DNA of 64,000 nt from Thiomonas intermedia (lineage in GTDB: Bacteria; Pseudomonadota; Gammaproteobacteria; Burkholderiales; Burkholderiaceae_C): contig NZ_CP020046.1 in assembly GCF_002028405.1 (NCBI RefSeq), positions 3,224,001 to 3,288,000 of the forward strand. Reading direction: 5' to 3'. The notes beneath the pieces were generated by a model. It was not told the DNA's origin and did no database searches. It saw only the letters and a program-made list of their open reading frames with translations. Every line of letters starts with the position of its first letter. Positions within the stretch are counted from its first letter, which is position 1. The translations under genes and the position numbers were made by a program. Shown one piece after another: positions 1 to 64,000 of this stretch.

Positions 1-1521
1 AGCAAGTCCTATCCCGGCGTCAAGGCCAACGACGACATCAGCCTGGCGGTGCAGCCCGGGGAAATCCATGCGGTGCTGGGCGAGAACGGCGCGGGCAAGT
101 CCACGCTGATGAAAATCATCTACGGCGCGGTGCAGCCCGATGCCGGTCAGATCGTCTGGAACGGCGCGCCGGTTCGCATGAAAAACCCCGGCATGGCCCG
201 CGACCTGGGCATCGCCATGGTGTATCAGCACTTCTCGCTGTTCGACACCCTCACTGCGGCGGAGAACATCTGGCTGGGTCTGGGGCGCCGCATCAGCTTG
301 TCCGAAGTGGAGACCCGCATCAATGCCATCGCGCATCGGTACGGGCTGGACTGCGCGCCCCGCCGTCCGGTGCACACCCTGTCGGTCGGCGAACGCCAGC
401 GGGTGGAGATCATCCGCTGCCTGCTGGCCGATCCCACGCTGCTCATCCTCGACGAGCCGACCTCGGTGCTCACGCCGCAGGCCGTCGAAAAGCTGTTTGT
501 CGTGCTGCGCCAGCTCGCCGCGGACGGCTGCAGCATTCTCTACATCAGCCACAAGCTCGACGAGATTCGCAAGCTCTGCCACAACTGCACGGTGTTGCGC
601 GGCGGTCGGGTGAGCGGGCGCGTCGATCCGGCCCAGGAAACCGAGGCCAGCCTGTCGCGGCTGATGATCGGCGCCGATCCGCCCGCGCTGCAGCACCGGC
701 CGTCCCAGCTCGGCGAGGTGCTGCTGAAGGTGGACGATCTGGAACTGCCGGGCGATGGCGAATTCAGCGTGGCCATCGACCATCTCTCGCTGGAGGTGCG
801 CGCCGGGGAAATTCTGGGCATCGCCGGCGTGTCGGGCAATGGCCAGCAGGAATTGCTCGCCGCGCTGTCGGGCGAAGACCGGCGCGCTCGCCCCGCAGCC
901 GTGCGGCTGGCGGGCGAGCCCGTGGGCGCGCTCGGGCCGGGTGAGCGCCGCAAGCGCGGCCTGCATTTCATCCCGGAAGAGCGTCTGGGGCGGGCGACGG
1001 TGCCGGTCCTGTCGCTGGAGCAGAACATTTTGCTGACCGCGCGCCCCGCCGAGGTTGTTTCGCACGGTCTGATCCAGCGCCAGACCCTGCGCGAGCAGGC
1101 GCAGGCGGTGATCGCCCGCTTCGGCGTGAAGGCCGGCGGTCCGCAGGCCGCGGCGCGCAGCCTGTCGGGCGGCAATCTGCAGAAGTACATCGTGGGCCGG
1201 GAAATTCTCGGCCAGCCCCGCGTGCTGCTGGTGGCGCAACCGACCTGGGGCGTGGACGTGGGCGCCGCGGCGCAGATCCGGGCCGAGCTTCTGGGCCTGC
1301 GCGATGCGGGCTGCGCCGTGCTGGTCATCTCGGAAGAGCTTGACGAACTGTTCGAGATCGCCGACCGGCTGCAGGTGATGGCGCGCGGCAAGCTGTCGCC
1401 CTCCATCGCCCGCGCCGACGCGACGGTCGAGCAGATCGGGGTTTGGATGAGCGGGCTGTGGCCGCAGGGCCCGATGGACGGCGCGCAAGCCGCCACGGAG
1501 GTCAGCCATGCTGCGGCTTGA
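1..1521 (+). CDS. BMP-type nucleoside ABC transporter, double ATP-binding protein (5' truncated)
   Basis: The open frame runs from base 1, so the true start lies upstream of the window; the GTG at 49 is internal. The protein carries two ABC domains in tandem, as in RbsA/MglA and the NupA/YufO nucleoside ATPases. The first domain is canonical, with Walker A GENGAGKS, signature LSVGERQ and Walker B LLILDEPTS. The second is degenerate: the P-loop reads GVSGNGQQE and the Walker B region reads VAQPTWGVD, although the LSGGNLQ signature is kept. That asymmetry is normal for the family. It overlaps the next permease by 14 bp, and two permeases and a BMP binding protein follow, so it should energise import of nucleosides or related purines. 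Confidence 0.93.
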   Translation, partial: SKSYPGVKANDDISLAVQPGEIHAVLGENGAGKSTLMKIIYGAVQPDAGQIVWNGAPVRMKNPGMARDLGIAMVYQHFSLFDTLTAAENIWLGLGRRISLSEVETRINAIAHRYGLDCAPRRPVHTLSVGERQRVEIIRCLLADPTLLILDEPTSVLTPQAVEKLFVVLRQLAADGCSILYISHKLDEIRKLCHNCTVLRGGRVSGRVDPAQETEASLSRLMIGADPPALQHRPSQLGEVLLKVDDLELPGDGEFSVAIDHLSLEVRAGEILGIAGVSGNGQQELLAALSGEDRRARPAAVRLAGEPVGALGPGERRKRGLHFIPEERLGRATVPVLSLEQNILLTARPAEVVSHGLIQRQTLREQAQAVIARFGVKAGGPQAAARSLSGGNLQKYIVGREILGQPRVLLVAQPTWGVDVGAAAQIRAELLGLRDAGCAVLVISEELDELFEIADRLQVMARGKLSPSIARADATVEQIGVWMSGLWPQGPMDGAQAATEVSHAAA

Positions 1522-2563
1522 ACCCCGAAGCGCCCCTTCGAGAGCCATGGTGTGGCTGTCGCCGCTGCTGGCGCTGGTGATCACGGTGGCCTTCGGCGTG
1601 GCCATCTTTCTGGCCATGGGCAAGAGCCCGCTGCACGGCCTGAGCATGTTTTTCTGGGAGCCGCTCAAGAACGCCTACAGCCTGTCGGAGCTGGCGCTCA
1701 AGGCCAGTCCGCTCATTCTCATCGGCCTGGGACTGGCGGCCTGTTATCGCAGCAATGTCTGGAATATCGGCGCCGAAGGGCAATACATCGTCGGCGCGAT
1801 CTTCGGCGGCGGCGTGGCGCTGCTGGCCGGCGACAACACCTCGCACGCCATCGTGCTGCCCATTCTGCTGGCCGGCGTGGTGGGCGGCATGGTGTGGGCG
1901 GCGCTGGTGGCCGCGCTTCGCGACTGGTTCAACGCGAACGAGATCCTGGTGAGCCTGATGCTGGTCTATGTCGCGCAATACTTGCTCGACTACCTGGTGT
2001 ACGGCCCGTGGAAAGATCCGGAGGGCTACAACTTTCCGCAGACCAAGATATTCGCCGATCCGGCGCTGTTGGGCCATCTGATCGAAGGCACGCGGCTGAA
2101 CTGGGGCTTTCCGATCGCGCTGGTCGCGGTGGCGCTGGTGTGGGTGTTTCTGTTCCGCAGCGTGCAGGGCTTCCGGCTTCAGGTGGGCGGGCTGGCACCC
2201 GGTGCGGCGCGCTATGCCGGTTATTCGTCGCGCAAGGCGCTCTGGACGGTGCTGCTGATGTCGGGCGGTTTTGCCGGCCTGGCCGGGTCGCTCGATGCCA
2301 TCGGGCCGCTGCAGCAGCTCACGCCGCAGGTGTCGCAGGGCTACGGCTTCGCGGCCATCATCGTGGCTTTCGTCGGCCGCCTCAATCCGGTGGGCATCGT
2401 GCTCTCGGGCGCGCTGATGGCGATGTTCTACATTGGCGGCGAGCTGGCGCAGTCGCGCCTGGGTCTGCCCAATGCGATGACGGGCGTCTTCCAGGGCTTG
2501 CTGCTGTTTTCGCTGCTGGCCTGCGATACCTTGATCCACCACCGCATCCGCTTTAAACGCTGA
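1508..2563 (+). CDS. BMP-type nucleoside ABC transporter permease 1
   Basis: This 351-residue inner-membrane protein has about eight to ten hydrophobic segments and the BPD_transp_2 pattern of the YufP/NupB permeases. Conserved stretches include the NVWNIGAEGQ motif near residue 83 and the GYGFAAIIVAFVGRLNP loop near residue 280, which contacts the ATPase in this family. Its ATG overlaps the end of the ATPase gene, indicating translational coupling. It would form half of the channel for nucleoside uptake together with the permease starting at 2650. Confidence 0.93.
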   Translation: MLRLEPRSAPSRAMVWLSPLLALVITVAFGVAIFLAMGKSPLHGLSMFFWEPLKNAYSLSELALKASPLILIGLGLAACYRSNVWNIGAEGQYIVGAIFGGGVALLAGDNTSHAIVLPILLAGVVGGMVWAALVAALRDWFNANEILVSLMLVYVAQYLLDYLVYGPWKDPEGYNFPQTKIFADPALLGHLIEGTRLNWGFPIALVAVALVWVFLFRSVQGFRLQVGGLAPGAARYAGYSSRKALWTVLLMSGGFAGLAGSLDAIGPLQQLTPQVSQGYGFAAIIVAFVGRLNPVGIVLSGALMAMFYIGGELAQSRLGLPNAMTGVFQGLLLFSLLACDTLIHHRIRFKR

Positions 2564-2573
2564 GGAGACGCCT

Positions 2574-2648
2574 ATGCCCCCACGCTCGCTTTGCTCGCTG
2601 CCCCCCGAGGGGGCCGCAGTTCTCTTGGGGCGGCCCGGCGCGAACTGA
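2574..2648 (+). other. 24-codon leader ORF encoded by an intergenic repeat
   Basis: The last bases of the upstream permease supply a good Shine-Dalgarno sequence (GAGGAG, 2563-2568) followed by ATG at 2574. That reading frame runs through the whole repeat and stops with TGA at 2646-2648, one base before the ATG of the second permease at 2650. The second permease has no Shine-Dalgarno of its own, so ribosomes finishing this short frame could restart on it. Whether the peptide itself has a role is unknown; I take it as a translational bridge created by insertion of the repeat. Confidence 0.5.
2577..2645 (+). repeat. GC-rich intergenic repeat element of Burkholderiales type
   Basis: The stretch combines a CGCTCGCTTTGCTCGCTG tract, a CCCCCCGAGGGGG palindrome and a CTTGGGGCGGCCCGGCG tail. 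From memory, this sequence style recurs between genes in Comamonadaceae-related genomes; I see only this one clear copy here. It sits between a Shine-Dalgarno/ATG pair and the actual start of the second nucleoside permease, as if it had inserted at the start codon. Confidence 0.55.
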
Positions 2649-2649
2649 C

Positions 2650-3570
2650 ATGGACATGACGGCTTCTCTCATCGCGACTACGCTGAGCGCGGGCACGCCG
2701 CTGGCGCTGGCGGCGCTGGGTCTGCTCATCAACGAAAAATCAGGCGTGGTCAACCTCGGCGCCGAGGGCATGATGCTGATGGCCGCGGTCATCGGCTTTG
2801 CCGTGGCCTTGCATACGGGCAATCAGTGGGTCGCCTTTGGGGCTGGCGCGGTGGCCGGGGCGCTGCTGGCGGGGGCGCTGGGTCTGCTGGTGATCTGGCT
2901 GAACACCAATCAGTACGCCACGGGCCTGGCGCTCACGCTGTTCGGCGCGGGGCTGTCGGCCTTCATCGGCATCGATTACGTGGGCAAGACGCTGCCCAAC
3001 TTCCAGCCGCTGGACATTCCGGTGCTCAGCCAGCTTCCCTTCTTCGGGCCGGCGCTGTTTCGCCACCACCTCATGGTGTATCTGACCATCGTGCTGGCGA
3101 TCGGCTTGATCTGGTTCTTCGACCGGACGCGCGCGGGCTTGGTGCTGCGCGCGGTGGGCGAGTCCCCCGAGTCGGCGCATGCTCTGGGCTATCCGGTGCG
3201 GCGCATCCGCCTGCTGGCCCTGATGTGCGGCGGGGCGCTGGTGGGCGTGGCCGGTGCCTATCTGTCGGTGATCTACACACCCTTGTGGGTGCAGGGCATG
3301 ACGGCGGGGCGGGGCTGGATCGCCCTGGCGCTGACCACGTTCGCAACCTGGCGGCCCGCCCGCGTGCTGCTCGGCGCCTATCTGTTCGGCGGCGTGACCA
3401 TGCTGCAGTTTTTCTTCCAGGGCAGCGGTATGCAGGTGCCGTCGCAGTTTCTGTCGATGCTGCCGTATATCGCCACCATCGTGGTGCTGGCGCTGATGTC
3501 GCGCAATCCACTCTGGATTCGCATCAACATGCCGTCGTCCATCGGCAAGCCGTTCACCCCGGGGGGATGA
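2650..3570 (+). CDS. BMP-type nucleoside ABC transporter permease 2
   Basis: This 306-residue membrane protein belongs to the YufQ/NupC branch of BPD_transp_2 permeases. Near residue 33 it has the family motif NLGAEGMMLMAAV, and around residues 210-235 a GMTAGRGWIALAL loop typical of the coupling region. The start at 2650 lacks a Shine-Dalgarno sequence and is preceded by a repeat-encoded leader ORF that ends one base upstream. A second ATG lies two codons downstream, and either could be used. It pairs with the permease at 1508-2563. Confidence 0.92.
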   Translation: MDMTASLIATTLSAGTPLALAALGLLINEKSGVVNLGAEGMMLMAAVIGFAVALHTGNQWVAFGAGAVAGALLAGALGLLVIWLNTNQYATGLALTLFGAGLSAFIGIDYVGKTLPNFQPLDIPVLSQLPFFGPALFRHHLMVYLTIVLAIGLIWFFDRTRAGLVLRAVGESPESAHALGYPVRRIRLLALMCGGALVGVAGAYLSVIYTPLWVQGMTAGRGWIALALTTFATWRPARVLLGAYLFGGVTMLQFFFQGSGMQVPSQFLSMLPYIATIVVLALMSRNPLWIRINMPSSIGKPFTPGG

Positions 3571-3633
3571 GCGGGCCGACCAAGCAGGCACGATTTTTGT
3601 ATACAGTTTCAGATCATTTTTAAGGAGGACTCC

Positions 3634-4728
3634 ATGTTCAAAACCGTGTTGAAAAAACCCCTGGTTGCGCTGGCGGCGGTCGCCAGCGTGTTGGCGATGG
3701 CCACCGCGCCAGCGCATGCGGCTGATCCGCTGAAGGTCGGCTTCGTCTATATCGGCCCCGTGGGCGATGCCGGCTGGACCTATGCGCACGATCTGGCGCG
3801 CAAGGCGCTGCAGGCCAAGTTCGGCGACAAGATCAAGACGCAATTCGTCGAGAACGTGCCCGAAGGCCCCGACGCCGCGCGCGTGATCCGCGATCTGGCG
3901 CAGCAAGGCGACGGCCTGATCTTCACCACGAGCTTCGGCTATATGGAGCCCACGCTCAAGGTGGCCAAGGAATTCCCGAACGTCAAGTTCGAACACGCCA
4001 CGGGCTACAAGACCGCGAAGAACGTCGGCACCTACGACGCCCGCACCTACGAAGGCGCCTATCTCGCCGGCGTGCTGGCGGGCGGTATGAGCAAGACCAA
4101 CGTGATCGGCGTGGTCGGCTCGGTGCCCATTCCCGAAGTGATCCGCAACATCGATTCGTTCACCCTGGGCGCGCAGTCCGTCAACCCGAAGATCACGACC
4201 AAGGTGGTCTGGGTGAACAAGTGGTTCGATCCGCCGAAGGAAACCGAAGCGGCGACCTCCCTCATCAATCAGGGCGCCGACGTGCTGTTCCAGAATACCG
4301 ACTCGCCCGCCGTGCTGCAGACCGCCGAGAAGATGGGCAAGTATGGTTTCGGCTGGGACAGCAATATGAGCAAGTTCGGTCCCAAGGCCCACCTGGCCTC
4401 GGCCACCATCAACTGGGCGCCGCTCTATGAAATGCTGACCGGCGAAGTGCTCAAGGGCACCTGGAAGTCGCAGCAATACTGGTGGGGCATGAAGCACGAC
4501 ACCATCCAGCTGCAGGACATCAACGCCGCGGTGCCGGAGTCGCTGAAGAAAATCGTGCTCGAACGCGAGGCGGGTCTGAAGAACGGCAGCTTCAACATCT
4601 GGAAGGGCCCCATCGTCGATCAGTCGGGCAAGACCGTGGTCGCCGCTGGCAAAGTGGCCGACGACAAGTTCCTCCACGGCATCATGTTCTACGTCAAGGG
4701 CGTGGAAGGCAAGGTGCCCGGGCAGTAA
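3634..4728 (+). CDS. BMP family ABC transporter substrate-binding protein
   Basis: The 364-residue precursor starts after a strong AAGGAGG Shine-Dalgarno and has a Sec signal peptide of about 29 residues ending AHA before ADPLK. No lipobox cysteine is present, so it should be a soluble periplasmic protein. The mature part shows the BMP/Med pattern VGFVYIGPVGDAGWTYAHD near the N-terminus and a GVVGSVPIPEV stretch in the middle. BMP proteins with two permeases and a double ATPase bind nucleosides or purine-like ligands. A purine deaminase gene downstream supports a purine substrate, but the exact ligand cannot be read from the sequence. Confidence 0.92.
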   Translation: MFKTVLKKPLVALAAVASVLAMATAPAHAADPLKVGFVYIGPVGDAGWTYAHDLARKALQAKFGDKIKTQFVENVPEGPDAARVIRDLAQQGDGLIFTTSFGYMEPTLKVAKEFPNVKFEHATGYKTAKNVGTYDARTYEGAYLAGVLAGGMSKTNVIGVVGSVPIPEVIRNIDSFTLGAQSVNPKITTKVVWVNKWFDPPKETEAATSLINQGADVLFQNTDSPAVLQTAEKMGKYGFGWDSNMSKFGPKAHLASATINWAPLYEMLTGEVLKGTWKSQQYWWGMKHDTIQLQDINAAVPESLKKIVLEREAGLKNGSFNIWKGPIVDQSGKTVVAAGKVADDKFLHGIMFYVKGVEGKVPGQ

Positions 4729-4754
4729 ACAGCCAGGGCTTTCGCCTCCTGAAG

Positions 4755-4787
4755 CCGGGCCGGTTGCGTGATGAACCGGCCCGGTTT
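4755..4787 (+). terminator. Rho-independent terminator after the BMP operon
   Basis: An 11-bp perfect stem (CCGGGCCGGTT with AACCGGCCCGG) encloses an eight-base loop and is followed by a short T tract. It lies between the binding-protein gene and the convergent pirin gene and may work in both directions, although the T run is short. Confidence 0.65.
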
Positions 4788-4790
4788 CAT

Positions 4791-5492
4791 TCAGGGCGCT
4801 GCATCGACCAGCACGACCTCCGCGTCGTCGATCGCCGTCACGCGCAGCACCGCTTCATCGCGAATGGCCGCGCCATCGCGCGCGTCCAGCCCCACGCCGT
4901 TGACCTCGACCTTGCCCCGGGCCGGGACGAGATAGGCCATGCGGCCCGCCCCCAGGGCGTAGTCGGCCGAGTCGCCCGCCTTGAGGGTGGCACCCAGCAC
5001 CCTTGCATCGGCGCGAATCGGCAGCGCCTCAGCATCGTTCGGCAGGCCGCTGGCCAGGGCGATGAAGCGGCCGGAGCGCTCGCCTTTCGGGAAAGGCTTG
5101 GCGCCCCAGGCGGGGGGCTCGCCGCGCCGGTTGGGCAAAATCCAGATCTGAAAAATAGTGGTCGGTCCGGCTTCGCGGTTGTATTCGGAATGGCGGATGC
5201 CGGTGCCCGCGCTCATCACCTGGACGTCGCCCGCCTCGGTGCGCCCGCGATTGCCCAGACTGTCTTCGTGGGTGATGGCCCCTTCGCGCACATAGGTGAT
5301 GATTTCCATATCGGCATGCGGGTGCGGCGCAAAACCGGTCGAGGGGGCGATGGTGTCGTCGTTCCAGACGCGCAGTGCGCCCCAGTTCATCCGCCGGGGG
5401 TCGTGATAGCCGGCGAACGAAAAGTGGTGTCGCGTGTCCAGCCAGTCGAGGTGGTCGCCACCGAGTTGTGCAAGCGGTCTGCGTTCGATCAT
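4791..5492 (-). CDS. Pirin family protein (YhaK-like bicupin)
   Basis: The 233-residue protein matches the pirin/YhaK family, bicupin metal-binding proteins some of which have quercetinase activity. Visible cupin metal ligands include the His pair in PHPHADMEI (around residues 57-59) and the His and Glu in GIRHSEYN. I placed the start at MIERRPLAQL because AGGAGCACGAC gives a good ribosome site there; the open frame upstream is only shadow sequence. It is transcribed away from the deaminase gene. Function is uncertain beyond the family; a redox or metal-responsive role is often proposed. Confidence 0.88.
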   Translation of the reverse strand: MIERRPLAQLGGDHLDWLDTRHHFSFAGYHDPRRMNWGALRVWNDDTIAPSTGFAPHPHADMEIITYVREGAITHEDSLGNRGRTEAGDVQVMSAGTGIRHSEYNREAGPTTIFQIWILPNRRGEPPAWGAKPFPKGERSGRFIALASGLPNDAEALPIRADARVLGATLKAGDSADYALGAGRMAYLVPARGKVEVNGVGLDARDGAAIRDEAVLRVTAIDDAEVVLVDAAP

Positions 5493-5535
5493 GTCGTGCT
5501 CCTGTTGGAAGACCTTGTTGTAAAGCGCAACATAG

Positions 5536-6680
<1,145 letters not shown>

Positions 6681-6681
<1 letters not shown>

Positions 6682-7253
6682 TGGCAGCCTTGGCCACCCC
6701 AGACGATGCCGTCGTGGCGCAGACCCGCGCCTGGGTGGACCGCATGGTGATCGGCTTGAACCTCTGCCCCTTTGCCAAGGCGCCGCAGGTCAAAGGGCGC
6801 ATCCGCTATGTGCACTGCGCCGCGGCGACAACCGAGGGCCTGCTGCAGACCCTCGGTGATGAACTCCAGCGCCTGGCGCGCACCGCGCCCGAAGAGGTGG
6901 AAACCACGCTGCTCATCCACCCGCAGTCTCTCACGCACTTTGCTCACTACAACGCTTTTCTCGACGAGGCCGAAGCCTTGCTGGCGCGCCTTGGTCTGCT
7001 CGGCACGCTGCAGATCGCGAGCTTTCACCCGCACTATCGGTTCGCCGGCACCCGCCCGGACGACGTGACCAACGCCACCAATCGATCGCCCTTTCCCATG
7101 CTGCATCTGATTCGCGAATCCAGCATCGACCGCGCCGTGGCCGCACGGCCCGATACCGCTTCGATTTACCGGGCGAACCAAGCCACCATGCGCCGCCTGG
7201 GCAAGCGGGGCATTGCCGACTTGATGACTCAGTGCCGCGAGGCGAACGGGTAG
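6681..7253 (+). CDS. DUF1415 family protein
   Basis: This 190-residue soluble protein matches DUF1415 by its N-terminal WVDRMVIGLNLCPFAK motif and its C-terminal ATNRSPFPMLHLIRE segment. Invariant-looking residues are a Cys in the LCPFAK motif and several His residues in the FHPHYRFAGT segment, which suggests metal or redox chemistry, but no biochemical role is established. The ATG overlaps the deaminase stop codon (TGATG), so it is translationally coupled to a purine deaminase. Whether that pairing is functional is unknown. Confidence 0.85.
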
Positions 7254-7328
7254 GGCGTTTATCCCCACGCCCATCGAAGGATTGCCGCGCTGTAGCATTT
7301 GCTCACATTTCCAAGCAAGGAGACTGTG

Positions 7329-8318
7329 ATGTGGAATGAGAATCTGAAAGCGGAATTCCAGAGTCTTGCCCCGGGTCGTCCGGATGGCGAGCTGTCCAGG
7401 CGCGACTTCGTGCGCACCGCGCTTGGCGTGGGGTTTGCCGTCGCCGCAGGGCCGGTGATGGCGCAGACCGTCGTGCAGACCTCAGCAGACGGCCTGCTCG
7501 CCGGAGACGTGCAGATCGAGTCTGGCGGCCAGAAGATTCCGGTCTATCGTGCGCAACCCAAAGGCAAGACCGACCTTCCCGTGGTGCTGGTGGTGTCGGA
7601 AATCTTCGGGGTGCACGAGTACATCGCGGATGTCGCGCGGCGCTTCGCGCACCAGGGCTATCTCGCGCTGGCGCCCGATCTGTTCGTGCGGCAGGGCGAT
7701 CCGATGGCCTACGGCAGCATTGCCGAAGTGATGAGCAACGTCATCTCCAAGGTGCCCGATGCCCAGGTGCTGCAGGATCTGGACGCCTGCCGCAGCTGGG
7801 CGCTCGCCAACGGCGGCAAGGCGGGCCATGTCGGCATCACCGGGTTCTGCTGGGGTGGGCGCTTCGTCTGGCTCTACTGCGCTCACGCCCCGGTGCAGGC
7901 TGGCGTGGCCTGGTACGGCCGCCTGGTCGGCACGCCATCCGAGCTGTCGCCCAAAAACCCGGTGGACATCGCCAAGGATCTCAAGGCGCCGGTGCTCGGT
8001 CTATACGGCGGCAAAGACCAGGGCATCACGCAGGAATCCGTGGAGCAGATGCGCAAGGCGCTGGCCAGCGGCAGCGCCGCGGCCAAGGCGTCGGAAATCG
8101 TGGTGTATCCCGATGCCGGTCACGGTTTCCACGCCGACTACCGGCCCAGCTACAACGCCAAGGATGCCGAGGACGGCTGGAAGCGGGCGCTGGCCTGGCT
8201 GCGTCAGCACCAGGTCGTCGCCGTCGCCTCCGCCGAAGAACCACCGCAAGATGGCATGTGCCAGACCGAGCGGGGTTTTCCGCAGATCTTTCCGGTGGAC
8301 AAACTGCTCAGCGGCTGA
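7329..8318 (+). CDS. Dienelactone hydrolase family protein with Tat-type signal
   Basis: The 329-residue protein has an alpha/beta hydrolase fold of the dienelactone hydrolase type. The nucleophile is Cys in GFCWGGR, the acid is probably the Asp in GGKDQ, and the His is in PDAGHGFH. The N-terminus contains SRRDFVRTALGVGFAV, a twin-arginine export signal followed by a hydrophobic stretch and an AxA-like site, so the enzyme is probably periplasmic. I chose ATG 7329 because AAGGAG precedes it by the right distance; an in-frame ATG 30 bases upstream lacks a ribosome site. The substrate is unknown. Confidence 0.87.
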   Translation: MWNENLKAEFQSLAPGRPDGELSRRDFVRTALGVGFAVAAGPVMAQTVVQTSADGLLAGDVQIESGGQKIPVYRAQPKGKTDLPVVLVVSEIFGVHEYIADVARRFAHQGYLALAPDLFVRQGDPMAYGSIAEVMSNVISKVPDAQVLQDLDACRSWALANGGKAGHVGITGFCWGGRFVWLYCAHAPVQAGVAWYGRLVGTPSELSPKNPVDIAKDLKAPVLGLYGGKDQGITQESVEQMRKALASGSAAAKASEIVVYPDAGHGFHADYRPSYNAKDAEDGWKRALAWLRQHQVVAVASAEEPPQDGMCQTERGFPQIFPVDKLLSG

Positions 8319-8469
8319 GCCGCAGGCTGTACTGAGGCGGCTGGTCCACTCTTGGTGCCGCACGCCCTGAGCTCGCACCATGCGGGTGCTTGCTCGCCTC
8401 GGAATGTTCGGGCGGGCAGGCACGCGGTTTGCTCCATGGGTGCGACATCCGCCTGCCTGAAAGACTCCA

Positions 8470-9519
8470 ATGCATCCGGTCATCCATCGGTTTTTCCACC
8501 GCGCCATGGGCGCAGTCCTGTTCGCGCTTCTCTGCGGGGCGATTCCCGTTGCGCAGGCCGCGCCACCGCGGCCCATTCCCGTGAAGGTGATGATCGTCAC
8601 TATGTTCGGACCGGAGGCGCAGACCTGGCTGAAACACTTCCATCAACCACGCAACATTGCCGTGCCGGGCTTGCCGGAAAACCATCCCGATGTCACCTGC
8701 CAATCCGACGGTCTGTGCCTGATGACGACGGGCATGGGGCACGCCAACGCGGCTGCATCGATGATGGCCGTCCTGTTCTCGCCGCGCTTCGACCTGCGCC
8801 ACACCTATTTTCTGGTGTCGGGCATTGCCGGCATCAACCCCAGGGAAGGCACTCTGGGCACCACGGCCTGGGCGCTTTATCTGGTGGATTTTGGCCTTCA
8901 GTGGGAGATTGACGCGAGAGAGAAACCGGCGAACTGGTCCAGCGGTTATCTTGGCATCAACACCCGCGATCCGGAGCAGTTTCCGCCGCTTGACTATCGA
9001 ACCGAAGTCTTTTCGCTCGATGCCAAGCTGGTCAACAAGGCTTATGCCTTGTCCAGGAACGTGAAGTTGGTCGACAGCGCGGAAATGACCGCCTATCGTG
9101 CCCAATACCCTTACGCGCCGGCAAACCAGCCCCCGCATGTCACCCAATGCGACACGCTTTCAGGCGACACCTGGTGGTCGGGCGACTTGCTCGGGCAGCG
9201 CGCCGAACAATGGACCCGAATGCTCACGCTGGGCAAAGGCACCTATTGCACGACCCAGCAGGAAGACAACGCGACTTACGAGGCGCTCAAACGCGCCACG
9301 GCGGCGGGAAGGGCGGATATGAATCGTGTGGCCGTGCTGCGTGCCGGATCGGATTTCGATCGGCCGCCGCCGGGCATGCCGGCGGCCGAGAATCTTCTGG
9401 ACTATCCGAAACAGGGGGGCTTCATGCCTGCGCTGGACAATCTCTATCTCACAGGGGAGCCACTGGTGCACGCCATTCTGGCCCATTGGGATGTCTGGCG
9501 TGCGGGCATTCCCGATTGA
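8470..9519 (+). CDS. Purine nucleoside permease (NUP family)
   Basis: The 349-residue protein has a cleaved signal peptide (hydrophobic core at about residues 12-28, ending AQA) and then the NUP pattern PIPVKVMIVTMFGPEAQTW. Further family motifs are TGMGHANAAASM, LVSGIAGINP and the C-terminal GFMPALDNLYL stretch. NUP proteins were named from a yeast nucleoside transporter but resemble nucleoside phosphorylases and in bacteria are exported. In this position, after a nucleoside importer and an adenine deaminase, it fits a purine-scavenging neighbourhood. Transport versus periplasmic nucleoside binding or cleavage remains open. Confidence 0.85.
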   Translation: MHPVIHRFFHRAMGAVLFALLCGAIPVAQAAPPRPIPVKVMIVTMFGPEAQTWLKHFHQPRNIAVPGLPENHPDVTCQSDGLCLMTTGMGHANAAASMMAVLFSPRFDLRHTYFLVSGIAGINPREGTLGTTAWALYLVDFGLQWEIDAREKPANWSSGYLGINTRDPEQFPPLDYRTEVFSLDAKLVNKAYALSRNVKLVDSAEMTAYRAQYPYAPANQPPHVTQCDTLSGDTWWSGDLLGQRAEQWTRMLTLGKGTYCTTQQEDNATYEALKRATAAGRADMNRVAVLRAGSDFDRPPPGMPAAENLLDYPKQGGFMPALDNLYLTGEPLVHAILAHWDVWRAGIPD

Positions 9520-9526
9520 AAGGCCC

Positions 9527-9961
9527 TCAGCGCACCACCAGCACCGGCAGCTTGGAGTGGGACAGCACTCGCGACGTCTGGCTGCCCAGCATGGCCGAGC
9601 TCATGCCGCTGCGGCCGTGCGAGGCGATGACGATGGCATCGCAACCCTGCTTTTCGGCGGCGGCGAGCAGGCCGCGCCAGGCCTGGGCGTCTTCTTCGAT
9701 CACGGTGTCGCAGCTCAGGCCCGCGACCCGCAGACGATCATGGACGCGCTGCAGGGCCGTTTGGGCCTGCTTGCGCACTTCGTCCTGCCATTGGTCCATG
9801 CCGACGGGCATGACCTCGATGGCGCCGATGTACGGGTAGAGGTCGATGACGGAGCAGACCGTGATTCTGGAGCCGAACTTTTTCGCCATCTCGATGGCAT
9901 AGGGCAATGCCTTGTCCGCGAGCTCGGAGCCGTCTGTGGACAACAGGAAGTGATTGAACAT
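9527..9961 (-). CDS. Universal stress protein A family protein
   Basis: The 144-residue protein has the UspA fold signature: an N-terminal FLLSTDGSELADKAL strand-helix and the C-terminal ATP-binding motif SHGRSGMSSAMLGSQTSRV, which fits G-2x-G-9x-G-S/T. It should bind ATP and respond to stress or growth arrest. It is a paralogue of the gene at 10035-10469, 73 bp upstream in the same direction, and the two are probably cotranscribed. The gene ends 8 bp from the convergent purine nucleoside permease. Confidence 0.93.
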   Translation of the reverse strand: MFNHFLLSTDGSELADKALPYAIEMAKKFGSRITVCSVIDLYPYIGAIEVMPVGMDQWQDEVRKQAQTALQRVHDRLRVAGLSCDTVIEEDAQAWRGLLAAAEKQGCDAIVIASHGRSGMSSAMLGSQTSRVLSHSKLPVLVVR

Positions 9962-10034
9962 GGGAGTGCGCCTCTTGATAGGTTGAAGGCGCCGGGCCGC
10001 GCCCCTTGCGGGCTTGCAGACCCGGCGGCGTGGC

Positions 10035-10469
10035 TCAGCGAAGCACCAGCACGGGTATGGTGGAATGCGTCAGCAGTTTCTGGGTTTCACTGCCCAGCAG
10101 CAGGGCCTGCATACCGCGGCGGCCGTGCGAGGCGATGACCACCACGTCACAGCCCCGGTCCTTGGCGACGTCGAGCATGGCCTTCCACGGATGGACATCT
10201 TCGGCAATGACCGGCTCGAAGATCACGCCGGAAGTCTTGCAGGCGTCTTGCAGCGGCTTGAGTGCTTCTTCGGCCAGTTGGGTCACATGGACGCGGTACT
10301 GATCGGCCGTGATGGGAACCGTTTCGGCCAGACCCGAATAGGGATAGGGGTCGGTGACGTTGAGTCCGACGACCACGGCGTTGCAGCTCTTGGCCAGCGC
10401 GACGGCGTGCGGAATCACTTTGCCGCCTGTTTCGGAACCATCGGTGGGGACGAGAATTTTCTTGTACAT
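10035..10469 (-). CDS. Universal stress protein A family protein
   Basis: This second 144-residue UspA protein begins KKILVPTDGSETGGKVIPHA and ends with the ATP-binding motif SHGRRGMQALLLGSETQKLL. A CGGAGATCGCC ribosome site precedes the ATG. A well-formed FNR/Anr-type box lies about 100 bp upstream, so both stress genes may be induced when oxygen is low, as known for usp genes in Pseudomonas. Same length and strand as its neighbour suggests tandem duplication. Confidence 0.93.
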   Translation of the reverse strand: MYKKILVPTDGSETGGKVIPHAVALAKSCNAVVVGLNVTDPYPYSGLAETVPITADQYRVHVTQLAEEALKPLQDACKTSGVIFEPVIAEDVHPWKAMLDVAKDRGCDVVVIASHGRRGMQALLLGSETQKLLTHSTIPVLVLR

Positions 10470-10566
10470 GGCGATCTCCGTTTTGAGTAGGAAGACTGGT
10501 CTGGGTTGCGATTCGTGGAAACCTCAACCACTCACCCTATGCTGCTCCTTGAATGTATCGCCTGAC

Positions 10567-10580
10567 TTGTTGCAGATCAA
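10567..10580 (-). promoter_or_regulatory. Putative FNR/Anr box upstream of the usp pair
   Basis: The sequence TTGTTGCAGATCAA matches the FNR consensus TTGAT-N4-ATCAA with one mismatch. It lies about 104 bp upstream of the second usp start, in a 148-bp gap. If it acts at -41.5, transcription would begin near 10532, leaving a leader of about 60 nt. Confidence 0.5.
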
Positions 10581-10617
10581 ACCGGTGGAGTCGTGGGGGT
10601 ATGGACCGGCCGGGCTG

Positions 10618-11481
10618 TCATGTTTCGCCCGGTGTGCGTCCGGTGGCGACGGGGCGCTGCGGGTCGGCGCACCATTCGCTCCATGAGCCTGGGTAGAGCA
10701 GGCTGCCGTCCATGCCGGCATGCATCATGGCCAGCACGTTGTGACACCCGGTGACGCCGGAGCCGCAATGATGGATCACATCGCGCGGGTCCCAGTCTTC
10801 GAGCAGCGCGGTGTATTCCTCGCGCAATTGCTCGCGCGACTTGAAGGTGCCGTCGGGCTGCAGATTGGTCTGGAAGAACCGGTTCTTTGCGCCCGGAATG
10901 TGACCGCCGACCGGGTCGATCGGTTCGACTTCTCCCGCGTACCGTTCAGGCGCCCGGGCATCCAGGACCAGATGTTGCGCGTTGCGAAGGTTGTCGAGCA
11001 CCTTGTCGGCCGACACGGCGCCGACCCTTGCCGGGCTGCGTATGAAATCGCCGGGCGCGCGGACAGAGGGGGGCGCGATTTCACGAGCGCCGCCCGCAGC
11101 GGCCCAGCCCGCCCAGCCACCGTCGAGGACGGCCACCGCATCGTGGCCGAGCCAGCGCAGCATCCACCAAAGTCGTACCGCAAAACTGCCGCCGGAGCGG
11201 TCGTAGGCGACGACCTGCTGATGTTGATGCAGGCCAAGGCGCCCCAGCAGGGCGGCGAAGGCGTCGGGGTCGGGCAGAGGATGTCGACCGTTGCGCCCGG
11301 TTTTCGGCGCGGAGAGATCGTCGTCGAGGTGGAGGAAGATCGCGCCAGGAATATGGGCTTGCGCATACGCCTGTCGCCCCGCATCGGGCTGGGCGAGATC
11401 GTGGCTGCAGTCGACGATGAAGGGGGCGCTCAACCTGGCCAGCTCAGGCGCGGAGATCAGGGTGGTGTACGGGGTAGGCAT
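10618..11481 (-). CDS. Sulfurtransferase (thiosulfate/3-mercaptopyruvate, tandem rhodanese)
   Basis: From MPTPYTTLIS the protein is 287 residues with two rhodanese domains. The C-terminal domain carries the active-site loop CGSGVTGCHN; the CGSGVT form is typical of 3-mercaptopyruvate sulfurtransferases, while thiosulfate enzymes usually have CRKGVT. The N-terminal domain is the usual inactive copy and includes the linker GRNGRHPLPDP. Two earlier in-frame ATGs exist (11502, 11535), but none has a convincing ribosome site; I chose the one that fits the conserved N-terminus. It would handle sulfane sulfur in the cytoplasm. Confidence 0.88.
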   Translation of the reverse strand: MPTPYTTLISAPELARLSAPFIVDCSHDLAQPDAGRQAYAQAHIPGAIFLHLDDDLSAPKTGRNGRHPLPDPDAFAALLGRLGLHQHQQVVAYDRSGGSFAVRLWWMLRWLGHDAVAVLDGGWAGWAAAGGAREIAPPSVRAPGDFIRSPARVGAVSADKVLDNLRNAQHLVLDARAPERYAGEVEPIDPVGGHIPGAKNRFFQTNLQPDGTFKSREQLREEYTALLEDWDPRDVIHHCGSGVTGCHNVLAMMHAGMDGSLLYPGSWSEWCADPQRPVATGRTPGET

Positions 11482-11534
11482 GATGGGAGGGCGGAGCTGC
11501 ATGCAAAAGACATTGGAAAGCGAACCATAAAACA

Positions 11535-11564
11535 AAAACCCCGCATGGGGTTACCGATGCGGGG
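11535..11564 (-). terminator. Rho-independent terminator after the Rieske oxygenase gene
   Basis: On the minus strand an eight-base stem (CCCCGCAT with ATGCGGGG) closes a ten-base loop and is followed by a T-rich tract (TTTTTGTTTT). It sits 20 bp beyond the stop of the Rieske gene and ahead of the sulfurtransferase, separating the two transcription units. Confidence 0.8.
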
Positions 11565-11586
11565 CGGGCGGTGCGCGGACGTAGCC

Positions 11587-12693
11587 TCAGGCTGGAATGT
11601 GCAGCTTGTTGCGATACCAGGCATGGAAATGCCGCATGCCGTCTTCCATCGGCGACTGATAGGGGCCGTGCTGGTCGTCGCCACGCTCGAACAGGGCCTT
11701 GCGGCCGGCGTCCATGCGCTCGGCGATCTCGTCGTCTTCCGCGCAGGTTTCCATGTATGCCGCTCGTTCAGCCATGATGAACTCGCGCTCGAACGCCGCG
11801 ATTTCCTCGGGGTAGAAAAACTCCACCATGTTCAGGGTCTTTTGCGGGCCCAGCGGATAGAGCGTGGACACCACGAGCACATGCGGATACCACTCCAGCA
11901 TGATGTTGGGGTAGAGGGTGAGCCAGATGGCGCCATGTTCGGGCATCTTCTTGTCGGACCGGAAGTTGAGCACGGCCTGATGCCACTTGCTGTAGACCGC
12001 GCTGCCCGGGTGTTGCAGACCTTCATGGACGCCCACGGTCTGCACGCTCCATTCCGGCGCGAACTGCCACTGCAGGACGTTGCAGTCGACGAACTTGCCC
12101 AGTCCGGGATGGAAGGGCACGACGTGGTAGTCCTCCAGATAGACCTCGATGAAGGTCTTCCAGTTGTAGTTGCAGACGTGCATCTCCGTGTGGTCGTGCA
12201 CGAAGCCGCTGAAATCGAACTCCTTGAGCACGGCCAGCTGCTGCATGGTCTGGGCGACGGGGTAGCCGTTGTCTTCGAAGAGCATGCCGTTCCATCGCTG
12301 CAGCGGGTAGGTCTGCAGATGCAGGCAGGGGTCTTGTTCAAAATGCGGGGCGCCGACCAGCTGGCCGTCGAGGCCGTAGGTCCAGCGATGCAGCGGGCAG
12401 ACGATGTTCTTGCCCGTGCTGCCCATGCCGCGCAGCATCACGGCCTGCCGGTGGCGGCAGACGTTGGAGAGGAGTTCGATGCCAGAAGGGCCATGGATCA
12501 GCGCGCGACCTTCGCCTTCCTGGGCGAGTGCGGCGTAGTCGCCGATCTTGGGCACCGTGAGTTCATGTCCGAGATAGCGTGGGCCCGAGCGGAAAATCTG
12601 TTCCTGCTCCAGCTTGAACAGGTCGTCATCGAAATAGGTCGAAACCGGCAATTGCAAATGATCTTGCGACAGACGAATGCTCAGATCGGACAT
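11587..12693 (-). CDS. Rieske [2Fe-2S] aromatic ring-hydroxylating oxygenase, alpha subunit-like
   Basis: The 368-residue protein contains an N-terminal Rieske centre: CRHR and, further on, CPLHRW supply the Cys-X-His and Cys-X2-His ligands. The C-terminal catalytic domain has the mononuclear iron motif in the segment NWKTFIEVYLEDYHVVPFHP, giving the two histidines. I started at MSDLSIRLSQ because GGAGG lies upstream, although the spacing of about 12 nt is long. No reductase, ferredoxin or beta subunit is adjacent, so electron donors must come from elsewhere. The substrate cannot be deduced; relatives act on aromatics, quaternary amines or carboxylates. Confidence 0.85.
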   Translation of the reverse strand: MSDLSIRLSQDHLQLPVSTYFDDDLFKLEQEQIFRSGPRYLGHELTVPKIGDYAALAQEGEGRALIHGPSGIELLSNVCRHRQAVMLRGMGSTGKNIVCPLHRWTYGLDGQLVGAPHFEQDPCLHLQTYPLQRWNGMLFEDNGYPVAQTMQQLAVLKEFDFSGFVHDHTEMHVCNYNWKTFIEVYLEDYHVVPFHPGLGKFVDCNVLQWQFAPEWSVQTVGVHEGLQHPGSAVYSKWHQAVLNFRSDKKMPEHGAIWLTLYPNIMLEWYPHVLVVSTLYPLGPQKTLNMVEFFYPEEIAAFEREFIMAERAAYMETCAEDDEIAERMDAGRKALFERGDDQHGPYQSPMEDGMRHFHAWYRNKLHIPA

Positions 12694-12860
12694 GATGGGG
12701 ATGCACCTCCACAATTCGTTGAAAAGGATCACTACCTAACGCTGCGGCCGATTGTAGAGTCCATGCTTGCAGCCAAGCCGGGGTGCGACGCCTAAAATGC
12801 GCAGCTTTCCCGTTCCTGCCCCCGGGTTGCCGACCACGCTTTCGGCCCCGGCCCGACCCG

Positions 12861-13127
12861 ATGCCAGCCGCCAAATCAGCCCGCCATGCCGACACCGCCC
12901 CGACCAGTTATGAGCAGGCGCTGATCGAGCTGGAGCAGATCGTGCAGGCGATGGAGGCCGGGCAACTCAGCCTCGACGACACCTTGTCGTCCTACAAGCG
13001 CGGCAACCTGTTGCTGCAATACTGCCGCAGCAAGCTGCAGGCCGTCGAACAGCAGGTGCAGGTTCTCGATGGCGAACAGCTTCAGCCCTTGCGTACCGAG
13101 CCGGACGAGGAGGATGACCGTGTCTGA
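12861..13127 (+). CDS. xseB: Exodeoxyribonuclease VII small subunit
   Basis: From MPAAKSARHA this is an 88-residue protein with the XseB core YEQALIELEQIVQAMEAGQL, then SLDDTLSSYKRG and a short acidic tail. XseB associates with XseA to form the single-strand-specific nuclease of mismatch repair and recombination; the large subunit is not in this window. The open frame extends upstream but lacks family similarity there. It overlaps the start of the prenyl synthase gene, the standard xseB-ispA linkage of proteobacteria. Confidence 0.93.
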   Translation: MPAAKSARHADTAPTSYEQALIELEQIVQAMEAGQLSLDDTLSSYKRGNLLLQYCRSKLQAVEQQVQVLDGEQLQPLRTEPDEEDDRV

Positions 13128-14085
13128 TGTCGCTCACCTCGAAGGTGCGTTCGTGGCGCCCGATCTCGCGGATCTGCCCTCATTCGACGACTGGCTGCGT
13201 CAGCACCAGGAACGTGCGCAAGCCTTGATCGAGCATCACGTCGCGCACCAGCATCCGCTGGTGCCGCAGTTGCATGAAGCCATGCACTACGCCGCGGCGA
13301 TGGGGGGCAAGCGCGTGCGTCCCTTGCTGGTCTGGGCGGCAGGCGAGTGCGTGCAGGGCGACGCGCAGGCGCTCGACCGTGCCGCCTGTGCGGTCGAGCT
13401 GGTGCATGCCTATTCGCTGGTCCACGACGATCTGCCCTGCATGGATGACGATGTGCTGCGACGTGGCCAGCCCACCACGCATGTGCGGTTTGGCGAGGCG
13501 CTCGCCCTGCTGGCGGGCGATGCGCTGCAAGCCCTGGCCTATGAAGTGCTGACGCCTGACGACGAGATCGCACCGGTGCTGCAGGCGCGCCTGTGCGCTC
13601 TTCTGGCGCGGGCCTCAGGTGCCGACGGCATGGCGGGCGGGCAGACTCTGGACATTCTCGCCACGGGCGGGTCGGTCAGCGGCGACGACCTGATGCATAT
13701 GCACCGCCGCAAGACCGGGGCGCTTCTCAAGGCCAGCGTGCTGATGGGCGCGGCTTGCGGCGGAGTAGGCCCGTCGACGGCAGCGACATCGACGTACAAG
13801 GCGCTTGAAATCTATGGCGATGCCGTGGGTCTGGCTTTTCAGGTGGTCGACGACATTCTCGACGTGACCGCCGACTCCCACACCCTGGGAAAGACCGCGG
13901 GCAAGGACGCTCAGCAGAACAAGTCCACCTACGTCTCGGCGCTCGGCCTCGATGCGGCGCGCACGCTGGCCCACGGTTTGCGCGACAAGGCTCAGGCTGC
14001 GCTCGACACGCTTCCCCCGCCGCAGCGCGCTGCCAGCCGGCGCCTGCGCGAACTGGCTGACCTGATCGTGCTGCGCGGGCATTGA
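13120..14085 (+). CDS. ispA: Farnesyl diphosphate synthase (geranyltranstransferase)
   Basis: The protein of about 321 residues is a short-chain trans-prenyltransferase. The first Asp-rich motif is DDLPCMDDD and the second is VVDDILDVT; the GGKRVRP loop binds isopentenyl diphosphate. I prefer the GTG at 13120, six bases after GAGGAGG; the ATG at 13114 directly abuts that ribosome site. Either start overlaps xseB, so translation is coupled. It makes farnesyl diphosphate for quinone and cell-wall lipid carriers, and the isoprenoid gene dxs follows after dsbB. Confidence 0.93.
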   Translation: MSDVAHLEGAFVAPDLADLPSFDDWLRQHQERAQALIEHHVAHQHPLVPQLHEAMHYAAAMGGKRVRPLLVWAAGECVQGDAQALDRAACAVELVHAYSLVHDDLPCMDDDVLRRGQPTTHVRFGEALALLAGDALQALAYEVLTPDDEIAPVLQARLCALLARASGADGMAGGQTLDILATGGSVSGDDLMHMHRRKTGALLKASVLMGAACGGVGPSTAATSTYKALEIYGDAVGLAFQVVDDILDVTADSHTLGKTAGKDAQQNKSTYVSALGLDAARTLAHGLRDKAQAALDTLPPPQRAASRRLRELADLIVLRGH

Positions 14086-14131
14086 GCGCGGCGTATCTTT
14101 CGCAACACCCGATCCTTTCGAGAAAAGCCCC

Positions 14132-14641
14132 ATGAGCCGAGAACGCGCCGCGACTGCTTTGCCCCTTCTCGCCGCCGCAGCGGCGCTGGGCACGCTGGGT
14201 GGCGCGCTCTGGCTGCAGCGCAAGGGTTTTGCGCCCTGTCCGCTCTGCATCCTGCAGCGCATGGCCTATCTGGGCGTGCTGGTCTTCGCGCTGTCGGCCA
14301 ACAGCCTGGTGCGGTCAAGGCTGGCCAGCCAGGTCGTGCTCAGCCTGGGCGTGCTCAGCGGGCTGGTCGGCCTGGGTTTCGCGGCCCGGCACATCTGGCT
14401 CGTGCTGCATCCGGGCCAGCTCTGCGGCCTGGACCCGCTGGCCGCAGTCATCAATCACTGGCAGGTCACGCAGTGGGCGCCGTGGATGTTTCGCGCGGAC
14501 GGCCTTTGCGCCGATACGCCCTCTGTCTTCGGGCTGGCCTTGCCGTTCTGGTCGGCAGCCGGTTTCGTTCTGACGTCGGTGCTGCTCCTGGTTGCGATGC
14601 GTTGCCGCACCTCTTCTTCAACACGCGCTGACTCATGGTGA
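14132..14641 (+). CDS. dsbB: Disulfide bond formation protein B
   Basis: This 169-residue inner-membrane protein has four hydrophobic helices. The first periplasmic loop carries the redox pair CPLC at residues 36-39, and the second loop has two further cysteines in GQLCGLDP and [10 protein letters not shown], the usual DsbB layout. It reoxidises DsbA using quinone. It lies between ispA and dxs, which are normally adjacent, and its last codons overlap the dxs start by 7 bp, so it has been built into the isoprenoid operon. Confidence 0.93.
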
Positions 14642-16551
14642 CTGCTTCGTTTTCCCTGCTGAACCGCATCGCCTCCCCCGCCGATCTGCGCGGGCTCGAC
14701 CGCGCGCATCTGCGGCAACTCGCCGTCGAACTGCGCGAGTTCATCCTCCAGTCGGTATCGCGGACGGGCGGGCATCTGTCCTCGAATCTGGGCACCGTCG
14801 AATTGACCGTGGCGCTACACGCCGTTTTCAACACGCCGCACGACCGGCTGGTGTGGGACGTGGGTCACCAGACTTATGCCCACAAGATCCTGACCGGGCG
14901 CAGGGAAGGCATGCGCGGCTTGCGCCAGAAGGGCGGCATTTCCGGCTTTCCGCGCCGCGAGGAATCGCCGTTCGACACCTTCGGCACTGCGCACTCGTCC
15001 ACGTCCATTTCGGCCGCGCTGGGCATGGCGCTTGCGGCGCAGCGCAAGGGGGAATCGCGCCGCGTGGTCGCCATCATCGGCGACGGCGCGCTGACCGGCG
15101 GCATGGCTTTCGAGGCGCTCAACAACGCCGGCGTGCACCCCGAGGCCGATCTGCTCATCGTGCTCAACGACAACGACATGTCGATCTCCCCGCCGGTGGG
15201 TGCGCTCAATCGCCACCTCACCGGCCTGCTGTCGGGCGGCCTGTTCACCGCCGCACGCAGCACCGCTAAGCAGGTGCTCAGCGCCGCGCCGCCCTTGCTG
15301 GGCCTGGCGCGCCGCCTGGAGGAGTATGCCAAGGGCCTCGTGGCGCCTTCGCCTTTGTTCGAGGAACTCGGGGTGAAGTATTTCGGGCCGATCGATGGTC
15401 ACGATCTCGATGCGCTCATCCCGACTTTGCACAACCTTCGCGACATGCACGGTCCCATCCTGCTGCATGTGGTGACCAAGAAGGGGCAAGGCTACAAGCT
15501 GGCCGAGGCCGACCCGGTGGCCTATCACGGACCGGGACGCTTCGACCCGGCCGTGGGGCTGGCACCCGGCAAACCCGGCAAGGCGCCCACCTTCACCCAG
15601 GTGTTCGGCCAGTGGTTGTGCGACATGGCACAGGCCGACGCGCGTCTGGTGGGCATCACGCCGGCCATGCGCGAGGGTTCAGGCCTGGTCGAATTCGCCG
15701 AGCGCTATCCGCAGCGCTACTTCGACGTCGGCATCGCCGAGCAGCATGCGGTGACCTTTGCCGCCGGACTGGCGTGCGAGGGTCTGAAGCCGGTCGTCGC
15801 CATCTATTCGACCTTTCTGCAGCGCGGCTACGACCAGGTGATTCACGACGTTGCCATCCAGAATTTGCCGGTGATGTTCGCCGTGGACCGTGCCGGCGTG
15901 GTGGGGGCGGACGGCGCGACCCATACCGGCGCCTTCGACATTCCTTTCCTGCGCTGCGTGCCCAATCTGAGCGTGCTGACCCCGACCGACGAAAACGAAT
16001 GCCGGCAAATGCTCACCACCGCCTACCGCCATGACGCGCCCACGGCGGTGCGCTATCCGCGCGGCAGTGGTGCAGGCGTGGCCGTTCAGGCCGCTCTGGC
16101 CGAGTTGCCCTGGGGGCAGGCCCAGCCCCGGCGCGCCAGCGGCGCCAAACCGGGTCAGCGCATTGCCATTCTGGCGTTCGGGCCGGTGCTCTATGCGGCG
16201 CTGCAGGCGGCCGAGACGGTTGACGCCAGCGTGATCAATATGCGCTTCGTGAAACCACTCGACAGTGCCGCGCTTCTTGCCGCCGCGCGCAGCCACGATG
16301 CACTGGTCACGGTCGAAGAGGGGGCCATCCGCGGCGGCGCGGGCTCGGCCTGTCTGGAGGCTTTGCAGGAGGCTGGGGTCCAGATCCCGGTGCTCACCCT
16401 CGGCCTGCCCGATGCCTGGCTCGAACACGGCGATCCGGCGCAGATCACCGCCGATCTGGGGCTGGATGCGGCGGGCATCGCCGCAAGCGTGCACAAACGC
16501 TTCGGCGCCATGCTCAGCCCGGCCGGGCGTCAGCGCGCCGCCAACGAGTAG
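14635..16551 (+). CDS. dxs: 1-deoxy-D-xylulose-5-phosphate synthase
   Basis: The 638-residue enzyme has full family length (about 620-640). The thiamine diphosphate motif is [18 protein letters not shown], with the preceding loop [20 protein letters not shown]; the transketolase-like middle domain contains [15 protein letters not shown]. It condenses pyruvate with glyceraldehyde 3-phosphate in the first step of the MEP pathway. It overlaps dsbB by 7 bp and ends 4 bp from the convergent znuA. Confidence 0.96.
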
Positions 16552-16555
16552 CGCA

Positions 16556-17530
16556 TCACCGGGCCGATGCCGATAGGCACTGGCCGAGGTTCGAGGCCAG
16601 ATTGCGCATCAACTGCGTGTAACCCTGAAGGCCCAGCGGCCCCCTGGCGCCTAGCGGGTCCAGCGTGCCGACGCGCGCGGGCGTGCCCTCGACCAGCGTC
16701 TGCACCATGCGCGGTTCGAACTGCGGCTCGGCAAACACGCAGACTACGCCCAGCGATTGAATCTTGTTGCGCAACTGGCTCACGCGGCGTGCGTTGGCCA
16801 TGGCTTCGGGGTTGACCAGCAGGGAGCCGACGGCCCGCAGGCCGAAGGCCTGCTCGAAGTACTGATAGGCATCGTGAAACACGATGAAGGGCTTGTCCTT
16901 GACGGGTTCGAGCTGAACGGTGAGTTCCGCCGTCATGGCGTCGAGGGTTTGCACGGCCTTGTCCGCGTTGGCCTGGTACTGCCCCGCGTGCCGCGGATCT
17001 TTTGCCGCCAGGACGCGCGCCGCGGTGCGCACGATGGTCTTGGCATTCGTCGGGGAAAGCCAGAGATGGCCGTCGAAGCTGCCCGTGTGGGCGTGATCGT
17101 GGGCATCGGCGAGACCATCGTGCTCATGCTTGAGCGAAGCGGCGGGGTGCTTGCGCTCCCAGTCCCCGCCGGTGCGCGCGGGCAGAAGGTCCAGCCCTGT
17201 GGCGGTCGAGAGTGTGACCACGGTCACAGATTTCGGCAGCGCCCGGGTGACCGGAGCCAGCGCCGGCTCGACGTCGGGACCGATCCAGAACAGAACCAGG
17301 GCCTGCTGCGCGGCGGCTCGCTCCGAGGGCTTGAGCGCGTAGGTGTGCGGCGAACGGCCCGGCGGAATCAGCACGGTCGGCGTGCCCACTCCCGCCATGA
17401 CGGCAGCAACCAGATCGCCCACGGGTTTGATGCTGACGGCCACCGTGGGTGGCGCGGCCTGCGCGGGCGCAGCCAGGAATGCCGCCACAAAGAGCGCGTA
17501 AACGAAGGCCATTCGGGTTAACGTCATCAT
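16556..17530 (-). CDS. znuA: Zinc ABC transporter substrate-binding protein ZnuA
   Basis: The 324-residue precursor begins with a signal peptide ending AQA before APPTVAVSI. Cluster 9 metal ligands are visible: His in SPHTYALKPSE, His after the charged loop in DGHLWLSP and His in FHDAYQYFEQAFG. Between the first two lies a His/Asp-rich loop (HEHDGLADAHDHAH), a hallmark of zinc-specific ZnuA. Two adjacent ATGs (17530, 17527) are possible, and neither has a clear ribosome site. It diverges from znuCB, and a Zur-like palindrome lies in the 48-bp gap. Confidence 0.93.
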   Translation of the reverse strand: MMTLTRMAFVYALFVAAFLAAPAQAAPPTVAVSIKPVGDLVAAVMAGVGTPTVLIPPGRSPHTYALKPSERAAAQQALVLFWIGPDVEPALAPVTRALPKSVTVVTLSTATGLDLLPARTGGDWERKHPAASLKHEHDGLADAHDHAHTGSFDGHLWLSPTNAKTIVRTAARVLAAKDPRHAGQYQANADKAVQTLDAMTAELTVQLEPVKDKPFIVFHDAYQYFEQAFGLRAVGSLLVNPEAMANARRVSQLRNKIQSLGVVCVFAEPQFEPRMVQTLVEGTPARVGTLDPLGARGPLGLQGYTQLMRNLASNLGQCLSASAR

Positions 17531-17560
17531 GATGAATGAGGGAGGGTTGGTACAAGCCGG

Positions 17561-17578
17561 AAAGTTACTATATAACAA

Positions 17579-17580
<2 letters not shown>
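17561..17580. promoter_or_regulatory. Putative Zur operator between znuA and znuC
   Basis: The core GTTACTATATAAC (17564-17576) is an imperfect palindrome resembling Zur boxes (GTTATA...TATAAC). Its reverse complement, GTTATATAGTAAC, differs by one base from the core GTTATACAGTAAC in front of the second zinc locus at 39893. It occupies the whole space before the znuC start codon, so a bound repressor would cover both divergent promoters. Confidence 0.7.
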
Positions 17581-18374
<794 letters not shown>

Positions 18375-18382
<8 letters not shown>

Positions 18383-19175
18383 ACTGGGCTTGCCCGAATT
18401 CGTCGGGCGCGCGCTGCTGGGCGGCGTGGGCGTGGCGCTGCTGGCGGGCCCGCTGGGTTGCTTCGTGGTCTGGCGCCGCATGGCGTATTTCGGAGAGACG
18501 CTGGCGCACTCGGCCTTCCTGGGCGTGGGGTTGGGGTTGTTGCTTCATCTCGATCCCCTCCTGGGTGTGCTCGCCGTAGGCGTGGTGGTGGCCCTGATCC
18601 TGGCGCGGCGGCAGCCCGCAGAAGGCCTGGCCGAAGACACGCTGCTGGGCTTGCTGGCGCACACCAGCCTGGCCTTGGGACTGGTGGTGCTGGCTTTCAT
18701 GGAAGACGTCCGGGTCGATCTGTTTGCCTATCTCTTCGGCGACATCCTGGCCCTCAGGCCGGCGGATCTGGGGTGGATTGCCCTGCTCGATGTTGCCGGG
18801 CTGTTCGTGCTGGCCCTGCTGTGGCGGGGTTTGCTGGCGATGACCGTGCATGAGGAACTGGCCGCCATCGAGGGAAGGCGCGTGCGGGGCCTGCAGCTTG
18901 CCTTCATGCTGCTGCTGGCGGTGTTTGTCGCCTTGGCGATGAAGCTGGTGGGCATTCTCCTTACGGTGGCGATGCTCATCATCCCTGCGGCGGCGGCCCG
19001 CAGGCTGGCGCGCACGCCGCTGCAGATGGCCTTTGGAGCCACCGTGATCGGTGCTCTCGCCGTGCTGCTGGGTTTGCTCGCCTCGATGCATTCCGATCTG
19101 CCCACAGGCCCGGCCATCGTGGTTGCCGCAGCCTTGCTTTTCCTGATGGCGCGGGCGCTGCCCCAGCGCGGTTGA
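18375..19175 (+). CDS. znuB: Zinc ABC transporter permease ZnuB
   Basis: From MNELGLPEFV the protein is 266 residues with about eight membrane helices. It has the ABC-3 family motifs WRRMAYFGETLAHSAFLGV near residue 35 and the loop LVGILLTVAMLIIPAAAAR near residue 200. It forms the zinc channel with ZnuC and ZnuA. The ATG overlaps the end of znuC. folE2 follows 123 bp downstream on the same strand and may share the transcript. Confidence 0.93.
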
Positions 19176-19298
19176 GCGCATCCATTTCCGCAAGCCGGGC
19201 AGGGATGTGCACAGTCCGGGATAATCTGAGAACTTTTCTCAACTATGCCCCGGGCGGGCGGTGCCGAATTGCTGTGGCGCAGCCCCACCCGTCATCCC

Positions 19299-20087
19299 AT
19301 GAACAAACCCTACGAAGCCATTCCGGATATTCAGAGCACTGTGGACGAGCGCCATATCGCGATCCAGCGGGTCGGGGTCAAGGGCTTGCGCTACCCGGTC
19401 AACGTACGGCTGCGCGATGGCAGCATTCATCCGAGTATTGCCCAGGTGACGGCCGACGTCGCGCTGCCCGCCGAGAAGAAGGGCACGCATATGTCGCGCT
19501 TCGTCGAACTGCTCGAAGCCATGCCCGCAGCGATGGATGCCCAGGCGTTTGCCGAGATCACGCGGCAGATGCTGCCCAAGCTGGGTGCCGCGGCGGGACG
19601 GCTGGAATTCGCCTTCACGCTGTTTCTGCGCAAGACCGCGCCGGTCTCGGGCGTGCAAAGCCTGCTCGACTACGAGGCGGGCTGGATCGCGCAAGCGCGC
19701 GGCGATGAGGTCAAGCTCACGGCCAAGGTCATGGTGCCGGTGAAATCGCTATGCCCGTGCTCGAAGGAAATCTCGGATTACGGCGCGCACAACCAGCGTT
19801 CGCACATCACCATCACGGCCGAGCTGCTGCAGCCGGTGGCGCTGGAAGAACTCATCCGCATTGCGGAGGAAGAGGCGTCGTGCGAGATCTGGGGGCTGCT
19901 CAAGCGCCCGGACGAGAAGTACGTCACCGAGCACGCCTACGAAAATCCCAAATTCGTCGAAGATCTGGTGCGTGACGTCGCCGCCCGTCTCAACGCCGAT
20001 CCGCGGATCGGCCACTACGTGGCCGAGGCGGAGAACTTCGAATCCATCCACAACCACTCGGCCTACGCCTTGATCGAGCGGGTTTGA
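19299..20087 (+). CDS. folE2: GTP cyclohydrolase FolE2 (type IB)
   Basis: The 262-residue enzyme starts [20 protein letters not shown] and has the IB-type core [18 protein letters not shown] with the metal-binding Cys, then [11 protein letters not shown] at the end. FolE2 converts GTP to dihydroneopterin triphosphate for folate synthesis, as FolE does, but works with metals other than zinc. It is a known member of Zur regulons, and here it lies directly after znuCB, which strongly suggests use during zinc starvation. A palindrome (19227-19241) upstream may mark an extra control site. Confidence 0.95.
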
Positions 20088-20156
20088 GACGAGGTTCAAG
20101 CCCGGACGTCGCCTGCCCGTGCGGGCGGCCCGGTGTTTGCTCGATTGCGCCTGGTT

Positions 20157-22748
20157 TCAGTCGGCTTCGCGCAGCGCCTTGAGGCGGTAGAGCACGTCGA
20201 GGGCCTGGCGCGGGGTCAGGGCGTCGGGCTCAGTGGTGTCGAGCGCTTCCATCAGCGCCGGGTGCGAGCGCTCCTGCGGGGCCTCGGCCGCCACGGCTTC
20301 GGGCGGTGCGGCGAACAGATCGAGCTGGGCTTCCTGCTGCTGTTGCCTGCGCTCCAGCGCGTCCAGCCGGCGGCGCGCATCGCGAATGACGGCGGATGGC
20401 ACGCCCGCGAGCTGGGCGACTTGCACGCCGTAGCTGCGGCTGGCTGGCCCCTCGCGCACCTCGTGCAGAAACACGATGCCCTGTGGCGTCTCCGTCGCGC
20501 CCACATGGACATTGGCCGCCTGCGGATGGCGCAGGGGCAGTTCCGTCAGCTCGAAATAGTGGGTGGCGAACAGGGTGAGGCTGCGATTGCGGTCGTGCAA
20601 CTGCGCGGCGATGGCAGCGGCCAGCGCCAGACCGTCGAAGGTGGAGGTGCCGCGCCCCACCTCGTCCATCAACACCAGGCTTTGGGGCGTGGCCTGCCGC
20701 AGAATCGCCGCGGTTTCCGCCATTTCGACCATGAAGGTCGATTGCCCCCCGGCCAGATCGTCGGAGGCGCCGATGCGGGTGAAGATCGCGTCCAGCGGAC
20801 CGATGCGGGCGCTGCGGGCCGGTACATAGCTGCCTAGGTAGGCGAGCAGGGCGATCAGCGCGGTCTGCCGCATATAGGTGGATTTGCCGCCCATGTTCGG
20901 CCCGGTGAGAATGAGCAGGCGGCGCTGTTCGTCGAGCTGGCAGTCGTTGGGAATGAAGCGGTCGACGCGGCTCTCGATGACCGGGTGGCGGCCGCCGACG
21001 ATGTCCAGGCCTGGCGCCTCCGTGAACTCGGGGCAGACCCAGCCGAAGGTGCTCGCGCGTTCGGCCAGGGCCGCCAGCGTGTCGAGCAGGGCGATGGCCT
21101 GGGCGCTGCGGCGGATGGGCGCCAGTTCGGCCTGCAGGGCCTCGATGACGCCTTCGAACAGAACTTTCTCGCGGCCCAGCGCGCGATCCTGCGCCGAAAG
21201 CGCCTTGTCCTCGAAGGCCTTGAGCTCGGGGGTGATGTAGCGTTCGGCGCCTTTGAGCGTCTGCCGCCGGCGGTAGTCGTCGGGCACCTTGTCGGTCTGG
21301 CCGTGGGTGACTTCGATGAAAAACCCGTGAACCTTGTTGTATTGCACCCGCAGATTGGCGATGCCGGTGCGTGCGCGCTCGCGCTGCTCCAGTTCCATGA
21401 GAAAGCTGCCGCAGTCGGTGTCGATGGCGCGCAGCTCGTCGAGTTCGGCATCGAAACCCGCGGCGATCACGCCCCCGTCGCGCAGGTTCAGAGCGGGTTC
21501 GGCCGCGATGGCTCGCTGCAGCAATGCCGCGGGTTCGGGCGGCAGATCGAGCTGCGCATCGACGGTCTGCAGCAAGGCGCAGCGCTCGAACGCGGCCGCC
21601 TGGCGGCGCAGCGCAGGCAGGCGCAGCAGGCCATCGCGCAAGGCGGACAGCTCGCGCGGCTTGGCTTGCTTGAGGGCGATGCGCGCGGCGATGCGCTCCA
21701 GATCGGCCATGCCGCGCAGGCTGCCGCGCAACCCGGCCAGGCCGCCGTCCATCAGGCCCTGAAGCGCGGCATGCCGGGCGCGGGCGACGTCCGCGTCGCA
21801 CGGTGGGGCCTGCAGCCAGTCGCGCAGCAACCGGCTGCCCGCGGCGGTCTGGCAGGTGTCCAGATGCGAAAACAGCGTCGGGCTGTCATCGCCACGCAGG
21901 GGCTGGAGGATTTCGAGGTTGCGGCGGGCCACGGCATCGAGACGCAGGCTGTGTTCGGCGCGCTCGACGCGCAGATCGGCCAGCAGAGGCAGGGTGCCGC
22001 CCTGCGTCTGCTCGGCATAGGTCAGCAGCGCGGCGGCGGCGGCCTGCGCGCTGCCCAGATCCTGGGCGCCGAAGCCGTCGAGATGCGCCACCTGCAACTG
22101 GGCGCAGAGCTTGCGCAGCCCCAGCGCCGCATCGAAATGCCAGTCCGGCCGTTCGGTCGTGCAGGGCCAGGCCACCTCCTGGGGCAGGGACTGGTTCTGC
22201 GGCCAGAGGACCTCGGCCGGGCCGATGCGGGCCAGCCAGTCGGGCAGAGCCGCCATGTCGCACTGAGCCAGGGTGACGCCGCCGCCGGTGAGGGCCATCC
22301 ACGCCAGCCCGCAGACCCCGCGGGCCGACTTCGGCGGCGCGATGGCCAGCAGGATGGCGTCGCGCTTGTCGTCGAGCAAAGCCTGTTCGGTGAGCGTGCC
22401 TGGCGTGACGACGCGCACCACCCGGCGCTCCACCAAACCCTTGGCCTGCGCCGGGTCGCCGATCTGCTCGCAGATCGCCGCCGATTCGCCGAGCCGCACC
22501 AGCTTGGCCAGATAACTGTCGAGAGCCTGTGCCGGGACGCCGGCCATGATGACCGGCTCGCCCGCGGACTGGCCTCGCCGCGTCAAGGTGATGTCGAGCA
22601 AGCGCGCGGCCTTTTCGGCATCGTCATAGAACAGCTCGTAAAAATCGCCCATGCGGCACAGCAGCAGGGTGCCGGGATGATCCGCCTTCATGCGCAGGTA
22701 TTGCTGCATCAAAGGGGTGTGCGAAGAAATGTTTTTTATATCAGTCAC
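20157..22748 (-). CDS. mutS: DNA mismatch repair protein MutS
   Basis: The 863-residue protein has full MutS length. The mismatch-reading motif GDFYELF lies near residue 34, the Walker A is GPNMGGKST and the Walker B region is [16 protein letters not shown]. The start codon is GTG at 22748 in an AT-rich stretch with only a weak ribosome site; the first ATG in frame is 13 codons later and would remove HTPLM, which is conserved in the family. It recognises base mismatches and recruits MutL, which is not in this window. Confidence 0.96.
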
Positions 22749-22784
22749 TTAAAAACTCAATTTAATTCTTTTTGTTAACTATTT

Positions 22785-23753
22785 TCAACACGCCATCGAC
22801 TGACAGAAACGGTTGAGATCAATGTTTCCGCCGCTCAGCACGATGCCGACACGCTGGCCTTGCAAGCTGTTTTTGTGCGAGCGCGCCGCGGCAAACGCCA
22901 GGCAGCCTGTCGGCTCGACGAGCGTCTTCATGCGTGTGGCGAAAAACTGCATGCAGCTCACCAGTTCGTCGTCGCTGGCGGTCAGGATGTCGTCGACCTT
23001 GTCGCGGATGATGGCGAAGGTGAGTGTGCCGAGGTGCTGGGTCTGGGCGCCGTCGGCGAGGGTTCTGGGGGTGTCGATGTGCACGATCTGGCCCGAGCGC
23101 AAGGAGCGCTGGCCATCATTGCCGGCTTCGGGTTCGACGCCGTAGATCCGGCATCGCGGCGACAGGGCGCGCACCGCGAGCGCCGTGCCCGACAGCAATC
23201 CGCCGCCACCCAGTGGAGCGAGCAGGACGTCGAGCGGACCGACCTCTTCGATCAGCTCCATGGCGGCCGTGCCCTGCCCGGCGATCACGTCGGCATGGTC
23301 GTACGGCGGAATCAGGGTCAGGCCGCGCTCCTGGGCCAGGGCTCGGCTGATCTGTTCCCTGTCCTCGGTGTAACGGTTGTAGATCACGACCTCGGCGCCG
23401 TAGCCGCGGGTGGCCGCAACCTTGGCCTCGGGCGCGTCGTGCGGCATCACGATGGTGGCGGGCATGCCCAGCACGCCGGCCGAGAGGGCGATGGCCTGCG
23501 CGTGATTGCCCGAGGAGAACGCCACCACGCCGCGCCGGCGCTGAGCGTCGTCCAGGCGCGACAGCGCGTTGAACGCCCCGCGGAACTTGAAGGCGCCCAT
23601 GCGTTGAAGATTTTCCGCCTTGAAGAACAGCGAGCAACCCAGCTCGGCATCGGCCGTGCGCGAGGTCAACACCGGGGTGCGGTGTGCATGGCCCTCCAGA
23701 CGCCGGGCGGCGTCGACGACATCGGCATAGGTCGGAAGGGCAGAAGAGGGCAT
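22785..23753 (-). CDS. PLP-dependent threonine/serine dehydratase-type ammonia-lyase
   Basis: From MPSSALPTYA the protein is 322 residues, a fold-type II PLP enzyme. The Schiff-base Lys is in the KFRGAFNAL motif, the substrate loop is SSGNHAQAIA and the PLP-phosphate loop is GGGGLLSGTA. At this length it lacks the ACT regulatory domain of biosynthetic IlvA, so it resembles catabolic threonine dehydratase, serine racemase or threo-3-hydroxyaspartate ammonia-lyase. It would remove ammonia from a hydroxy amino acid. It lies 43 bp downstream of a LysE-type exporter on the same strand. Confidence 0.87.
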   Translation of the reverse strand: MPSSALPTYADVVDAARRLEGHAHRTPVLTSRTADAELGCSLFFKAENLQRMGAFKFRGAFNALSRLDDAQRRRGVVAFSSGNHAQAIALSAGVLGMPATIVMPHDAPEAKVAATRGYGAEVVIYNRYTEDREQISRALAQERGLTLIPPYDHADVIAGQGTAAMELIEEVGPLDVLLAPLGGGGLLSGTALAVRALSPRCRIYGVEPEAGNDGQRSLRSGQIVHIDTPRTLADGAQTQHLGTLTFAIIRDKVDDILTASDDELVSCMQFFATRMKTLVEPTGCLAFAAARSHKNSLQGQRVGIVLSGGNIDLNRFCQSMAC

Positions 23754-23796
23754 CTTGGTTTCGATGGAACGGGTGATGTGCGAGGCGCCGTGCACT

Positions 23797-24423
23797 TTAC
23801 CGGCTGGACCAGAGCAGCTTCAGACCGAGCGCCGCAAGCACCACGCCAACCGTGCGATCGATGCCGGTCTTCGCGGACAGGTAGAGGCGACGGGGTTGCT
23901 CTGCCGACAGGCCGAAGGCGACGAACACGTACCACGACGCCTCCAGCAGGAACACCGCGGGCGGCAGCAGGAACAGCAGGGTCGTGGAAGGCGACTGCGG
24001 CAGCATGGCCGCGAAGATGACACCGTACTGCACCGCCGCCTTGGGATTGCTGAGCATCGTTCCAATGCCGATGAGCGCGTTGCGGGCCAGGCCGGTCTGC
24101 GCCTCGTCCGGTACGCCGTCGAGGGCGAGCGGCTTCCCGGCACCGCGCCAGATGCGCACGGCCAGATAGAGCAGATAGGCACCGCCCACCAGCTTGAGCA
24201 GCACGAACAGCTCGGGGATCCGCTCGAACAAGGCATGCAGCCCGAACAGGGCGGCGATGCACAGCAGCGTGGCGCCCGCCGCCATGCCCAGCGCCGAGGC
24301 CACGGCGGCGCTTCGGGAGGCACAGACCGCGGTGCGTGCGACGAGAAGAAAGCTCGGCCCCGGGCTCATCACGCCAAGGGCCAGAACCGCCAGAATGCTC
24401 AATAGGGTCAACGCAGTGTGCAT
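23797..24423 (-). CDS. LysE/RhtB family amino-acid exporter
   Basis: The 208-residue protein has about six hydrophobic helices and the LysE-family motif GVMSPGPSFLLVAR near residue 17. A second family segment, IGIGTMLSNPKAAVQYGVIF, is in the middle. Such proteins export amino acids such as threonine, homoserine or lysine. Its stop is 43 bp from the start of a hydroxy-amino-acid ammonia-lyase, so the two may jointly lower toxic amino-acid levels. Confidence 0.9.
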   Translation of the reverse strand: MHTALTLLSILAVLALGVMSPGPSFLLVARTAVCASRSAAVASALGMAAGATLLCIAALFGLHALFERIPELFVLLKLVGGAYLLYLAVRIWRGAGKPLALDGVPDEAQTGLARNALIGIGTMLSNPKAAVQYGVIFAAMLPQSPSTTLLFLLPPAVFLLEASWYVFVAFGLSAEQPRRLYLSAKTGIDRTVGVVLAALGLKLLWSSR

Positions 24424-24551
24424 GGGAACGGAACCAGGAGATCACAGTCGCAGCGAGCGTGGGTGTCCAGGGGACGCGACGTCACGGGCCCGATTCTCGC
24501 ATTCGTTCTTGCTCGGGCCGCGCCGAACAGTGCGCGCTGTGGCGCGAAGCT

Positions 24552-27500
24552 CTAGGGCAAGCGCTGCCGACGCACCCGCTCCGCCAGCCAGGCCGTGAGC
24601 GCCTTGCCCGCGGTCTTCTGTTGGGTCGGCGTCTCGGCGTGGTGCACGGCATGATGCAGCGCCCGCGCCTCGGCCGCGATCGGCCCCAGCCCCTGAAGAT
24701 AGGCTGACAGCGGGCAGTGGGCCAAGACCGTCCCCCGGTGCGGCGGATCGTCGTGCGTCTGCAGCCAGTGGTAGGCCAGTGCGCCTAGCGGGGTGGACAG
24801 TCGCGGCGAGGCTGTCTGCATCAAAGGTTCGCGGCCGGTGCCGTGCAGGATTGCCCAGGACTGAAACTCTTCCGACGGCATGGGTTTGGCAATGCCGTAG
24901 CCCTGCCCGAACTGGGCGCCGAGCTGGGTGACGGCCTCGACGATGCCCGCGTTTTCCACGCCCTCGACCACGACCTCTTTTTCGAAGTCGCGACCGATCT
25001 GCACCACGGTGCGCACCAGACTCAGGGCTTTGACCGGATCGCGCTCGATGTCCAGAATGATGCCCTGATCGACCTTGATCACGTCGAAGGGCAGGCTGGC
25101 CAGGCGCTTGAGGCTGCTGAAACCCGAGCCGAGGTCGTCGATGGCCAGGCGCACCCCCAAACGACCGAGCTTGCCGATGGCTTCATCGCGCAGGGCCTCG
25201 TCCACTTCCTGCGACTCCAGCAGCTCAAGGATCAGATGCCGCGGTGCGACTTCGTTGTCGCGCAGGGCCTGCTGAATCCACTGCACACAGTCTTCGTGCA
25301 GCAGCGTGGACGGCGGAAGGTTGAGCGAGAGGTCGACCTCAAGACCGCCGGCGCGCCACTGGGCGAGCTGTGCCAGGCTTTGCGACAGGCCCATGCGGAA
25401 CAGGGCGTCGAGATCGGCCTCGCGCAACGCGGGCAGAAACTGGCCCGGCCCGATGATCTTGCCTTCGGGAGAGACCAGACGGGCCAGCGCTTCGACCTTG
25501 TTCAGCCGCCCGCCGCGCAGCTCCACCACGGGCTGCATGAACATGCGCAGGCTCCCGGCGTAGAGCCACTGCCGGTAATGCGCGGCGTCCTGCTGGCCGA
25601 TAACCTGCTGGCGCTTGCGCAACAGATCGTCGATCAGGTTCCAGCGGTTCTGCACCGCGGTGAGAAAGGTGCGGCCCTGCTGGGTGTCGAACTGGTTGGG
25701 GTAGGCGCCGAACACCAGCATGATCGAATCGGTCTGGCCGGCCCGCTGCAGCGGAATCGCCCCCATGCTGCGCACCCCCGAGCGCGCGGCGGCGGCGGTC
25801 CAGGGTTCGAGCCCCTGGCAGTGCTCGATGGCCTTGGCGGTGACGATGGACTCGGTGCGCCACGCCTGCGCGGCCAGGCCATGGCCCGTGGGGCTGTTGA
25901 TGTCGAGCGAGGGCTGGAAATCGGGGGTCGACAGCAATCGGGTGATCGGCTCTGCGAGTTCCCCCCCGCTGGCCTGGATCACGAACAAGCCGGAAGCGCC
26001 GGGACGCAGCAGGGCGCAGCCGCGCATGCCGGGCAGATGGCCGAGTGCCCGCAGCTTGTCATCGATGACTTCGATCCACGACTGGCCCGGCCGCGGCAGG
26101 GGGCGGGCCAGGTAGGCGTTGTAGGTGTTCTGCACCACGAGCATGGCGTCGAGCTGACTCTGCAGATCGATCTGGATGCGCGCGTCGAACACGCGCTGCA
26201 GCCGGTAGCGCTCGCGCGCCGGCATGTCGCTGACGTCCAGATGCCAATGCAGCAGGTCCCGGTAAAGCTGCATCGAGGCGCTCAGCCACGAGGGCGCCAC
26301 GCCCACGAGGGCGTGCAGGTCGCCGAGAAGGCGCCCTCGCGTCTGAATCTGCTGCGCCGTGGTGGCCACGTCGAGAAGAAAGGTCAGGTGCTCGGCCTGC
26401 TTCGTCTTCAGACGGGCAATGCCGTCCGGGCCGAGCACCGTGAGGATGGCCGCGGTGTCGTCGCGGTGGCCGAGTTCGCCGTAGAACGCCTCGACAAACT
26501 CCCGCTCCGCGGTCTCGAAGAGGTTGCGGATTCTGCCCAGCAGCATCTGGGCGTCTGAACCGAAGGGGTCGAAGGGCGGTTCGATCTCGGTCTCCAGAGG
26601 TTCGCTGCCCGCCAGATACCACCATTGGGTCCGGGCGACCTTGCGCGCCTTCACGCGGTACATGGCGGCGTCGGCCAGGCGCAGCAAGGTGTCGGCGTTG
26701 TTGCCGTCCTTGGGCGCCAGGGCTACGCCCATGCTCATGCCCACGCTGGCCGTGCGGCCCTCGCCCAGGTCGAAGGGTTGTTCCAGGCCGCGCCGCAGGC
26801 GGGCGAGAATCACTTCGAGCTGCGCCTGGAGGTGATCGGCATCGAGATCTTCGATGACCACCACGAATTCGTCGCCGCCCAGGCGGGCGATCATGTCCGA
26901 ACCGCTCGCGCGTGCAAGCAGACGTTCGCCGAGCTGCTTGAGCAGCTGATCGCCCACCTCGTGGCCGTAGCGGTCGTTGACCGGCTTGAAGTCGTCGAGA
27001 TCGAGCAGACCGACGGCGACGAGGCTGCCCTCTGCCTGAGCACGCGCGATCGCCCGGTCGAGATGGTGTTCGAGCGCCCGGCGGTTGGGAAGACCGGTGA
27101 GCGGATCGGCCCGGCTGAGGCGTTCCATCTGCTGCATCAGGCGCTGACGCTCGGTCACGTCCACCACCGTCCAGACGACGAGCGTTGAATCGGCGGCGTC
27201 GGCCTCGATGCGCTTGCCCGAGATGGCGATGCAGGCGGCCCGGCCGTCGACGCGCACGATGTCGAGCGCGTCCAGATCGACCTGCCCGGCCTTGAGCGCG
27301 GTGTGCGTGGTCTTGATCATGTGGTGTTCGATCAACGAAGGAGCGACCTCGGCCATCCTCCGGCCCAGCACGTCCTGCACGTCGCTCACGCCAAAAATGC
27401 GCGCGATGGCGGCATTGGCCTCGACGATGATGGCGCCGGGATATCGCACCATGACGACCCCCGACACCGCGTTGCCCAGCAGGCTGGCGTGCTGGCGCTG

Positions 27501-28889
27501 CAGCAAGGCCTGACTCTGCAGGATGTCCAGGCGATCGATGCCGTTGGACAGGTCTTCGGCCAGATCCAGAAGGGTGCGCTGGAGATCGGGCGTGATGATT
27601 TTCGTGCCGCGGAAATAGAGGTGCAACAGGGCCCAGAGCCGTTTGCCCCGGTACAGGGGCAGGGCCGCCGCCGCACTCAGCCCATGATCCTGCATGCGGG
27701 CCTGCCAGGCGTCTGGCATGGCGGCGAACTGGGTTCCGAAGGCGAAGACCGGACGTCCCTCATTCCAGGCCAGGCCTGCGCTGCACCACTGTTCAGGGTG
27801 GGCGGAATCTGCCGTGATGATCAGATCCTTCAGGAATGGGCTGCCGGTGCCCGCATTCGCCAGGAAAACGAACCGCGCACGCTCGTCGGGGCGGCCGATC
27901 CAGGCCAGGGCGATGCCCGGATCGCGCACGAAGAGGCGGCACGTTCGCTGCAACAGATCGGCCACGTCGCTGGACTGGACAATGGCCTGATTCACATGGG
28001 CCAGGAGCGCGTTGAAGCGGGCAAAGCGCGCATTCTTCTGCAGCAGCATCTGCCGACTGCGCAACAGGCGGCCGATCACCAGCGCGGCCAGGACGAAGAG
28101 CCCGACCACGAGGCTGCGCCCGAGCAGCCGCGCGGCCAGCCCTTCGCGGTAAAGCGCCCAGACCTTGGCCGATGGCCAGCTCACCACCAGCCCCATGGGG
28201 AGGTAGCCGATCGGCTCTTCAATGCGATCGGTGCCGTCCAGGCGAAGGGCGGCGTTCCCGCCCGGCCGTGGAACGTCGAGCAGAATGTTCTCGCGATGAT
28301 CGCGCAGCGCCATGATCCAGCCGCCGCTGGACAGTCCGGTCAGCAGCGCTTCCAGGCGATAGGGCGATCCAACGTAGTAGAGGGTGCGCCCCTGCGTATC
28401 CTGCATGCGGTAGCGCATGGCGACGATGACGCTCTGATAGCGAGGGGCGAAGCGCGCTTTGCCGAGCAGGTCGGTGGGGCGGCTGGGCATGGGCGTGAAG
28501 TCCTGCGCGTGGAAGATCGGCCTGTCGGTCTGCGGATGGTTGGACCAGGCAATGTGCCGGGCATCGGCCGAGAGGATATTGATGGCCAGCAGCTCCGGGT
28601 GTTCGCCCGCATAGCGCTGGAGAGTCTGCCGTGTACGGTCGTCGAGGGCTTCGGGGTCTTGGCCGCCGACGATGGCATTGGCGACAAACCCGAGCTGCTG
28701 GAACTGCTGCATCAGCCTCAGCTGGATCAGCTGACCCTCCGCCAGTGCGGCGTGACGGGCGCGCTCGCGCACGCGCTCTTTCGCATGCAGGTAGTCGAGG
28801 CGCTCCTGATTGACAAACCAGATCACCGATAGGGCGACGGGCAGCCACAGCAGCCCCTGCAGGAAAACGCGACGCAGCGACGGTTTCAT
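24552..28889 (-). CDS. Multi-sensor diguanylate cyclase/phosphodiesterase (GGDEF-EAL) with globin-like segment
   Basis: The protein has 1445 residues from MKPSLRRVFL. Order: TM helix (10-27), periplasmic sensor (30-245), TM helix (255-275), GAF-like (295-450), PAS-like (455-580), GGDEF (595-760, with LGGDEF at 670-675), globin-like segment (785-925), second GAF-like (940-1095), EAL (1105-1350) and a tail. GGDEF is intact. EAL residues are intact: E1133-A-L, N1190, E1222, D1251-D1252, K1272, E1309 and Q1329. The globin-like segment has FYGEL and LGDLHALVGVAPSW, whose H859 would be the haem ligand. It should make and/or break c-di-GMP in response to several signals. An earlier in-frame ATG (28919) is less likely. 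Confidence 0.9.
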   Translation of the reverse strand: MKPSLRRVFLQGLLWLPVALSVIWFVNQERLDYLHAKERVRERARHAALAEGQLIQLRLMQQFQQLGFVANAIVGGQDPEALDDRTRQTLQRYAGEHPELLAINILSADARHIAWSNHPQTDRPIFHAQDFTPMPSRPTDLLGKARFAPRYQSVIVAMRYRMQDTQGRTLYYVGSPYRLEALLTGLSSGGWIMALRDHRENILLDVPRPGGNAALRLDGTDRIEEPIGYLPMGLVVSWPSAKVWALYREGLAARLLGRSLVVGLFVLAALVIGRLLRSRQMLLQKNARFARFNALLAHVNQAIVQSSDVADLLQRTCRLFVRDPGIALAWIGRPDERARFVFLANAGTGSPFLKDLIITADSAHPEQWCSAGLAWNEGRPVFAFGTQFAAMPDAWQARMQDHGLSAAAALPLYRGKRLWALLHLYFRGTKIITPDLQRTLLDLAEDLSNGIDRLDILQSQALLQRQHASLLGNAVSGVVMVRYPGAIIVEANAAIARIFGVSDVQDVLGRRMAEVAPSLIEHHMIKTTHTALKAGQVDLDALDIVRVDGRAACIAISGKRIEADAADSTLVVWTVVDVTERQRLMQQMERLSRADPLTGLPNRRALEHHLDRAIARAQAEGSLVAVGLLDLDDFKPVNDRYGHEVGDQLLKQLGERLLARASGSDMIARLGGDEFVVVIEDLDADHLQAQLEVILARLRRGLEQPFDLGEGRTASVGMSMGVALAPKDGNNADTLLRLADAAMYRVKARKVARTQWWYLAGSEPLETEIEPPFDPFGSDAQMLLGRIRNLFETAEREFVEAFYGELGHRDDTAAILTVLGPDGIARLKTKQAEHLTFLLDVATTAQQIQTRGRLLGDLHALVGVAPSWLSASMQLYRDLLHWHLDVSDMPARERYRLQRVFDARIQIDLQSQLDAMLVVQNTYNAYLARPLPRPGQSWIEVIDDKLRALGHLPGMRGCALLRPGASGLFVIQASGGELAEPITRLLSTPDFQPSLDINSPTGHGLAAQAWRTESIVTAKAIEHCQGLEPWTAAAARSGVRSMGAIPLQRAGQTDSIMLVFGAYPNQFDTQQGRTFLTAVQNRWNLIDDLLRKRQQVIGQQDAAHYRQWLYAGSLRMFMQPVVELRGGRLNKVEALARLVSPEGKIIGPGQFLPALREADLDALFRMGLSQSLAQLAQWRAGGLEVDLSLNLPPSTLLHEDCVQWIQQALRDNEVAPRHLILELLESQEVDEALRDEAIGKLGRLGVRLAIDDLGSGFSSLKRLASLPFDVIKVDQGIILDIERDPVKALSLVRTVVQIGRDFEKEVVVEGVENAGIVEAVTQLGAQFGQGYGIAKPMPSEEFQSWAILHGTGREPLMQTASPRLSTPLGALAYHWLQTHDDPPHRGTVLAHCPLSAYLQGLGPIAAEARALHHAVHHAETPTQQKTAGKALTAWLAERVRRQRLP

Positions 28890-29129
28890 CGTTCCGTCCC
28901 GCGCGGCGCGGAGTGGCATCGTCGATGCGGCCGGGCGGCGTTGAACTTCGGGCGAAACGTGCGTTCGGAAAGAAAAGGACCAGTTGGAGACCAGGGCATT
29001 GCAGCGGTGTCCGGTACGGTGCCGGAGCCAGTCGGTAAGCAGGGCGGGAAGTGCGGAAGGGAGGGAAGTGCGACGGAGACTTTGTAAAGTCGGCCTAGCA
29101 ATTTAGCAAGCCGGAGATGTCGCTAATGA

Positions 29130-29216
29130 GGCGCTTTCGTGACAAATTCCCGGATCGGCTCATCCGCTCCAGCCGCGGTGCCGCCGCGCCATCGCGGGAA
29201 TTTGTTCAGCGTCGCC
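29130..29216. repeat. Inverted repeat directly after the HemK-like gene
   Basis: An 11-bp perfect inverted repeat (ACAAATTCCCG at 29142-29152, CGGGAATTTGT at 29195-29205) lies inside longer imperfect arms of about 26 bp that both begin GGCG at the outer ends. The right arm touches the HemK-like stop codon. Apart from this element, the 327-bp gap 28890-29216 shows no gene; it must hold the promoter of the GGDEF-EAL gene. It may be an mRNA-end hairpin or a miniature mobile element. Confidence 0.55.
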
Positions 29217-30176
29217 TTAGACAGCCCTGGCGAGAATGGCGCGCACGGCGCCCTGGGCATCGGCGATGGTTTCCACCCGGTCGTAAGCCGGGCTTTTCTC
29301 CAGAAGCTGGGTCATGGCGGGGCCTTGCCCCAGGCCGACTTCCATGCCCAGCCAGCCCCCCGGACGCAGCAGGGGCGGGGCTTCGCGGATGAGGCGCATG
29401 AGAATGCGCACGCCGAAAGGCCCGCCATCGAAGGCGAGATGGGGCTCATGCCCCACGATCTCCTGCGGCATGGTGTCCATCTTGGCGGTGGAAATGTAGG
29501 GTGGCAGCGAAACCAGCAGATCCACCTTGCGATGAAAGTCGTCGCCGAACGGGGCGAGCAGATCGCCGGTGTGCAACTGGACCCGCTCGCTCAGGCCCAG
29601 TTGGCGGGTGTTGGCCACGGCCAGGTCGATGGCGGTTGGGGAGATGTCTGCGCCATGCACCAGCGCCTTGGGCACGGCATGAGCCAGTGCCAGCGCGAGA
29701 TTGCCCGAGCCGCAGCACACATCGATGGCCAGGGGCGGCGTTGGCCGACTGGCCGCGACATCGCGCAGCTTCTCGATGGCGGCGCGGGCCAGCATTTCGC
29801 TCTCGGCGCGGGGGATCAGCGCCTCGGGCGAAGCCAGGAGTTCGAGTCCCATGAAGTGTTGGCGGCCGGTCAGGTATGCGATGGGCTCCCCGGCGATGCG
29901 CCGCGCGATCAGTGCGTCGAGGGCGCCGAGCTGCCGGGCGTCGAGCACAGGCAGCGCGGTCTCGCGGGCGGCATGGAGCGACAGCGGCTGCCCCGCGGCC
30001 AGCAGCCAGAGGGCGCGCAGGGCTGAGGCCGGTGTCTCTTCGGGCTTGTCAGGCAGGATGTCGAGCGCCTGAGTCAGACGCGCCAGGCGTTGCGCAAAGG
30101 CGGTCTGGCCGTGGGACCCAAGCGCCAGCAGATCGGCCTGGTCGAGTGCGGAGGCATCATCGGGACGGGTATTCAA
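29217..30176 (-). CDS. HemK/PrmC-like class I SAM-dependent methyltransferase with altered NPPY motif
   Basis: The 319-residue protein follows the PrmC plan: an N-terminal helical domain with YLTGRQHFMGLELLASPEAL, an SAM motif IDVCCGSGNLALALAH (151-166) and the ADIS strand end. The catalytic NPPY of N-methyltransferases is SLPPY here (223-227), so the Asn that holds the target amide is a Leu. It starts with TTG, overlapping the NadE-like stop (TTGA), after GGAG seven bases upstream. Release-factor methylation is therefore doubtful. It is the last gene of the acyl-ligase/ACP/NadE-like run and may methylate that pathway's product. Confidence 0.8.
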   Translation of the reverse strand: MNTRPDDASALDQADLLALGSHGQTAFAQRLARLTQALDILPDKPEETPASALRALWLLAAGQPLSLHAARETALPVLDARQLGALDALIARRIAGEPIAYLTGRQHFMGLELLASPEALIPRAESEMLARAAIEKLRDVAASRPTPPLAIDVCCGSGNLALALAHAVPKALVHGADISPTAIDLAVANTRQLGLSERVQLHTGDLLAPFGDDFHRKVDLLVSLPPYISTAKMDTMPQEIVGHEPHLAFDGGPFGVRILMRLIREAPPLLRPGGWLGMEVGLGQGPAMTQLLEKSPAYDRVETIADAQGAVRAILARAV

Positions 30177-31168
30177 GCGTCATCTCCGGAGGTGGGGAAG
30201 ACCGGCTCGACCAGCGCCGGCCGGGCATGCAGATAGCGGGTGCTGCGCCGCTTGGCGTCGATATCGCCCAGAACCGCGGCAGCGGCCTGCGGCGTGGTGC
30301 CGAGCGCCTGGGCAAGCTCGGTATCGCCGTAGCCGTGGTTGCGCGCCCAGAGCGCCAGGTCCATCTGGTGCCAGGGCAGGGCGAAATAGAACTCGTCCTG
30401 ACCCTGCGGCAGGCTGTAGGTGTCGGTGGTTGGCGCCGCACTGCATACGGCGTCGGGCAGACCGAGGTGGCGGGCGAGCGCGTAGACCTGGGTCTTGTAG
30501 AGGTGGGCGATGGGTTTGAGGTCGGCGGAGCCGTCGCCGTTCTTCACAAAAAACCCCTGGTCGTATTCCAACCGGTTGGGCGTGCCGATGACGGCGTAAT
30601 TCAGGCGGTCGGCGTGGAAGTATTCAAGGGTCTTGCGCAGGCGCTGCTTGTGGTTGGTCGCCGCGACGATCTGCAGGTAGGCGCGCAGCGGCAGCCGGGT
30701 TTCGGACAGGACGCCGTCGGGCGCCTGGGCGATGAGCTTGAAGTGATTGATGCCGCCGGCCAGTCCGCCCGAGATCGCGAGCTTGATTTTCCACTGCGGG
30801 GTGTAGGCGGGCAGTACCGTGCGCACCGCCTCGTCGCGCCAGCGGTAGCAGCCGATGGCGTCCAGGGCGGGGGCGATGTCTTCCACGGCGTATTCAATGC
30901 CCAGCTGCTGCGCGACTTGTGCCCCCAGGCTGGCGCTGGCGTGCGAGGAGTCGCGCTCGGGCATGAGCAGGCCGAACACGCGCTGCGGCCCAAGGGCCCG
31001 CACTGCCAGCGCAGCGCACACCGAGCTGTCGACGCCTCCCGAGAGGCCGAGCACCACGCCCCGCTTGTTCAGGCCGCGCAGGGTGTGGAGGAAGAACTCG
31101 CCGATGCGCGCGGTCTCGGCCTCGCCGTCGAGCGCGAGGACATCGGTATTGAGTGCGGGGCGCGACAT
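30173..31168 (-). CDS. NadE-like ATP-dependent amide synthetase (NAD+ synthetase family)
   Basis: From MSRPALNTDV the protein is 331 residues, longer than stand-alone ammonia-dependent NadE (about 275). The ATP-pyrophosphatase P-loop SGGVDSS is at 43-49 and the nicotinate-site-like VKNGDGSADLKPIAHLYKTQV at 208-228. It has an extra stretch at about 110-165 and a PTTDTYSLPQGQDEF motif (246-260) where NadE has a gQtDE/lG pattern. It lacks the glutaminase domain. It starts 8 bp after the ACP stop. It could be the cell's NAD synthetase, but the company of ACP and acyl ligase suggests amidation of a carrier-bound or released acid. Confidence 0.8.
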   Translation of the reverse strand: MSRPALNTDVLALDGEAETARIGEFFLHTLRGLNKRGVVLGLSGGVDSSVCAALAVRALGPQRVFGLLMPERDSSHASASLGAQVAQQLGIEYAVEDIAPALDAIGCYRWRDEAVRTVLPAYTPQWKIKLAISGGLAGGINHFKLIAQAPDGVLSETRLPLRAYLQIVAATNHKQRLRKTLEYFHADRLNYAVIGTPNRLEYDQGFFVKNGDGSADLKPIAHLYKTQVYALARHLGLPDAVCSAAPTTDTYSLPQGQDEFYFALPWHQMDLALWARNHGYGDTELAQALGTTPQAAAAVLGDIDAKRRSTRYLHARPALVEPVFPTSGDDA

Positions 31169-31175
31169 GGCGGCC

Positions 31176-31427
31176 TCAGGCGGCCTGCTTGCGCTGCACA
31201 TAGGCCGCGATGGCAGCCACGCTGTCGAGGTTCTCCGGCACCATCTCGATGTCGGCGACCTGGATGCCCCAGGTTTCCTCCAGGAAGAGGATGAGTTCGA
31301 GCACGCCGGTGGAGTCGAGGATGTGCAGATCCAGCAGGGAATCGGTATCGCCGTAGGCGGTGTCGCGCGCACCGAGCAGGAAGTTGCTGTCGATGTAATC
31401 GCGGATCTTTTGGTGCATGTCAGCCAT
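31176..31427 (-). CDS. Acyl carrier protein
   Basis: This 83-residue acidic helical protein has the phosphopantetheine site DSTGVLELI with Ser39 as the probable attachment point (ILDSTG). Length and spacing are those of stand-alone carrier proteins, but the DSTG motif differs from the DSLD of fatty-acid AcpP, so it is a dedicated carrier. A TGGAAAGGAAACC leader provides a plausible ribosome site. It lies between an AMP-forming acyl ligase and a NadE-like synthetase, all in the same direction and closely spaced. Confidence 0.9.
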   Translation of the reverse strand: MADMHQKIRDYIDSNFLLGARDTAYGDTDSLLDLHILDSTGVLELILFLEETWGIQVADIEMVPENLDSVAAIAAYVQRKQAA

Positions 31428-31472
31428 GGAAAGGAAACCTCGGTGAGGGGAAGGACGGATGGGCGCGCGGCA

Positions 31473-33020
31473 TCAGCGCAATCCCGTTTTCTTGATTTTT
31501 CCGGTATCGGTGCGAGGCAGGGCATCGACGAATTCGACGTACTTCGGCGCCATGAAGTTCTCGATGTGGGCCAGGCAATGTTTGATGACGTCGCGTTCGG
31601 TCAGGCTCACGCCTGGTTTGCAGACCACGAAGGCCTTCACGGCCTGGCCGAGCAGCGGGTCGTCCACGCCGATGACGGCAGCTTCGAGCACGCCGCCCAG
31701 CGCATGCAGCACATTTTCGACTTCGCGCGGGCTGACTTTTTCGCCCCGGCTCTTGATGATGTCGTCGCGTCTGGCCACGAAATACAGCCAGCCTTCGTCA
31801 TCGGTGCGGAACAGATCGCCCGAATACAGCACCGTCTCGCCGGGGATCGGCCCCGGGCGCAGGCGCTGCTCGGTCTGCTGCGGCTTGCGCCAGTAGCCGC
31901 GCATCACATGGCTGCCCCGGATGACCAGCTCGCCCGTGGAACCCCAGGGCAGGCGGCGCCCCTCGTCATCGACCAGCCAGACTTCCTCGTTGGGCATGCC
32001 GCGCCCCACGCTGCCGGGCCGCAGGTCGAGCTGTTCGGGGGGCAGGTAGGTGACGCGCTTGCACTCGGTCAGTCCGTACATGGAGAACAGCGTGGCTTGC
32101 GGAAACAGCGCGCGGATCTGCGCAATCTGCGTCTGTGGCAGCGCTGCGGCGGTGTTGGTGATCAGCCGCAGCGCGGAAAGGTCGAACTCGCTCAAGGCCT
32201 TGAGATTGGTCAGCAGGGTGAACATGGTGGGCACACCGGCGAAGACGGTGGCCCGCTCCTGCGCCATAGTCGCCAGCACCTTTACTGGGAAGGTGAACGA
32301 GCGCTCCAGCAGCACGGTGGCGCCCAGGCTGAAAGCCATCAGCACCTGATAGAGCCCGTAATCGAAAGCCAGCGGCAGGGCGCAGACGATGAGGTCATCC
32401 TGCCGCAGGCCCAGATAGCCGCGCACCGAGCGCAGCGCGGTGAGCATGTTCAGGTGGGTGAGCATCACGCCCTTGGCATCGCCGGTGGAGCCCGAGGTGT
32501 AAATGATGGCGGCCAGGTCCTGGTCGATCAGATCGGGATGCGTGGGCGAGCAGGGCGCCTGGCTCACGGCTGAAGGAAAGGGGCGTTCGCGCGCATCCGG
32601 GGCGCCTTCGTCGGGCTTGCCCAGCGCGTAGGCCGTCAGCATGTAGCAATGACGGACACTGCCGTTCTGCGCCAGTGCCGCGCGGCTGGTTTCGGCCAGT
32701 TCCTGCTGCGTGAGCAGGGCGCTGGCTTCGGAGTCGTTGAGGATGTAGGCCAGCTTGTCGGCCTTGGTCAAGGTGTTGACCGGCATGAACACGGCGCCGA
32801 TTTTGAGCACGGCATACATTGCCGCGATCATTTCCACGCAGTTGTCGAGAAACAGCGCCACCCGTTCGCCGCGCTGCACTCCGTCGGCACGAAGCGCGGC
32901 GGCGATGCCTTCCACGCGGTCCGCCAGATCGGCGTAGCGGGTCGCCACTCCCTCGCGCACGACCGCACGATGTTCCGCATGGGAGGTGACCGTCGTCTCG
33001 AAGGTGTGGTGAAGGAGCAT
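31473..33020 (-). CDS. AMP-forming acyl-CoA/acyl-ACP ligase
   Basis: From MLLHHTFETT the protein is 515 residues, an ANL-superfamily adenylating enzyme. Core motif A3 is YTSGSTGDAKG (174-184), A5 is SMYGLTECKR, A7 is YSGDLFRTDDEGW and A8 is RRDDIIKSRGEKVSP; the C-terminal Lys is in RTDTGKIKK. ATGs at 33029 and 33053 are alternatives; none has a clear ribosome site. It resembles ligases found with carrier proteins in exosortase-associated and other small clusters. Here it probably loads an acid onto the ACP encoded 45 bp downstream. Confidence 0.88.
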   Translation of the reverse strand: MLLHHTFETTVTSHAEHRAVVREGVATRYADLADRVEGIAAALRADGVQRGERVALFLDNCVEMIAAMYAVLKIGAVFMPVNTLTKADKLAYILNDSEASALLTQQELAETSRAALAQNGSVRHCYMLTAYALGKPDEGAPDARERPFPSAVSQAPCSPTHPDLIDQDLAAIIYTSGSTGDAKGVMLTHLNMLTALRSVRGYLGLRQDDLIVCALPLAFDYGLYQVLMAFSLGATVLLERSFTFPVKVLATMAQERATVFAGVPTMFTLLTNLKALSEFDLSALRLITNTAAALPQTQIAQIRALFPQATLFSMYGLTECKRVTYLPPEQLDLRPGSVGRGMPNEEVWLVDDEGRRLPWGSTGELVIRGSHVMRGYWRKPQQTEQRLRPGPIPGETVLYSGDLFRTDDEGWLYFVARRDDIIKSRGEKVSPREVENVLHALGGVLEAAVIGVDDPLLGQAVKAFVVCKPGVSLTERDVIKHCLAHIENFMAPKYVEFVDALPRTDTGKIKKTGLR

Positions 33021-33167
33021 GGGCGGCATGGAGCAGGTGGAGGTTGCGAGCATACGAGCGGTGCTGGCGGTTTCAGCCCCCCGTCCACACAAGGAAAGCG
33101 CAACTGTGTGACTTATTTGGAGCCGCGCCGCCGCTATCCTTGACCTTTCAAAATTCAGGATGCGGGT

Positions 33168-33938
33168 ATGGGACTGGGGCTTTACATCATCGGCGACGAA
33201 ATCCTCTCCGGAAAACGTCAGGACAAACATTTTCCCCACCTGCTCGGTTTGCTCAGGGCGAGGCAGATGCGTGTGGACTGGGTGCAATATTTGGGGGACG
33301 ACCCCGCGCAGCTGGCGGCATCGTTTGCCGCCAGTTTCCAGCGCGGCGACGTGGCGCTGAGCTGTGGCGGCATCGGCGCCACGCCGGACGATCACACCCG
33401 GCAAAGTGTCGCTGCCGCCCTGGGCGTGCCTCTGGCTCTGCACCCCGATGCGAAGGAACTGATCCAGCAACGCATTGTGGAGGCGGGACTGGGCGACCTG
33501 GACTCTCCCGCCAATCAGCAGCGCCTGCAAATGGGGTGTTTTCCCCAGGGCAGCGCCATCATTCCCAACCCGTACAACAAGATTCCGGGTTTTTCCATCC
33601 GCCAGCACTACTTCGTACCGGGATTTCCGGTCATGGCCTGGCCGATGCTCGAATGGGCGCTGGATGGCCCGCTTGCTGACCTTCATGGACAAGGCCATCA
33701 GGTCGAGCAGGCGGTCATCGTCCGCAAGGCGATGGAGTCCGATCTGACGCCACTCATGGAAGACATCGAGCACCGATACCCAGGGGTGAAAGTCTTCAGT
33801 CTGCCCAGCGTGGATCATCCGGTCTGGGGCCGTCATATCGAACTGGGCGTCAAGGGCGAGGCCATGGGGGTTGAGGCCGCATTCGTTTATTTGTGTGCAC
33901 ACTTGCCAGCGGGCAGTTGGGAGTACGCACCGAAATGA
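33168..33938 (+). CDS. MoCF-domain protein (CinA/MoaB-like, molybdopterin-binding fold)
   Basis: The 256-residue protein starts MGLGLYIIGDEILSGKRQDKH and has SCGGIGATPDDHT (around residues 65-78), the MoCF_biosynth signature shared by MoaB/MogA and CinA. It lacks the C-terminal amidase domain of full CinA. Relatives of this length are called competence/damage-inducible protein A, but a role in competence is not implied. It diverges from the acyl-ligase operon and precedes the glnA control region. Confidence 0.85.
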   Translation: MGLGLYIIGDEILSGKRQDKHFPHLLGLLRARQMRVDWVQYLGDDPAQLAASFAASFQRGDVALSCGGIGATPDDHTRQSVAAALGVPLALHPDAKELIQQRIVEAGLGDLDSPANQQRLQMGCFPQGSAIIPNPYNKIPGFSIRQHYFVPGFPVMAWPMLEWALDGPLADLHGQGHQVEQAVIVRKAMESDLTPLMEDIEHRYPGVKVFSLPSVDHPVWGRHIELGVKGEAMGVEAAFVYLCAHLPAGSWEYAPK

Positions 33939-33946
33939 CGCTGGAC

Positions 33947-33989
33947 GCACATGTATGGTGCATATCGCATTGACGCACCACGATAGGGC
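33947..33989 (+). promoter_or_regulatory. Putative NtrC enhancer sites upstream of glnA
   Basis: Site 1, GCACATGTATGGTGC (33947-33961), matches the NtrC pattern GCAC-N6-GGTGC exactly. Site 2, GCACCACGATAGGGC (33975-33989), matches the reverse orientation GCACC-N6-GTGC with one mismatch. They lie about 100-145 bp upstream of the predicted sigma-54 start, the usual distance for NtrC activation, and ntrB/ntrC are encoded just downstream. Confidence 0.7.
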
Positions 33990-34067
33990 GGCCACCCTCT
34001 GAGCAAAACCCGCCCCGATGGCCGCTCCATCAAGGCCCCGGGAGGTGGGGTGTCATCCGACCGATCT

Positions 34068-34083
34068 GGGCACGCTTTCTGCT
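34068..34083 (+). promoter_or_regulatory. glnA: Putative sigma-54 promoter of glnA
   Basis: The sequence GGGCACGCTTTCTGCT fits TGGCACG-N4-TTGCT with two mismatches and has the exact ten-base spacing between the invariant GG (34069-34070) and GC (34081-34082). Transcription would begin near 34094, leaving a leader of about 93 nt before glnA. Confidence 0.7.
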
Positions 34084-34186
34084 AGATTCACCGTACTGCT
34101 CGGAGCATTGCAGCAAACGATGTTGAGTGCCATCTTTTGACGCAAAGATGCCACCCACACGCATTTCAACCTGATAGGAGATTTTC

Positions 34187-35602
34187 ATGAGCAAAACAGT
34201 CGCCGACGTGATGGGCATGGTGAAAGAGCACGACGTCAAATTCGTGGATTTCCGTTTCACCGACACCCGCGGCAAAGAGCAACACGTTTCGGTGCCGGTG
34301 TCCCATTTCGATGAAGACAAATTCACCGACGGCCATGCTTTCGACGGTTCCTCCATCGCCGGCTGGAAAGGCATCGAAGCCTCGGACATGCTGCTCATGC
34401 CCGATCCCAACACCGCCAATATCGATCCGTTCTACGAAGAAACCACGCTGCTGCTGAGCTGCGACGTGCTCGAGCCGGGTGATGGCAAACCTTACGACCG
34501 CGATCCGCGTTCCATCGCGAAGAAGGCCGAGGCCTACCTCAAGGCTTCCGGCATCGGTGATACGGCCTACTTTGGTCCGGAACCCGAGTTCTTCATCTTC
34601 GATCAGGTCCGCTGGAACGTCGACATGTCCGGCTGTTTCGTCAAGGTCGATTCCAACGAAGCCGCATGGGCTACCGGTGACAAGATGGAAGGTGGCAACA
34701 TGGGCCACCGTCCCTCGGTGAAGGGTGGCTACTTCCCGGTGCCCCCGGTCGACAGCCTGCAGGACATCCGCTCGGAAATGTGCCTGCTGCTCGAACAAAT
34801 GGGCGTGCCGGTCGAAGTGCATCACCACGAAGTGGCCAATGCCGGCCAGTGCGAAATCGGCACCCGGTTCTCCACCCTGGTGCAGCGCGCCGACTGGACG
34901 CAGGTCCTCAAGTACGTGGTGCAGAATGTCTCGCACGCCTACGGCAAGACGGCGACCTTCATGCCCAAACCCATCGTCGGCGACAACGGTTCGGGCATGC
35001 ATGTGCACCAGTCGATCTGGAAAGACGGCAAGAACCTGTTTGCGGGCAATGGCTATGCCGGGCTGAGCGAATTCGCGCTGTACTACATCGGCGGCATCAT
35101 CAAGCACGCCCGCGCGCTCAACGCCATCACCAACCCGGGCACCAACTCCTACAAGCGTCTGGTGCCTGGCTTTGAGGCTCCGGTGATGCTGGCTTACTCC
35201 GCCCGCAATCGTTCGGCGTCCATCCGCGTGCCGTTCGTGCAGAGCGACAAGGCCCGCCGCATCGAAGTGCGCTTCCCCGATCCCACGGCCAATCCGTACC
35301 TGGCCTTCTCCGCCATGATGATGGCCGGCCTGGACGGCGTGGAAAACAAGATTCACCCGGGCGAAGCCGCGAGCAAGAACCTGTACGACCTGCCGCCCGA
35401 AGAAGAGGCCAAGATCCCGACCGTCTGCTCCAGCCTCGACCAGGCGCTGGACTATCTGGACAAGGACCGCGCCTTCCTGACCAAGGGCGGCGTCTTCAGC
35501 GACGACTTCATCAGCGCCTACATCGATCTGAAGATGGAAGAGGTCACGCGTTTCCGCATGACCACCCATCCGGTCGAGTTCGAGATGTACTACTCGCTGT
35601 AA
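34187..35602 (+). CDS. glnA: Glutamine synthetase type I
   Basis: The 471-residue enzyme starts after TAGGAGATTTTC. It contains the N-terminal loop [21 protein letters not shown], the metal/glutamate site [10 protein letters not shown], the ATP motif [16 protein letters not shown] and the adenylylation tyrosine (about Tyr400) in NLYDLPPEE. It fixes ammonia into glutamine. Activity should be tuned by adenylylation through the PII/GlnD cascade (glnD is at 54226-56844). Transcription is likely NtrC/sigma-54 dependent from the sites upstream, and a strong terminator follows. Confidence 0.98.
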
Positions 35603-35618
35603 AGCGGCATGGTTTTCA

Positions 35619-35646
35619 AGAGCGGCCTGCGGGCCGCTCTTTTTTT
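35619..35646 (+). terminator. Rho-independent terminator after glnA
   Basis: A nine-base perfect stem (AGAGCGGCC with GGCCGCTCT) with a four-base loop is followed by seven or more T residues. This is a strong intrinsic terminator and suggests that ntrBC are expressed mostly from another promoter or by read-through. Confidence 0.92.
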
Positions 35647-35735
35647 GGCAATTCCGCCACGGCCTGTCGGCCGGTCCTGTGGCGGATGCGTTGCCAGACT
35701 TACACTGACCGCTGATCTCTTGACCCTGGCGCACC

Positions 35736-36290
35736 ATGACACCGTTTGTCCGTCTGACCGTTCGATATGCAGCGTTTGCCGTGTTTGCAGCCGTGGCGGG
35801 CGCCTCTGCCGCCCTGGCGCAGACTGACCCGCAGCGGGTCTATCGCTGCCCCGACAATTCCTACACCAATGATCTCTCCGAGGTGAAAGAGAAGAACTGC
35901 AAGCTCATCGACAACGCCAATGTGAGCATCCTGTCCAGCCCGATGGTGGCACCCAAGGCGGCGGGCTCGGGCGGACGGAGCGAGGATCAGAAGGCCGGTT
36001 CCAATGTGAACCAGGCCGCGCGGGTCGCGCCCTCCACCCAGAAAGAGCGCGATGCCGAGGCGCGGCGCATTCTGGAGCAGGAGTTGCAACAGCAACAGGC
36101 CCGCCTGGAGCAGCAGTCCAAGGCCTACAACAATGGCCAGCCCGATTACCTGCCCAGTGAGCGGATCGTGGGGGGCGGGGTCAAAGGCGGTGAGTATGCC
36201 CAGCGCGTGGCCGCCATGAAAGACCAGATCGCCATGACGCAGGCCAATATTGCCGCCCTGCAGCGCGAATTGCTGAAGTACCCGCAATGA
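35736..36290 (+). CDS. Exported DUF4124-type protein
   Basis: The 184-residue protein has a signal peptide ending ALA before QTDPQRVYRC, followed by the DUF4124-like YRCPDNSYTND pattern with two cysteines. The C-terminal half is Gln-rich and probably coiled coil (about residues 100-125). It should be periplasmic; no biochemical role is known. Its stop overlaps the ntrB ATG by 4 bp (ATGA), so it is translationally tied to the nitrogen sensor kinase, an unexplained association. Confidence 0.8.
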   Translation: MTPFVRLTVRYAAFAVFAAVAGASAALAQTDPQRVYRCPDNSYTNDLSEVKEKNCKLIDNANVSILSSPMVAPKAAGSGGRSEDQKAGSNVNQAARVAPSTQKERDAEARRILEQELQQQQARLEQQSKAYNNGQPDYLPSERIVGGGVKGGEYAQRVAAMKDQIAMTQANIAALQRELLKYPQ

Positions 36291-37372
36291 ACGACGGCAA
36301 GGCCGGTCTGCCGAGCGTACCCGAGTATCTCGGCCTGGAATGGCTGGCCTCCATGGCGGCCCTGGTGGATGACGGCGGTTTGATTTGCTACGCCAACCCG
36401 GCGATCGAGAACGGGCTGGGCGTCTCCCGCCGGCTGTTGAAGGAGCAGAACCTGGGTCAGTGGATGGATTGCCCGGTCCTCTGGCAGGAGTCTCTGCTCC
36501 AGGTGCGCAGCAACGCATTCAGCAGCATGCGCTTTGATTGCATGATGCGGCTGCGAGATTTGCGCGATGCGGTGCAAGTCCAGGTCATCGTGGCGCGCAC
36601 CGATCATCCGCAGGGGCTGCTGCTGGTCGAGGTGGTCGAGATCAGCCAGCAGTCACGGCTGGAGCGTGAGGAGCAGTGGCACAACCAGGCGCAGGCGAAC
36701 AAGGAACTGATCCGCAACCTGGCGCACGAGATCAAGAATCCTTTGGGCGGCATTCGGGGCGCCGCGCAACTGCTGCACGCCGAGCTGCCCTCGGCAGACT
36801 TGCAGGAGTACACCCAGGTCATCATCGCTGAAGCTGATCGTCTGCAAACCCTGGTGGATAGGCTGCTGGCGCCGCATCGCAAACCGCATGTCGTGGGCGA
36901 TGTGAACATCCACGAAGTGTGTGAGCATGTACGCACCCTGCTGCAGGCCGAGTTTCCGCAGGGACTGGCCATCGAACAGGACTACGACGCCAGTCTGCCC
37001 GAGTTTCGCGGCGACAAGGAGCAACTCATTCAGGCGGTGCTCAACATCGCTCACAATGCAGCGCAGGCGCTGCAGGCGCGCATCGCCCAGGGCGACGCGC
37101 ACATCGTCATCCGGACCCGGGTGGCGCGGCAGATGACGGTGGCCCGTCAGCGCTACAAGCTGGCACTGGTCTTGCATATCGTGGACAACGGCCCCGGGGT
37201 GCCTGCGGAACTGAAGGACCGCATCTTTTTTCCGCTGATCTCGGGCCGCGAAGGAGGTAGTGGACTGGGGCTCACCCTGGCCCAGACCTTCGTCCAGCAA
37301 CATCAGGGAACCATCGAATGCGACAGCCAGCCCGGCCATACCGAATTCCGCATCACCATACCGCTGCCTTGA
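36287..37372 (+). CDS. glnL: Nitrogen regulation sensor histidine kinase NtrB
   Basis: The 361-residue cytosolic kinase has an N-terminal PAS-like domain (about 12-120), a phosphoacceptor segment NLAHEIKNPLGGIRGAAQ with H147 and an ATPase domain with the N box NIAHNAAQAL, DNGPGVP and GGSGLGLTLA. No membrane segments are present, as expected for NtrB, which responds to PII. It phosphorylates NtrC, encoded 31 bp downstream. Confidence 0.95.
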   Translation: MNDGKAGLPSVPEYLGLEWLASMAALVDDGGLICYANPAIENGLGVSRRLLKEQNLGQWMDCPVLWQESLLQVRSNAFSSMRFDCMMRLRDLRDAVQVQVIVARTDHPQGLLLVEVVEISQQSRLEREEQWHNQAQANKELIRNLAHEIKNPLGGIRGAAQLLHAELPSADLQEYTQVIIAEADRLQTLVDRLLAPHRKPHVVGDVNIHEVCEHVRTLLQAEFPQGLAIEQDYDASLPEFRGDKEQLIQAVLNIAHNAAQALQARIAQGDAHIVIRTRVARQMTVARQRYKLALVLHIVDNGPGVPAELKDRIFFPLISGREGGSGLGLTLAQTFVQQHQGTIECDSQPGHTEFRITIPLP

Positions 37373-37403
37373 GCGCATGGCTTACGCCGCAGGGGAGCTC
37401 GCG

Positions 37404-38876
37404 ATGAAGCCGATCTGGGTTGTCGATGACGATGCGTCGATCCGCTTCGTGCTGGAGAAGGCGCTGCAGAAGGCCGGCATGGAAGTGCGCAGCTTTTCCA
37501 ATCCGCGCGACGTGCTGAGCGCCTTGGCCGAATCCTGCCCGCAGGTGCTCGTCAGCGACATTCGCATGCCCGGTGGCAACGGCATCGACCTGCTGCAGCA
37601 GATCCGCCAGTCTCATCCGGGCCTGCCCGTGATCATCATGACGGCCTACTCCGACCTCGACAGCGCGGTGGCGTCGCTGCAAGGCGGCGCCTTCGACTAC
37701 CTCAGCAAACCCTTCGACGTGGAGAAGGCCGTCGAACTGATCCAGCGGGCCGTCGATGAAAGTCTGCGTGAGGAGCTGGCCGACGAGGCGCACAACGAAG
37801 CTCCCGAGCTCCTCGGCCAGGCTCCGGCCATGCAGGATGTGTTCCGCGCGATCGGGCGGCTGGCGCATTCTCAGGTCACCGTGCTGATCACCGGCGAATC
37901 CGGCTCGGGCAAGGAACTCGTCGCCCGCGCCCTGCACAAGCACAGCCCTCGCTCCGGCGGGCCGTTTGTCGCCATCAACACCGCGGCGATTCCCAAGGAT
38001 CTACTGGAAAGCGAGCTGTTCGGTCACGAGCGCGGCGCCTTTACCGGCGCGCAGACCATGCGGCGCGGCCGCTTCGAGCAGGCCGAAGGCGGCACGCTCT
38101 TCCTCGATGAAATCGGCGACATGCCGCTGGAACTGCAGACCCGGCTGCTGCGCGTGCTGTCCGATGGCCACTATTACCGCGTGGGCGGGCACAGCGCGAT
38201 CAAGGCGCACGTACGCGTGATAGCCGCCACGCACCAGAACCTCGAGCAGCGCGTGGCGCAGGGTCAGTTCCGCGAGGATCTGTTCCACCGTCTCAACGTC
38301 ATCCGTCTGCGTCTTCCGCCCCTGCGCGAGCGCAGCGAAGACATCGCGCCGCTCACCAAGCATTTCCTGCAGCGCAGCGCCCAGGAACTTGGCGTCGAGG
38401 CCAAGCGGATTTCTGCCGAAGCTCTGCGAGTGCTGCAGCAGTTTCCATTCCCCGGCAACGTCCGGCAGTTGGAGAATCTGTGTCAGTGGCTGACCGTCAT
38501 GGCTCCCGCACAGACGATTCAGGTCAAGGATCTGCCCGATGAACTCCGGCCTGGCACACTTTCGGCTGAAGTCCCTTTGAACGCCACGGCCGCGGCGCCT
38601 GTGGCAGCTTCTGCGGCATCGTCCGATGCGCCTGCTGTTGTCGCGGCGCAGACGTTCCAGGACGACTGGGAGCGCAATGTGGAGCAGGTGGCCTTGAGCC
38701 TGATTCGCAGCGGCGAGCCCGACGTCATGCACCATCTCACCCAGCGCTTCGAGCGAGCGCTGATCACCGCTGCGCTGACGCAGACTCATGGGCGGCGCAT
38801 CGAAGCCGCGCAGAAACTGGGCATCGGGCGCAACACCATCACGCGCAAGATCCAGGAACTCGGGATGGAAGACTAG
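37404..38876 (+). CDS. glnG: Nitrogen regulation response regulator NtrC
   Basis: The 490-residue protein has a receiver domain with D52 in [11 protein letters not shown], a sigma-54 AAA+ domain with Walker A GESGSGKE, the GAFTGA loop and [15 protein letters not shown], and a C-terminal Fis-type helix-turn-helix ([20 protein letters not shown]). I used ATG 37404 because AGGGGAG precedes it; an ATG nine codons upstream is possible. Phosphorylated NtrC would activate the glnA sigma-54 promoter at 34068. Confidence 0.96.
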
Positions 38877-39039
38877 GGCCCGTTCACGCCATTCGACCCC
38901 CGCGTAGCCCCCGGACGCGGAGGGATGCAAGGCGGTGCACTGCCCCATCGCAGTCCGCTTGTGGTGCGGCCCGCCTCGCACGGCCTCCGCTCAAGCCCCC
39001 GACGCCGGAACGGCCTGAGCAGGCCCTAAAAAAGCCAGG

Positions 39040-39807
39040 TCAGAGATCCAGGTCGGCCACAACCGGCGCGTGATCGCTGGGCCGTTCGTTCTTGCGTGGA
39101 ACCTTGTCGATGACGCAATGTCGCAGCGCAGCGCTCAAGGGCTGGCTCAGCAGAATGTGGTCGATGCGCAGCCCCTGGTTCTTGCGAAAGGCCAGATTGC
39201 GATAGTCCCACCAACTCCAGCTCCTGGGCGCCTGGTCGAAGGCCCGGAAGGCATCGAAAAGCCCCAGCCCGAGCAGTGAGGCGAAATGTGCCCGCTCCTC
39301 TGGCGTGCAGTGGATCTGTCCCGCCCAGGCGACCGGATCGTAGACGTCGCGATCTTCCGGGGCGATGTTGAAGTCGCCGACCAATGCCACGTTCGCATGA
39401 TGTTCCAGCTCCGTGGCCAGCCATGTCTGCAAGGCCTCGAGCCATCGCATCTTGTAGGCGAACTTGTCGCTGTCCGGCGCCTGTCCGTTGGGGAAATAGG
39501 CACCGACCACTCGAACCTCACCGAACGTCGCGGCGATCACTCGCGCCTGCGGATCGTCGAAACCGGGAATGCCGCGCTGAACCTCCGTGGCCGGCACTCG
39601 GCTGAGCAAGGCCACGCCGTTGTAGGCAGGCTGGCCGAAGCAAACGCTGTGGTAGCCCGCAGCCAGCAATGCGGCATGGGGAAATCGTTCATCTGTCAGT
39701 TTGGTTTCCTGCAGCGCCAGGACATCGGCCGACTGGGCTTGCAGCCAGTCGAGCACCTGGGGCAGGCGCACGGCGAGGGAGTTGACGTTCCAGGTTGCGA
39801 TTCTCAT
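39040..39807 (-). CDS. xth: Exodeoxyribonuclease III
   Basis: The 255-residue enzyme starts MRIATWNVNSLAVRLPQVL, typical of Xth. Catalytic motifs are LQETKLTD (metal Glu), NGQAPDSDKF, GDFNIAPEDRDVYDP (Asp/Asn pair) and RPSDHAPVVADL (catalytic His). It cleaves abasic sites and trims 3' ends during base-excision repair. An ATG two codons upstream (39813) is also possible. Between ntrC and this gene, 163 bp hold no recognisable element. Confidence 0.95.
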   Translation of the reverse strand: MRIATWNVNSLAVRLPQVLDWLQAQSADVLALQETKLTDERFPHAALLAAGYHSVCFGQPAYNGVALLSRVPATEVQRGIPGFDDPQARVIAATFGEVRVVGAYFPNGQAPDSDKFAYKMRWLEALQTWLATELEHHANVALVGDFNIAPEDRDVYDPVAWAGQIHCTPEERAHFASLLGLGLFDAFRAFDQAPRSWSWWDYRNLAFRKNQGLRIDHILLSQPLSAALRHCVIDKVPRKNERPSDHAPVVADLDL

Positions 39808-39888
39808 GGTCATGGCGTGCAAATAGCCGCATTCTGCCTGCGCGCCTTGGCATGGGTTCGTTGCAGTTCGATACATGCGGCCCATTTG

Positions 39889-39909
39889 AAATGTTATACA
39901 GTAACTTTT
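39889..39909. promoter_or_regulatory. Putative Zur operator of the second zinc transporter
   Basis: AAATGTTATACAGTAACTTTT contains the core GTTATACAGTAAC (39893-39905), which is one base away from the core of the znuA/znuC operator read on the opposite strand. It is 33 bp upstream of the binding-protein ATG. The match in both sequence and kind of neighbouring gene supports a shared Zur regulator. Confidence 0.7.
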
Positions 39910-39937
39910 CTTAGCTCCTCAACTTCGACTCACTGCC

Positions 39938-40825
39938 ATGAAAACGCGTGCCTTGCTGCTTTCCCTACTCATGCTCTTGCCTCTGTCGTTGCTGCCCAGC
40001 CATGCGGCACGGGCGGCACCGATTGCCATCGTGGCTGCAGAAAGCACTTACGGCGTCATTGCGCAGGCGATTGGTGGAAAGCAGGTGAAGGTGGACAGCA
40101 TCATCAACAACCCTAACGTCGATCCGCACAGCTTCGAGGCCACGCCAGCCGTGGCGCGCAAAGTGGCCAAGGCCCAGATCGCACTGCTCAACGGTATCGG
40201 CTATGACGACTGGATGAGCAAGATGCTGGCGGCGAATCCCGCGCCGCATCGGCAGGTGATCGTGGCCGCGGAGCTTGATCCGGCCCTGATCATGCCGGAT
40301 CGCAACCCGCATGTGTTTTACGATCCTCTGGTGGCGCTCAAGGTGGCCGAAAAACTGACGCAACTGCTCCAGCAGGCCGACCCGACCCACCGCGAGGTAT
40401 TCGCCGACAATCTTCAGCGATTCAAGGCGCAGTTGAGCCGGCTGAACGAAGCGCAAGCTGCATTGGCAAAGCGTCATCCGCAGCTGAAGGTCACGGCCAC
40501 CGAGCCTGTTGTGGGCTATCTGCTGCGGCAACTGGGATGGACCAGCCTGGGCGAGAAATTTCAATTCGACGTGATGAACGATACTGAACCGTCCCCTGCC
40601 GAGGTGGCGCGCTACGAAGACAATCTGCGTCATCACAAGGTGGCCGTGCTGTTCTACAACCGGCAGGTGACCGATCCGCTGACAGATCGGCTGCGTGCGC
40701 TCGCTCGCAGTTCCGGCGTGCCGGTCGTGGGGGTCGATGAATTCGTGCCGCCGAAGACCGACTACGTTCAGTGGCAAATGCAGACTCTTGCCTCGATTGA
40801 ACATGCGCTGGGCAAGGCTCACTGA
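39938..40825 (+). CDS. Zinc/manganese ABC transporter substrate-binding protein (cluster 9)
   Basis: The 295-residue precursor has a signal peptide ending ARA before APIAIVAAE. Likely metal ligands are His in NVDPHSFEATP, His in NPHVFYDP, Glu in TATEPVVGYLL and Asp in GVDEFVPP. It lacks the His-rich loop of ZnuA, so metal preference (zinc or manganese) is less certain from the protein alone. The Zur-like box upstream favours zinc. It begins a three-gene operon. Confidence 0.9.
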   Translation: MKTRALLLSLLMLLPLSLLPSHAARAAPIAIVAAESTYGVIAQAIGGKQVKVDSIINNPNVDPHSFEATPAVARKVAKAQIALLNGIGYDDWMSKMLAANPAPHRQVIVAAELDPALIMPDRNPHVFYDPLVALKVAEKLTQLLQQADPTHREVFADNLQRFKAQLSRLNEAQAALAKRHPQLKVTATEPVVGYLLRQLGWTSLGEKFQFDVMNDTEPSPAEVARYEDNLRHHKVAVLFYNRQVTDPLTDRLRALARSSGVPVVGVDEFVPPKTDYVQWQMQTLASIEHALGKAH

Positions 40826-40827
40826 TC

Positions 40828-41703
40828 GTGGCGAACGACAGACCGGCGGCGAAGAACTTCGGCGAGTGGGCCTTGCAGGCGCAGGGCCTGCGCTGCTCGC
40901 TGGGCGGGCGCATCGTGCTCGACAGCCTGGATCTCGCCATCCGTCCGGGGCAGTTCGTCGGCGTGTTTGGGGCCAATGGGGCAGGCAAGACCACCTTGCT
41001 TCGCGCCCTGCTCGGATTGCAGCCCCTGCAGTCGGGGCGGTTGCAGCTGCTTGGGCAGGACGGCGTGTCCCAGCGTACGCAGATGGGCTATGTCTCGCAG
41101 CGCGATCCCGTCGGCGCCGACAGTTTTCTGCGGGTCCGAAGCTATGTGGCCGCGGCCTGGCAGGGTGAACGCTGGGGGCTGGGTCTGCGCGACGCCGGTC
41201 AGCGCAGGCAGGCAGTCGATGCCGCGCTGCGGGCCATGGAAATGGGAAGTCTTGCCGAGCGCGGGATGGACAGCCTCTCGGGGGGGCAACGCCAGAGGGC
41301 GCGCATCGCCCAGGCGCTGGTCAACCCGGTGCGCATTCTGCTGCTCGATGAGCCGCTCTCCAACCTCGATCCCCAGGCCCAGCAGCGCATTCTCCAGACG
41401 GCGCGCAGGCTTTGCACGGAGCAGGGCCTGTCCGTGCTGATGACTGCGCACGACATCAATCCGCTGCTTCCCCACATGGATCAGGTTCTGTATCTCGCGG
41501 GCGGGCGCGGGCGTCTGGGTACGGTCGACGAAGTGGTCAACGGACCTGCGCTCTCGGCGCTCTACGGCATTCCCATGGCCGTGGCGCGAGATGGCGCCTA
41601 TGTGTTCATCCATCCCGCCGGCGGCTTCATGCCCGAAGGGGCGGCCCATTGCGGGCACGATCACGATCACACCGACCAGGCAGGTCTTGGAGGCGCCGCA
41701 TGA
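40828..41703 (+). CDS. Zinc/manganese ABC transporter ATP-binding protein
   Basis: The 291-residue ATPase starts with GTG two bases after the binding-protein stop. It has Walker A GANGAGKT, signature LSGGQRQR and Walker B ILLLDEPLSNLD. The C-terminus is His/Asp-rich (HCGHDHDHTDQ), paralleling the tail of ZnuC at 17579. It overlaps the permease by 4 bp (ATGA). Confidence 0.93.
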   Translation: MANDRPAAKNFGEWALQAQGLRCSLGGRIVLDSLDLAIRPGQFVGVFGANGAGKTTLLRALLGLQPLQSGRLQLLGQDGVSQRTQMGYVSQRDPVGADSFLRVRSYVAAAWQGERWGLGLRDAGQRRQAVDAALRAMEMGSLAERGMDSLSGGQRQRARIAQALVNPVRILLLDEPLSNLDPQAQQRILQTARRLCTEQGLSVLMTAHDINPLLPHMDQVLYLAGGRGRLGTVDEVVNGPALSALYGIPMAVARDGAYVFIHPAGGFMPEGAAHCGHDHDHTDQAGLGGAA

Positions 41704-42515
41704 TTCTCGGGCTGGAATACGGCTTCATGCGCCACGCGCTCGCTGCCGGCAGCGCGATCGCCGTTCTGAGTGCCGCCGTGGGCTATTTCATCACTCTGCG
41801 GCGACAGGCCTTTGCCGCGCATGCGCTCTCGCACGTCGGGTTCACCGGCGCGGCCGGCGCCATTCTTCTCGGCCTGAGCCCCTATCTGGGCCTGTTCACC
41901 TTCACCTTGGCCAGCGGCGCGGCACTGGCCCTGACGGGCGGACGCATTCGCCAGCGCGATGTCGGCATCGGCATGGTGCTCATGTTCGCCCTGGGGCTCG
42001 GTGTGCTGTTTCTCAACCTTTACACCGCCAACGCGCAGTCGGCGATGAGCATTCTGTTTGGCAGCATTGTGGGCATCACGAGCGAGCAGGCGGCGCTGTC
42101 CCTGCTGGTCTGCGTGGCGGGGCTGGCCGGACTGGCGCTGCTGTACCGCCCCCTATGTTTCGCCAGCTTCAATCCGGAAGGGGCGCAGGCGCGGGGGGTG
42201 AACACGCGCCGGCTCGACGTCCTGTTCATCTTGCTCGTCGCGGCCACCGTGGCGATCGCCGTGCCGGTGATCGGCGCATTGCTGATTTTCGCCTTGTTGG
42301 TCGGGCCCGCGGCCACCGCGCAAACCCTCAGTCGCAGCGTGGCCGGAGGCATCGGCCTGTCTGTCGCGCTGGGACTGGTGGTGACGTGGGGCGGGCTGGC
42401 GGCGGCGTATTACATCGGTTTTCCGGCCAGCACCTGGATCGCCTCGCTGAGCTTTGGCTTCTATCTGCTCGGACACGCGTGGCGCGCCTGGCGGGGCGGC
42501 ACGGCACAAGGATGA
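41700..42515 (+). CDS. Zinc/manganese ABC transporter permease
   Basis: From MILGLEYGFM the protein is 271 residues with seven to eight membrane helices and the ABC-3 pattern: RRQAFAAHALSHVGFTGAAG near residue 37 and IAVPVIGALLIFALLVGPAA near residue 185. It completes the second zinc-type importer. The gene is convergent with ilvD 38 bp away, with no obvious terminator between them. Confidence 0.92.
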   Translation: MILGLEYGFMRHALAAGSAIAVLSAAVGYFITLRRQAFAAHALSHVGFTGAAGAILLGLSPYLGLFTFTLASGAALALTGGRIRQRDVGIGMVLMFALGLGVLFLNLYTANAQSAMSILFGSIVGITSEQAALSLLVCVAGLAGLALLYRPLCFASFNPEGAQARGVNTRRLDVLFILLVAATVAIAVPVIGALLIFALLVGPAATAQTLSRSVAGGIGLSVALGLVVTWGGLAAAYYIGFPASTWIASLSFGFYLLGHAWRAWRGGTAQG

Positions 42516-42553
42516 ATCCTGTGCCGCCCCCCGATTGAAAAACGCGGGCCGAA

Positions 42554-44239
42554 TCAGCTCAGATCCGCATCCAGCACGGCGCCACGGTGTGAGCTGCCGA
42601 CCAGCGCGGCGAACTTGGCCATGACTCCGCGGGTGTAGCGCCTGGGCGGAGGTGTCCAGGCCGCGCGACGCCGGGCCAGTTCGTCGTCGTCGACATGCAG
42701 CGTCAGGCTCTGCGAAGGCGCGTCGATGGTGATGCTGTCGCCCTCCCGCACCAGGGCGATGGGGCCGCCGACCATGGCTTCGGGCGCGACATGCCCGACC
42801 ACCATGCCCCAGGTTCCCCCGGAGAACCGCCCGTCGGTAATCAGCCCGACCGATTCCCCCAACCCTGCGCCCACCAGCGCCGACGTCGGCGCGAGCATCT
42901 CGGGCATGCCCGGGCCGCCCTTCGGGCCGAGATAGCGCAGCACCATGATGTCGCCGGCCTTGATGGCACCGGCCAGAATGGCCTCCAGGGCGCTCTGCTC
43001 ATCGTCGAAGACCCGCGCCGGGCCGGTCATGCTGGGTTTCTTCAAGCCGGTGATCTTGGCCACGCAGCCGTCCGCAGCGAGATTGCCCTTGAGGATGGCG
43101 AGGTGGCCGTGGGCGTACATCGGCCTGTCGATCGGGCGGATCACGTCTTGCTCGGCACTGGGCCGGGCGGGAACGTCCCTGAGATTTTCGGCCACGGTCT
43201 TGCCGTTGATGGTGATGCAGTCGCCATGCAGCAACCCGGCTTCGAGCAGCACCTTCATGACTTGCGGTATGCCGCCGGCGCGGTGCAGATCGGTGGCGAC
43301 GTACTGTCCCGAGGGCTTCATGTCGCAAAGCACCGGGGTGCGTTGACGAATGACCTCGAAGTCTTCGATGGAGAAGGGCACTTCGGCCGCGTGGGCGATG
43401 GCCAGCATGTGCAGTACGGCATTGGTCGAGCCGCCTGTGGCCATGACCACGGCCACGGCGTTTTCCAGCGCCTTGCGGGTGACGATGTCGCGTGGCTTGA
43501 GCCCGGCTCGAACCGCAGCGAGCAGCGCCTGGCCTGAGTCTCGCGCCGATTGCACCTTTTCCTCGTGAACATTCGCCATGGTCGACGAATAGGGCAGGGA
43601 CATGCCCATGGCCTCGATCGCGCTGGACATGGTGTTGGCGGTGTACATGCCGCCGCAGGAACCGCTGGTGGGCACCGAGCATTGTTCGATGGCGTCGAAA
43701 TCGGCATCGCTCATCCGTCCGGCTGCATGTTCGCCGACCGCCTCGAAGACCGAGACGATGTTCAGGTCACGGCCCTTGTAATGGCCCGGCAGAATGGTGC
43801 CGCCGTAGACGAAGATGCCCGGCACATTGCAGCGAAGCATGCCGATCATGGCGCCGGGCATGTTCTTGTCGCAGCCGCCCACGGTGACCACGCCATCCAT
43901 CCACTGTCCCTGCACGCAGGTCTCGACGCAGTCGGCTATGACCTCCCGCGAGACCAGCGAATACTTCATGCCCTCGGTGCCCATGGACATGCCGTCGGCA
44001 ATGGTCGGGGTACCAAACATCTGGGGATTGCCCCCCGCGGCACGCACGCCTTCGATGGCAGCGTCGGCCAGGCGTTGTAGGCCCGAATTGCAAGGGGTGA
44101 TGGTCGAGTGGGCATTGGCGATGCCGATCATCGGATTCTGGAAATCCGACTTCTTGTAGCCCATGGCATAGAACATGGAACGATTGGGGGCTCGGGACGC
44201 CCCCACGGTGATGTTTTCGGAACGCAGTTTCTGGCTCAT
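42554..44239 (-). CDS. ilvD: Dihydroxy-acid dehydratase
   Basis: The 561-residue enzyme has the Fe-S cysteines in [19 protein letters not shown] and [14 protein letters not shown], spread as in [2Fe-2S] IlvD proteins, plus the C-terminal [15 protein letters not shown]. It converts dihydroxy acids to 2-keto acids in valine, isoleucine and pantothenate synthesis. I placed the start at [10 protein letters not shown]; an ATG three codons upstream (44248) is possible. It diverges from lgt. Confidence 0.96.
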
Positions 44240-44399
44240 GGCGTGCATTGGGTACGAATCGACGAAGGGCCATTGTCGCGCGGCAAGGGGCCGTCGTTGC
44301 GGGCTGAACGCTTGTGCAGAGGTATCCAAAGGTAAATATTGACCGGCGCTCCAGGCGCTTGAAAGGAATGCGGCAGCCGACCCCGTACACTTCACGCCC

Positions 44400-45227
44400 A
44401 TGCTGATCCACCCCGACTTCAATCCCATCGCCCTGCAGCTTGGCCCGATCAAGGTGCACTGGTACGGCATCATGTACCTGCTGGGCTTCATCACTTTCTG
44501 GCTGCTGGCGCAAAAGCGCCTCAAAGACCAGCCCTATGCGCGCCAGGGCTGGACCTCGCGCGACATCGAGGATTTGTTGTTCGCCGGGGTACTGGGAGTC
44601 ATTCTCGGGGGGCGCACCGGCTATGTGCTGTTCTATCAGCCCGACTACTACTTTGCCCATCCGGCGCAGATCGTCGCGGTGTGGGACGGCGGCATGTCGT
44701 TTCATGGCGGGCTGCTCGGTGTCATGGCCGCGGCCTATTGGTTTGCGCGCACCCGCCGTTATTCGTGGCTTCAGATCATGGACTTTGTCGCGCCGCTCAT
44801 CCCCCCGGGCCTGGCGTTCGGCCGCATCGGCAATTTCATCAACGGCGAGCTATGGGGCCGGGCGGCGCCCGCATGGTGGCCGGGGGCGATGATTTATCCC
44901 GAGTCCGGCAGCATGGTGCCGCGTTTTCCTTCCGAGCTGTACGAGATGTTTCTCGAAGGCATCGTGCTGTTCGCCGTGCTGTGGTGGTTGTCGCGCAAGG
45001 AGCGGCCACGCGGCTTCATTGCCGGGTGTTTTGCATTGGGATATGGCCTGGCGCGGTTCACTGCCGAGTTCTTCCGCCAGCCCGACGCCTTCCTCGGCTA
45101 TCTGTGGTTCCACCTCACGATGGGGCAGTTGCTGTCGATTCCGCTCATCGTGCTGGGCATCGTCATGATTGGCTGGTCGCTGCGGCGCAGAGACCGCATG
45201 GCCGCGCTGGGGCAGTCGGCCTCCTGA
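44400..45227 (+). CDS. lgt: Prolipoprotein diacylglyceryl transferase
   Basis: The 275-residue inner-membrane protein has seven hydrophobic helices. The Lgt signature [14 protein letters not shown] lies near residue 141, with the upstream HGG catalytic-loop motif in SFHGGLLG. It transfers diacylglycerol from phosphatidylglycerol to the lipobox cysteine of prolipoproteins, the first step in lipoprotein maturation. Confidence 0.97.
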
Positions 45228-45236
45228 GCGACAGGG

Positions 45237-45680
45237 TCAAGGCGCGTCGATTTTTTCCGGCGCGCCGATGGCCAGGCCCAAAGCCTTTGCGCTGAGGGCC
45301 AGACGCTGGACCGCGCGGTCCCGGCTCAGCAGCGTGACGGCGGTTTGCGACAGCGCCAGATCGAGAAACATCTGATCGTCCGGGTCGGCGCAGATCAGGC
45401 GTCGTTGAGCCGCAGGGCTGGCGCAGCATCGTCCCCAGCGTGCAAAGCCAGCGTTGACGCGTGCGGCTGAATCCGCGGGATCGAAGCGCCGGGTCAGTGC
45501 CGGGTAATGAATCACGCGCAAGGCTTCGTCCTGCATCGATGGGCAGTAGACCCATGCCACGCGGCCTCGCTGGATGGCCTGGGCCCAGGCCCGCGTTCGC
45601 GGATCGTCGAACAGCACCCAGTCGAGCAGCACCTGCGTATCCAGCACGCAGCGAGGCATCGAATCAGGGGGGAGAGTCAT
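45237..45680 (-). CDS. PIN-domain protein (putative toxin-type ribonuclease)
   Basis: The 147-residue protein (or 140 from MPRCVLDTQV) has a PIN fold: the first acidic residue is in CVLDTQVLLDW and the catalytic cluster is in ADPDDQMFLDLAL, with a later SRDRAV. It resembles the TIGR00305 group of putative toxins. No antitoxin gene is adjacent. The start lies only about 10 nt from the predicted 3' end of 6S RNA, so it may be read from the 6S transcript, the position where many proteobacteria carry ygfA. Confidence 0.82.
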   Translation of the reverse strand: MTLPPDSMPRCVLDTQVLLDWVLFDDPRTRAWAQAIQRGRVAWVYCPSMQDEALRVIHYPALTRRFDPADSAARVNAGFARWGRCCASPAAQRRLICADPDDQMFLDLALSQTAVTLLSRDRAVQRLALSAKALGLAIGAPEKIDAP

Positions 45681-45689
45681 GCGGGGGAG

Positions 45690-45866
45690 GTGTCTGCCGG
45701 AACCGGATTAAGCGTTGATTCCTGAACCCTACTGGGACAGGTGGGCAAGGTCACTGCGATTTGGGGACGTCTGCGCGAGACGTCACGCGCACACACAGAA
45801 TTTCCAAGCCCGAGGCACAAATTTATCGGTTCAGGAAATGCCGACCCAAGCCAGCCCGACAGACCC
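45690..45866 (-). ncRNA. ssrS: 6S RNA
   Basis: Downstream of zapA, the usual place for ssrS, the minus strand folds as a long rod. An outer stem pairs GTCTGTCGG (45864-45856) with CCGGCAGAC (45700-45692), and an inner stem pairs TTCCTGAACC (45837-45828) with GGTTCAGGAA (45728-45719). The segment CCTGAACCGATAAATTT matches the conserved CCUGAGCCGAUA part of E. coli 6S RNA. The span of about 177 nt is close to the 184 nt of E. coli. 6S RNA binds and inhibits the housekeeping RNA polymerase in stationary phase. Ends are approximate. Confidence 0.87.
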
Positions 45867-45903
45867 GAAGCATTGTAGGACGACCCCGTGCCAGGGCAAG
45901 GCT

Positions 45904-46236
45904 TCAGAGCAATTTGCCCTCGGCGCCCAGGGCTTCGTCGAGTTGGCGGGTGAGATGGGCGACGGCCTGAGCGTCTTCCTCGAAGGCCAGAGATGACTGC
46001 ACGGAGTCGCCCGCCGTCTTCGCGGCTTGGCGCGACTCGATCAGACTGTGCGCCAGATTGAGCGCGGCGAGCACGGCAATACGCTCCCGGGCGCGCACCT
46101 TGCCCATATCGCGAATGGCGCACATTTCCGTGTCGACTTCACGCACGGCGGCCAGCAGCGCGGCCTGCTCGTCAGCGGGGCAGGCCAGGGTGTAGATCTG
46201 GCCCATGATGTTCACATCCAGCGTGGTCGTGCTCAT
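45904..46236 (-). CDS. zapA: Cell division protein ZapA
   Basis: The 110-residue protein has the ZapA N-terminal domain (LDVNIMGQIYTLACP, then REVDTEMCAIRD) and a C-terminal coiled coil. It bundles FtsZ filaments at the division site. The ATG overlaps the stop of the upstream coiled-coil gene by 4 bp, and 6S RNA follows downstream, the common zapA-ssrS linkage. Confidence 0.93.
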   Translation of the reverse strand: MSTTTLDVNIMGQIYTLACPADEQAALLAAVREVDTEMCAIRDMGKVRARERIAVLAALNLAHSLIESRQAAKTAGDSVQSSLAFEEDAQAVAHLTRQLDEALGAEGKLL

Positions 46237-46475
46237 GCTTGAGAGTCGGGCTCGCCCGAAAGGGAAGGGGTCTGATCCAGACGGGCCAACAGTTTGTCGA
46301 TCCGCTGCGTGGCGTCGTGCAGGCGCTGTCGCATCTGGTCGCGCTCGGCTTCGAGGCCGTGCAGGCGCTCGGTCAGCAGGGCATTGGTGCGCAGCAGCTC
46401 GTTGTGACGCAGCAGCAACCGCTCGACGCGCGCGTGCAACTGGGCGATGGCGGGGGAGGGCTGTCGTTCGTCCAT
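46233..46475 (-). CDS. Small coiled-coil protein (ZapB-like, TIGR02449 type)
   Basis: From MDERQPSPAI the protein is 80 residues and almost entirely a predicted coiled coil (HARVERLLLRHNELLRTN and onward, about residues 12-65). Such short genes usually precede zapA in betaproteobacteria and may join the Z-ring with it. An ATG three codons upstream (46484) is also possible. It is translationally coupled to zapA. Confidence 0.8.
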   Translation of the reverse strand: MDERQPSPAIAQLHARVERLLLRHNELLRTNALLTERLHGLEAERDQMRQRLHDATQRIDKLLARLDQTPSLSGEPDSQA

Positions 46476-46539
46476 AACGGGCATTCTAAGGCGGTGTCGG
46501 CTACGGCCAAACAGGGCTGCCGCACGGCTAACATGTGAG

Positions 46540-46752
46540 GCGTTGGTGCCCGCGCGGTGGTTCACGCCGCGCAGTTAAACGGGAAACAGGAAGAGACATG
46601 CCTGCGGCAAATGCTCCAGCCTGTGCTGCCCCCGCAACGGTCAGCGACCGAAGGCTCTGCCTTCCGTTCGGACGCTTCATCCACTGAATCCACGGGTTTG
46701 GGAAGGATGTCCGGATCGCGTCGCCAGCCCGGATACCGGCCAACGACGAGAG
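46540..46752 (+). ncRNA. Cobalamin (AdoCbl) riboswitch
   Basis: All main landmarks are present in order: TTGGTGCC at 46543, the TTAAACGGGAAACAGG block near 46575, GCTGCCCCCGCAACGGT near 46625, the B12 box part CCACTG at 46681, GGGAAGG near 46700 and GCCAGCCCGGATACCGGCC near 46723. It lies ahead of a TonB receptor and B12-type transport genes, and binding would switch them off when B12 is plentiful. The 162 bp from 46753 to the receptor start hold the expression platform. The short stretch 46476-46540 must hold divergent promoters; I see no strong boxes. Confidence 0.95.
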
Positions 46753-46914
46753 GACGCGCAGCTTCGGGGTGACGTGGCGCATCAAGACCTCGGTGGTGTC
46801 CATCGCATCGCCACACGACGGTCGAGATGCGTTCGGAGGTCTGGAGCTGCTCGCCTCAGCCGCGCTTGCCGTGCGGGGGAACACGGCAGCGCTCATTCAT
46901 CCGGAAATCGAGCC

Positions 46915-48858
46915 ATGTCTCAGCAGTTCACGCACAACGGCGTCCGTACGTCGTACCGCAGATCCCACGCGTCGGCGCTTTCTTGCGCGGCCATCAAACC
47001 CGTTGCACGCGCCACATGCGTCGTTGCGCTCGGGCTCACCGCCCTCCACGCCCAGGCACAGAGTGCCCCGGCGGAGGCCACCGCTTTGCCCCCCGTGGTG
47101 GTGTCCGCGACGGGTTATCCGCAGCCGCTGGCGAGTGCCCTGCCCAGTGTCAGCGTCATCACCCGCGAGCAGATCGAGCAAAGCGGCGCACAGAATCTGG
47201 TGACACTGCTGCAGCAGGTTGCGGGAGTCCAGGTGACCAACAGTGGCGGCCCGGGGCAACCCAGCAATGTGTTCGTACGCGGATTCGGTGGCGCCGACGT
47301 CCTGGTGCTGCTCGACGGCGTGCCCATGAATGCCCAGGACGCCACGGGCACGTCGTATCTCAACAACTTCACCACCGATCAGATCCAGCGCGTGGAGATC
47401 ATCCGCGGCAATGTGTCGGCCATCTACGGCTCCGGTGCGATTGGCGGTGTAGTGCTCATCACCACCCGCAAGGGCAGCAAAAAGCCTGAAGCGTCGGTTT
47501 CGGTAACGGCGGGCAGTCGCCATACGGCCACGGTCTCGGCCAACGCCAGCGGGCAGATCGGCAACACGGCGCTGCAGGCCGGCATCAGCCGCTCGACCAC
47601 GCAAGGCATCAGCGCCATCAATCCCGCGCAGCTCAGCCAGGCCAACCCGAACACCAACGGCTATGGCAACACGACGATGAACGGCTCCATCGTGCAGACG
47701 CTGGCGCCTGGGCAATCGCTGGGCTTGCGCGCCTTCAGCAGCCAGGGCCGCGCCAGCTACGACAGCTATGGGGCCTATGCCAGCCCGACCGACACCAATC
47801 TGAGCAGCACCACGCAGGACCTCTACCAGATCTTCAGCGACAACCAGGTGACCTCGGCCTGGAAGTCGCATGTCAGCGTGTCACAGCAGAGCACGACCAA
47901 CACCACCGAGAATTTCAGCGCCTTTCCCTACAGTGCGACCTACCGCACGCGGATCGAGCAAGGGCTCTGGCGCAACGTGATGCAGCTGGGGGCGGGCTGG
48001 ACGGCCACGGCCGGGCTGGAGTTTCAGCGCCAATCCGTGCATTCGATCACCGCCTCCATCCCCGACGAGCAGCGCGACGCCAGGGCCGTGTTCGCGGGGG
48101 TGAATGGCCGCATCGGCAGCAACGAGATCCAGCTCAATCTGCGGCACGATGCGATCGACGGCTATGGCGGCCAGAACACCGGCTATCTGGGCTATGGGCG
48201 CGAACTGGGCGGTGGCTTCAAGGCGATTGCCAGCTACTCGACGGCCTTCAATGCCGCGCCTTTGGGCTACCTCTACGCTCCGTTCTATGGCAATCCGGAT
48301 CTGAAACCCGAAAAGGCGCATTCGGCAGAGGCCGGCCTGCAGTGGTCGCAAGGAGTGAATGTGCTGCGCGCCACGCTGTTCCAGACCAAGATGACCGACA
48401 AATGGCAGTACGACTTCACCTCCAGCACCTTCCAGAACATCGCCAGCAGCAGCACCCGCGGGCTGGAGTTGAGCGGACGCGGCGCCTGGAGGGGCTGGGT
48501 TTACGACGCCAACCTCACCTTGCAGCAACCCGTGGATACCAGCCAGCCCGATGAGCCGACCCTGCAGCGCCAGGCCCGCAGCCTGGCGAACATCTCGATC
48601 AGCCGAGCGTTCGCGTCGGTGCTCTATGGCGCGACCGTGCATTACAGTGGCCCCAGATGGGACAGCGGCCCGACGGGACAGGTGACTCTGGGCGGCTACA
48701 CCACGGTCGATCTCAACGCCAGCGGTGCGCTGTCGAAAAACTGGCGCTGGAATGCGAGGGTGCAGAACCTGTTCGACAAGCAGTACCAGACCGTCTATGG
48801 CTACAACCGGGAACCGCTGGGGATTTTTCTCGGCCTGACCTGGCGGCCCGCGCTCTGA
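46915..48858 (+). CDS. btuB: TonB-dependent outer-membrane receptor, BtuB-like
   Basis: From MSQQFTHNGV the precursor is 647 residues with a long signal region (hydrophobic stretch ending HAQAQ). The plug domain begins PPVVVSATGYPQPLASALP and includes QQVAGVQVTNSG and FVRGFGGADVLVLLDGVP; a 22-strand barrel ends with the typical aromatic C-terminus LGLTWRPAL. The cobalamin riboswitch upstream makes vitamin B12 or another corrinoid the likely ligand. The open frame upstream of 46915 overlaps leader sequence and has no receptor similarity. Confidence 0.93.
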   Translation: MSQQFTHNGVRTSYRRSHASALSCAAIKPVARATCVVALGLTALHAQAQSAPAEATALPPVVVSATGYPQPLASALPSVSVITREQIEQSGAQNLVTLLQQVAGVQVTNSGGPGQPSNVFVRGFGGADVLVLLDGVPMNAQDATGTSYLNNFTTDQIQRVEIIRGNVSAIYGSGAIGGVVLITTRKGSKKPEASVSVTAGSRHTATVSANASGQIGNTALQAGISRSTTQGISAINPAQLSQANPNTNGYGNTTMNGSIVQTLAPGQSLGLRAFSSQGRASYDSYGAYASPTDTNLSSTTQDLYQIFSDNQVTSAWKSHVSVSQQSTTNTTENFSAFPYSATYRTRIEQGLWRNVMQLGAGWTATAGLEFQRQSVHSITASIPDEQRDARAVFAGVNGRIGSNEIQLNLRHDAIDGYGGQNTGYLGYGRELGGGFKAIASYSTAFNAAPLGYLYAPFYGNPDLKPEKAHSAEAGLQWSQGVNVLRATLFQTKMTDKWQYDFTSSTFQNIASSSTRGLELSGRGAWRGWVYDANLTLQQPVDTSQPDEPTLQRQARSLANISISRAFASVLYGATVHYSGPRWDSGPTGQVTLGGYTTVDLNASGALSKNWRWNARVQNLFDKQYQTVYGYNREPLGIFLGLTWRPAL

Positions 48859-48877
48859 GCCGCATTACGCATCCACC

Positions 48878-49831
48878 ATGTCCGCTGATTCCACGATGGG
48901 CCTCGCCGATCAAGGCGCCTCACGCCTGCGCTGGGGCTTGCCCCTGTTGCTGGCCGCCGTCGTGGCGGTGGCGTTGTCGGTGGGCGAGGGCGGCTGGAAT
49001 GCGGACATCGTCTGGCAGCTCCGGCTGCCGCGGGTGCTTGCTGGCATGGGGGTGGGGGCGCTGCTGGCCCAGGCGGGATTGAGCATGCAGATTCTGCTGC
49101 GCAATCCGCTGGCTGACCCCTATGTGCTGGGCGCTTCGGGAGGCGCCGGGCTGGGCGCCATCGCGGCGCTTCTTCTGGGGGCCGCCCTGTGGCTGGGCAG
49201 CGTGCTTGGTGCGGGCCTGGTCCTGCTGCTGCTTCTGTTGATGGGGCGGCGCTTCATGGCGAGCCGCGATGACGAAGCCTCGGCGCAACTCATTCTGATC
49301 GGCGCCATGCTGGCGGCCATCGCCGGCGCGCTCTCCACGCTGCTGTTGAGTCTGGTGCCCGACCAGCAGCTTCGGGGCGCCATGTTCTGGCTGGTCGGCA
49401 ATCTCTCTGGCGCCGAACACGGCCTGGGCCTATGCGCGCTGGCGGCGCTGGCTACGGGCTGGCTGTCGTGGCGCCAGCGACGCTACGACCGCTTGCTGCT
49501 CGGCAGCGAGACGGCCTGGCTGCTGGGCGAGCCGGTGGCACGGCTGCGGCTGGAACTCGTGATCCTGGCGGCGGTGGCCACAGGGGCGTCGGTGGCCGTA
49601 GCCGGCGCGGTGGGTTTCGTCGGTCTGGTCGTGCCGCAGGCCTTGCGACTTCTCGGCCTTCAACGCATGCGGGATCAAGCCTGGGCGTCGCCCCTGGCGG
49701 GGGCTGCCCTCGTGGTCGCTGCGGATACCCTGGCGCGCGGTGTATTCATGCCTTACGAACTGCCCGTGGGTGCCGTGACGGCGCTGGTGGGCGCGCCAGT
49801 GTTCATTCTGATGCTGAGGCGGGCGCGGTGA
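48878..49831 (+). CDS. btuC: Cobalamin ABC transporter permease (FecCD family)
   Basis: The 317-residue protein has about nine to ten helices and FecCD motifs: LRLPRVLAGMGVGALLAQAG, RNPLADPYVLGASGGAGLGA and AVGFVGLVVPQALRL. It lies 19 bp after the receptor and 4 bp overlaps the ATPase gene (GTGA). Position under the B12 riboswitch makes it the BtuC equivalent. No periplasmic BtuF gene is found in this cluster. Confidence 0.9.
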   Translation: MSADSTMGLADQGASRLRWGLPLLLAAVVAVALSVGEGGWNADIVWQLRLPRVLAGMGVGALLAQAGLSMQILLRNPLADPYVLGASGGAGLGAIAALLLGAALWLGSVLGAGLVLLLLLLMGRRFMASRDDEASAQLILIGAMLAAIAGALSTLLLSLVPDQQLRGAMFWLVGNLSGAEHGLGLCALAALATGWLSWRQRRYDRLLLGSETAWLLGEPVARLRLELVILAAVATGASVAVAGAVGFVGLVVPQALRLLGLQRMRDQAWASPLAGAALVVAADTLARGVFMPYELPVGAVTALVGAPVFILMLRRAR

Positions 49832-50589
49832 TCGCGACGCCCTGTCTCGAGGTGGAGAACCTCGATGTGGCTACCGCGGCGCAGCAGCCGGTGCTGGCGA
49901 GACAACTGTCCTTTCGCCTGCGCCAGGGCGAGCGTCTGGGCGTCATCGGCCGCAACGGCGTCGGCAAGTCCACGTTGCTGCGCCAACTCGCCGGGCTGCT
50001 TCCGCTGGGCGGGTCTGCCGCCGCCGTCAGGTTGGGCGGGCGGTCGCTGTCCGATCTGAGCCCGGAGCGTCTGGCCGGTCTGCGCACCCTGATGCCAACG
50101 CAGCCGCGAGACCGTTTCAATCTCCCGGTACTCGCCTTGCTCGAACTCTCGCAACATCGATCCGATGGCCTGACGGCGCACGAATCGTTGCGGCTTGTCG
50201 ACGCCTGGTCGCTACGCGACCGGTCGGTGCTGCATCTTTCGGCGGGCGAGCGGCAGCGCGTCGGGCTGGCGCAGGCCCTGGTGCAGGGCGCAGCCATCCT
50301 GCTGCTCGATGAGCCCGTCGCCTTTCAGGATCCGGGGCATCAGTCTCTGGTGGGCACCGTGCTGGCGAACCTCCCCGATCACGCCGTGGTGTTCTGCGCC
50401 CACGATGTCAATTGGGTCGCCCGCTTCGCCACCCATGTGCTGGGGCTGGGTCTGCAGAACGATGTGCGGGGCTGGACGTTCGAGCGATGCGAGCAGGCAC
50501 TGCGGGCCGACCTGCTGAGCAGCCTGTACGGCTGCGAGTGGATGGCGCTTGACCATGCCGATGGACGTCGCGCCTGGATGGCGCGCTGA
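49828..50589 (+). CDS. btuD: Cobalamin ABC transporter ATP-binding protein
   Basis: The 253-residue ATPase starts with GTG overlapping the permease stop. It has Walker A GRNGVGKST, signature LSAGERQRVG and Walker B ILLLDEPVAFQDP. The short, BtuD-like form and coupling to a FecCD permease support B12 import. The upstream open frame belongs to a shadow of btuC. Confidence 0.88.
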   Translation: MIATPCLEVENLDVATAAQQPVLARQLSFRLRQGERLGVIGRNGVGKSTLLRQLAGLLPLGGSAAAVRLGGRSLSDLSPERLAGLRTLMPTQPRDRFNLPVLALLELSQHRSDGLTAHESLRLVDAWSLRDRSVLHLSAGERQRVGLAQALVQGAAILLLDEPVAFQDPGHQSLVGTVLANLPDHAVVFCAHDVNWVARFATHVLGLGLQNDVRGWTFERCEQALRADLLSSLYGCEWMALDHADGRRAWMAR

Positions 50590-50632
50590 CCCGTCGAGAC
50601 GTTGCGCCCGCGCAATCGCCGATACTTACGTC

Positions 50633-51880
50633 ATGCCGCCCTCCAACGACCCTCAACGCGCGCCGCTTGCGCCGCAACTCGGCGCCCGCGCGTGGCGGGC
50701 ATTCAAGGCCCGGCTCGCCACATCGGCGCGATGGCTGAAGACCGACTGGCGGCAGGCCGGGCCACCTGCGCTCATCGCGCTGCTGGCCTTGATCAACGGA
50801 TTGGCGCAGATCAGCCCGCATTTTCTTTCGCTGCGGGTCACCTTGCTGGGCATCGCCCAGAGCGGCGCCGACGGCATCACCGGGCTGGAGGATCTGGCCG
50901 CCTTTCCCCATGTGATCGTGGGTATTGGCCTGGTGCTGATGGTGCCGGGTCTGCTGATGCGCGCGCGGGTGGCCTGGGTGCTGGCGATATTTCTGGGCAT
51001 CGTGTCGGCCGGGCTTGCGCTGTGGGCGGCCCATCGGCCCGATGCGGTGTTCATTCTGTCGGGGGTGCTGCTGCTGGCTCTGCTGGTGTATGGCCGACAC
51101 TTCACCCGCAGCAGCCTGGCGGCCAGTTCCCTGTTCGCGCTGCTTGGCGTGAGCAGTTTGCTGATCTACGGCACGCTGGGCAGTCTCTGGTTCGGCGCGG
51201 GCTACACCCCTCCGATCCACAGCCTGCCGACCGCGTTTTATTACACCATCGAGACCATGTCCACGGTGGGTTATGGCGACATCGTGCCGCATACGCTTCA
51301 CGCGCGGATGTTCACCGTGTCGATGATCGTGCTGGGCATTTCGGTGTTCGCCACCACGCTGTCCGTCGTGATCGGACCGGTGATCGGCGGTAGTCTCAAA
51401 CGGGCTCTGGAGGGAAGAATGCACAGCGAACGACGCAGGAACCATTACGTCATCATCGGGGTATCGAGCCTGGCCTACGCCATGTGGAAAGAGTTGACCG
51501 GCCGCGGTGTGCCGGTCACCGTCATTGCGCCGATCGGCCATCCCTCACCCTATCCTGATACGGCCGACGTGATCACGGCGGACGCCACACGCGACGAAAC
51601 CCTCCGCCTGGCCGGAGTGCCTCACGCCAAGGTCGTGCTGACCCTGCGCGACGACGATGCCGAAAACGCCTTCGCCGTGCTGGCCGTGAAGGAAATGGCG
51701 CCCGGAGTGAAGACCATTGCCGGCGTCAACGACGTGCGGCATGTCAACAAGATCCGGCGCGTCCAGCCCGACGTATTGTTTGCCCCGCAGTTGCTGGGCA
51801 GCCAACTTCTCGCGCGCGATCTGTTCGACGAGCCGATCGACAACGAGACGGTGCATCAGTTGCTGTTCCCGCAGGCGTGA
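50633..51880 (+). CDS. Potassium channel protein with RCK domain (Kch-like)
   Basis: From MPPSNDPQRA the protein is 415 residues. It has several membrane helices (about 45-230), the selectivity filter TVGYGD in TIETMSTVGYGDIVPHT and a C-terminal TrkA-N/RCK domain beginning NHYVIIGVSSLAYAMWKEL. The layout resembles E. coli Kch. The glycine pattern of the nucleotide site is weaker (GVSSLA) than the usual GxGxxG, so NAD binding is uncertain. It lies 43 bp after btuD and may read through from the B12 operon. Confidence 0.88.
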   Translation: MPPSNDPQRAPLAPQLGARAWRAFKARLATSARWLKTDWRQAGPPALIALLALINGLAQISPHFLSLRVTLLGIAQSGADGITGLEDLAAFPHVIVGIGLVLMVPGLLMRARVAWVLAIFLGIVSAGLALWAAHRPDAVFILSGVLLLALLVYGRHFTRSSLAASSLFALLGVSSLLIYGTLGSLWFGAGYTPPIHSLPTAFYYTIETMSTVGYGDIVPHTLHARMFTVSMIVLGISVFATTLSVVIGPVIGGSLKRALEGRMHSERRRNHYVIIGVSSLAYAMWKELTGRGVPVTVIAPIGHPSPYPDTADVITADATRDETLRLAGVPHAKVVLTLRDDDAENAFAVLAVKEMAPGVKTIAGVNDVRHVNKIRRVQPDVLFAPQLLGSQLLARDLFDEPIDNETVHQLLFPQA

Positions 51881-51974
51881 CCAGCGCTGGCCGCTGGCCT
51901 GGGCATGCGCGGCGGGCCACGCGGCTGAAGGCCCGATCCTGACCCCGCCGCCCGGTCGAGGCGGCGCCCATGAA

Positions 51975-51998
51975 AAACGCCCGCAGCTGCGGGCGTTT
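51975..51998. terminator. Bidirectional Rho-independent terminator
   Basis: A perfect palindrome (AAACGCCCGCAG with CTGCGGGCGTTT) has A residues on one side and T residues on the other. It lies between the potassium channel and the convergent ppiC gene and could stop transcription from both sides. Confidence 0.75.
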
Positions 51999-52035
51999 CG
52001 AAGGTTGCATCGGCCGGGGGCCGGTGCAGACACGA

Positions 52036-52824
52036 TCACTCCGTGATCTTGGCCTTGGCGCGCAGTTCGTCCTGGTACTTGGTGATTTCTTCGCGCTGCA
52101 GCTCGGCTTGGATCTGGGGCTTGAGTTGCTCCAGCGTGGGCGCCTTGGCGGGACGGGTGGCGTCCAGCTTGATCACATGCCAGCCAAACTGGCTTTGCAC
52201 CGGGGTCTGTGTGTATTGGCCGGGCTTGAGGGCTTCCAGGGCCTTGGCGAACGGTGGCACATAGTTGCTGGGCGTTGACCAGCCCAGGTCGCCGCCGTTG
52301 GCCGCGCTGCCGGTGTCCTTGGAGTATTTCTTCGCCAGATCGGAGAACTTGGCACCTTTCTTCAGCTGGGCGATGATGTCCTGGGCTTCCTTCTCGCTGG
52401 GCACGAGGATGTGCTGGGCCTTGTACTCGGTGTTGCCGAATTTCTTGGCGAACTCGTCATACTTGGCCTTGACTTGCGCATCGGTGACGGGATGCTTTTG
52501 CAGATACGCGTTGAACAGGGCGCGGATCAGGATGTTCTGGCGGGAGATGCGGACCTCATCCAGCACGGTCGGGTCTTTGTCGATCCCGAGCTTGTCGGCT
52601 TCCTGAACCATGACTTCACGGCTGATCAGCTCGTTCTTGACCATGTCCTTGAGCTGGGGCGTGACCGGCTGGCCCTGCTGCTTGGCCATGCTGTTGGCCA
52701 CGGAGTCGGCCAAAGACTGCGGAATGGGCTTGCCATTCACGGTGGCGATGTTCTGGGCCCAGGCGGGGGCGGCCAGCACGCAGCTCATTGCCGTGACGGC
52801 CAGAATGCGGGAGAGTTTGAACAT
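52036..52824 (-). CDS. Periplasmic parvulin-type peptidyl-prolyl isomerase
   Basis: From MFKLSRILAV the precursor is 262 residues with a signal peptide ending AWA before QNIATVNGKP. A SurA-like N-terminal helical part is followed by the parvulin domain (YKAQHILVPSEKEAQDIIAQ, then NGGDLGWSTPSNYVPPFAKA and FGWHVIKLD). It helps fold outer-membrane proteins. It follows bolA and yciB on the same strand, a common betaproteobacterial trio. Confidence 0.92.
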   Translation of the reverse strand: MFKLSRILAVTAMSCVLAAPAWAQNIATVNGKPIPQSLADSVANSMAKQQGQPVTPQLKDMVKNELISREVMVQEADKLGIDKDPTVLDEVRISRQNILIRALFNAYLQKHPVTDAQVKAKYDEFAKKFGNTEYKAQHILVPSEKEAQDIIAQLKKGAKFSDLAKKYSKDTGSAANGGDLGWSTPSNYVPPFAKALEALKPGQYTQTPVQSQFGWHVIKLDATRPAKAPTLEQLKPQIQAELQREEITKYQDELRAKAKITE

Positions 52825-52869
52825 GAAGTCATCCAGAAGGGGGAGGGAACACATGGCCAGGGCGCGCCG

Positions 52870-53184
52870 TCAGGCCGTCTCTGGTTTATCGGAGCGGCCG
52901 ACCTGGAGTGCGTCTCCAGGCGCCTGACAATCGAGCACCAGGGCATGTATCTCATGGTGCATCATCGAAGCCAAAGCATCATACACGAGGCGATGTCTGG
53001 CCAGACGCGAGGCGCCGGCAAACCGCGCGCTGACAATCCGCACCCGGAAATGACTGCCTTCGGCATCGAATCCGCCATGTCCGGCATGGGCCGCGGAGTC
53101 GTCGGCCACCTGCAGGGTTTCGGGGTTCAGAGCTTGCTGCAACAGCGCTTCGATGCGCGCTCGACGGGACATCGGGGAGGGCAT
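52870..53184 (-). CDS. bolA: BolA family protein
   Basis: The 104-residue protein has the BolA pattern: RARIEALLQQALNPETLQVADDS, the ligand-region His in HAGHGGFDAEGSHFRV and RLARHRLVYDAL. BolA proteins partner monothiol glutaredoxins in Fe-S cluster trafficking and affect cell shape. The ATG overlaps the yciB stop by one base (TGATG); an ATG four codons downstream is an alternative. Confidence 0.9.
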   Translation of the reverse strand: MPSPMSRRARIEALLQQALNPETLQVADDSAAHAGHGGFDAEGSHFRVRIVSARFAGASRLARHRLVYDALASMMHHEIHALVLDCQAPGDALQVGRSDKPETA

Positions 53185-53723
53185 CAGGCGTTTTCGTCCA
53201 GCTTCATGTGCTTGGCGAGCAGCAGCGACTGCCCGAGGACGAACACCAGCGTCAGCGCCAGACTGCCAAACAGCTTGAAGTCCACCCAGAGGTTGGTGGA
53301 GACGTTGTAGGCAATCACGATGTTGAGCACGCCCATGAGGACGAAGAAGACCACCCACGACCAGTTGACGCGGTTCCAGATCGGGTCGGGCAGCTGCATC
53401 TGCTTGCCCATGAGGCTGCGCATCAGGTTCTTGCCCTGGAGCAGTTGGGCGCCGGCGAGGATGATGGCGAACAGCCAGTACAGCACCGTGGGCTTCCACT
53501 TGATGAAGGTGTCGTTGTGGAACAGCAGCGTGGCCCCGCCGAAGATCACCACGACCCCCAGACTGAGCCACAGCATCGGTTCCACCTTGCGGTGCTTGAA
53601 CCACACCCAGCCGATCTGCGCGAAGGTCGCCGCTATGGTCACCGCGGTGGCGGCGTAGATCCCCGCCACCTTGAACACGATGAAAAACAGGATGATGGGA
53701 AAAAAATCGAAAAGGATCTTCAA
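53184..53723 (-). CDS. yciB: Inner-membrane-spanning protein YciB (septation protein A family)
   Basis: The 179-residue protein starts MKILFDFFPIILFFIVFK and has five to six hydrophobic helices, with the conserved NDTFIKWKPTVLYWLFA and NRVNWSWVVFFVLMGVLN stretches. It is thought to influence envelope synthesis and septation. It heads the yciB-bolA-ppiC group; the 160-bp gap upstream contains no recognisable motif. Confidence 0.93.
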   Translation of the reverse strand: MKILFDFFPIILFFIVFKVAGIYAATAVTIAATFAQIGWVWFKHRKVEPMLWLSLGVVVIFGGATLLFHNDTFIKWKPTVLYWLFAIILAGAQLLQGKNLMRSLMGKQMQLPDPIWNRVNWSWVVFFVLMGVLNIVIAYNVSTNLWVDFKLFGSLALTLVFVLGQSLLLAKHMKLDENA

Positions 53724-53882
53724 GGTGTCGGTGATGTGGGGTGGGGCGGAGCGCTCAGGAAGCTCGCCAGCTCATTGAGCGTTAACTTGAGCGTCGACTC
53801 GGCAGGGCAAGCGCCGGGTGGTACGGCAGTCATCGGAGGCGAAATTGTCCCATGTTTGATGGCGCCGGGATGTCCAATGTCT

Positions 53883-54197
53883 TTACGGTGCCGGGTATTT
53901 CACGGCGTTTTTGCCGATCTTGTTTTCCACCGCCTGGTCTATGTCGATGCCAGTGTGGTCGGCGATCTGGACGAGATAGATCAGCACATCGGCAATCTCG
54001 TCGGCAATCCGGCCCTGCAGGTCGGGGTCCAGGCCAGACTGCTGCGACTGTTCGGGCGTCATCCACTGGAAGGGCTCCACCAGCTCGGCGGCCTCCACGA
54101 TCATGGCCATCGCGAGATTCTTGGGCGTCTGGTAGGGCGTCCAGTTGCGCTCGGCCGCGAACTGTCGCAAGCGGGCCTGCAAGGCGGGTATGTCCAA
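53883..54197 (-). CDS. MazG-like nucleotide pyrophosphohydrolase
   Basis: From the TTG at 54197 the protein is 104 residues (DIPALQARLRQFAAERNW). It has the MazG/RS21-C6 four-helix pattern with metal residues in EAAELVEPFQW and ADEIADVLIYLVQIAD. It should hydrolyse a nucleoside triphosphate, probably a modified or deoxy-cytidine type, to the monophosphate. I chose TTG because AGGAG lies seven bases upstream; the open frame extends into glnD without similarity. It lies 28 bp after glnD. Confidence 0.87.
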   Translation of the reverse strand: MDIPALQARLRQFAAERNWTPYQTPKNLAMAMIVEAAELVEPFQWMTPEQSQQSGLDPDLQGRIADEIADVLIYLVQIADHTGIDIDQAVENKIGKNAVKYPAP

Positions 54198-54225
54198 TCG
54201 GGGCTCCTGAAATCCGGGTACGGGC

Positions 54226-56844
54226 TCAGTCTGCAATCGTTTGAAGCAGTTCGCTTTCGATGATGTTCTGAATCCTTGCGTCACCCAAGCCCGGGCCGGA
54301 GACGAGGAAAGTGTCTTCGACCCGTTCGCCCAGCGTGGTGATCTTGGCCAGTTGGAGGTCGATGTGGTGTTTGGCCAGAACCTGGGCGATGCCGAACAGC
54401 AGACCGGCCCTGTCGTGCGCCGTCACGCTGAGGATCCAGCGCTGTCCGCGGTCGTCGGGGCGCAGGCCCACGCGCGGGCTGACCGGGAAGTTGCGCACCC
54501 GGCGCGACAGTCGTCCGTGATGCGCAGGCGGCAGCGGGCCGGTGCCACTCAGTTCGCCCAGCAGGGAGGTTTCGATCACGCCGATCATGGCGCGGTCGTG
54601 CACCTTGGTGTGCGGGGAGACGACGACGAAGCTGTCGAGCGCCCAGCCGTTGTTCGTGGTGTGGATCTTGGCGTCGAGAATATTGAAGTTCTGACTGTCG
54701 AAATAGCCGCAGATGCGCGCAAAGAGATCGGGGCGGTCGGGCGCATAGACCAGCACTTCCAGTCCTTCGCCCTCGGGAGCCAGTCGTGCGCTGACCACCG
54801 GGCCGGCATTGGCGACGCGGGCGTAGAGCTTGCGGGTGTGCCAGGCGATGTCCTGCGGATCGTTGCGCAGGAAATAGCCCATGTCCAGCGTGTCCCAAAG
54901 CGGTTTCTGCGCACCTTCGGGCAGGGCGTAGAGGTTGAGAATGCGTTGGGCCTCGCGCTGCCGCAACTGGAGTTCGGCCTCGGGCTGCGGCGTCTGGCCG
55001 CCGAGGGCGCGCAGCGTGGCGCGGTAGAGGTTTTCGAGCAGTTTTCCCTTCCAGGCGTTCCAGACCTTGGGACTGGTGCCGCGGATATCGGCAACGGTCA
55101 GCAGATAGAGCGCGACGAGGTGGCGCTCGTCGCCCACGCGCTGGGCAAAGGCGGCGATGACTTCGGGGTCGCTCAGGTCTTCCTTCTGCGCCACGCGGGA
55201 CATCTGCAGATGCTCGCGCACGAGAAAGATGGCGAGCTCGGTGTTGGCGGCGTCGATGCCGTGAGCCTTGCAGAAATGACGGGTTTCGATGGCACCCAGA
55301 TCGGAGTGGTCGCCGCCGCGCCCCTTGGCGATGTCGTGGAACAGGGCGGCCAGAATGAGCACCCAGGGCGGGTCGAAATGGGCGGCCAGCTCCGAGCAGA
55401 GGGGGTACTCGTGCGCGTGCTCGGGCATGAAAAAGCGCCGCATATTGCGCACGACCATCAGAATGTGCTGATCCACCGTGTAGACATGGAACAGGTCGTG
55501 CTGCATCTGCCCGACGATGCGCCGGAAGGCCCACAGATAGCGCCCGAGCACGCTGGTGCGGTTCATCAGCCGCAGGGCATGGACGATGCCGTTGGGCGCC
55601 TGCAGAATGCGCACGAACTGCTCGCGGCTGCGCGGGTCGTGGCGGAAGGCGCTGTCCATGCGCGTGCGCGCCAGATAGATGGCGCGCAGCGCGGCAGCCG
55701 ACAGTCCCCGGGCGCCCGGAGCGCGCTGAAACACCGCAAAGATCTCCAGCAGCGTCCAGGGCTGTTGCTGGAACAGTTGGAGATCGGCCGGCTCGATCAT
55801 GCCGTCGCGCAGCACGTATCGGCCGTCTTCCACGCCGTCGAGGCCCACGATGGGCTGGGCCTGGGCCACCGATTGCGGCCACAGCCGGCCTTCGATGTCG
55901 AGCAGCACGATCTGGTTGATCTGCTCGACGGCCTTGGCCGCCCAGTAGTAGCGCTGCATCAGGAGTTCGCCGGCGCGTTTGCTGGGCGTTGGCGCAAATC
56001 CCAGCACCTTGGCCACCGCCGATTGCTGGTCGAACACCAGGCGGTCTTCGCGTCGGCCCGCCAGCATGTGCAGGTGCGCACGCATGCGCTTGATCACCGT
56101 CTCGTTGCGCTGGATCTGGCGGACGGTGTTGGCGTGGATGATTCCACAGGCGGCCAGCTCCTTCCAGGTGCGGCCCATGCCACTGGCCTGCGCCACCCAG
56201 AGCAGGACCTGCAGATCGCGCAGCCCGCCGGGACTTTCCTTGCAGTTGGGTTCGAGCGCGTAAGGGGTGTCCTCGAACTTGAGATGCCGCTGCTGCTGCT
56301 CGCGCATCTTGGCCTGAAAGAAGGCGCGGGCGTCGAGATGCTCGAAAAACCTGGCCTGCATCGCCTCGGCCAGCGCGCGATGGCCGCACAGAAAGCGCGA
56401 CTCCAGCAGTGCCGTCTGTACCGTGATGTCCTTGGCCGCCTCGTCGATGCAGGCCTCGACCGTGCGCACGCTGGCGCCGATCTCCAGGCCGCTGTCCCAG
56501 CAGGCTGTGATGAAGCCCTCGGCCGCCGCATCGGTGGCGGGGTCGCTGCCCTGGGCGTGGGGCAGCAACAGCAGCAGATCGATGTCGGAGTGCGGAAACA
56601 GCTCGCCGCGTCCATATCCGCCCACCGCGATCAGCGCCGCTTCGGGCGGCATGCCGGTTGCCGTCCAGAGCGTTTGCAGCGTCTGGTCGGCCAGGCGGGT
56701 CAGTCCGTGCAACAGCGGTGCCACTTGGCGCGGGTGCCGGGCGAAGTGGTTGAGCAGGACGGCCCGCCCCTGCTTCCAACCCTGGCGGATGTCGCTCAGC
56801 AGACCCCCGTCGGGGCTGGCGGCAACGACAGCGGCGGCAGTCAT
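54226..56844 (-). CDS. glnD: Bifunctional uridylyltransferase/uridylyl-removing enzyme GlnD
   Basis: The 872-residue protein has a nucleotidyltransferase domain with VGGYGRGELFPHSDIDLLLL, an HD hydrolase domain with HDIAKGRGGDHSDLG and two C-terminal ACT domains (around 700-790 and 810-870). GlnD uridylylates PII when glutamine is low and reverses it when glutamine is high, setting NtrB and glutamine synthetase activity. It therefore connects with glnA-ntrBC 16-20 kb away. It follows map by 46 bp. Confidence 0.96.
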   Translation of the reverse strand: MTAAAVVAASPDGGLLSDIRQGWKQGRAVLLNHFARHPRQVAPLLHGLTRLADQTLQTLWTATGMPPEAALIAVGGYGRGELFPHSDIDLLLLLPHAQGSDPATDAAAEGFITACWDSGLEIGASVRTVEACIDEAAKDITVQTALLESRFLCGHRALAEAMQARFFEHLDARAFFQAKMREQQQRHLKFEDTPYALEPNCKESPGGLRDLQVLLWVAQASGMGRTWKELAACGIIHANTVRQIQRNETVIKRMRAHLHMLAGRREDRLVFDQQSAVAKVLGFAPTPSKRAGELLMQRYYWAAKAVEQINQIVLLDIEGRLWPQSVAQAQPIVGLDGVEDGRYVLRDGMIEPADLQLFQQQPWTLLEIFAVFQRAPGARGLSAAALRAIYLARTRMDSAFRHDPRSREQFVRILQAPNGIVHALRLMNRTSVLGRYLWAFRRIVGQMQHDLFHVYTVDQHILMVVRNMRRFFMPEHAHEYPLCSELAAHFDPPWVLILAALFHDIAKGRGGDHSDLGAIETRHFCKAHGIDAANTELAIFLVREHLQMSRVAQKEDLSDPEVIAAFAQRVGDERHLVALYLLTVADIRGTSPKVWNAWKGKLLENLYRATLRALGGQTPQPEAELQLRQREAQRILNLYALPEGAQKPLWDTLDMGYFLRNDPQDIAWHTRKLYARVANAGPVVSARLAPEGEGLEVLVYAPDRPDLFARICGYFDSQNFNILDAKIHTTNNGWALDSFVVVSPHTKVHDRAMIGVIETSLLGELSGTGPLPPAHHGRLSRRVRNFPVSPRVGLRPDDRGQRWILSVTAHDRAGLLFGIAQVLAKHHIDLQLAKITTLGERVEDTFLVSGPGLGDARIQNIIESELLQTIAD

Positions 56845-56890
56845 GGGCCTGGATGCGTGCGACGGCGTTGAAGGGCCTGAGGGCGCGCCC

Positions 56891-57709
56891 TCAGGCGGCG
56901 ACGGCAGGCTGGCGGACGAAACCGGGCGCCGGCTGGCAACCTGCCGAGGTGGTCAGCACCTCGAAGCCTGTGGGCGTGACCAGCACCGTGTGCTCCCACT
57001 GCGCCGAGAGCGAGCGGTCTTTGGTGACGATGGTCCAGCCGTCGGCCATTTCGCGGATGTCGCGCCGCCCGGCATTGATCATGGGCTCGATGGTGAAGGT
57101 CATGCCTTCGCGCAGCACCTCGCCCGTGCCCGCCTTGCCGTAGTGCAGCACCTGCGGATCTTCATGAAATTTGCGCCCGATGCCGTGTCCGCAGAACTCC
57201 CGCACGATGCTGTAGCCCGCGCTCTCGGCAAAGGTCTGAATGATGTGGCCGATGTCGCCCAGCCGCGCACCGGGCTTGACCAGTGCGATGCCGTGCCACA
57301 TGGCCTCGAAAGTGATGTCCACCAGCCGCTGCACGTGCTTGGGCACGGCGCCGATGCTGAACATGCGGCTGCAATCGCCGTGGAAGCCGTCTTTGATCAC
57401 GGTGACGTCGATGTTCACCACATCGCCGCTTTTCAGCGCCTTGTCGTTCGGAATGCCGTGGCAGATGACGTTGTTGACCGAGGTGCAGATCGACGCGGGG
57501 TAGGGCGTGTAGCCTGGGGGCGCGTAGTTCAGCGGGGCCGGAATGGCCTGCTGCACCTGGGTGATGTAGTCGTAGGCCAGCTTGTCGATGGCCTTGGTCG
57601 TCACGCCGGGCTGAACGTGCGGCGTCAGGTAATCGAGCAGTTCGGAGGCCAGTCGCCCGGCCACGCGCATCTTCTCGATGTCTTCAGGGGTTTTGATGGT
57701 GATGCTCAT
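56891..57709 (-). CDS. map: Methionine aminopeptidase type I
   Basis: From MSITIKTPED the enzyme is 272 residues. Metal ligands are visible in NIDVTVIKDGFHGDCS (two Asp), CGHGIGRKFHEDP (His), FTIEPMI (Glu) and QWEHTVLV (Glu). It removes initiator methionine from new proteins. It precedes glnD, the same order as in E. coli. The frame extends about 80 codons upstream without similarity. Confidence 0.96.
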   Translation of the reverse strand: MSITIKTPEDIEKMRVAGRLASELLDYLTPHVQPGVTTKAIDKLAYDYITQVQQAIPAPLNYAPPGYTPYPASICTSVNNVICHGIPNDKALKSGDVVNIDVTVIKDGFHGDCSRMFSIGAVPKHVQRLVDITFEAMWHGIALVKPGARLGDIGHIIQTFAESAGYSIVREFCGHGIGRKFHEDPQVLHYGKAGTGEVLREGMTFTIEPMINAGRRDIREMADGWTIVTKDRSLSAQWEHTVLVTPTGFEVLTTSAGCQPAPGFVRQPAVAA

Positions 57710-57795
57710 GGCGCAATTATCACACTGCCGCCCCGGCGGCGTTGGCGGAAGAGCCCTGTTGTCGCCAGCGGTGCATTGCCGCGTTGGCCGCTTTC

Positions 57796-57801
57796 TATAA
57801 T
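57796..57801 (+). promoter_or_regulatory. Putative -10 box of purL
   Basis: A perfect TATAAT lies about 48 bp upstream of the purL ATG in the divergent map/purL region. No good -35 box is found at 17 bp; the nearest candidates are TGCATT (18-bp spacer) or TTGCCG (14-bp spacer). This is consistent with an activated or moderately weak sigma-70 promoter. Confidence 0.45.
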
Positions 57802-57848
57802 TTCGCGCTGATCTCCCTCCTCCCGCCTCGCCCATTCCGGGTTCCCGC

Positions 57849-60800
57849 ATGCACATCCTTTTCTTCGAAGGCGCCAGCGCCTTGTCCGCCTTTCGCCAGG
57901 ACGCCCTGCAGACGCGTCTGCGCCAGTCCGAACCGGAAATTGCCGCCAGGGTGCGTCGCATCCACGCCCGTTATGTGCACGTCGTCGCGCTCGACGCCGC
58001 GCCGTCATCGGCGCTGAGCGACAAGCTCGAAGGTCTGCTGCGCTATGGCGATCCCTATGTCGGCCCCAGCAGTGGGCAGACGCTTTTCGTCATGCCGCGT
58101 CTGGGGACGTTGTCTCCCTGGGCCTCGAAAGCCACCGATATCGCCCGTCTGTGCGGCGCGCCGGTGCACCGGGTGGAACGGGCGGTGGAGTATCGCCTTG
58201 AATTGGAAAGCGGCTTGTTGCGCGCGGCCAAACCCTTGTCCGATGACGAATGGCTGCGCCTCGCTGACCTGCTGCACGACCGCATGACCGAGTCGGTGGC
58301 GCTGCGGCGCGAGGTTCTGGAGCGCCTGTTCGCCGAACTGCCTCCCCAGCCCCTGCAGCATGTGGATGTGCTTACGGGCTCCGTCGATGCCGGGCGATCG
58401 GCACTGGCGCGGGCCAATGCCGAGCAGGGTCTGGCGCTGTCGAACGACGAGATCGACTATCTGCTGGAGGCCTACCGCAAGCTGGGGCGCAACCCCACCG
58501 ATGTCGAACTGATGATGTTCGCCCAGGCCAACAGCGAACATTGCCGCCACAAGATTTTCAACGCCCGCTTCACCATCGACGGCGTCGATCAGCCGCACAC
58601 GCTGTTCCAGATGATCCGCAACACCCACGCCTTGGCGCCGCAGGGCACCGTGGTGGCCTATGCCGACAATGCTTCGGTGATGGAGGGCGGCACGGTGCAG
58701 GTCTGGCAGCCCGAGCCGGGTACGCACCACTACGCCGCACAGGAAGCGTTGCGGCATGTGCTGATGAAGGTGGAAACGCACAATCACCCCACGGCCATTT
58801 CGCCGTTTCCCGGCGCCGCAACCGGGGCTGGCGGGGAAATCCGCGACGAAGGCGCCACCGGCCGGGGTTCGCGCCCCAAAGCCGGGTTGACCGGATTCTC
58901 GGTCTCCAATCTGCGCCTCCCCGGGGCGGAAGAGCCCTGGGAGGCCGATACGGCCAAGCTGGGCAAGCCCGGCCACACCGCCAGCCCGCTGCAGATCATG
59001 CTCGACGGGCCGCTGGGCGGCGCCGCGTTCAACAACGAGTTCGGTCGACCCAATCTGGCCGGGTACTTCCGCGTGTTCGAGCAGCCGGTGGACGGCAAGG
59101 TCTGGGGCTATCACAAACCCATCATGCTCGCCGGCGGTCTGGGCTCCATCGATGCCGGCCTCACGCACAAGAAGGCCTTTCCCGCCGGCACGCTGCTGGT
59201 TCAGCTTGGCGGCCCCGGCATGCGCATCGGCCTGGGCGGCGGCGCGGCGTCGAGCCTGGCCACCGGCAGCAATGCCACCCACCTCGATTTCGACTCGGTC
59301 CAGCGCGGCAACCCTGAAATTCAGCGACGCGCCCAGGAGGTGATCAACGCCTGCTGCGCGCTGGGCGAGGGCAACCCCATCCTGTCGATTCACGATGTCG
59401 GCGCCGGTGGGCTGTCCAACGCCTTTCCCGAACTGGTGGAAGGCGCTGGGCGCGGCGCCGTGTTCGAGTTGCGTGACGTTCCACTTGAGGAAACTGGCCT
59501 AAGCCCTCGTGAAATATGGAGTAATGAAAGTCAGGAACGCTATGTTCTGGCCATCGCGCCCGATCAGCGTGACGCTTTTGCGGCCTTGTGCGAGCGCGAG
59601 CGCTGCCCCTTTGCGGTCGTGGGCGTGGCGACGCAGGAGCAGACCCTGATCGTCGAGGACCGCCTGCACGCCGACCAGCCCGATCAGGCCCGTCCGGTCG
59701 ATCTGCCGCTGGACGTGCTGCTGGGCAAGCCGCCGCGCGTGCACCGTCAGGCGCAGCGGCAAAGCACGCAAGGCGCGGCGCTCGATCTGGCCGAAGTCGA
59801 TCTCGCCCAGGCCTGCGAGGCGGTGCTGCGTCACCCCACGGTGGCGAGCAAGCGCTTTCTCATCACCATCGGCGACCGTACGGTGGGCGGCCTGAGCCAC
59901 CGCGATCCCATGGTCGGCCCCTGGCAGGTTCCGGTGGCCGACTGCGCCGTCACCCTGGCCGACTACGCCGGTTTTCGCGGCGAGGCCATGAGCGTGGCCG
60001 AGCGTGCGCCCGTCGCGGTGCTCAATCCAGCCGCGTCGGGCCGGCTTGCGGTGAGCGAGGCGGTGCTCAACCTGCTCGCCGCGCCGGTGCAAAAGCTGGG
60101 CGACATCAAACTGTCGTGCAACTGGATGGCCGCCTGCGGCCAGCCCGGCCAGGACGCCGCGCTGTACGACACCGTGCACGCCATCGGCATGGAACTGTGC
60201 CCCGCGCTGGGCATTTCGGTGCCCGTGGGGAAGGATTCGCTATCGATGCATACGCGCTGGGAAGACGCGGGGCAGGCCAAGAGCGTGACCTCGCCGGTGT
60301 CGCTGGTGGTGTCCGCCTTCGCCACGCTGCCCGATGTGCGCGGCACGCTCACGCCGCAGTTGCGCAGCGATGCGCCCAGCAGCCTGATTCTGGTGGATCT
60401 GGGGCTGGGCAAGAAGCGCATGGGGGCGAGCATCCTGGCGCAGACCTTGGGGGCGATCGGCGATGTCACGCCCGATCTCGACAGCCCGGAGTTGCTGAAA
60501 TCGTGGGCCGCGGCGCTGGCCGAACTGCGCGCGGCGGGCCAGATCTGGGCCTATCACGACCGATCCGATGGCGGCCTTTGGGCCACGGCCTGCGAAATGG
60601 CCTTCGCCGGGCATTGCGGGATCAGCCTGAATCTGGATCTGCTGACGATGGACGGCGGCGAAGCCGACGACTGGGGCGATGCCAAGGACTGGGCCAAGCA
60701 GGTCGGCCCGCGTCGTCACATCCAGACCTTGCGCGCGCTGTTCAACGAAGAGCCGGGCGTGCTGCTGCAAGTCGCGGCGGAGCGGCGCGATGCCGTGCTG

Positions 60801-61856
60801 CAGACTTTGCGGCGCCATGGCCTGTCCGCGCACAGCCATGCCGTCGGCTCCGTGAACGACCGTGATGTCATCGAAGTCTGGCGCGACACGCAATGTGTTT
60901 ACACCGCCCCGCGAGCCACGCTGATGCAAAGCTGGGACGGCGTCTCGTGGCGCATGTCGATGCTGCGCGACAACCCTGAATGCGCCCAGGCCGAGCACGA
61001 TGCGCTGGCCGACGCCGCCGATCCGGGGCTGCACCAGCACCTGAGCTTCGATCCGCAGCACGACATCGCCGCGCCCTTCGTCGCCCGCGGCGCGCGTCCG
61101 CAGGTCGCCATCCTGCGCGAGCAGGGTGTCAATTCGCAGGTGGAAATGGCCTACGCCATGGACCGTGCCGGGTTCGACACGGTAGACGTGCACATGAGCG
61201 ATCTGATGGCGGGCCGGGCGCGGCTGGGCGACTTCCGCGGCTTCGTCGCCTGCGGCGGGTTCAGCTACGGCGACGTGCTCGGCGCGGGCGAGGGCTGGGC
61301 CCGGTCCATTTTGTTCAACCCCGAGCTCGCCGATCAGTTCGCACGCTTCTTCGGTCGCCCCGACACGTTTGCCTTGGGCGTGTGCAACGGCTGCCAGATG
61401 CTGGCCGCGCTCGCCCCCATGATTCCGGGCGCCCGCGCCTGGCCGCGCTTCACCCGCAATTCCTCCGAGCAGTTCGAGGCGCGGTTGTCGTTGGTCGAGG
61501 TGGCCGAGTCGCCGTCGATCTTCTTCCGGGGCATGGCCGGCAGCCGCGCGCCGATCGCCGTGGCGCATGGAGAGGGCCGCGCCGACTTTTCCCAACAGGG
61601 TGACGCCAAGCTGCTGCAAGTGGCCATGCGCTTCGTCGATCATCACGGCCAGGCCACGGAGCACTATCCCTTCAACCCCAACGGCAGCCCGGAAGGCATC
61701 ACGGCGGTGACCACGCCCGATGGACGCTTTACCGCCCTGATGCCGCACCCCGAGCGGGTGTTCCGCAGCGTGCAGATGAGCTGGACCCCGGAGGAGCAAG
61801 GTGAAGACAGCCCGTGGATGCGCATGTACCGCAACGCGCGAGTGTGGTGTGACTGA
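57849..61856 (+). CDS. purL: Phosphoribosylformylglycinamidine synthase (large single-chain type)
   Basis: The 1335-residue enzyme starts [13 protein letters not shown] and has full length for the proteobacterial single-chain form. The synthetase part contains [15 protein letters not shown] and [19 protein letters not shown]; the C-terminal glutamine amidotransferase has the Cys in [10 protein letters not shown] and the His in [10 protein letters not shown]. It performs the fourth step of purine synthesis. Its last 8 bp overlap the start of the next gene. Confidence 0.97.
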
Positions 61857-62577
61857 ACCCGCCGCGCCGCGGCAGCGTTACGCGGGGGTCGACACCCTGC
61901 GCGGCCTGGCCGTGCTGTGGATGATGTCGTTCCATTTCAGTTTCGACCTGAACTGGTTCGGCTTCATCCACACCGACTTCTACACCAGCCCGTGGTGGCT
62001 CGATCAGCGCATCGCCATCGTCAGCCTGTTCGTCTTCACCGTAGGGCTGACGCAGACCTTCACCGATGTGAGCGGCCGTCCGGCGCGGCAATTCTGGACG
62101 CGCTGGGCGCAGATCGCCGGGGCTTCGCTGCTGGTCACGGCGGGCAGTTATGCGGCCTTTCCCCACAGCTTCATCTATTTCGGCATTCTCCAAGGCATCG
62201 CGGCCATGCTGCTGCTGCATCGGCTGGTGTTCCGTCATGCCCGGGCCTGGGTGCTGTTGCTCGCCCCCATCGCCATCGCGGCACCGCAGCTCTGGGGGCA
62301 TGCGTATTTCAATCCGCCCCTGTGGAACTGGACCGGGCTGATCACTCAAAAGCCCATTACCGAGGATTACGCGCCCTTGCTGCCGTGGATCGGCGTGCTG
62401 TGGATCGGCGCGGGCGTGGGCTGGCTGCTGGCGCGGGTGCAGTTCCGGCCGCTGCGTCATCTGCCCGTCGTGCGTCCGCTGTCCTTTCTCGGACGTTGGC
62501 CGCTCACCATCTACCTGCTGCACCAGCCGGTGTTCGTCGGGCTGGTGTGGCTGGCGGCGCATCTGCGGGGAGCATGA
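61849..62577 (+). CDS. DUF1624 family membrane protein
   Basis: From the GTG at 61849 the protein is 242 residues with about six to seven hydrophobic helices. It has the DUF1624/heparan-acetyltransferase-like pattern [20 protein letters not shown] and a late [13 protein letters not shown] segment. The family is related to membrane acyltransferases, but no substrate is known. The overlap with purL and with the following small gene (ATGA) points to one operon. Confidence 0.82.
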
Positions 62578-62849
62578 GGGTGGAAGAGCCAGTTGACTAT
62601 CTGCTGCACTACGGTGACAGCGACCACTGGTTTTTCATCCCCCAGGCCAGGGACGAAGACGACGCGATGCGCTACTTCTTCTGCATCGAAGGCTATGGTC
62701 AAAGCCGGACCTTGGGCACGCTGCGGCCGGAACTCTGCGTGATCGTGCCCCTGAACGACTATCTGCGAGACCGCGATCAGGTGGATCGCCGGGTCGATGC
62801 GATGCGTCGAGCCCTCCGCACCCGCCAGGACGCCGACGAAGTGCTCTGA
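62574..62849 (+). CDS. Small protein of unknown function
   Basis: The 91-residue soluble protein ([19 protein letters not shown] onward) is not recognised. It is acidic to neutral, without membrane segments, and has a central RYFFCIEGYGQSRTLG stretch. The ATG overlaps the DUF1624 stop codon, so translation is coupled. Its position at the end of the purL operon gives no firm clue to function. Confidence 0.65.
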   Translation: MRVEEPVDYLLHYGDSDHWFFIPQARDEDDAMRYFFCIEGYGQSRTLGTLRPELCVIVPLNDYLRDRDQVDRRVDAMRRALRTRQDADEVL

Positions 62850-62870
62850 CCCGAAGGCCGCAACGCGGCA

Positions 62871-63323
62871 TCAGCCAAAGCCGTGGCTCATCAGCGTGGC
62901 CAACAAGGGAATGACGACCATCACGTGAGACTGCGCCATCAGCCAGCGGCGCTCCCTTCTGACGGTGGCGTGCGCGAGTTGCCAGCCGGCGCCTTGCTGC
63001 GACTGATGATGCCAGTGCCGCAGCCTGAGGGTGGACGGCCACGACATGGCGGCCATCAACGCCTGAAGAACCGCCTTGGCCCACAGCAGAGGGTTGTGCA
63101 GCAGCCAGTCAGGCCCCTTCGATCCCCAGAAGATCAGCGCCAGCCCGCTGGCCAGCACCGCGGCAAAGCTGACCCAGACCCAGGCATCCAGTCGGCGCAG
63201 CCGGGGCAGGGCCGTGAGGTCCAGCGCATCAGGGCGCATCTGGCTGGTCTTGGCGGTGAGAAACACGGCCAGACCCAACATGGCCGAGAGATGCAGGTAG
63301 AGCAGCAGGGCGTCGGTCAGCAT
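62871..63323 (-). CDS. DUF2214-type membrane protein
   Basis: The 150-residue protein has four hydrophobic helices and the N-terminal LLLYLHLSAMLGLAVFLT pattern of DUF2214. A short amphipathic middle carries RRERRWL. It is separated from the Rrf2 regulator gene by 4 bp and probably belongs to its operon, suggesting a role linked to nitrosative or iron-sulfur stress. No biochemical function is known. Confidence 0.75.
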   Translation of the reverse strand: MLTDALLLYLHLSAMLGLAVFLTAKTSQMRPDALDLTALPRLRRLDAWVWVSFAAVLASGLALIFWGSKGPDWLLHNPLLWAKAVLQALMAAMSWPSTLRLRHWHHQSQQGAGWQLAHATVRRERRWLMAQSHVMVVIPLLATLMSHGFG

Positions 63324-63327
63324 CGGA

Positions 63328-63795
63328 TCACGCCTGTCTGTGCGCCGCCACCGGGGCTATGGCCTGCGCTCGCAGCGTCACAAAGTGCTGCAGCGGGGGA
63401 TGCAGGCAATCCGCCAACGTGGCCTGGTTCAGGCGGACATAAAACGCCTCGGTGGCATCGCTGAGCAGGGGCTTGAGCAGACAGAGCGGCGTGAGGGTGC
63501 AATGGCCACCCCCGGGGCGCAGGCACTCAACCAGCCCTTGCCCCTCCTCCAACCAGCGCACAAGGCTGCCAAGGAGAATTTCATTAGCTTGTTTAAGTAG
63601 GCGAACGCCCCCACCAGACCCGCGCTGATTCTGCACGTATCCGCCTTGCGCCAGACGTTGCAGTACCTTGACCAGATGTTCACGAGAAACATCAAGAGTA
63701 AATGCTATCTCTTTGCTATTTAATGAATCTGTGCCTGCTGATGCCAAAATCATCAAGGCGCGCAAACCATAGTCCGTGAATTGTGTCAGCTTCAA
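63328..63795 (-). CDS. Rrf2 family transcriptional regulator, NsrR-like
   Basis: The 155-residue protein starts KLTQFTDYGLRALMILAS, typical of NsrR, and has a winged helix with DVSREHLVKVLQRLAQGGYV. Three cysteines (ECLRPGGGHCTLTPLCLL, about residues 91-105) could hold an Fe-S cluster that senses nitric oxide. The start codon is TTG (63795-63793), six bases after AAGG. It diverges from the gene at 63878, and an inverted repeat lies between them. Confidence 0.87.
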   Translation of the reverse strand: MKLTQFTDYGLRALMILASAGTDSLNSKEIAFTLDVSREHLVKVLQRLAQGGYVQNQRGSGGGVRLLKQANEILLGSLVRWLEEGQGLVECLRPGGGHCTLTPLCLLKPLLSDATEAFYVRLNQATLADCLHPPLQHFVTLRAQAIAPVAAHRQA

Positions 63796-63827
63796 AGGAA
63801 ACCTTGCCCGGCGGGATGAATGACTCT

Positions 63828-63852
63828 ATAGTGGTATTTTATATTCAACTAT
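63828..63852. promoter_or_regulatory. Putative operator between the Rrf2 gene and its divergent neighbour
   Basis: The sequence holds ATAGTGGTATT, three bases, and TATTCAACTAT. The arms match at 8 of 11 positions as an inverted repeat. The AT-rich 11-3-11 layout is like an Rrf2-family binding site and lies in the 82-bp gap, where it could control both genes. Confidence 0.45.
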
Positions 63853-63877
63853 AAGCGCCTGATTGGCGCATCCTACC

Positions 63878-64000
63878 GTGAATCCTCTCAACCCGCCAGA
63901 ACGCGAATTAAGCCTGTTCCGCCAGATTCTTGATGATGCGGGCGACCGCACCGATCCGGACGCGCGACGCGCCGAACTGGCACGGCAACTGCGTGAGCAG
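63878..64000 (+). CDS. Unidentified gene, 3' truncated by the window end
   Basis: A GTG at 63878 opens a frame that runs to the end of the window (41 codons, beginning NPLNPPERELSLFRQILDDA). The visible part is hydrophilic, helical and charged, with no recognised motif. It diverges from an NsrR-like gene, so a nitric-oxide-linked role is possible. No ribosome site is evident. Confidence 0.5.
   Translation, partial: MNPLNPPERELSLFRQILDDAGDRTDPDARRAELARQLREQ

Follow-up and report, generated by a model that had tools for sequence, protein, structure and literature searches.

A conserved ligase, acyl carrier protein, NadE-like and HemK-like gene set in Thiomonas intermedia, possibly part of a surface-glycan tailoring module

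Gene content of the operon

The window analysed here is a 64,000-nucleotide stretch of Thiomonas intermedia (NZ_CP020046.1, positions 3,224,001 to 3,288,000). As claimed in the preliminary description, positions 29217-33020 of this window hold a four-gene operon encoding a ligase, an acyl carrier protein (ACP), a NadE-like protein and a HemK-like protein, with all four ORFs on the minus strand:

31473..33020, minus strand: AMP-forming acyl/aminoacyl ligase, 515 aa, with the Pfam AMP-binding domain and its C-terminal domain
31176..31427, minus strand: dedicated ACP, 83 aa, with Ser39 in a DSTG site and weak NCBIfam carrier-protein matches
30173..31168, minus strand: NadE-like N-type ATP pyrophosphatase without a glutaminase, 331 aa, NF002048, with an SGGVDS loop
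29217..30176, minus strand: HemK/PrmC-like methyltransferase, 319 aa, TTG start, with a CCGSGN SAM motif and LPPY in the place of NPPY

The 45 bp first given for the spacing between the ligase and ACP genes is right, but the ACP and NadE-like genes are separated by 7 bp rather than 8 bp, and the NadE-like and HemK-like genes overlap by 4 bp rather than 3 bp. A scan of positions 28800-33400 found no promoter; the same region contains five terminator-like sites (2.5 expected), one of them inside the NadE-like gene on the minus strand. The sole Rfam match is a cobalamin riboswitch far from the operon, and megablast returned no plasmid copies of the window DNA. No account of this gene set was found in the full-text literature covered, a scope outside of which bioRxiv preprints and most subscription papers fall.

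The ACP has the DSTG site originally described, with Ser39 (codon 31311-31313) as its phosphopantetheine-type serine, and Asp38 and Ser39 are invariant in all 35 aligned rows. No Pfam family matches this protein at E <= 0.01, and its NCBIfam matches are carrier proteins, every one of them below cut-off. For the ligase, the best curated model is the XrtA-associated ligase TIGR03098 (459.3 bits, cut-off 592.35), and among solved structures the protein is closest to peptide-synthetase A domains and, after these, to malonyl-CoA synthetase.

Conservation of the gene set

A lack of joint conservation of the four genes elsewhere was among the conditions under which the preliminary description would give up its pathway, but they do recur together beyond the window's genome. 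Among 85 loci with a NadE-like gene, a ligase is found in 79, an ACP in 79, an AsnB-type amidotransferase in 58, a HemK-like gene in 33 and a GNAT-like gene in 30. These HMM counts were made on trimmed matches in a set that includes the best 80 of at least 572 relatives and leaves out L052, L054 and L057-L063, which lie on the same contigs as L065-L073. In a class-wide draw, the NadE-like family was over cut-off in 17 of 369 genomes. The 16 other loci from this draw all have an ACP, with AsnB in 14, a ligase in 13, a HemK-like gene in two and a GNAT-like gene in one (L206); three of them (L207, L209 and L214) have the ACP and NadE-like genes with no ligase found nearby. Two draw loci (L202 and L206) are probably identical to L108 and L109 of the larger set, and G196/L217, a partial NadE-like match below cut-off, was left out of the draw. 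By contrast, none of the module genes is present at any of 16 canonical NadE loci used as a control (stretches of 6.5-17.7 kb).

The association is thus beyond chance, with ligase and ACP each at 79/85 loci versus 0/16 in the control, and the four genes form a conserved unit that extends across classes within a patchily distributed module. The module is probably mobile. A protein search detected 116 plasmid records with a NadE-like relative of less than 60% identity (50.8-58.5% among the matches listed), 76 of them from Sinorhizobium.

The NadE-like protein

The NadE-like protein matches the NF002048 'NAD(+) synthase' subfamily at 481.6 bits (cut-off 313), and residues S43, G44, G45, D47 and S48 of its SGGVDS loop are present in 50/50 rows. 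In a structure model (pLDDT 90.3), the top Foldseek matches are NadE proteins, of which 2e18 is nearest. However, where the NadE encoded elsewhere in the genome and the structures 2e18, 3fiu and 3p52 have a basic residue two positions ahead of the P-[ST]-A motif, this protein has Ala, and the 50 rows as a whole have Ala (43), Ser (3), Thr (2), Val (1) or Gln (1). The model also places strands at residues 127-159, in a segment that is not covered by the NadE alignments.

Another of the conditions set for the pathway idea to fall was that this gene be the only NAD synthetase of the genome. This is not so, and that assignment was rejected, since a full glutamine-type NadE is encoded elsewhere (G000:C1:2860946-2862622). 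Across the genomes with a NadE-like gene, 16/17 have a full glutamine-type NadE over cut-off, and the 17th has a 213-bit match. An ordinary NAD synthetase in a coincidental gene order, as NCBI's name, the conserved SGGVDS loop and the NadE fold might suggest, is hard to credit given the separate NadE, the altered acceptor-side motif and the ACP that adjoins the NadE-like gene at 16/16 draw loci versus 0/16 canonical NadE loci. This family, which bears an NAD synthase annotation on the S. meliloti plasmid pSymB among other places, very probably has another function.

The HemK-like protein

The HemK-like protein barely passes the PrmC model TIGR03534, by 4 bits (203.0 bits, cut-off 199.1). Its model (pLDDT 90.8) has PrmC 2b3t as the nearest fold, with 28% identity to E. 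coli PrmC in the Foldseek alignment, and an N-terminal PDKPEETP segment is common to its beta- and gammaproteobacterial relatives. NPPY is the motif used for amide N-methylation; here it is replaced by LPPY (Leu224, codon 29505-29507), and amide methylation is therefore uncertain in the Thiomonas group. The 33 module copies are divided among NPPY (14), APPY (8) and LPPY (11). Seven pairwise comparisons gave dN/dS values of 0.12-0.32, indicating purifying selection, and these values, together with the retention of other family-conserved columns, led us to reject the pseudogene that LPPY might suggest.

In a quick tree, the HemK-like rows form a set with support of 96 and the PrmC rows lie across a branch with support of 98, with the genome's PrmB row joining the HemK-like side on a long branch. 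The separate clade, and a prfA-linked PrmC encoded elsewhere in the genome, exclude plain PrmC. A spare release-factor or ribosomal-protein methyltransferase, present in the operon by chance, would be compatible with the narrowly passed cut-off, the PrmC fold, the position of PrmB and the presence in G266 of a 271-bit relative without a NadE-like gene, a score close to the alphaproteobacterial ones. It is nevertheless very improbable: the genome already has both PrmC and PrmB, the HemK-like proteins have their own clade, draw matches above 400 bits are confined to three genomes, all with a NadE-like gene, and the module copies, which always occur with one type of ligase (see below), have LPPY or APPY in 19/33 cases. 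The PrmC-like family of the module is very probably other than annotated.

Partner genes and a second locus in Thiomonas

As an overall reading, the original pathway survives in its conserved unit and its separate NAD synthetase, but not in the idea that four genes make up the full set, as the module is larger, taking in AsnB and at some loci a GNAT-like gene too. Similarly, no glutaminase is visible in the operon, as first noted, but the AsnB-type amidotransferase that belongs to the module has a glutaminase domain; the statement holds only locally because AsnB and the GNAT-like gene are found at a second locus in Thiomonas. In the window's genome, these two genes are adjacent and lie 258 kb from the operon. 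AsnB was detected in 13/13 genomes of the genus, at 70-73% identity to the AsnB of the T. delicata module, and is cut short in three. The partner AsnB (L168) scores 438.8 bits against the XrtA amidotransferase model TIGR03108 (cut-off 816.9); the module AsnB proteins that were scored remain below the cut-offs of both this model (439-449 of 817) and TIGR03104 (353-375 of 570). The GNAT-like gene is only weakly assigned, as PF13527 falls below the gathering score for the Thiomonas protein and two others have no Pfam match.

Pairing of ligase type with HemK

The A4 aspartate (FD motif) of peptide-synthetase A domains binds the amino group of the substrate, and Asp220 of the ligase (codon 32361-32363) is aligned with it. 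The Asp-type ligases that occur with HemK probably select an amino acid or some other acid that bears an amine. At module loci, the HemK-like gene is always accompanied by an Asp-type ligase (33/33), and where the nearest ligase has a residue other than Asp the HemK-like gene is absent (45/45), so that none of 78 loci is discordant for the nearest ligase; the table comprises the 85 loci minus six without a ligase and minus L119, at a contig end. On the NadE-like tree, six changes in ligase type coincide with six in HemK presence. Independent pairs are few; three fall on branches with good support, giving p 0.25 in a sign test.

Chosen alphaproteobacterial (plasmid) loci fit the pairing in 12/12 cases, seven with Asp and HemK and five with Gly and no HemK, and these are not 12 independent cases, as five are Sinorhizobium/Ensifer, two of these S. 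meliloti. They derive from 13 stretches out of the 116 records. The stretch left out, L238, has an Asp-type ligase, but its 8-kb flank shows no HemK, and for L241 the 679-bit ligase was used, a weak second ligase match (192 bits) being closer to the NadE-like gene. The five HemK-less loci were read with 10-12 kb flanks, and a farther HemK could escape there, as the distance between HemK and nadE in S. meliloti is 11.6 kb.

The rule is one-way, in that a HemK-like gene implies an Asp ligase and the reverse has exceptions. Besides L238, an Asp-type ligase without HemK nearby is found at L216 (contig end 916 bp away) and at L119, and as a second ligase at L093, L143, L086 and L203. Through this pairing, the cargo of the ligase and the target of HemK can both be approached directly.

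Genomic neighborhood and a possible pathway

Exopolysaccharide (EPS)-type genes adjoin 10/16 draw loci and 28/85 loci of the larger set versus 0/16 control loci, and many gammaproteobacterial module copies are located within exopolysaccharide clusters. In Shinella, glycosyltransferases adjoin two module loci and a flippase adjoins one. S. meliloti strain 1021 carries the module on pSymB (NC_003078), with the NadE-like gene at about 1450585-1451568 and the HemK-like gene at about 1438305-1438973; its GNAT-HemK pair adjoins a gene annotated as lipopolysaccharide biosynthesis, and no glycan-assembly genes are directly beside asnB-acp-ligase-nadE. Neither Thiomonas locus (window or second locus) has EPS or glycan-assembly genes beside the module genes, and exosortase models gave no match in any of the 13 genomes of the genus and none over cut-off in 14 control genomes, so that this search had no positive control. 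The link to glycans consequently rests on other organisms.

On this evidence, the operon may be the larger half of an acyl-ACP tailoring module that acts on an amine of a surface glycan, a reading to which we tentatively give a little less than an even chance. Its parts would be the AsnB-type amidotransferase, the ACP, the AMP-forming ligase and the NadE-like amide synthetase, often joined by a GNAT-like transferase; one subtype would also have a HemK-like methyltransferase. The individual reactions, like the substrate and the acceptor at the end, are inferred as follows. The ligase would adenylate an acid and load it onto the ACP. The NadE-like protein and AsnB, with ATP and ammonia or glutamine, would introduce nitrogen into the product at one of its carboxyl or carbonyl groups, and the HemK-like protein would modify whichever acid the Asp-type ligase has selected. 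Transfer of the acyl group from the ACP would then fall to the GNAT-like protein or, at loci lacking one, to some other transferase. The acceptor would be an amine, and an amino sugar in a surface polysaccharide is its most likely bearer. The most likely product is an amidated, perhaps N-methylated acyl group moved in this way from the ACP to the surface-glycan amine.

Alternatively, the module product might be a free small molecule, such as an amide, a dipeptide-like osmolyte or a signal, that is released from the ACP, with the EPS neighborhood secondary. Such release would suit the lack of adjoining glycan-assembly genes at the Thiomonas loci and beside the S. meliloti asnB-acp-ligase-nadE genes, and the lack of exosortase matches. 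It is unlikely, though a serious competitor, when set against the frequency of EPS-type genes at both locus sets, the Shinella glycosyltransferases and flippase, and the lipopolysaccharide gene beside the S. meliloti GNAT-HemK pair; moreover, no thioesterase was recognized (without a profile search). A second alternative is that the NadE-like protein converts an N-acyl amide to an amidine after transfer and that the HemK-like protein N-methylates the amidine. This chemistry would have precedents in the acetamidino-sugar enzymes, which form an amidine from an acyl amide, in the ability of N-type ATP pyrophosphatases to activate amide oxygen besides carboxyl oxygen, and in legionaminic acid that bears N-methylated acetimidoyl groups. 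The genes resembling nonulosonic-acid genes (by eye) that adjoin the ACP and NadE-like genes at L214 would also be in keeping with it. However, L214 is one of 16 loci and has no ligase nearby, and neither the NadE-like protein nor the Thiomonas AsnB has a WbuX/PseA-like model among its NCBIfam matches; the amidine route appears improbable.

If the glycan-tailoring reading is correct, it might represent a new type of carrier-bound tailoring, in which AsnB-type and NadE-type pyrophosphatases share one ACP. Whenever the ligase picks an amine-bearing acid, a HemK-family enzyme, from a family known mainly for acting on proteins, would modify the acyl group while this is bound to the carrier or to the glycan, with a new amidated, N-methylated glycan acyl substituent as the outcome. 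In Thiomonas, the HemK-like protein would have shifted to a substrate or reaction for which the Asn of NPPY is no longer required. We regard this fuller proposal as doubtful. As S. meliloti 1021 carries the module and is easily handled in the laboratory, the tailoring reaction, probably of surface glycans, is open to single-gene deletion tests.

Comparison with known systems

Compared with the NAD synthetase NadE (NF002048/PRK00876 subfamily as annotated), the NadE-like protein has the same fold and ATP-pyrophosphatase loop and keeps most of the GT.NR.E...GDG motif, but differs in the lost basic residue, the extra strands, the ACP neighbor and the accompanying NadE-type gene present in 17/17 genomes. 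The HemK-like protein likewise shares the fold and SAM site of the PrmC/HemK release-factor glutamine methyltransferases but differs in its clade, its own N-terminal segment, its operon context and its LPPY/APPY motif, a trait of the Thiomonas group plus a few other copies. Its weak sequence match to 23lq, titled with apramycin biosynthesis (E 8e-9), and fold matches to the Asc-Orf2 carbamoyl N-methyltransferase and PsiM suggest that this fold is already in use on small molecules. All three are far less similar to it than PrmC is, and we know of no carrier protein in the reactions of these small-molecule HemK-like or NPPY-type enzymes.

The N-acetylglutaminylglutamine amide (NAGGN) pathway, which also occurs in rhizobia, shares an amide-forming AsnB-type amidotransferase with the module, but the module AsnB is below the TIGR03104 cut-off and, to our knowledge, the NAGGN pathway uses neither an ACP nor a ligase. 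Peptide-synthetase A domains and stand-alone loading of the DltA-DltC kind provide the nearest structures to the ligase, with the amino-binding Asp matched in the subtype found with HemK; as points of difference, the module ligase stands alone and no condensation domain was recognized. The XrtA/PEP-CTERM exopolysaccharide clusters use the same families of AMP ligase and AsnB-type amidotransferase (TIGR03098 and TIGR03108) and have a neighborhood similar to that of many gammaproteobacterial module loci. The module is distinguished from them by a ligase (459/592) and an AsnB well below the cut-offs, by the window's genus having no exosortase match, and by its addition of the NadE-like gene and the optional HemK-like gene.

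Operon and Surroundings

The four genes lie in a row on the minus strand (window 29217-33020) of a 3.34-Mb genome, in the order ligase, ACP, NadE-like, HemK-like. The arrangement and the 45-bp first gap are as originally described, but the other junctions measure 7 bp and a 4-bp overlap, rather than 8 bp and a 3-bp overlap. Features adjoining the operon or belonging to the module (C1 is the window's own contig, on which the window spans 3224001-3288000) are as follows.

Upstream of the operon, divergent: molybdopterin-binding-type gene (by eye), followed by glnA and ntrB/ntrC-like genes
Window 34187-38876: glnA, a short ORF and ntrB- and ntrC-like genes (by appearance), adjoining the module
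C1:2993584-2995500: AsnB gene, adjoining the GNAT-like gene
C1:2992508-2993560: GNAT-like gene, beside AsnB

A glnA-type gene was called at 11 loci, every one of them window-like. A 1455-aa protein with GGDEF and EAL parts by eye (window 24552-28919) comes after the HemK-like gene, and a relative likewise follows the HemK-like gene at locus L065. A cobalamin riboswitch (window 46527-46758, plus strand, 75 bits) precedes a long ORF (46774-48858).

Conservation of the Gene Set

Named genomes were scanned with the NadE-like protein, and the best 80 of 572 relatives were combined with the window, L053, L055, L056 and L064 into a set of 85 loci. Within this set (best 80 of 572, plus five), ligase and ACP are each present at 79 loci and the HemK-like protein at 33; the four genes occur together at 32. 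The gene order recurs elsewhere: 21 of these 33 HemK loci have exactly the window's order, and 12 have other orders or strands. Because the 85 loci were chosen by similarity, a second sample of 369 genomes of the class was drawn. Seventeen, the window's own included, exceed the NadE-like family cut-off, and the 16 other loci carry ACP (16), AsnB (14), ligase (13), HemK-like (2) and GNAT-like (1) genes. The same scan at 16 canonical NadE loci of draw genomes found module genes at none. Among the relatives searched, each of the 13 genomes of the genus (the window's included) gave a full-length NadE-like match, as did 1 of 23 from elsewhere in the family and 0 of 24 from the order.

The AsnB-type amidotransferase scores 502-508 bits against the asparagine-synthase model and 439-449 against the XrtA model TIGR03108, of 817. 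AsnB is found in 58 and a tandem-GNAT-like protein in 30 of the 85 stretches (best 80 of 572 relatives, plus five). Neither is within the stretch at any of the 13 window-like loci, yet AsnB is present elsewhere in all 13 genomes of the genus (shortened in three), as is the GNAT-like gene in the window's genome; the module is therefore divided over two loci in this genus. The GNAT assignment, made by sequence, is tentative. With one occurrence at 16 draw loci, the GNAT-like protein is not a fixed part of the module in gammaproteobacteria. A protein present at 10 of 12 alphaproteobacterial loci matches it in a profile comparison (hhalign probability 98).

NadE-like and HemK-like Proteins

The NadE-like and HemK-like genes are not the housekeeping genes of this genome, which encodes a separate glutamine-type NadE, a PrmC directly adjoining prfA and a PrmB; the possibility, allowed for at the outset, that the NadE-like protein is the sole NAD synthetase thus falls away. 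Across the 17 class genomes with the NadE-like family, a glutamine-type NadE exceeds the curated cut-off in 16, and the seventeenth has a 213-bit match. The family retains the ATP-pyrophosphatase loop and, in a predicted model (pLDDT 90.3), the NadE fold, with 2e18 closest (TM 0.65 by query, 0.83 by target). Two positions ahead of the P-[ST]-A motif, the basic residue has been lost (Ala in 43, Ser in 3, Thr in 2, Val and Gln in 1 each; n=50), and the model has three strands at 127-159, within a stretch skipped by NadE alignments.

The HemK-like protein has a predicted PrmC-like fold (pLDDT 90.8; best match 2b3t). In a quick tree it stands apart from PrmC, with the single PrmB row on its side on a long branch. 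PrmC-type enzymes use NPPY to hold the amide that they modify. In HemK, according to PMC6796863, NPPY holds the RF1 glutamine, and hydrogen bonding would serve to activate the amino group; a change of NPPY in HEMK1 is reported in PMC8904536 and predicted to inactivate the enzyme. The 33 module copies (best 80 of 572 relatives, plus five) have NPPY (14), APPY (8) or LPPY (11). The Thiomonas group has LPPY instead of NPPY, so that its protein may have a function other than amide N-methylation. Its dN/dS values (0.12-0.32 in seven comparisons, each above those of the ligase and NadE-like genes) indicate that the gene is under purifying selection and hence in use.

In the draw, HemK-like scores above 400 bits occur only in G000 (the window's genome), G246 and G360, all of which carry the NadE-like gene. 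Genome G266, without a NadE-like protein over the cut-off, has an NPPY-containing HemK-like protein (L200, G266:C28, 3381-4157; 271-272 bits) on a 4.8-kb contig that lacks a ligase. Alphaproteobacterial HemK-like proteins score 249-265 bits, and by that measure the G266 protein may be a genuine relative that does not belong to the module.

Ligase Residue and HemK

The solved structures closest to the ligase are peptide-synthetase A domains, and ligase Asp220 aligns with the Asp of their FD motif, which binds the amino group of the amino-acid substrate. Classified by nearest ligase, 78 loci from the 85 (best 80 of 572 relatives, plus five) comprise 33 with Asp and HemK, 45 with another residue and without HemK, and no mixed cases. 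On the NadE-like tree, the residue and HemK each change six times, in step; well-supported branches carry only three independent pairs, and these all agree (p 0.25). The 13 draw loci with a ligase include two with Asp and HemK, ten with neither, and one exception with Asp and without HemK (L216, whose contig ends 916 bp away). Twelve chosen alphaproteobacterial loci divide into seven with Asp and HemK and five with Gly and without HemK, the latter as limited by their flanks of 10-12 kb. Additional Asp-type ligases without HemK occur at L093, L143, L086 and L203; L119 is interrupted by a contig end. Taken together, HemK implies an Asp-type ligase at 42 of 42 module loci examined, and the reverse mostly holds. 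L093 and L203 each have two ligases (Asp-type and Ser-type), one ACP, one NadE-like protein and no HemK.

Neighboring Genes and Proposed Function

EPS-type genes, sought with seven proteins of XrtA-type clusters as seeds, adjoin 10 of the 16 loci in the draw and 28 of the 85 (best 80 of 572 relatives, plus five); the same seeds matched at 0 of 16 control NadE loci. An exosortase search, run without a positive control, matched none of the 13 genomes of the genus. The order asnB-acp-ligase-nadE is found on alphaproteobacterial plasmids of Sinorhizobium, Ensifer, Mesorhizobium, Shinella, Rhizobium and Nitratireductor; Mesorhizobium AR07 and Azospirillum have other orders. In Sinorhizobium meliloti 1021, a standard laboratory strain (L247, pSymB 1435000-1460000), it lies about 10 kb from a GNAT-hemK pair. 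At L214 (G271:C56, 1-10045), ACP and NadE-like genes adjoin, by eye, nonulosonic-acid (NeuB/NeuC-type) and sugar-nucleotide genes; ligase and AsnB are absent from that stretch.

We infer a pathway in which the ligase would load an acid onto the ACP, the NadE-like protein and AsnB would insert nitrogen, and the HemK-like protein would perform an optional step linked to which acid is loaded. The GNAT-like or another protein would then transfer the group to an amine, most often of a glycan; step order, acid and acceptor are all provisional. That the product is instead a free small molecule that is released, not a glycan substituent, seems less likely, though it deserves consideration; that the NadE-like protein makes an amidine from a transferred N-acyl group is more doubtful still. 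We favor the transferred substituent.

Each single piece belongs to a known family, and structure titles indicate that small-molecule pathways already include HemK- or NPPY-type enzymes. Full-text searching found no description of NadE-like, HemK-like, ligase, ACP and AsnB as a set, so that this combination is undescribed within the literature searched. We class the set as a variant of tailoring based on carrier proteins rather than as a fundamentally new kind of system.
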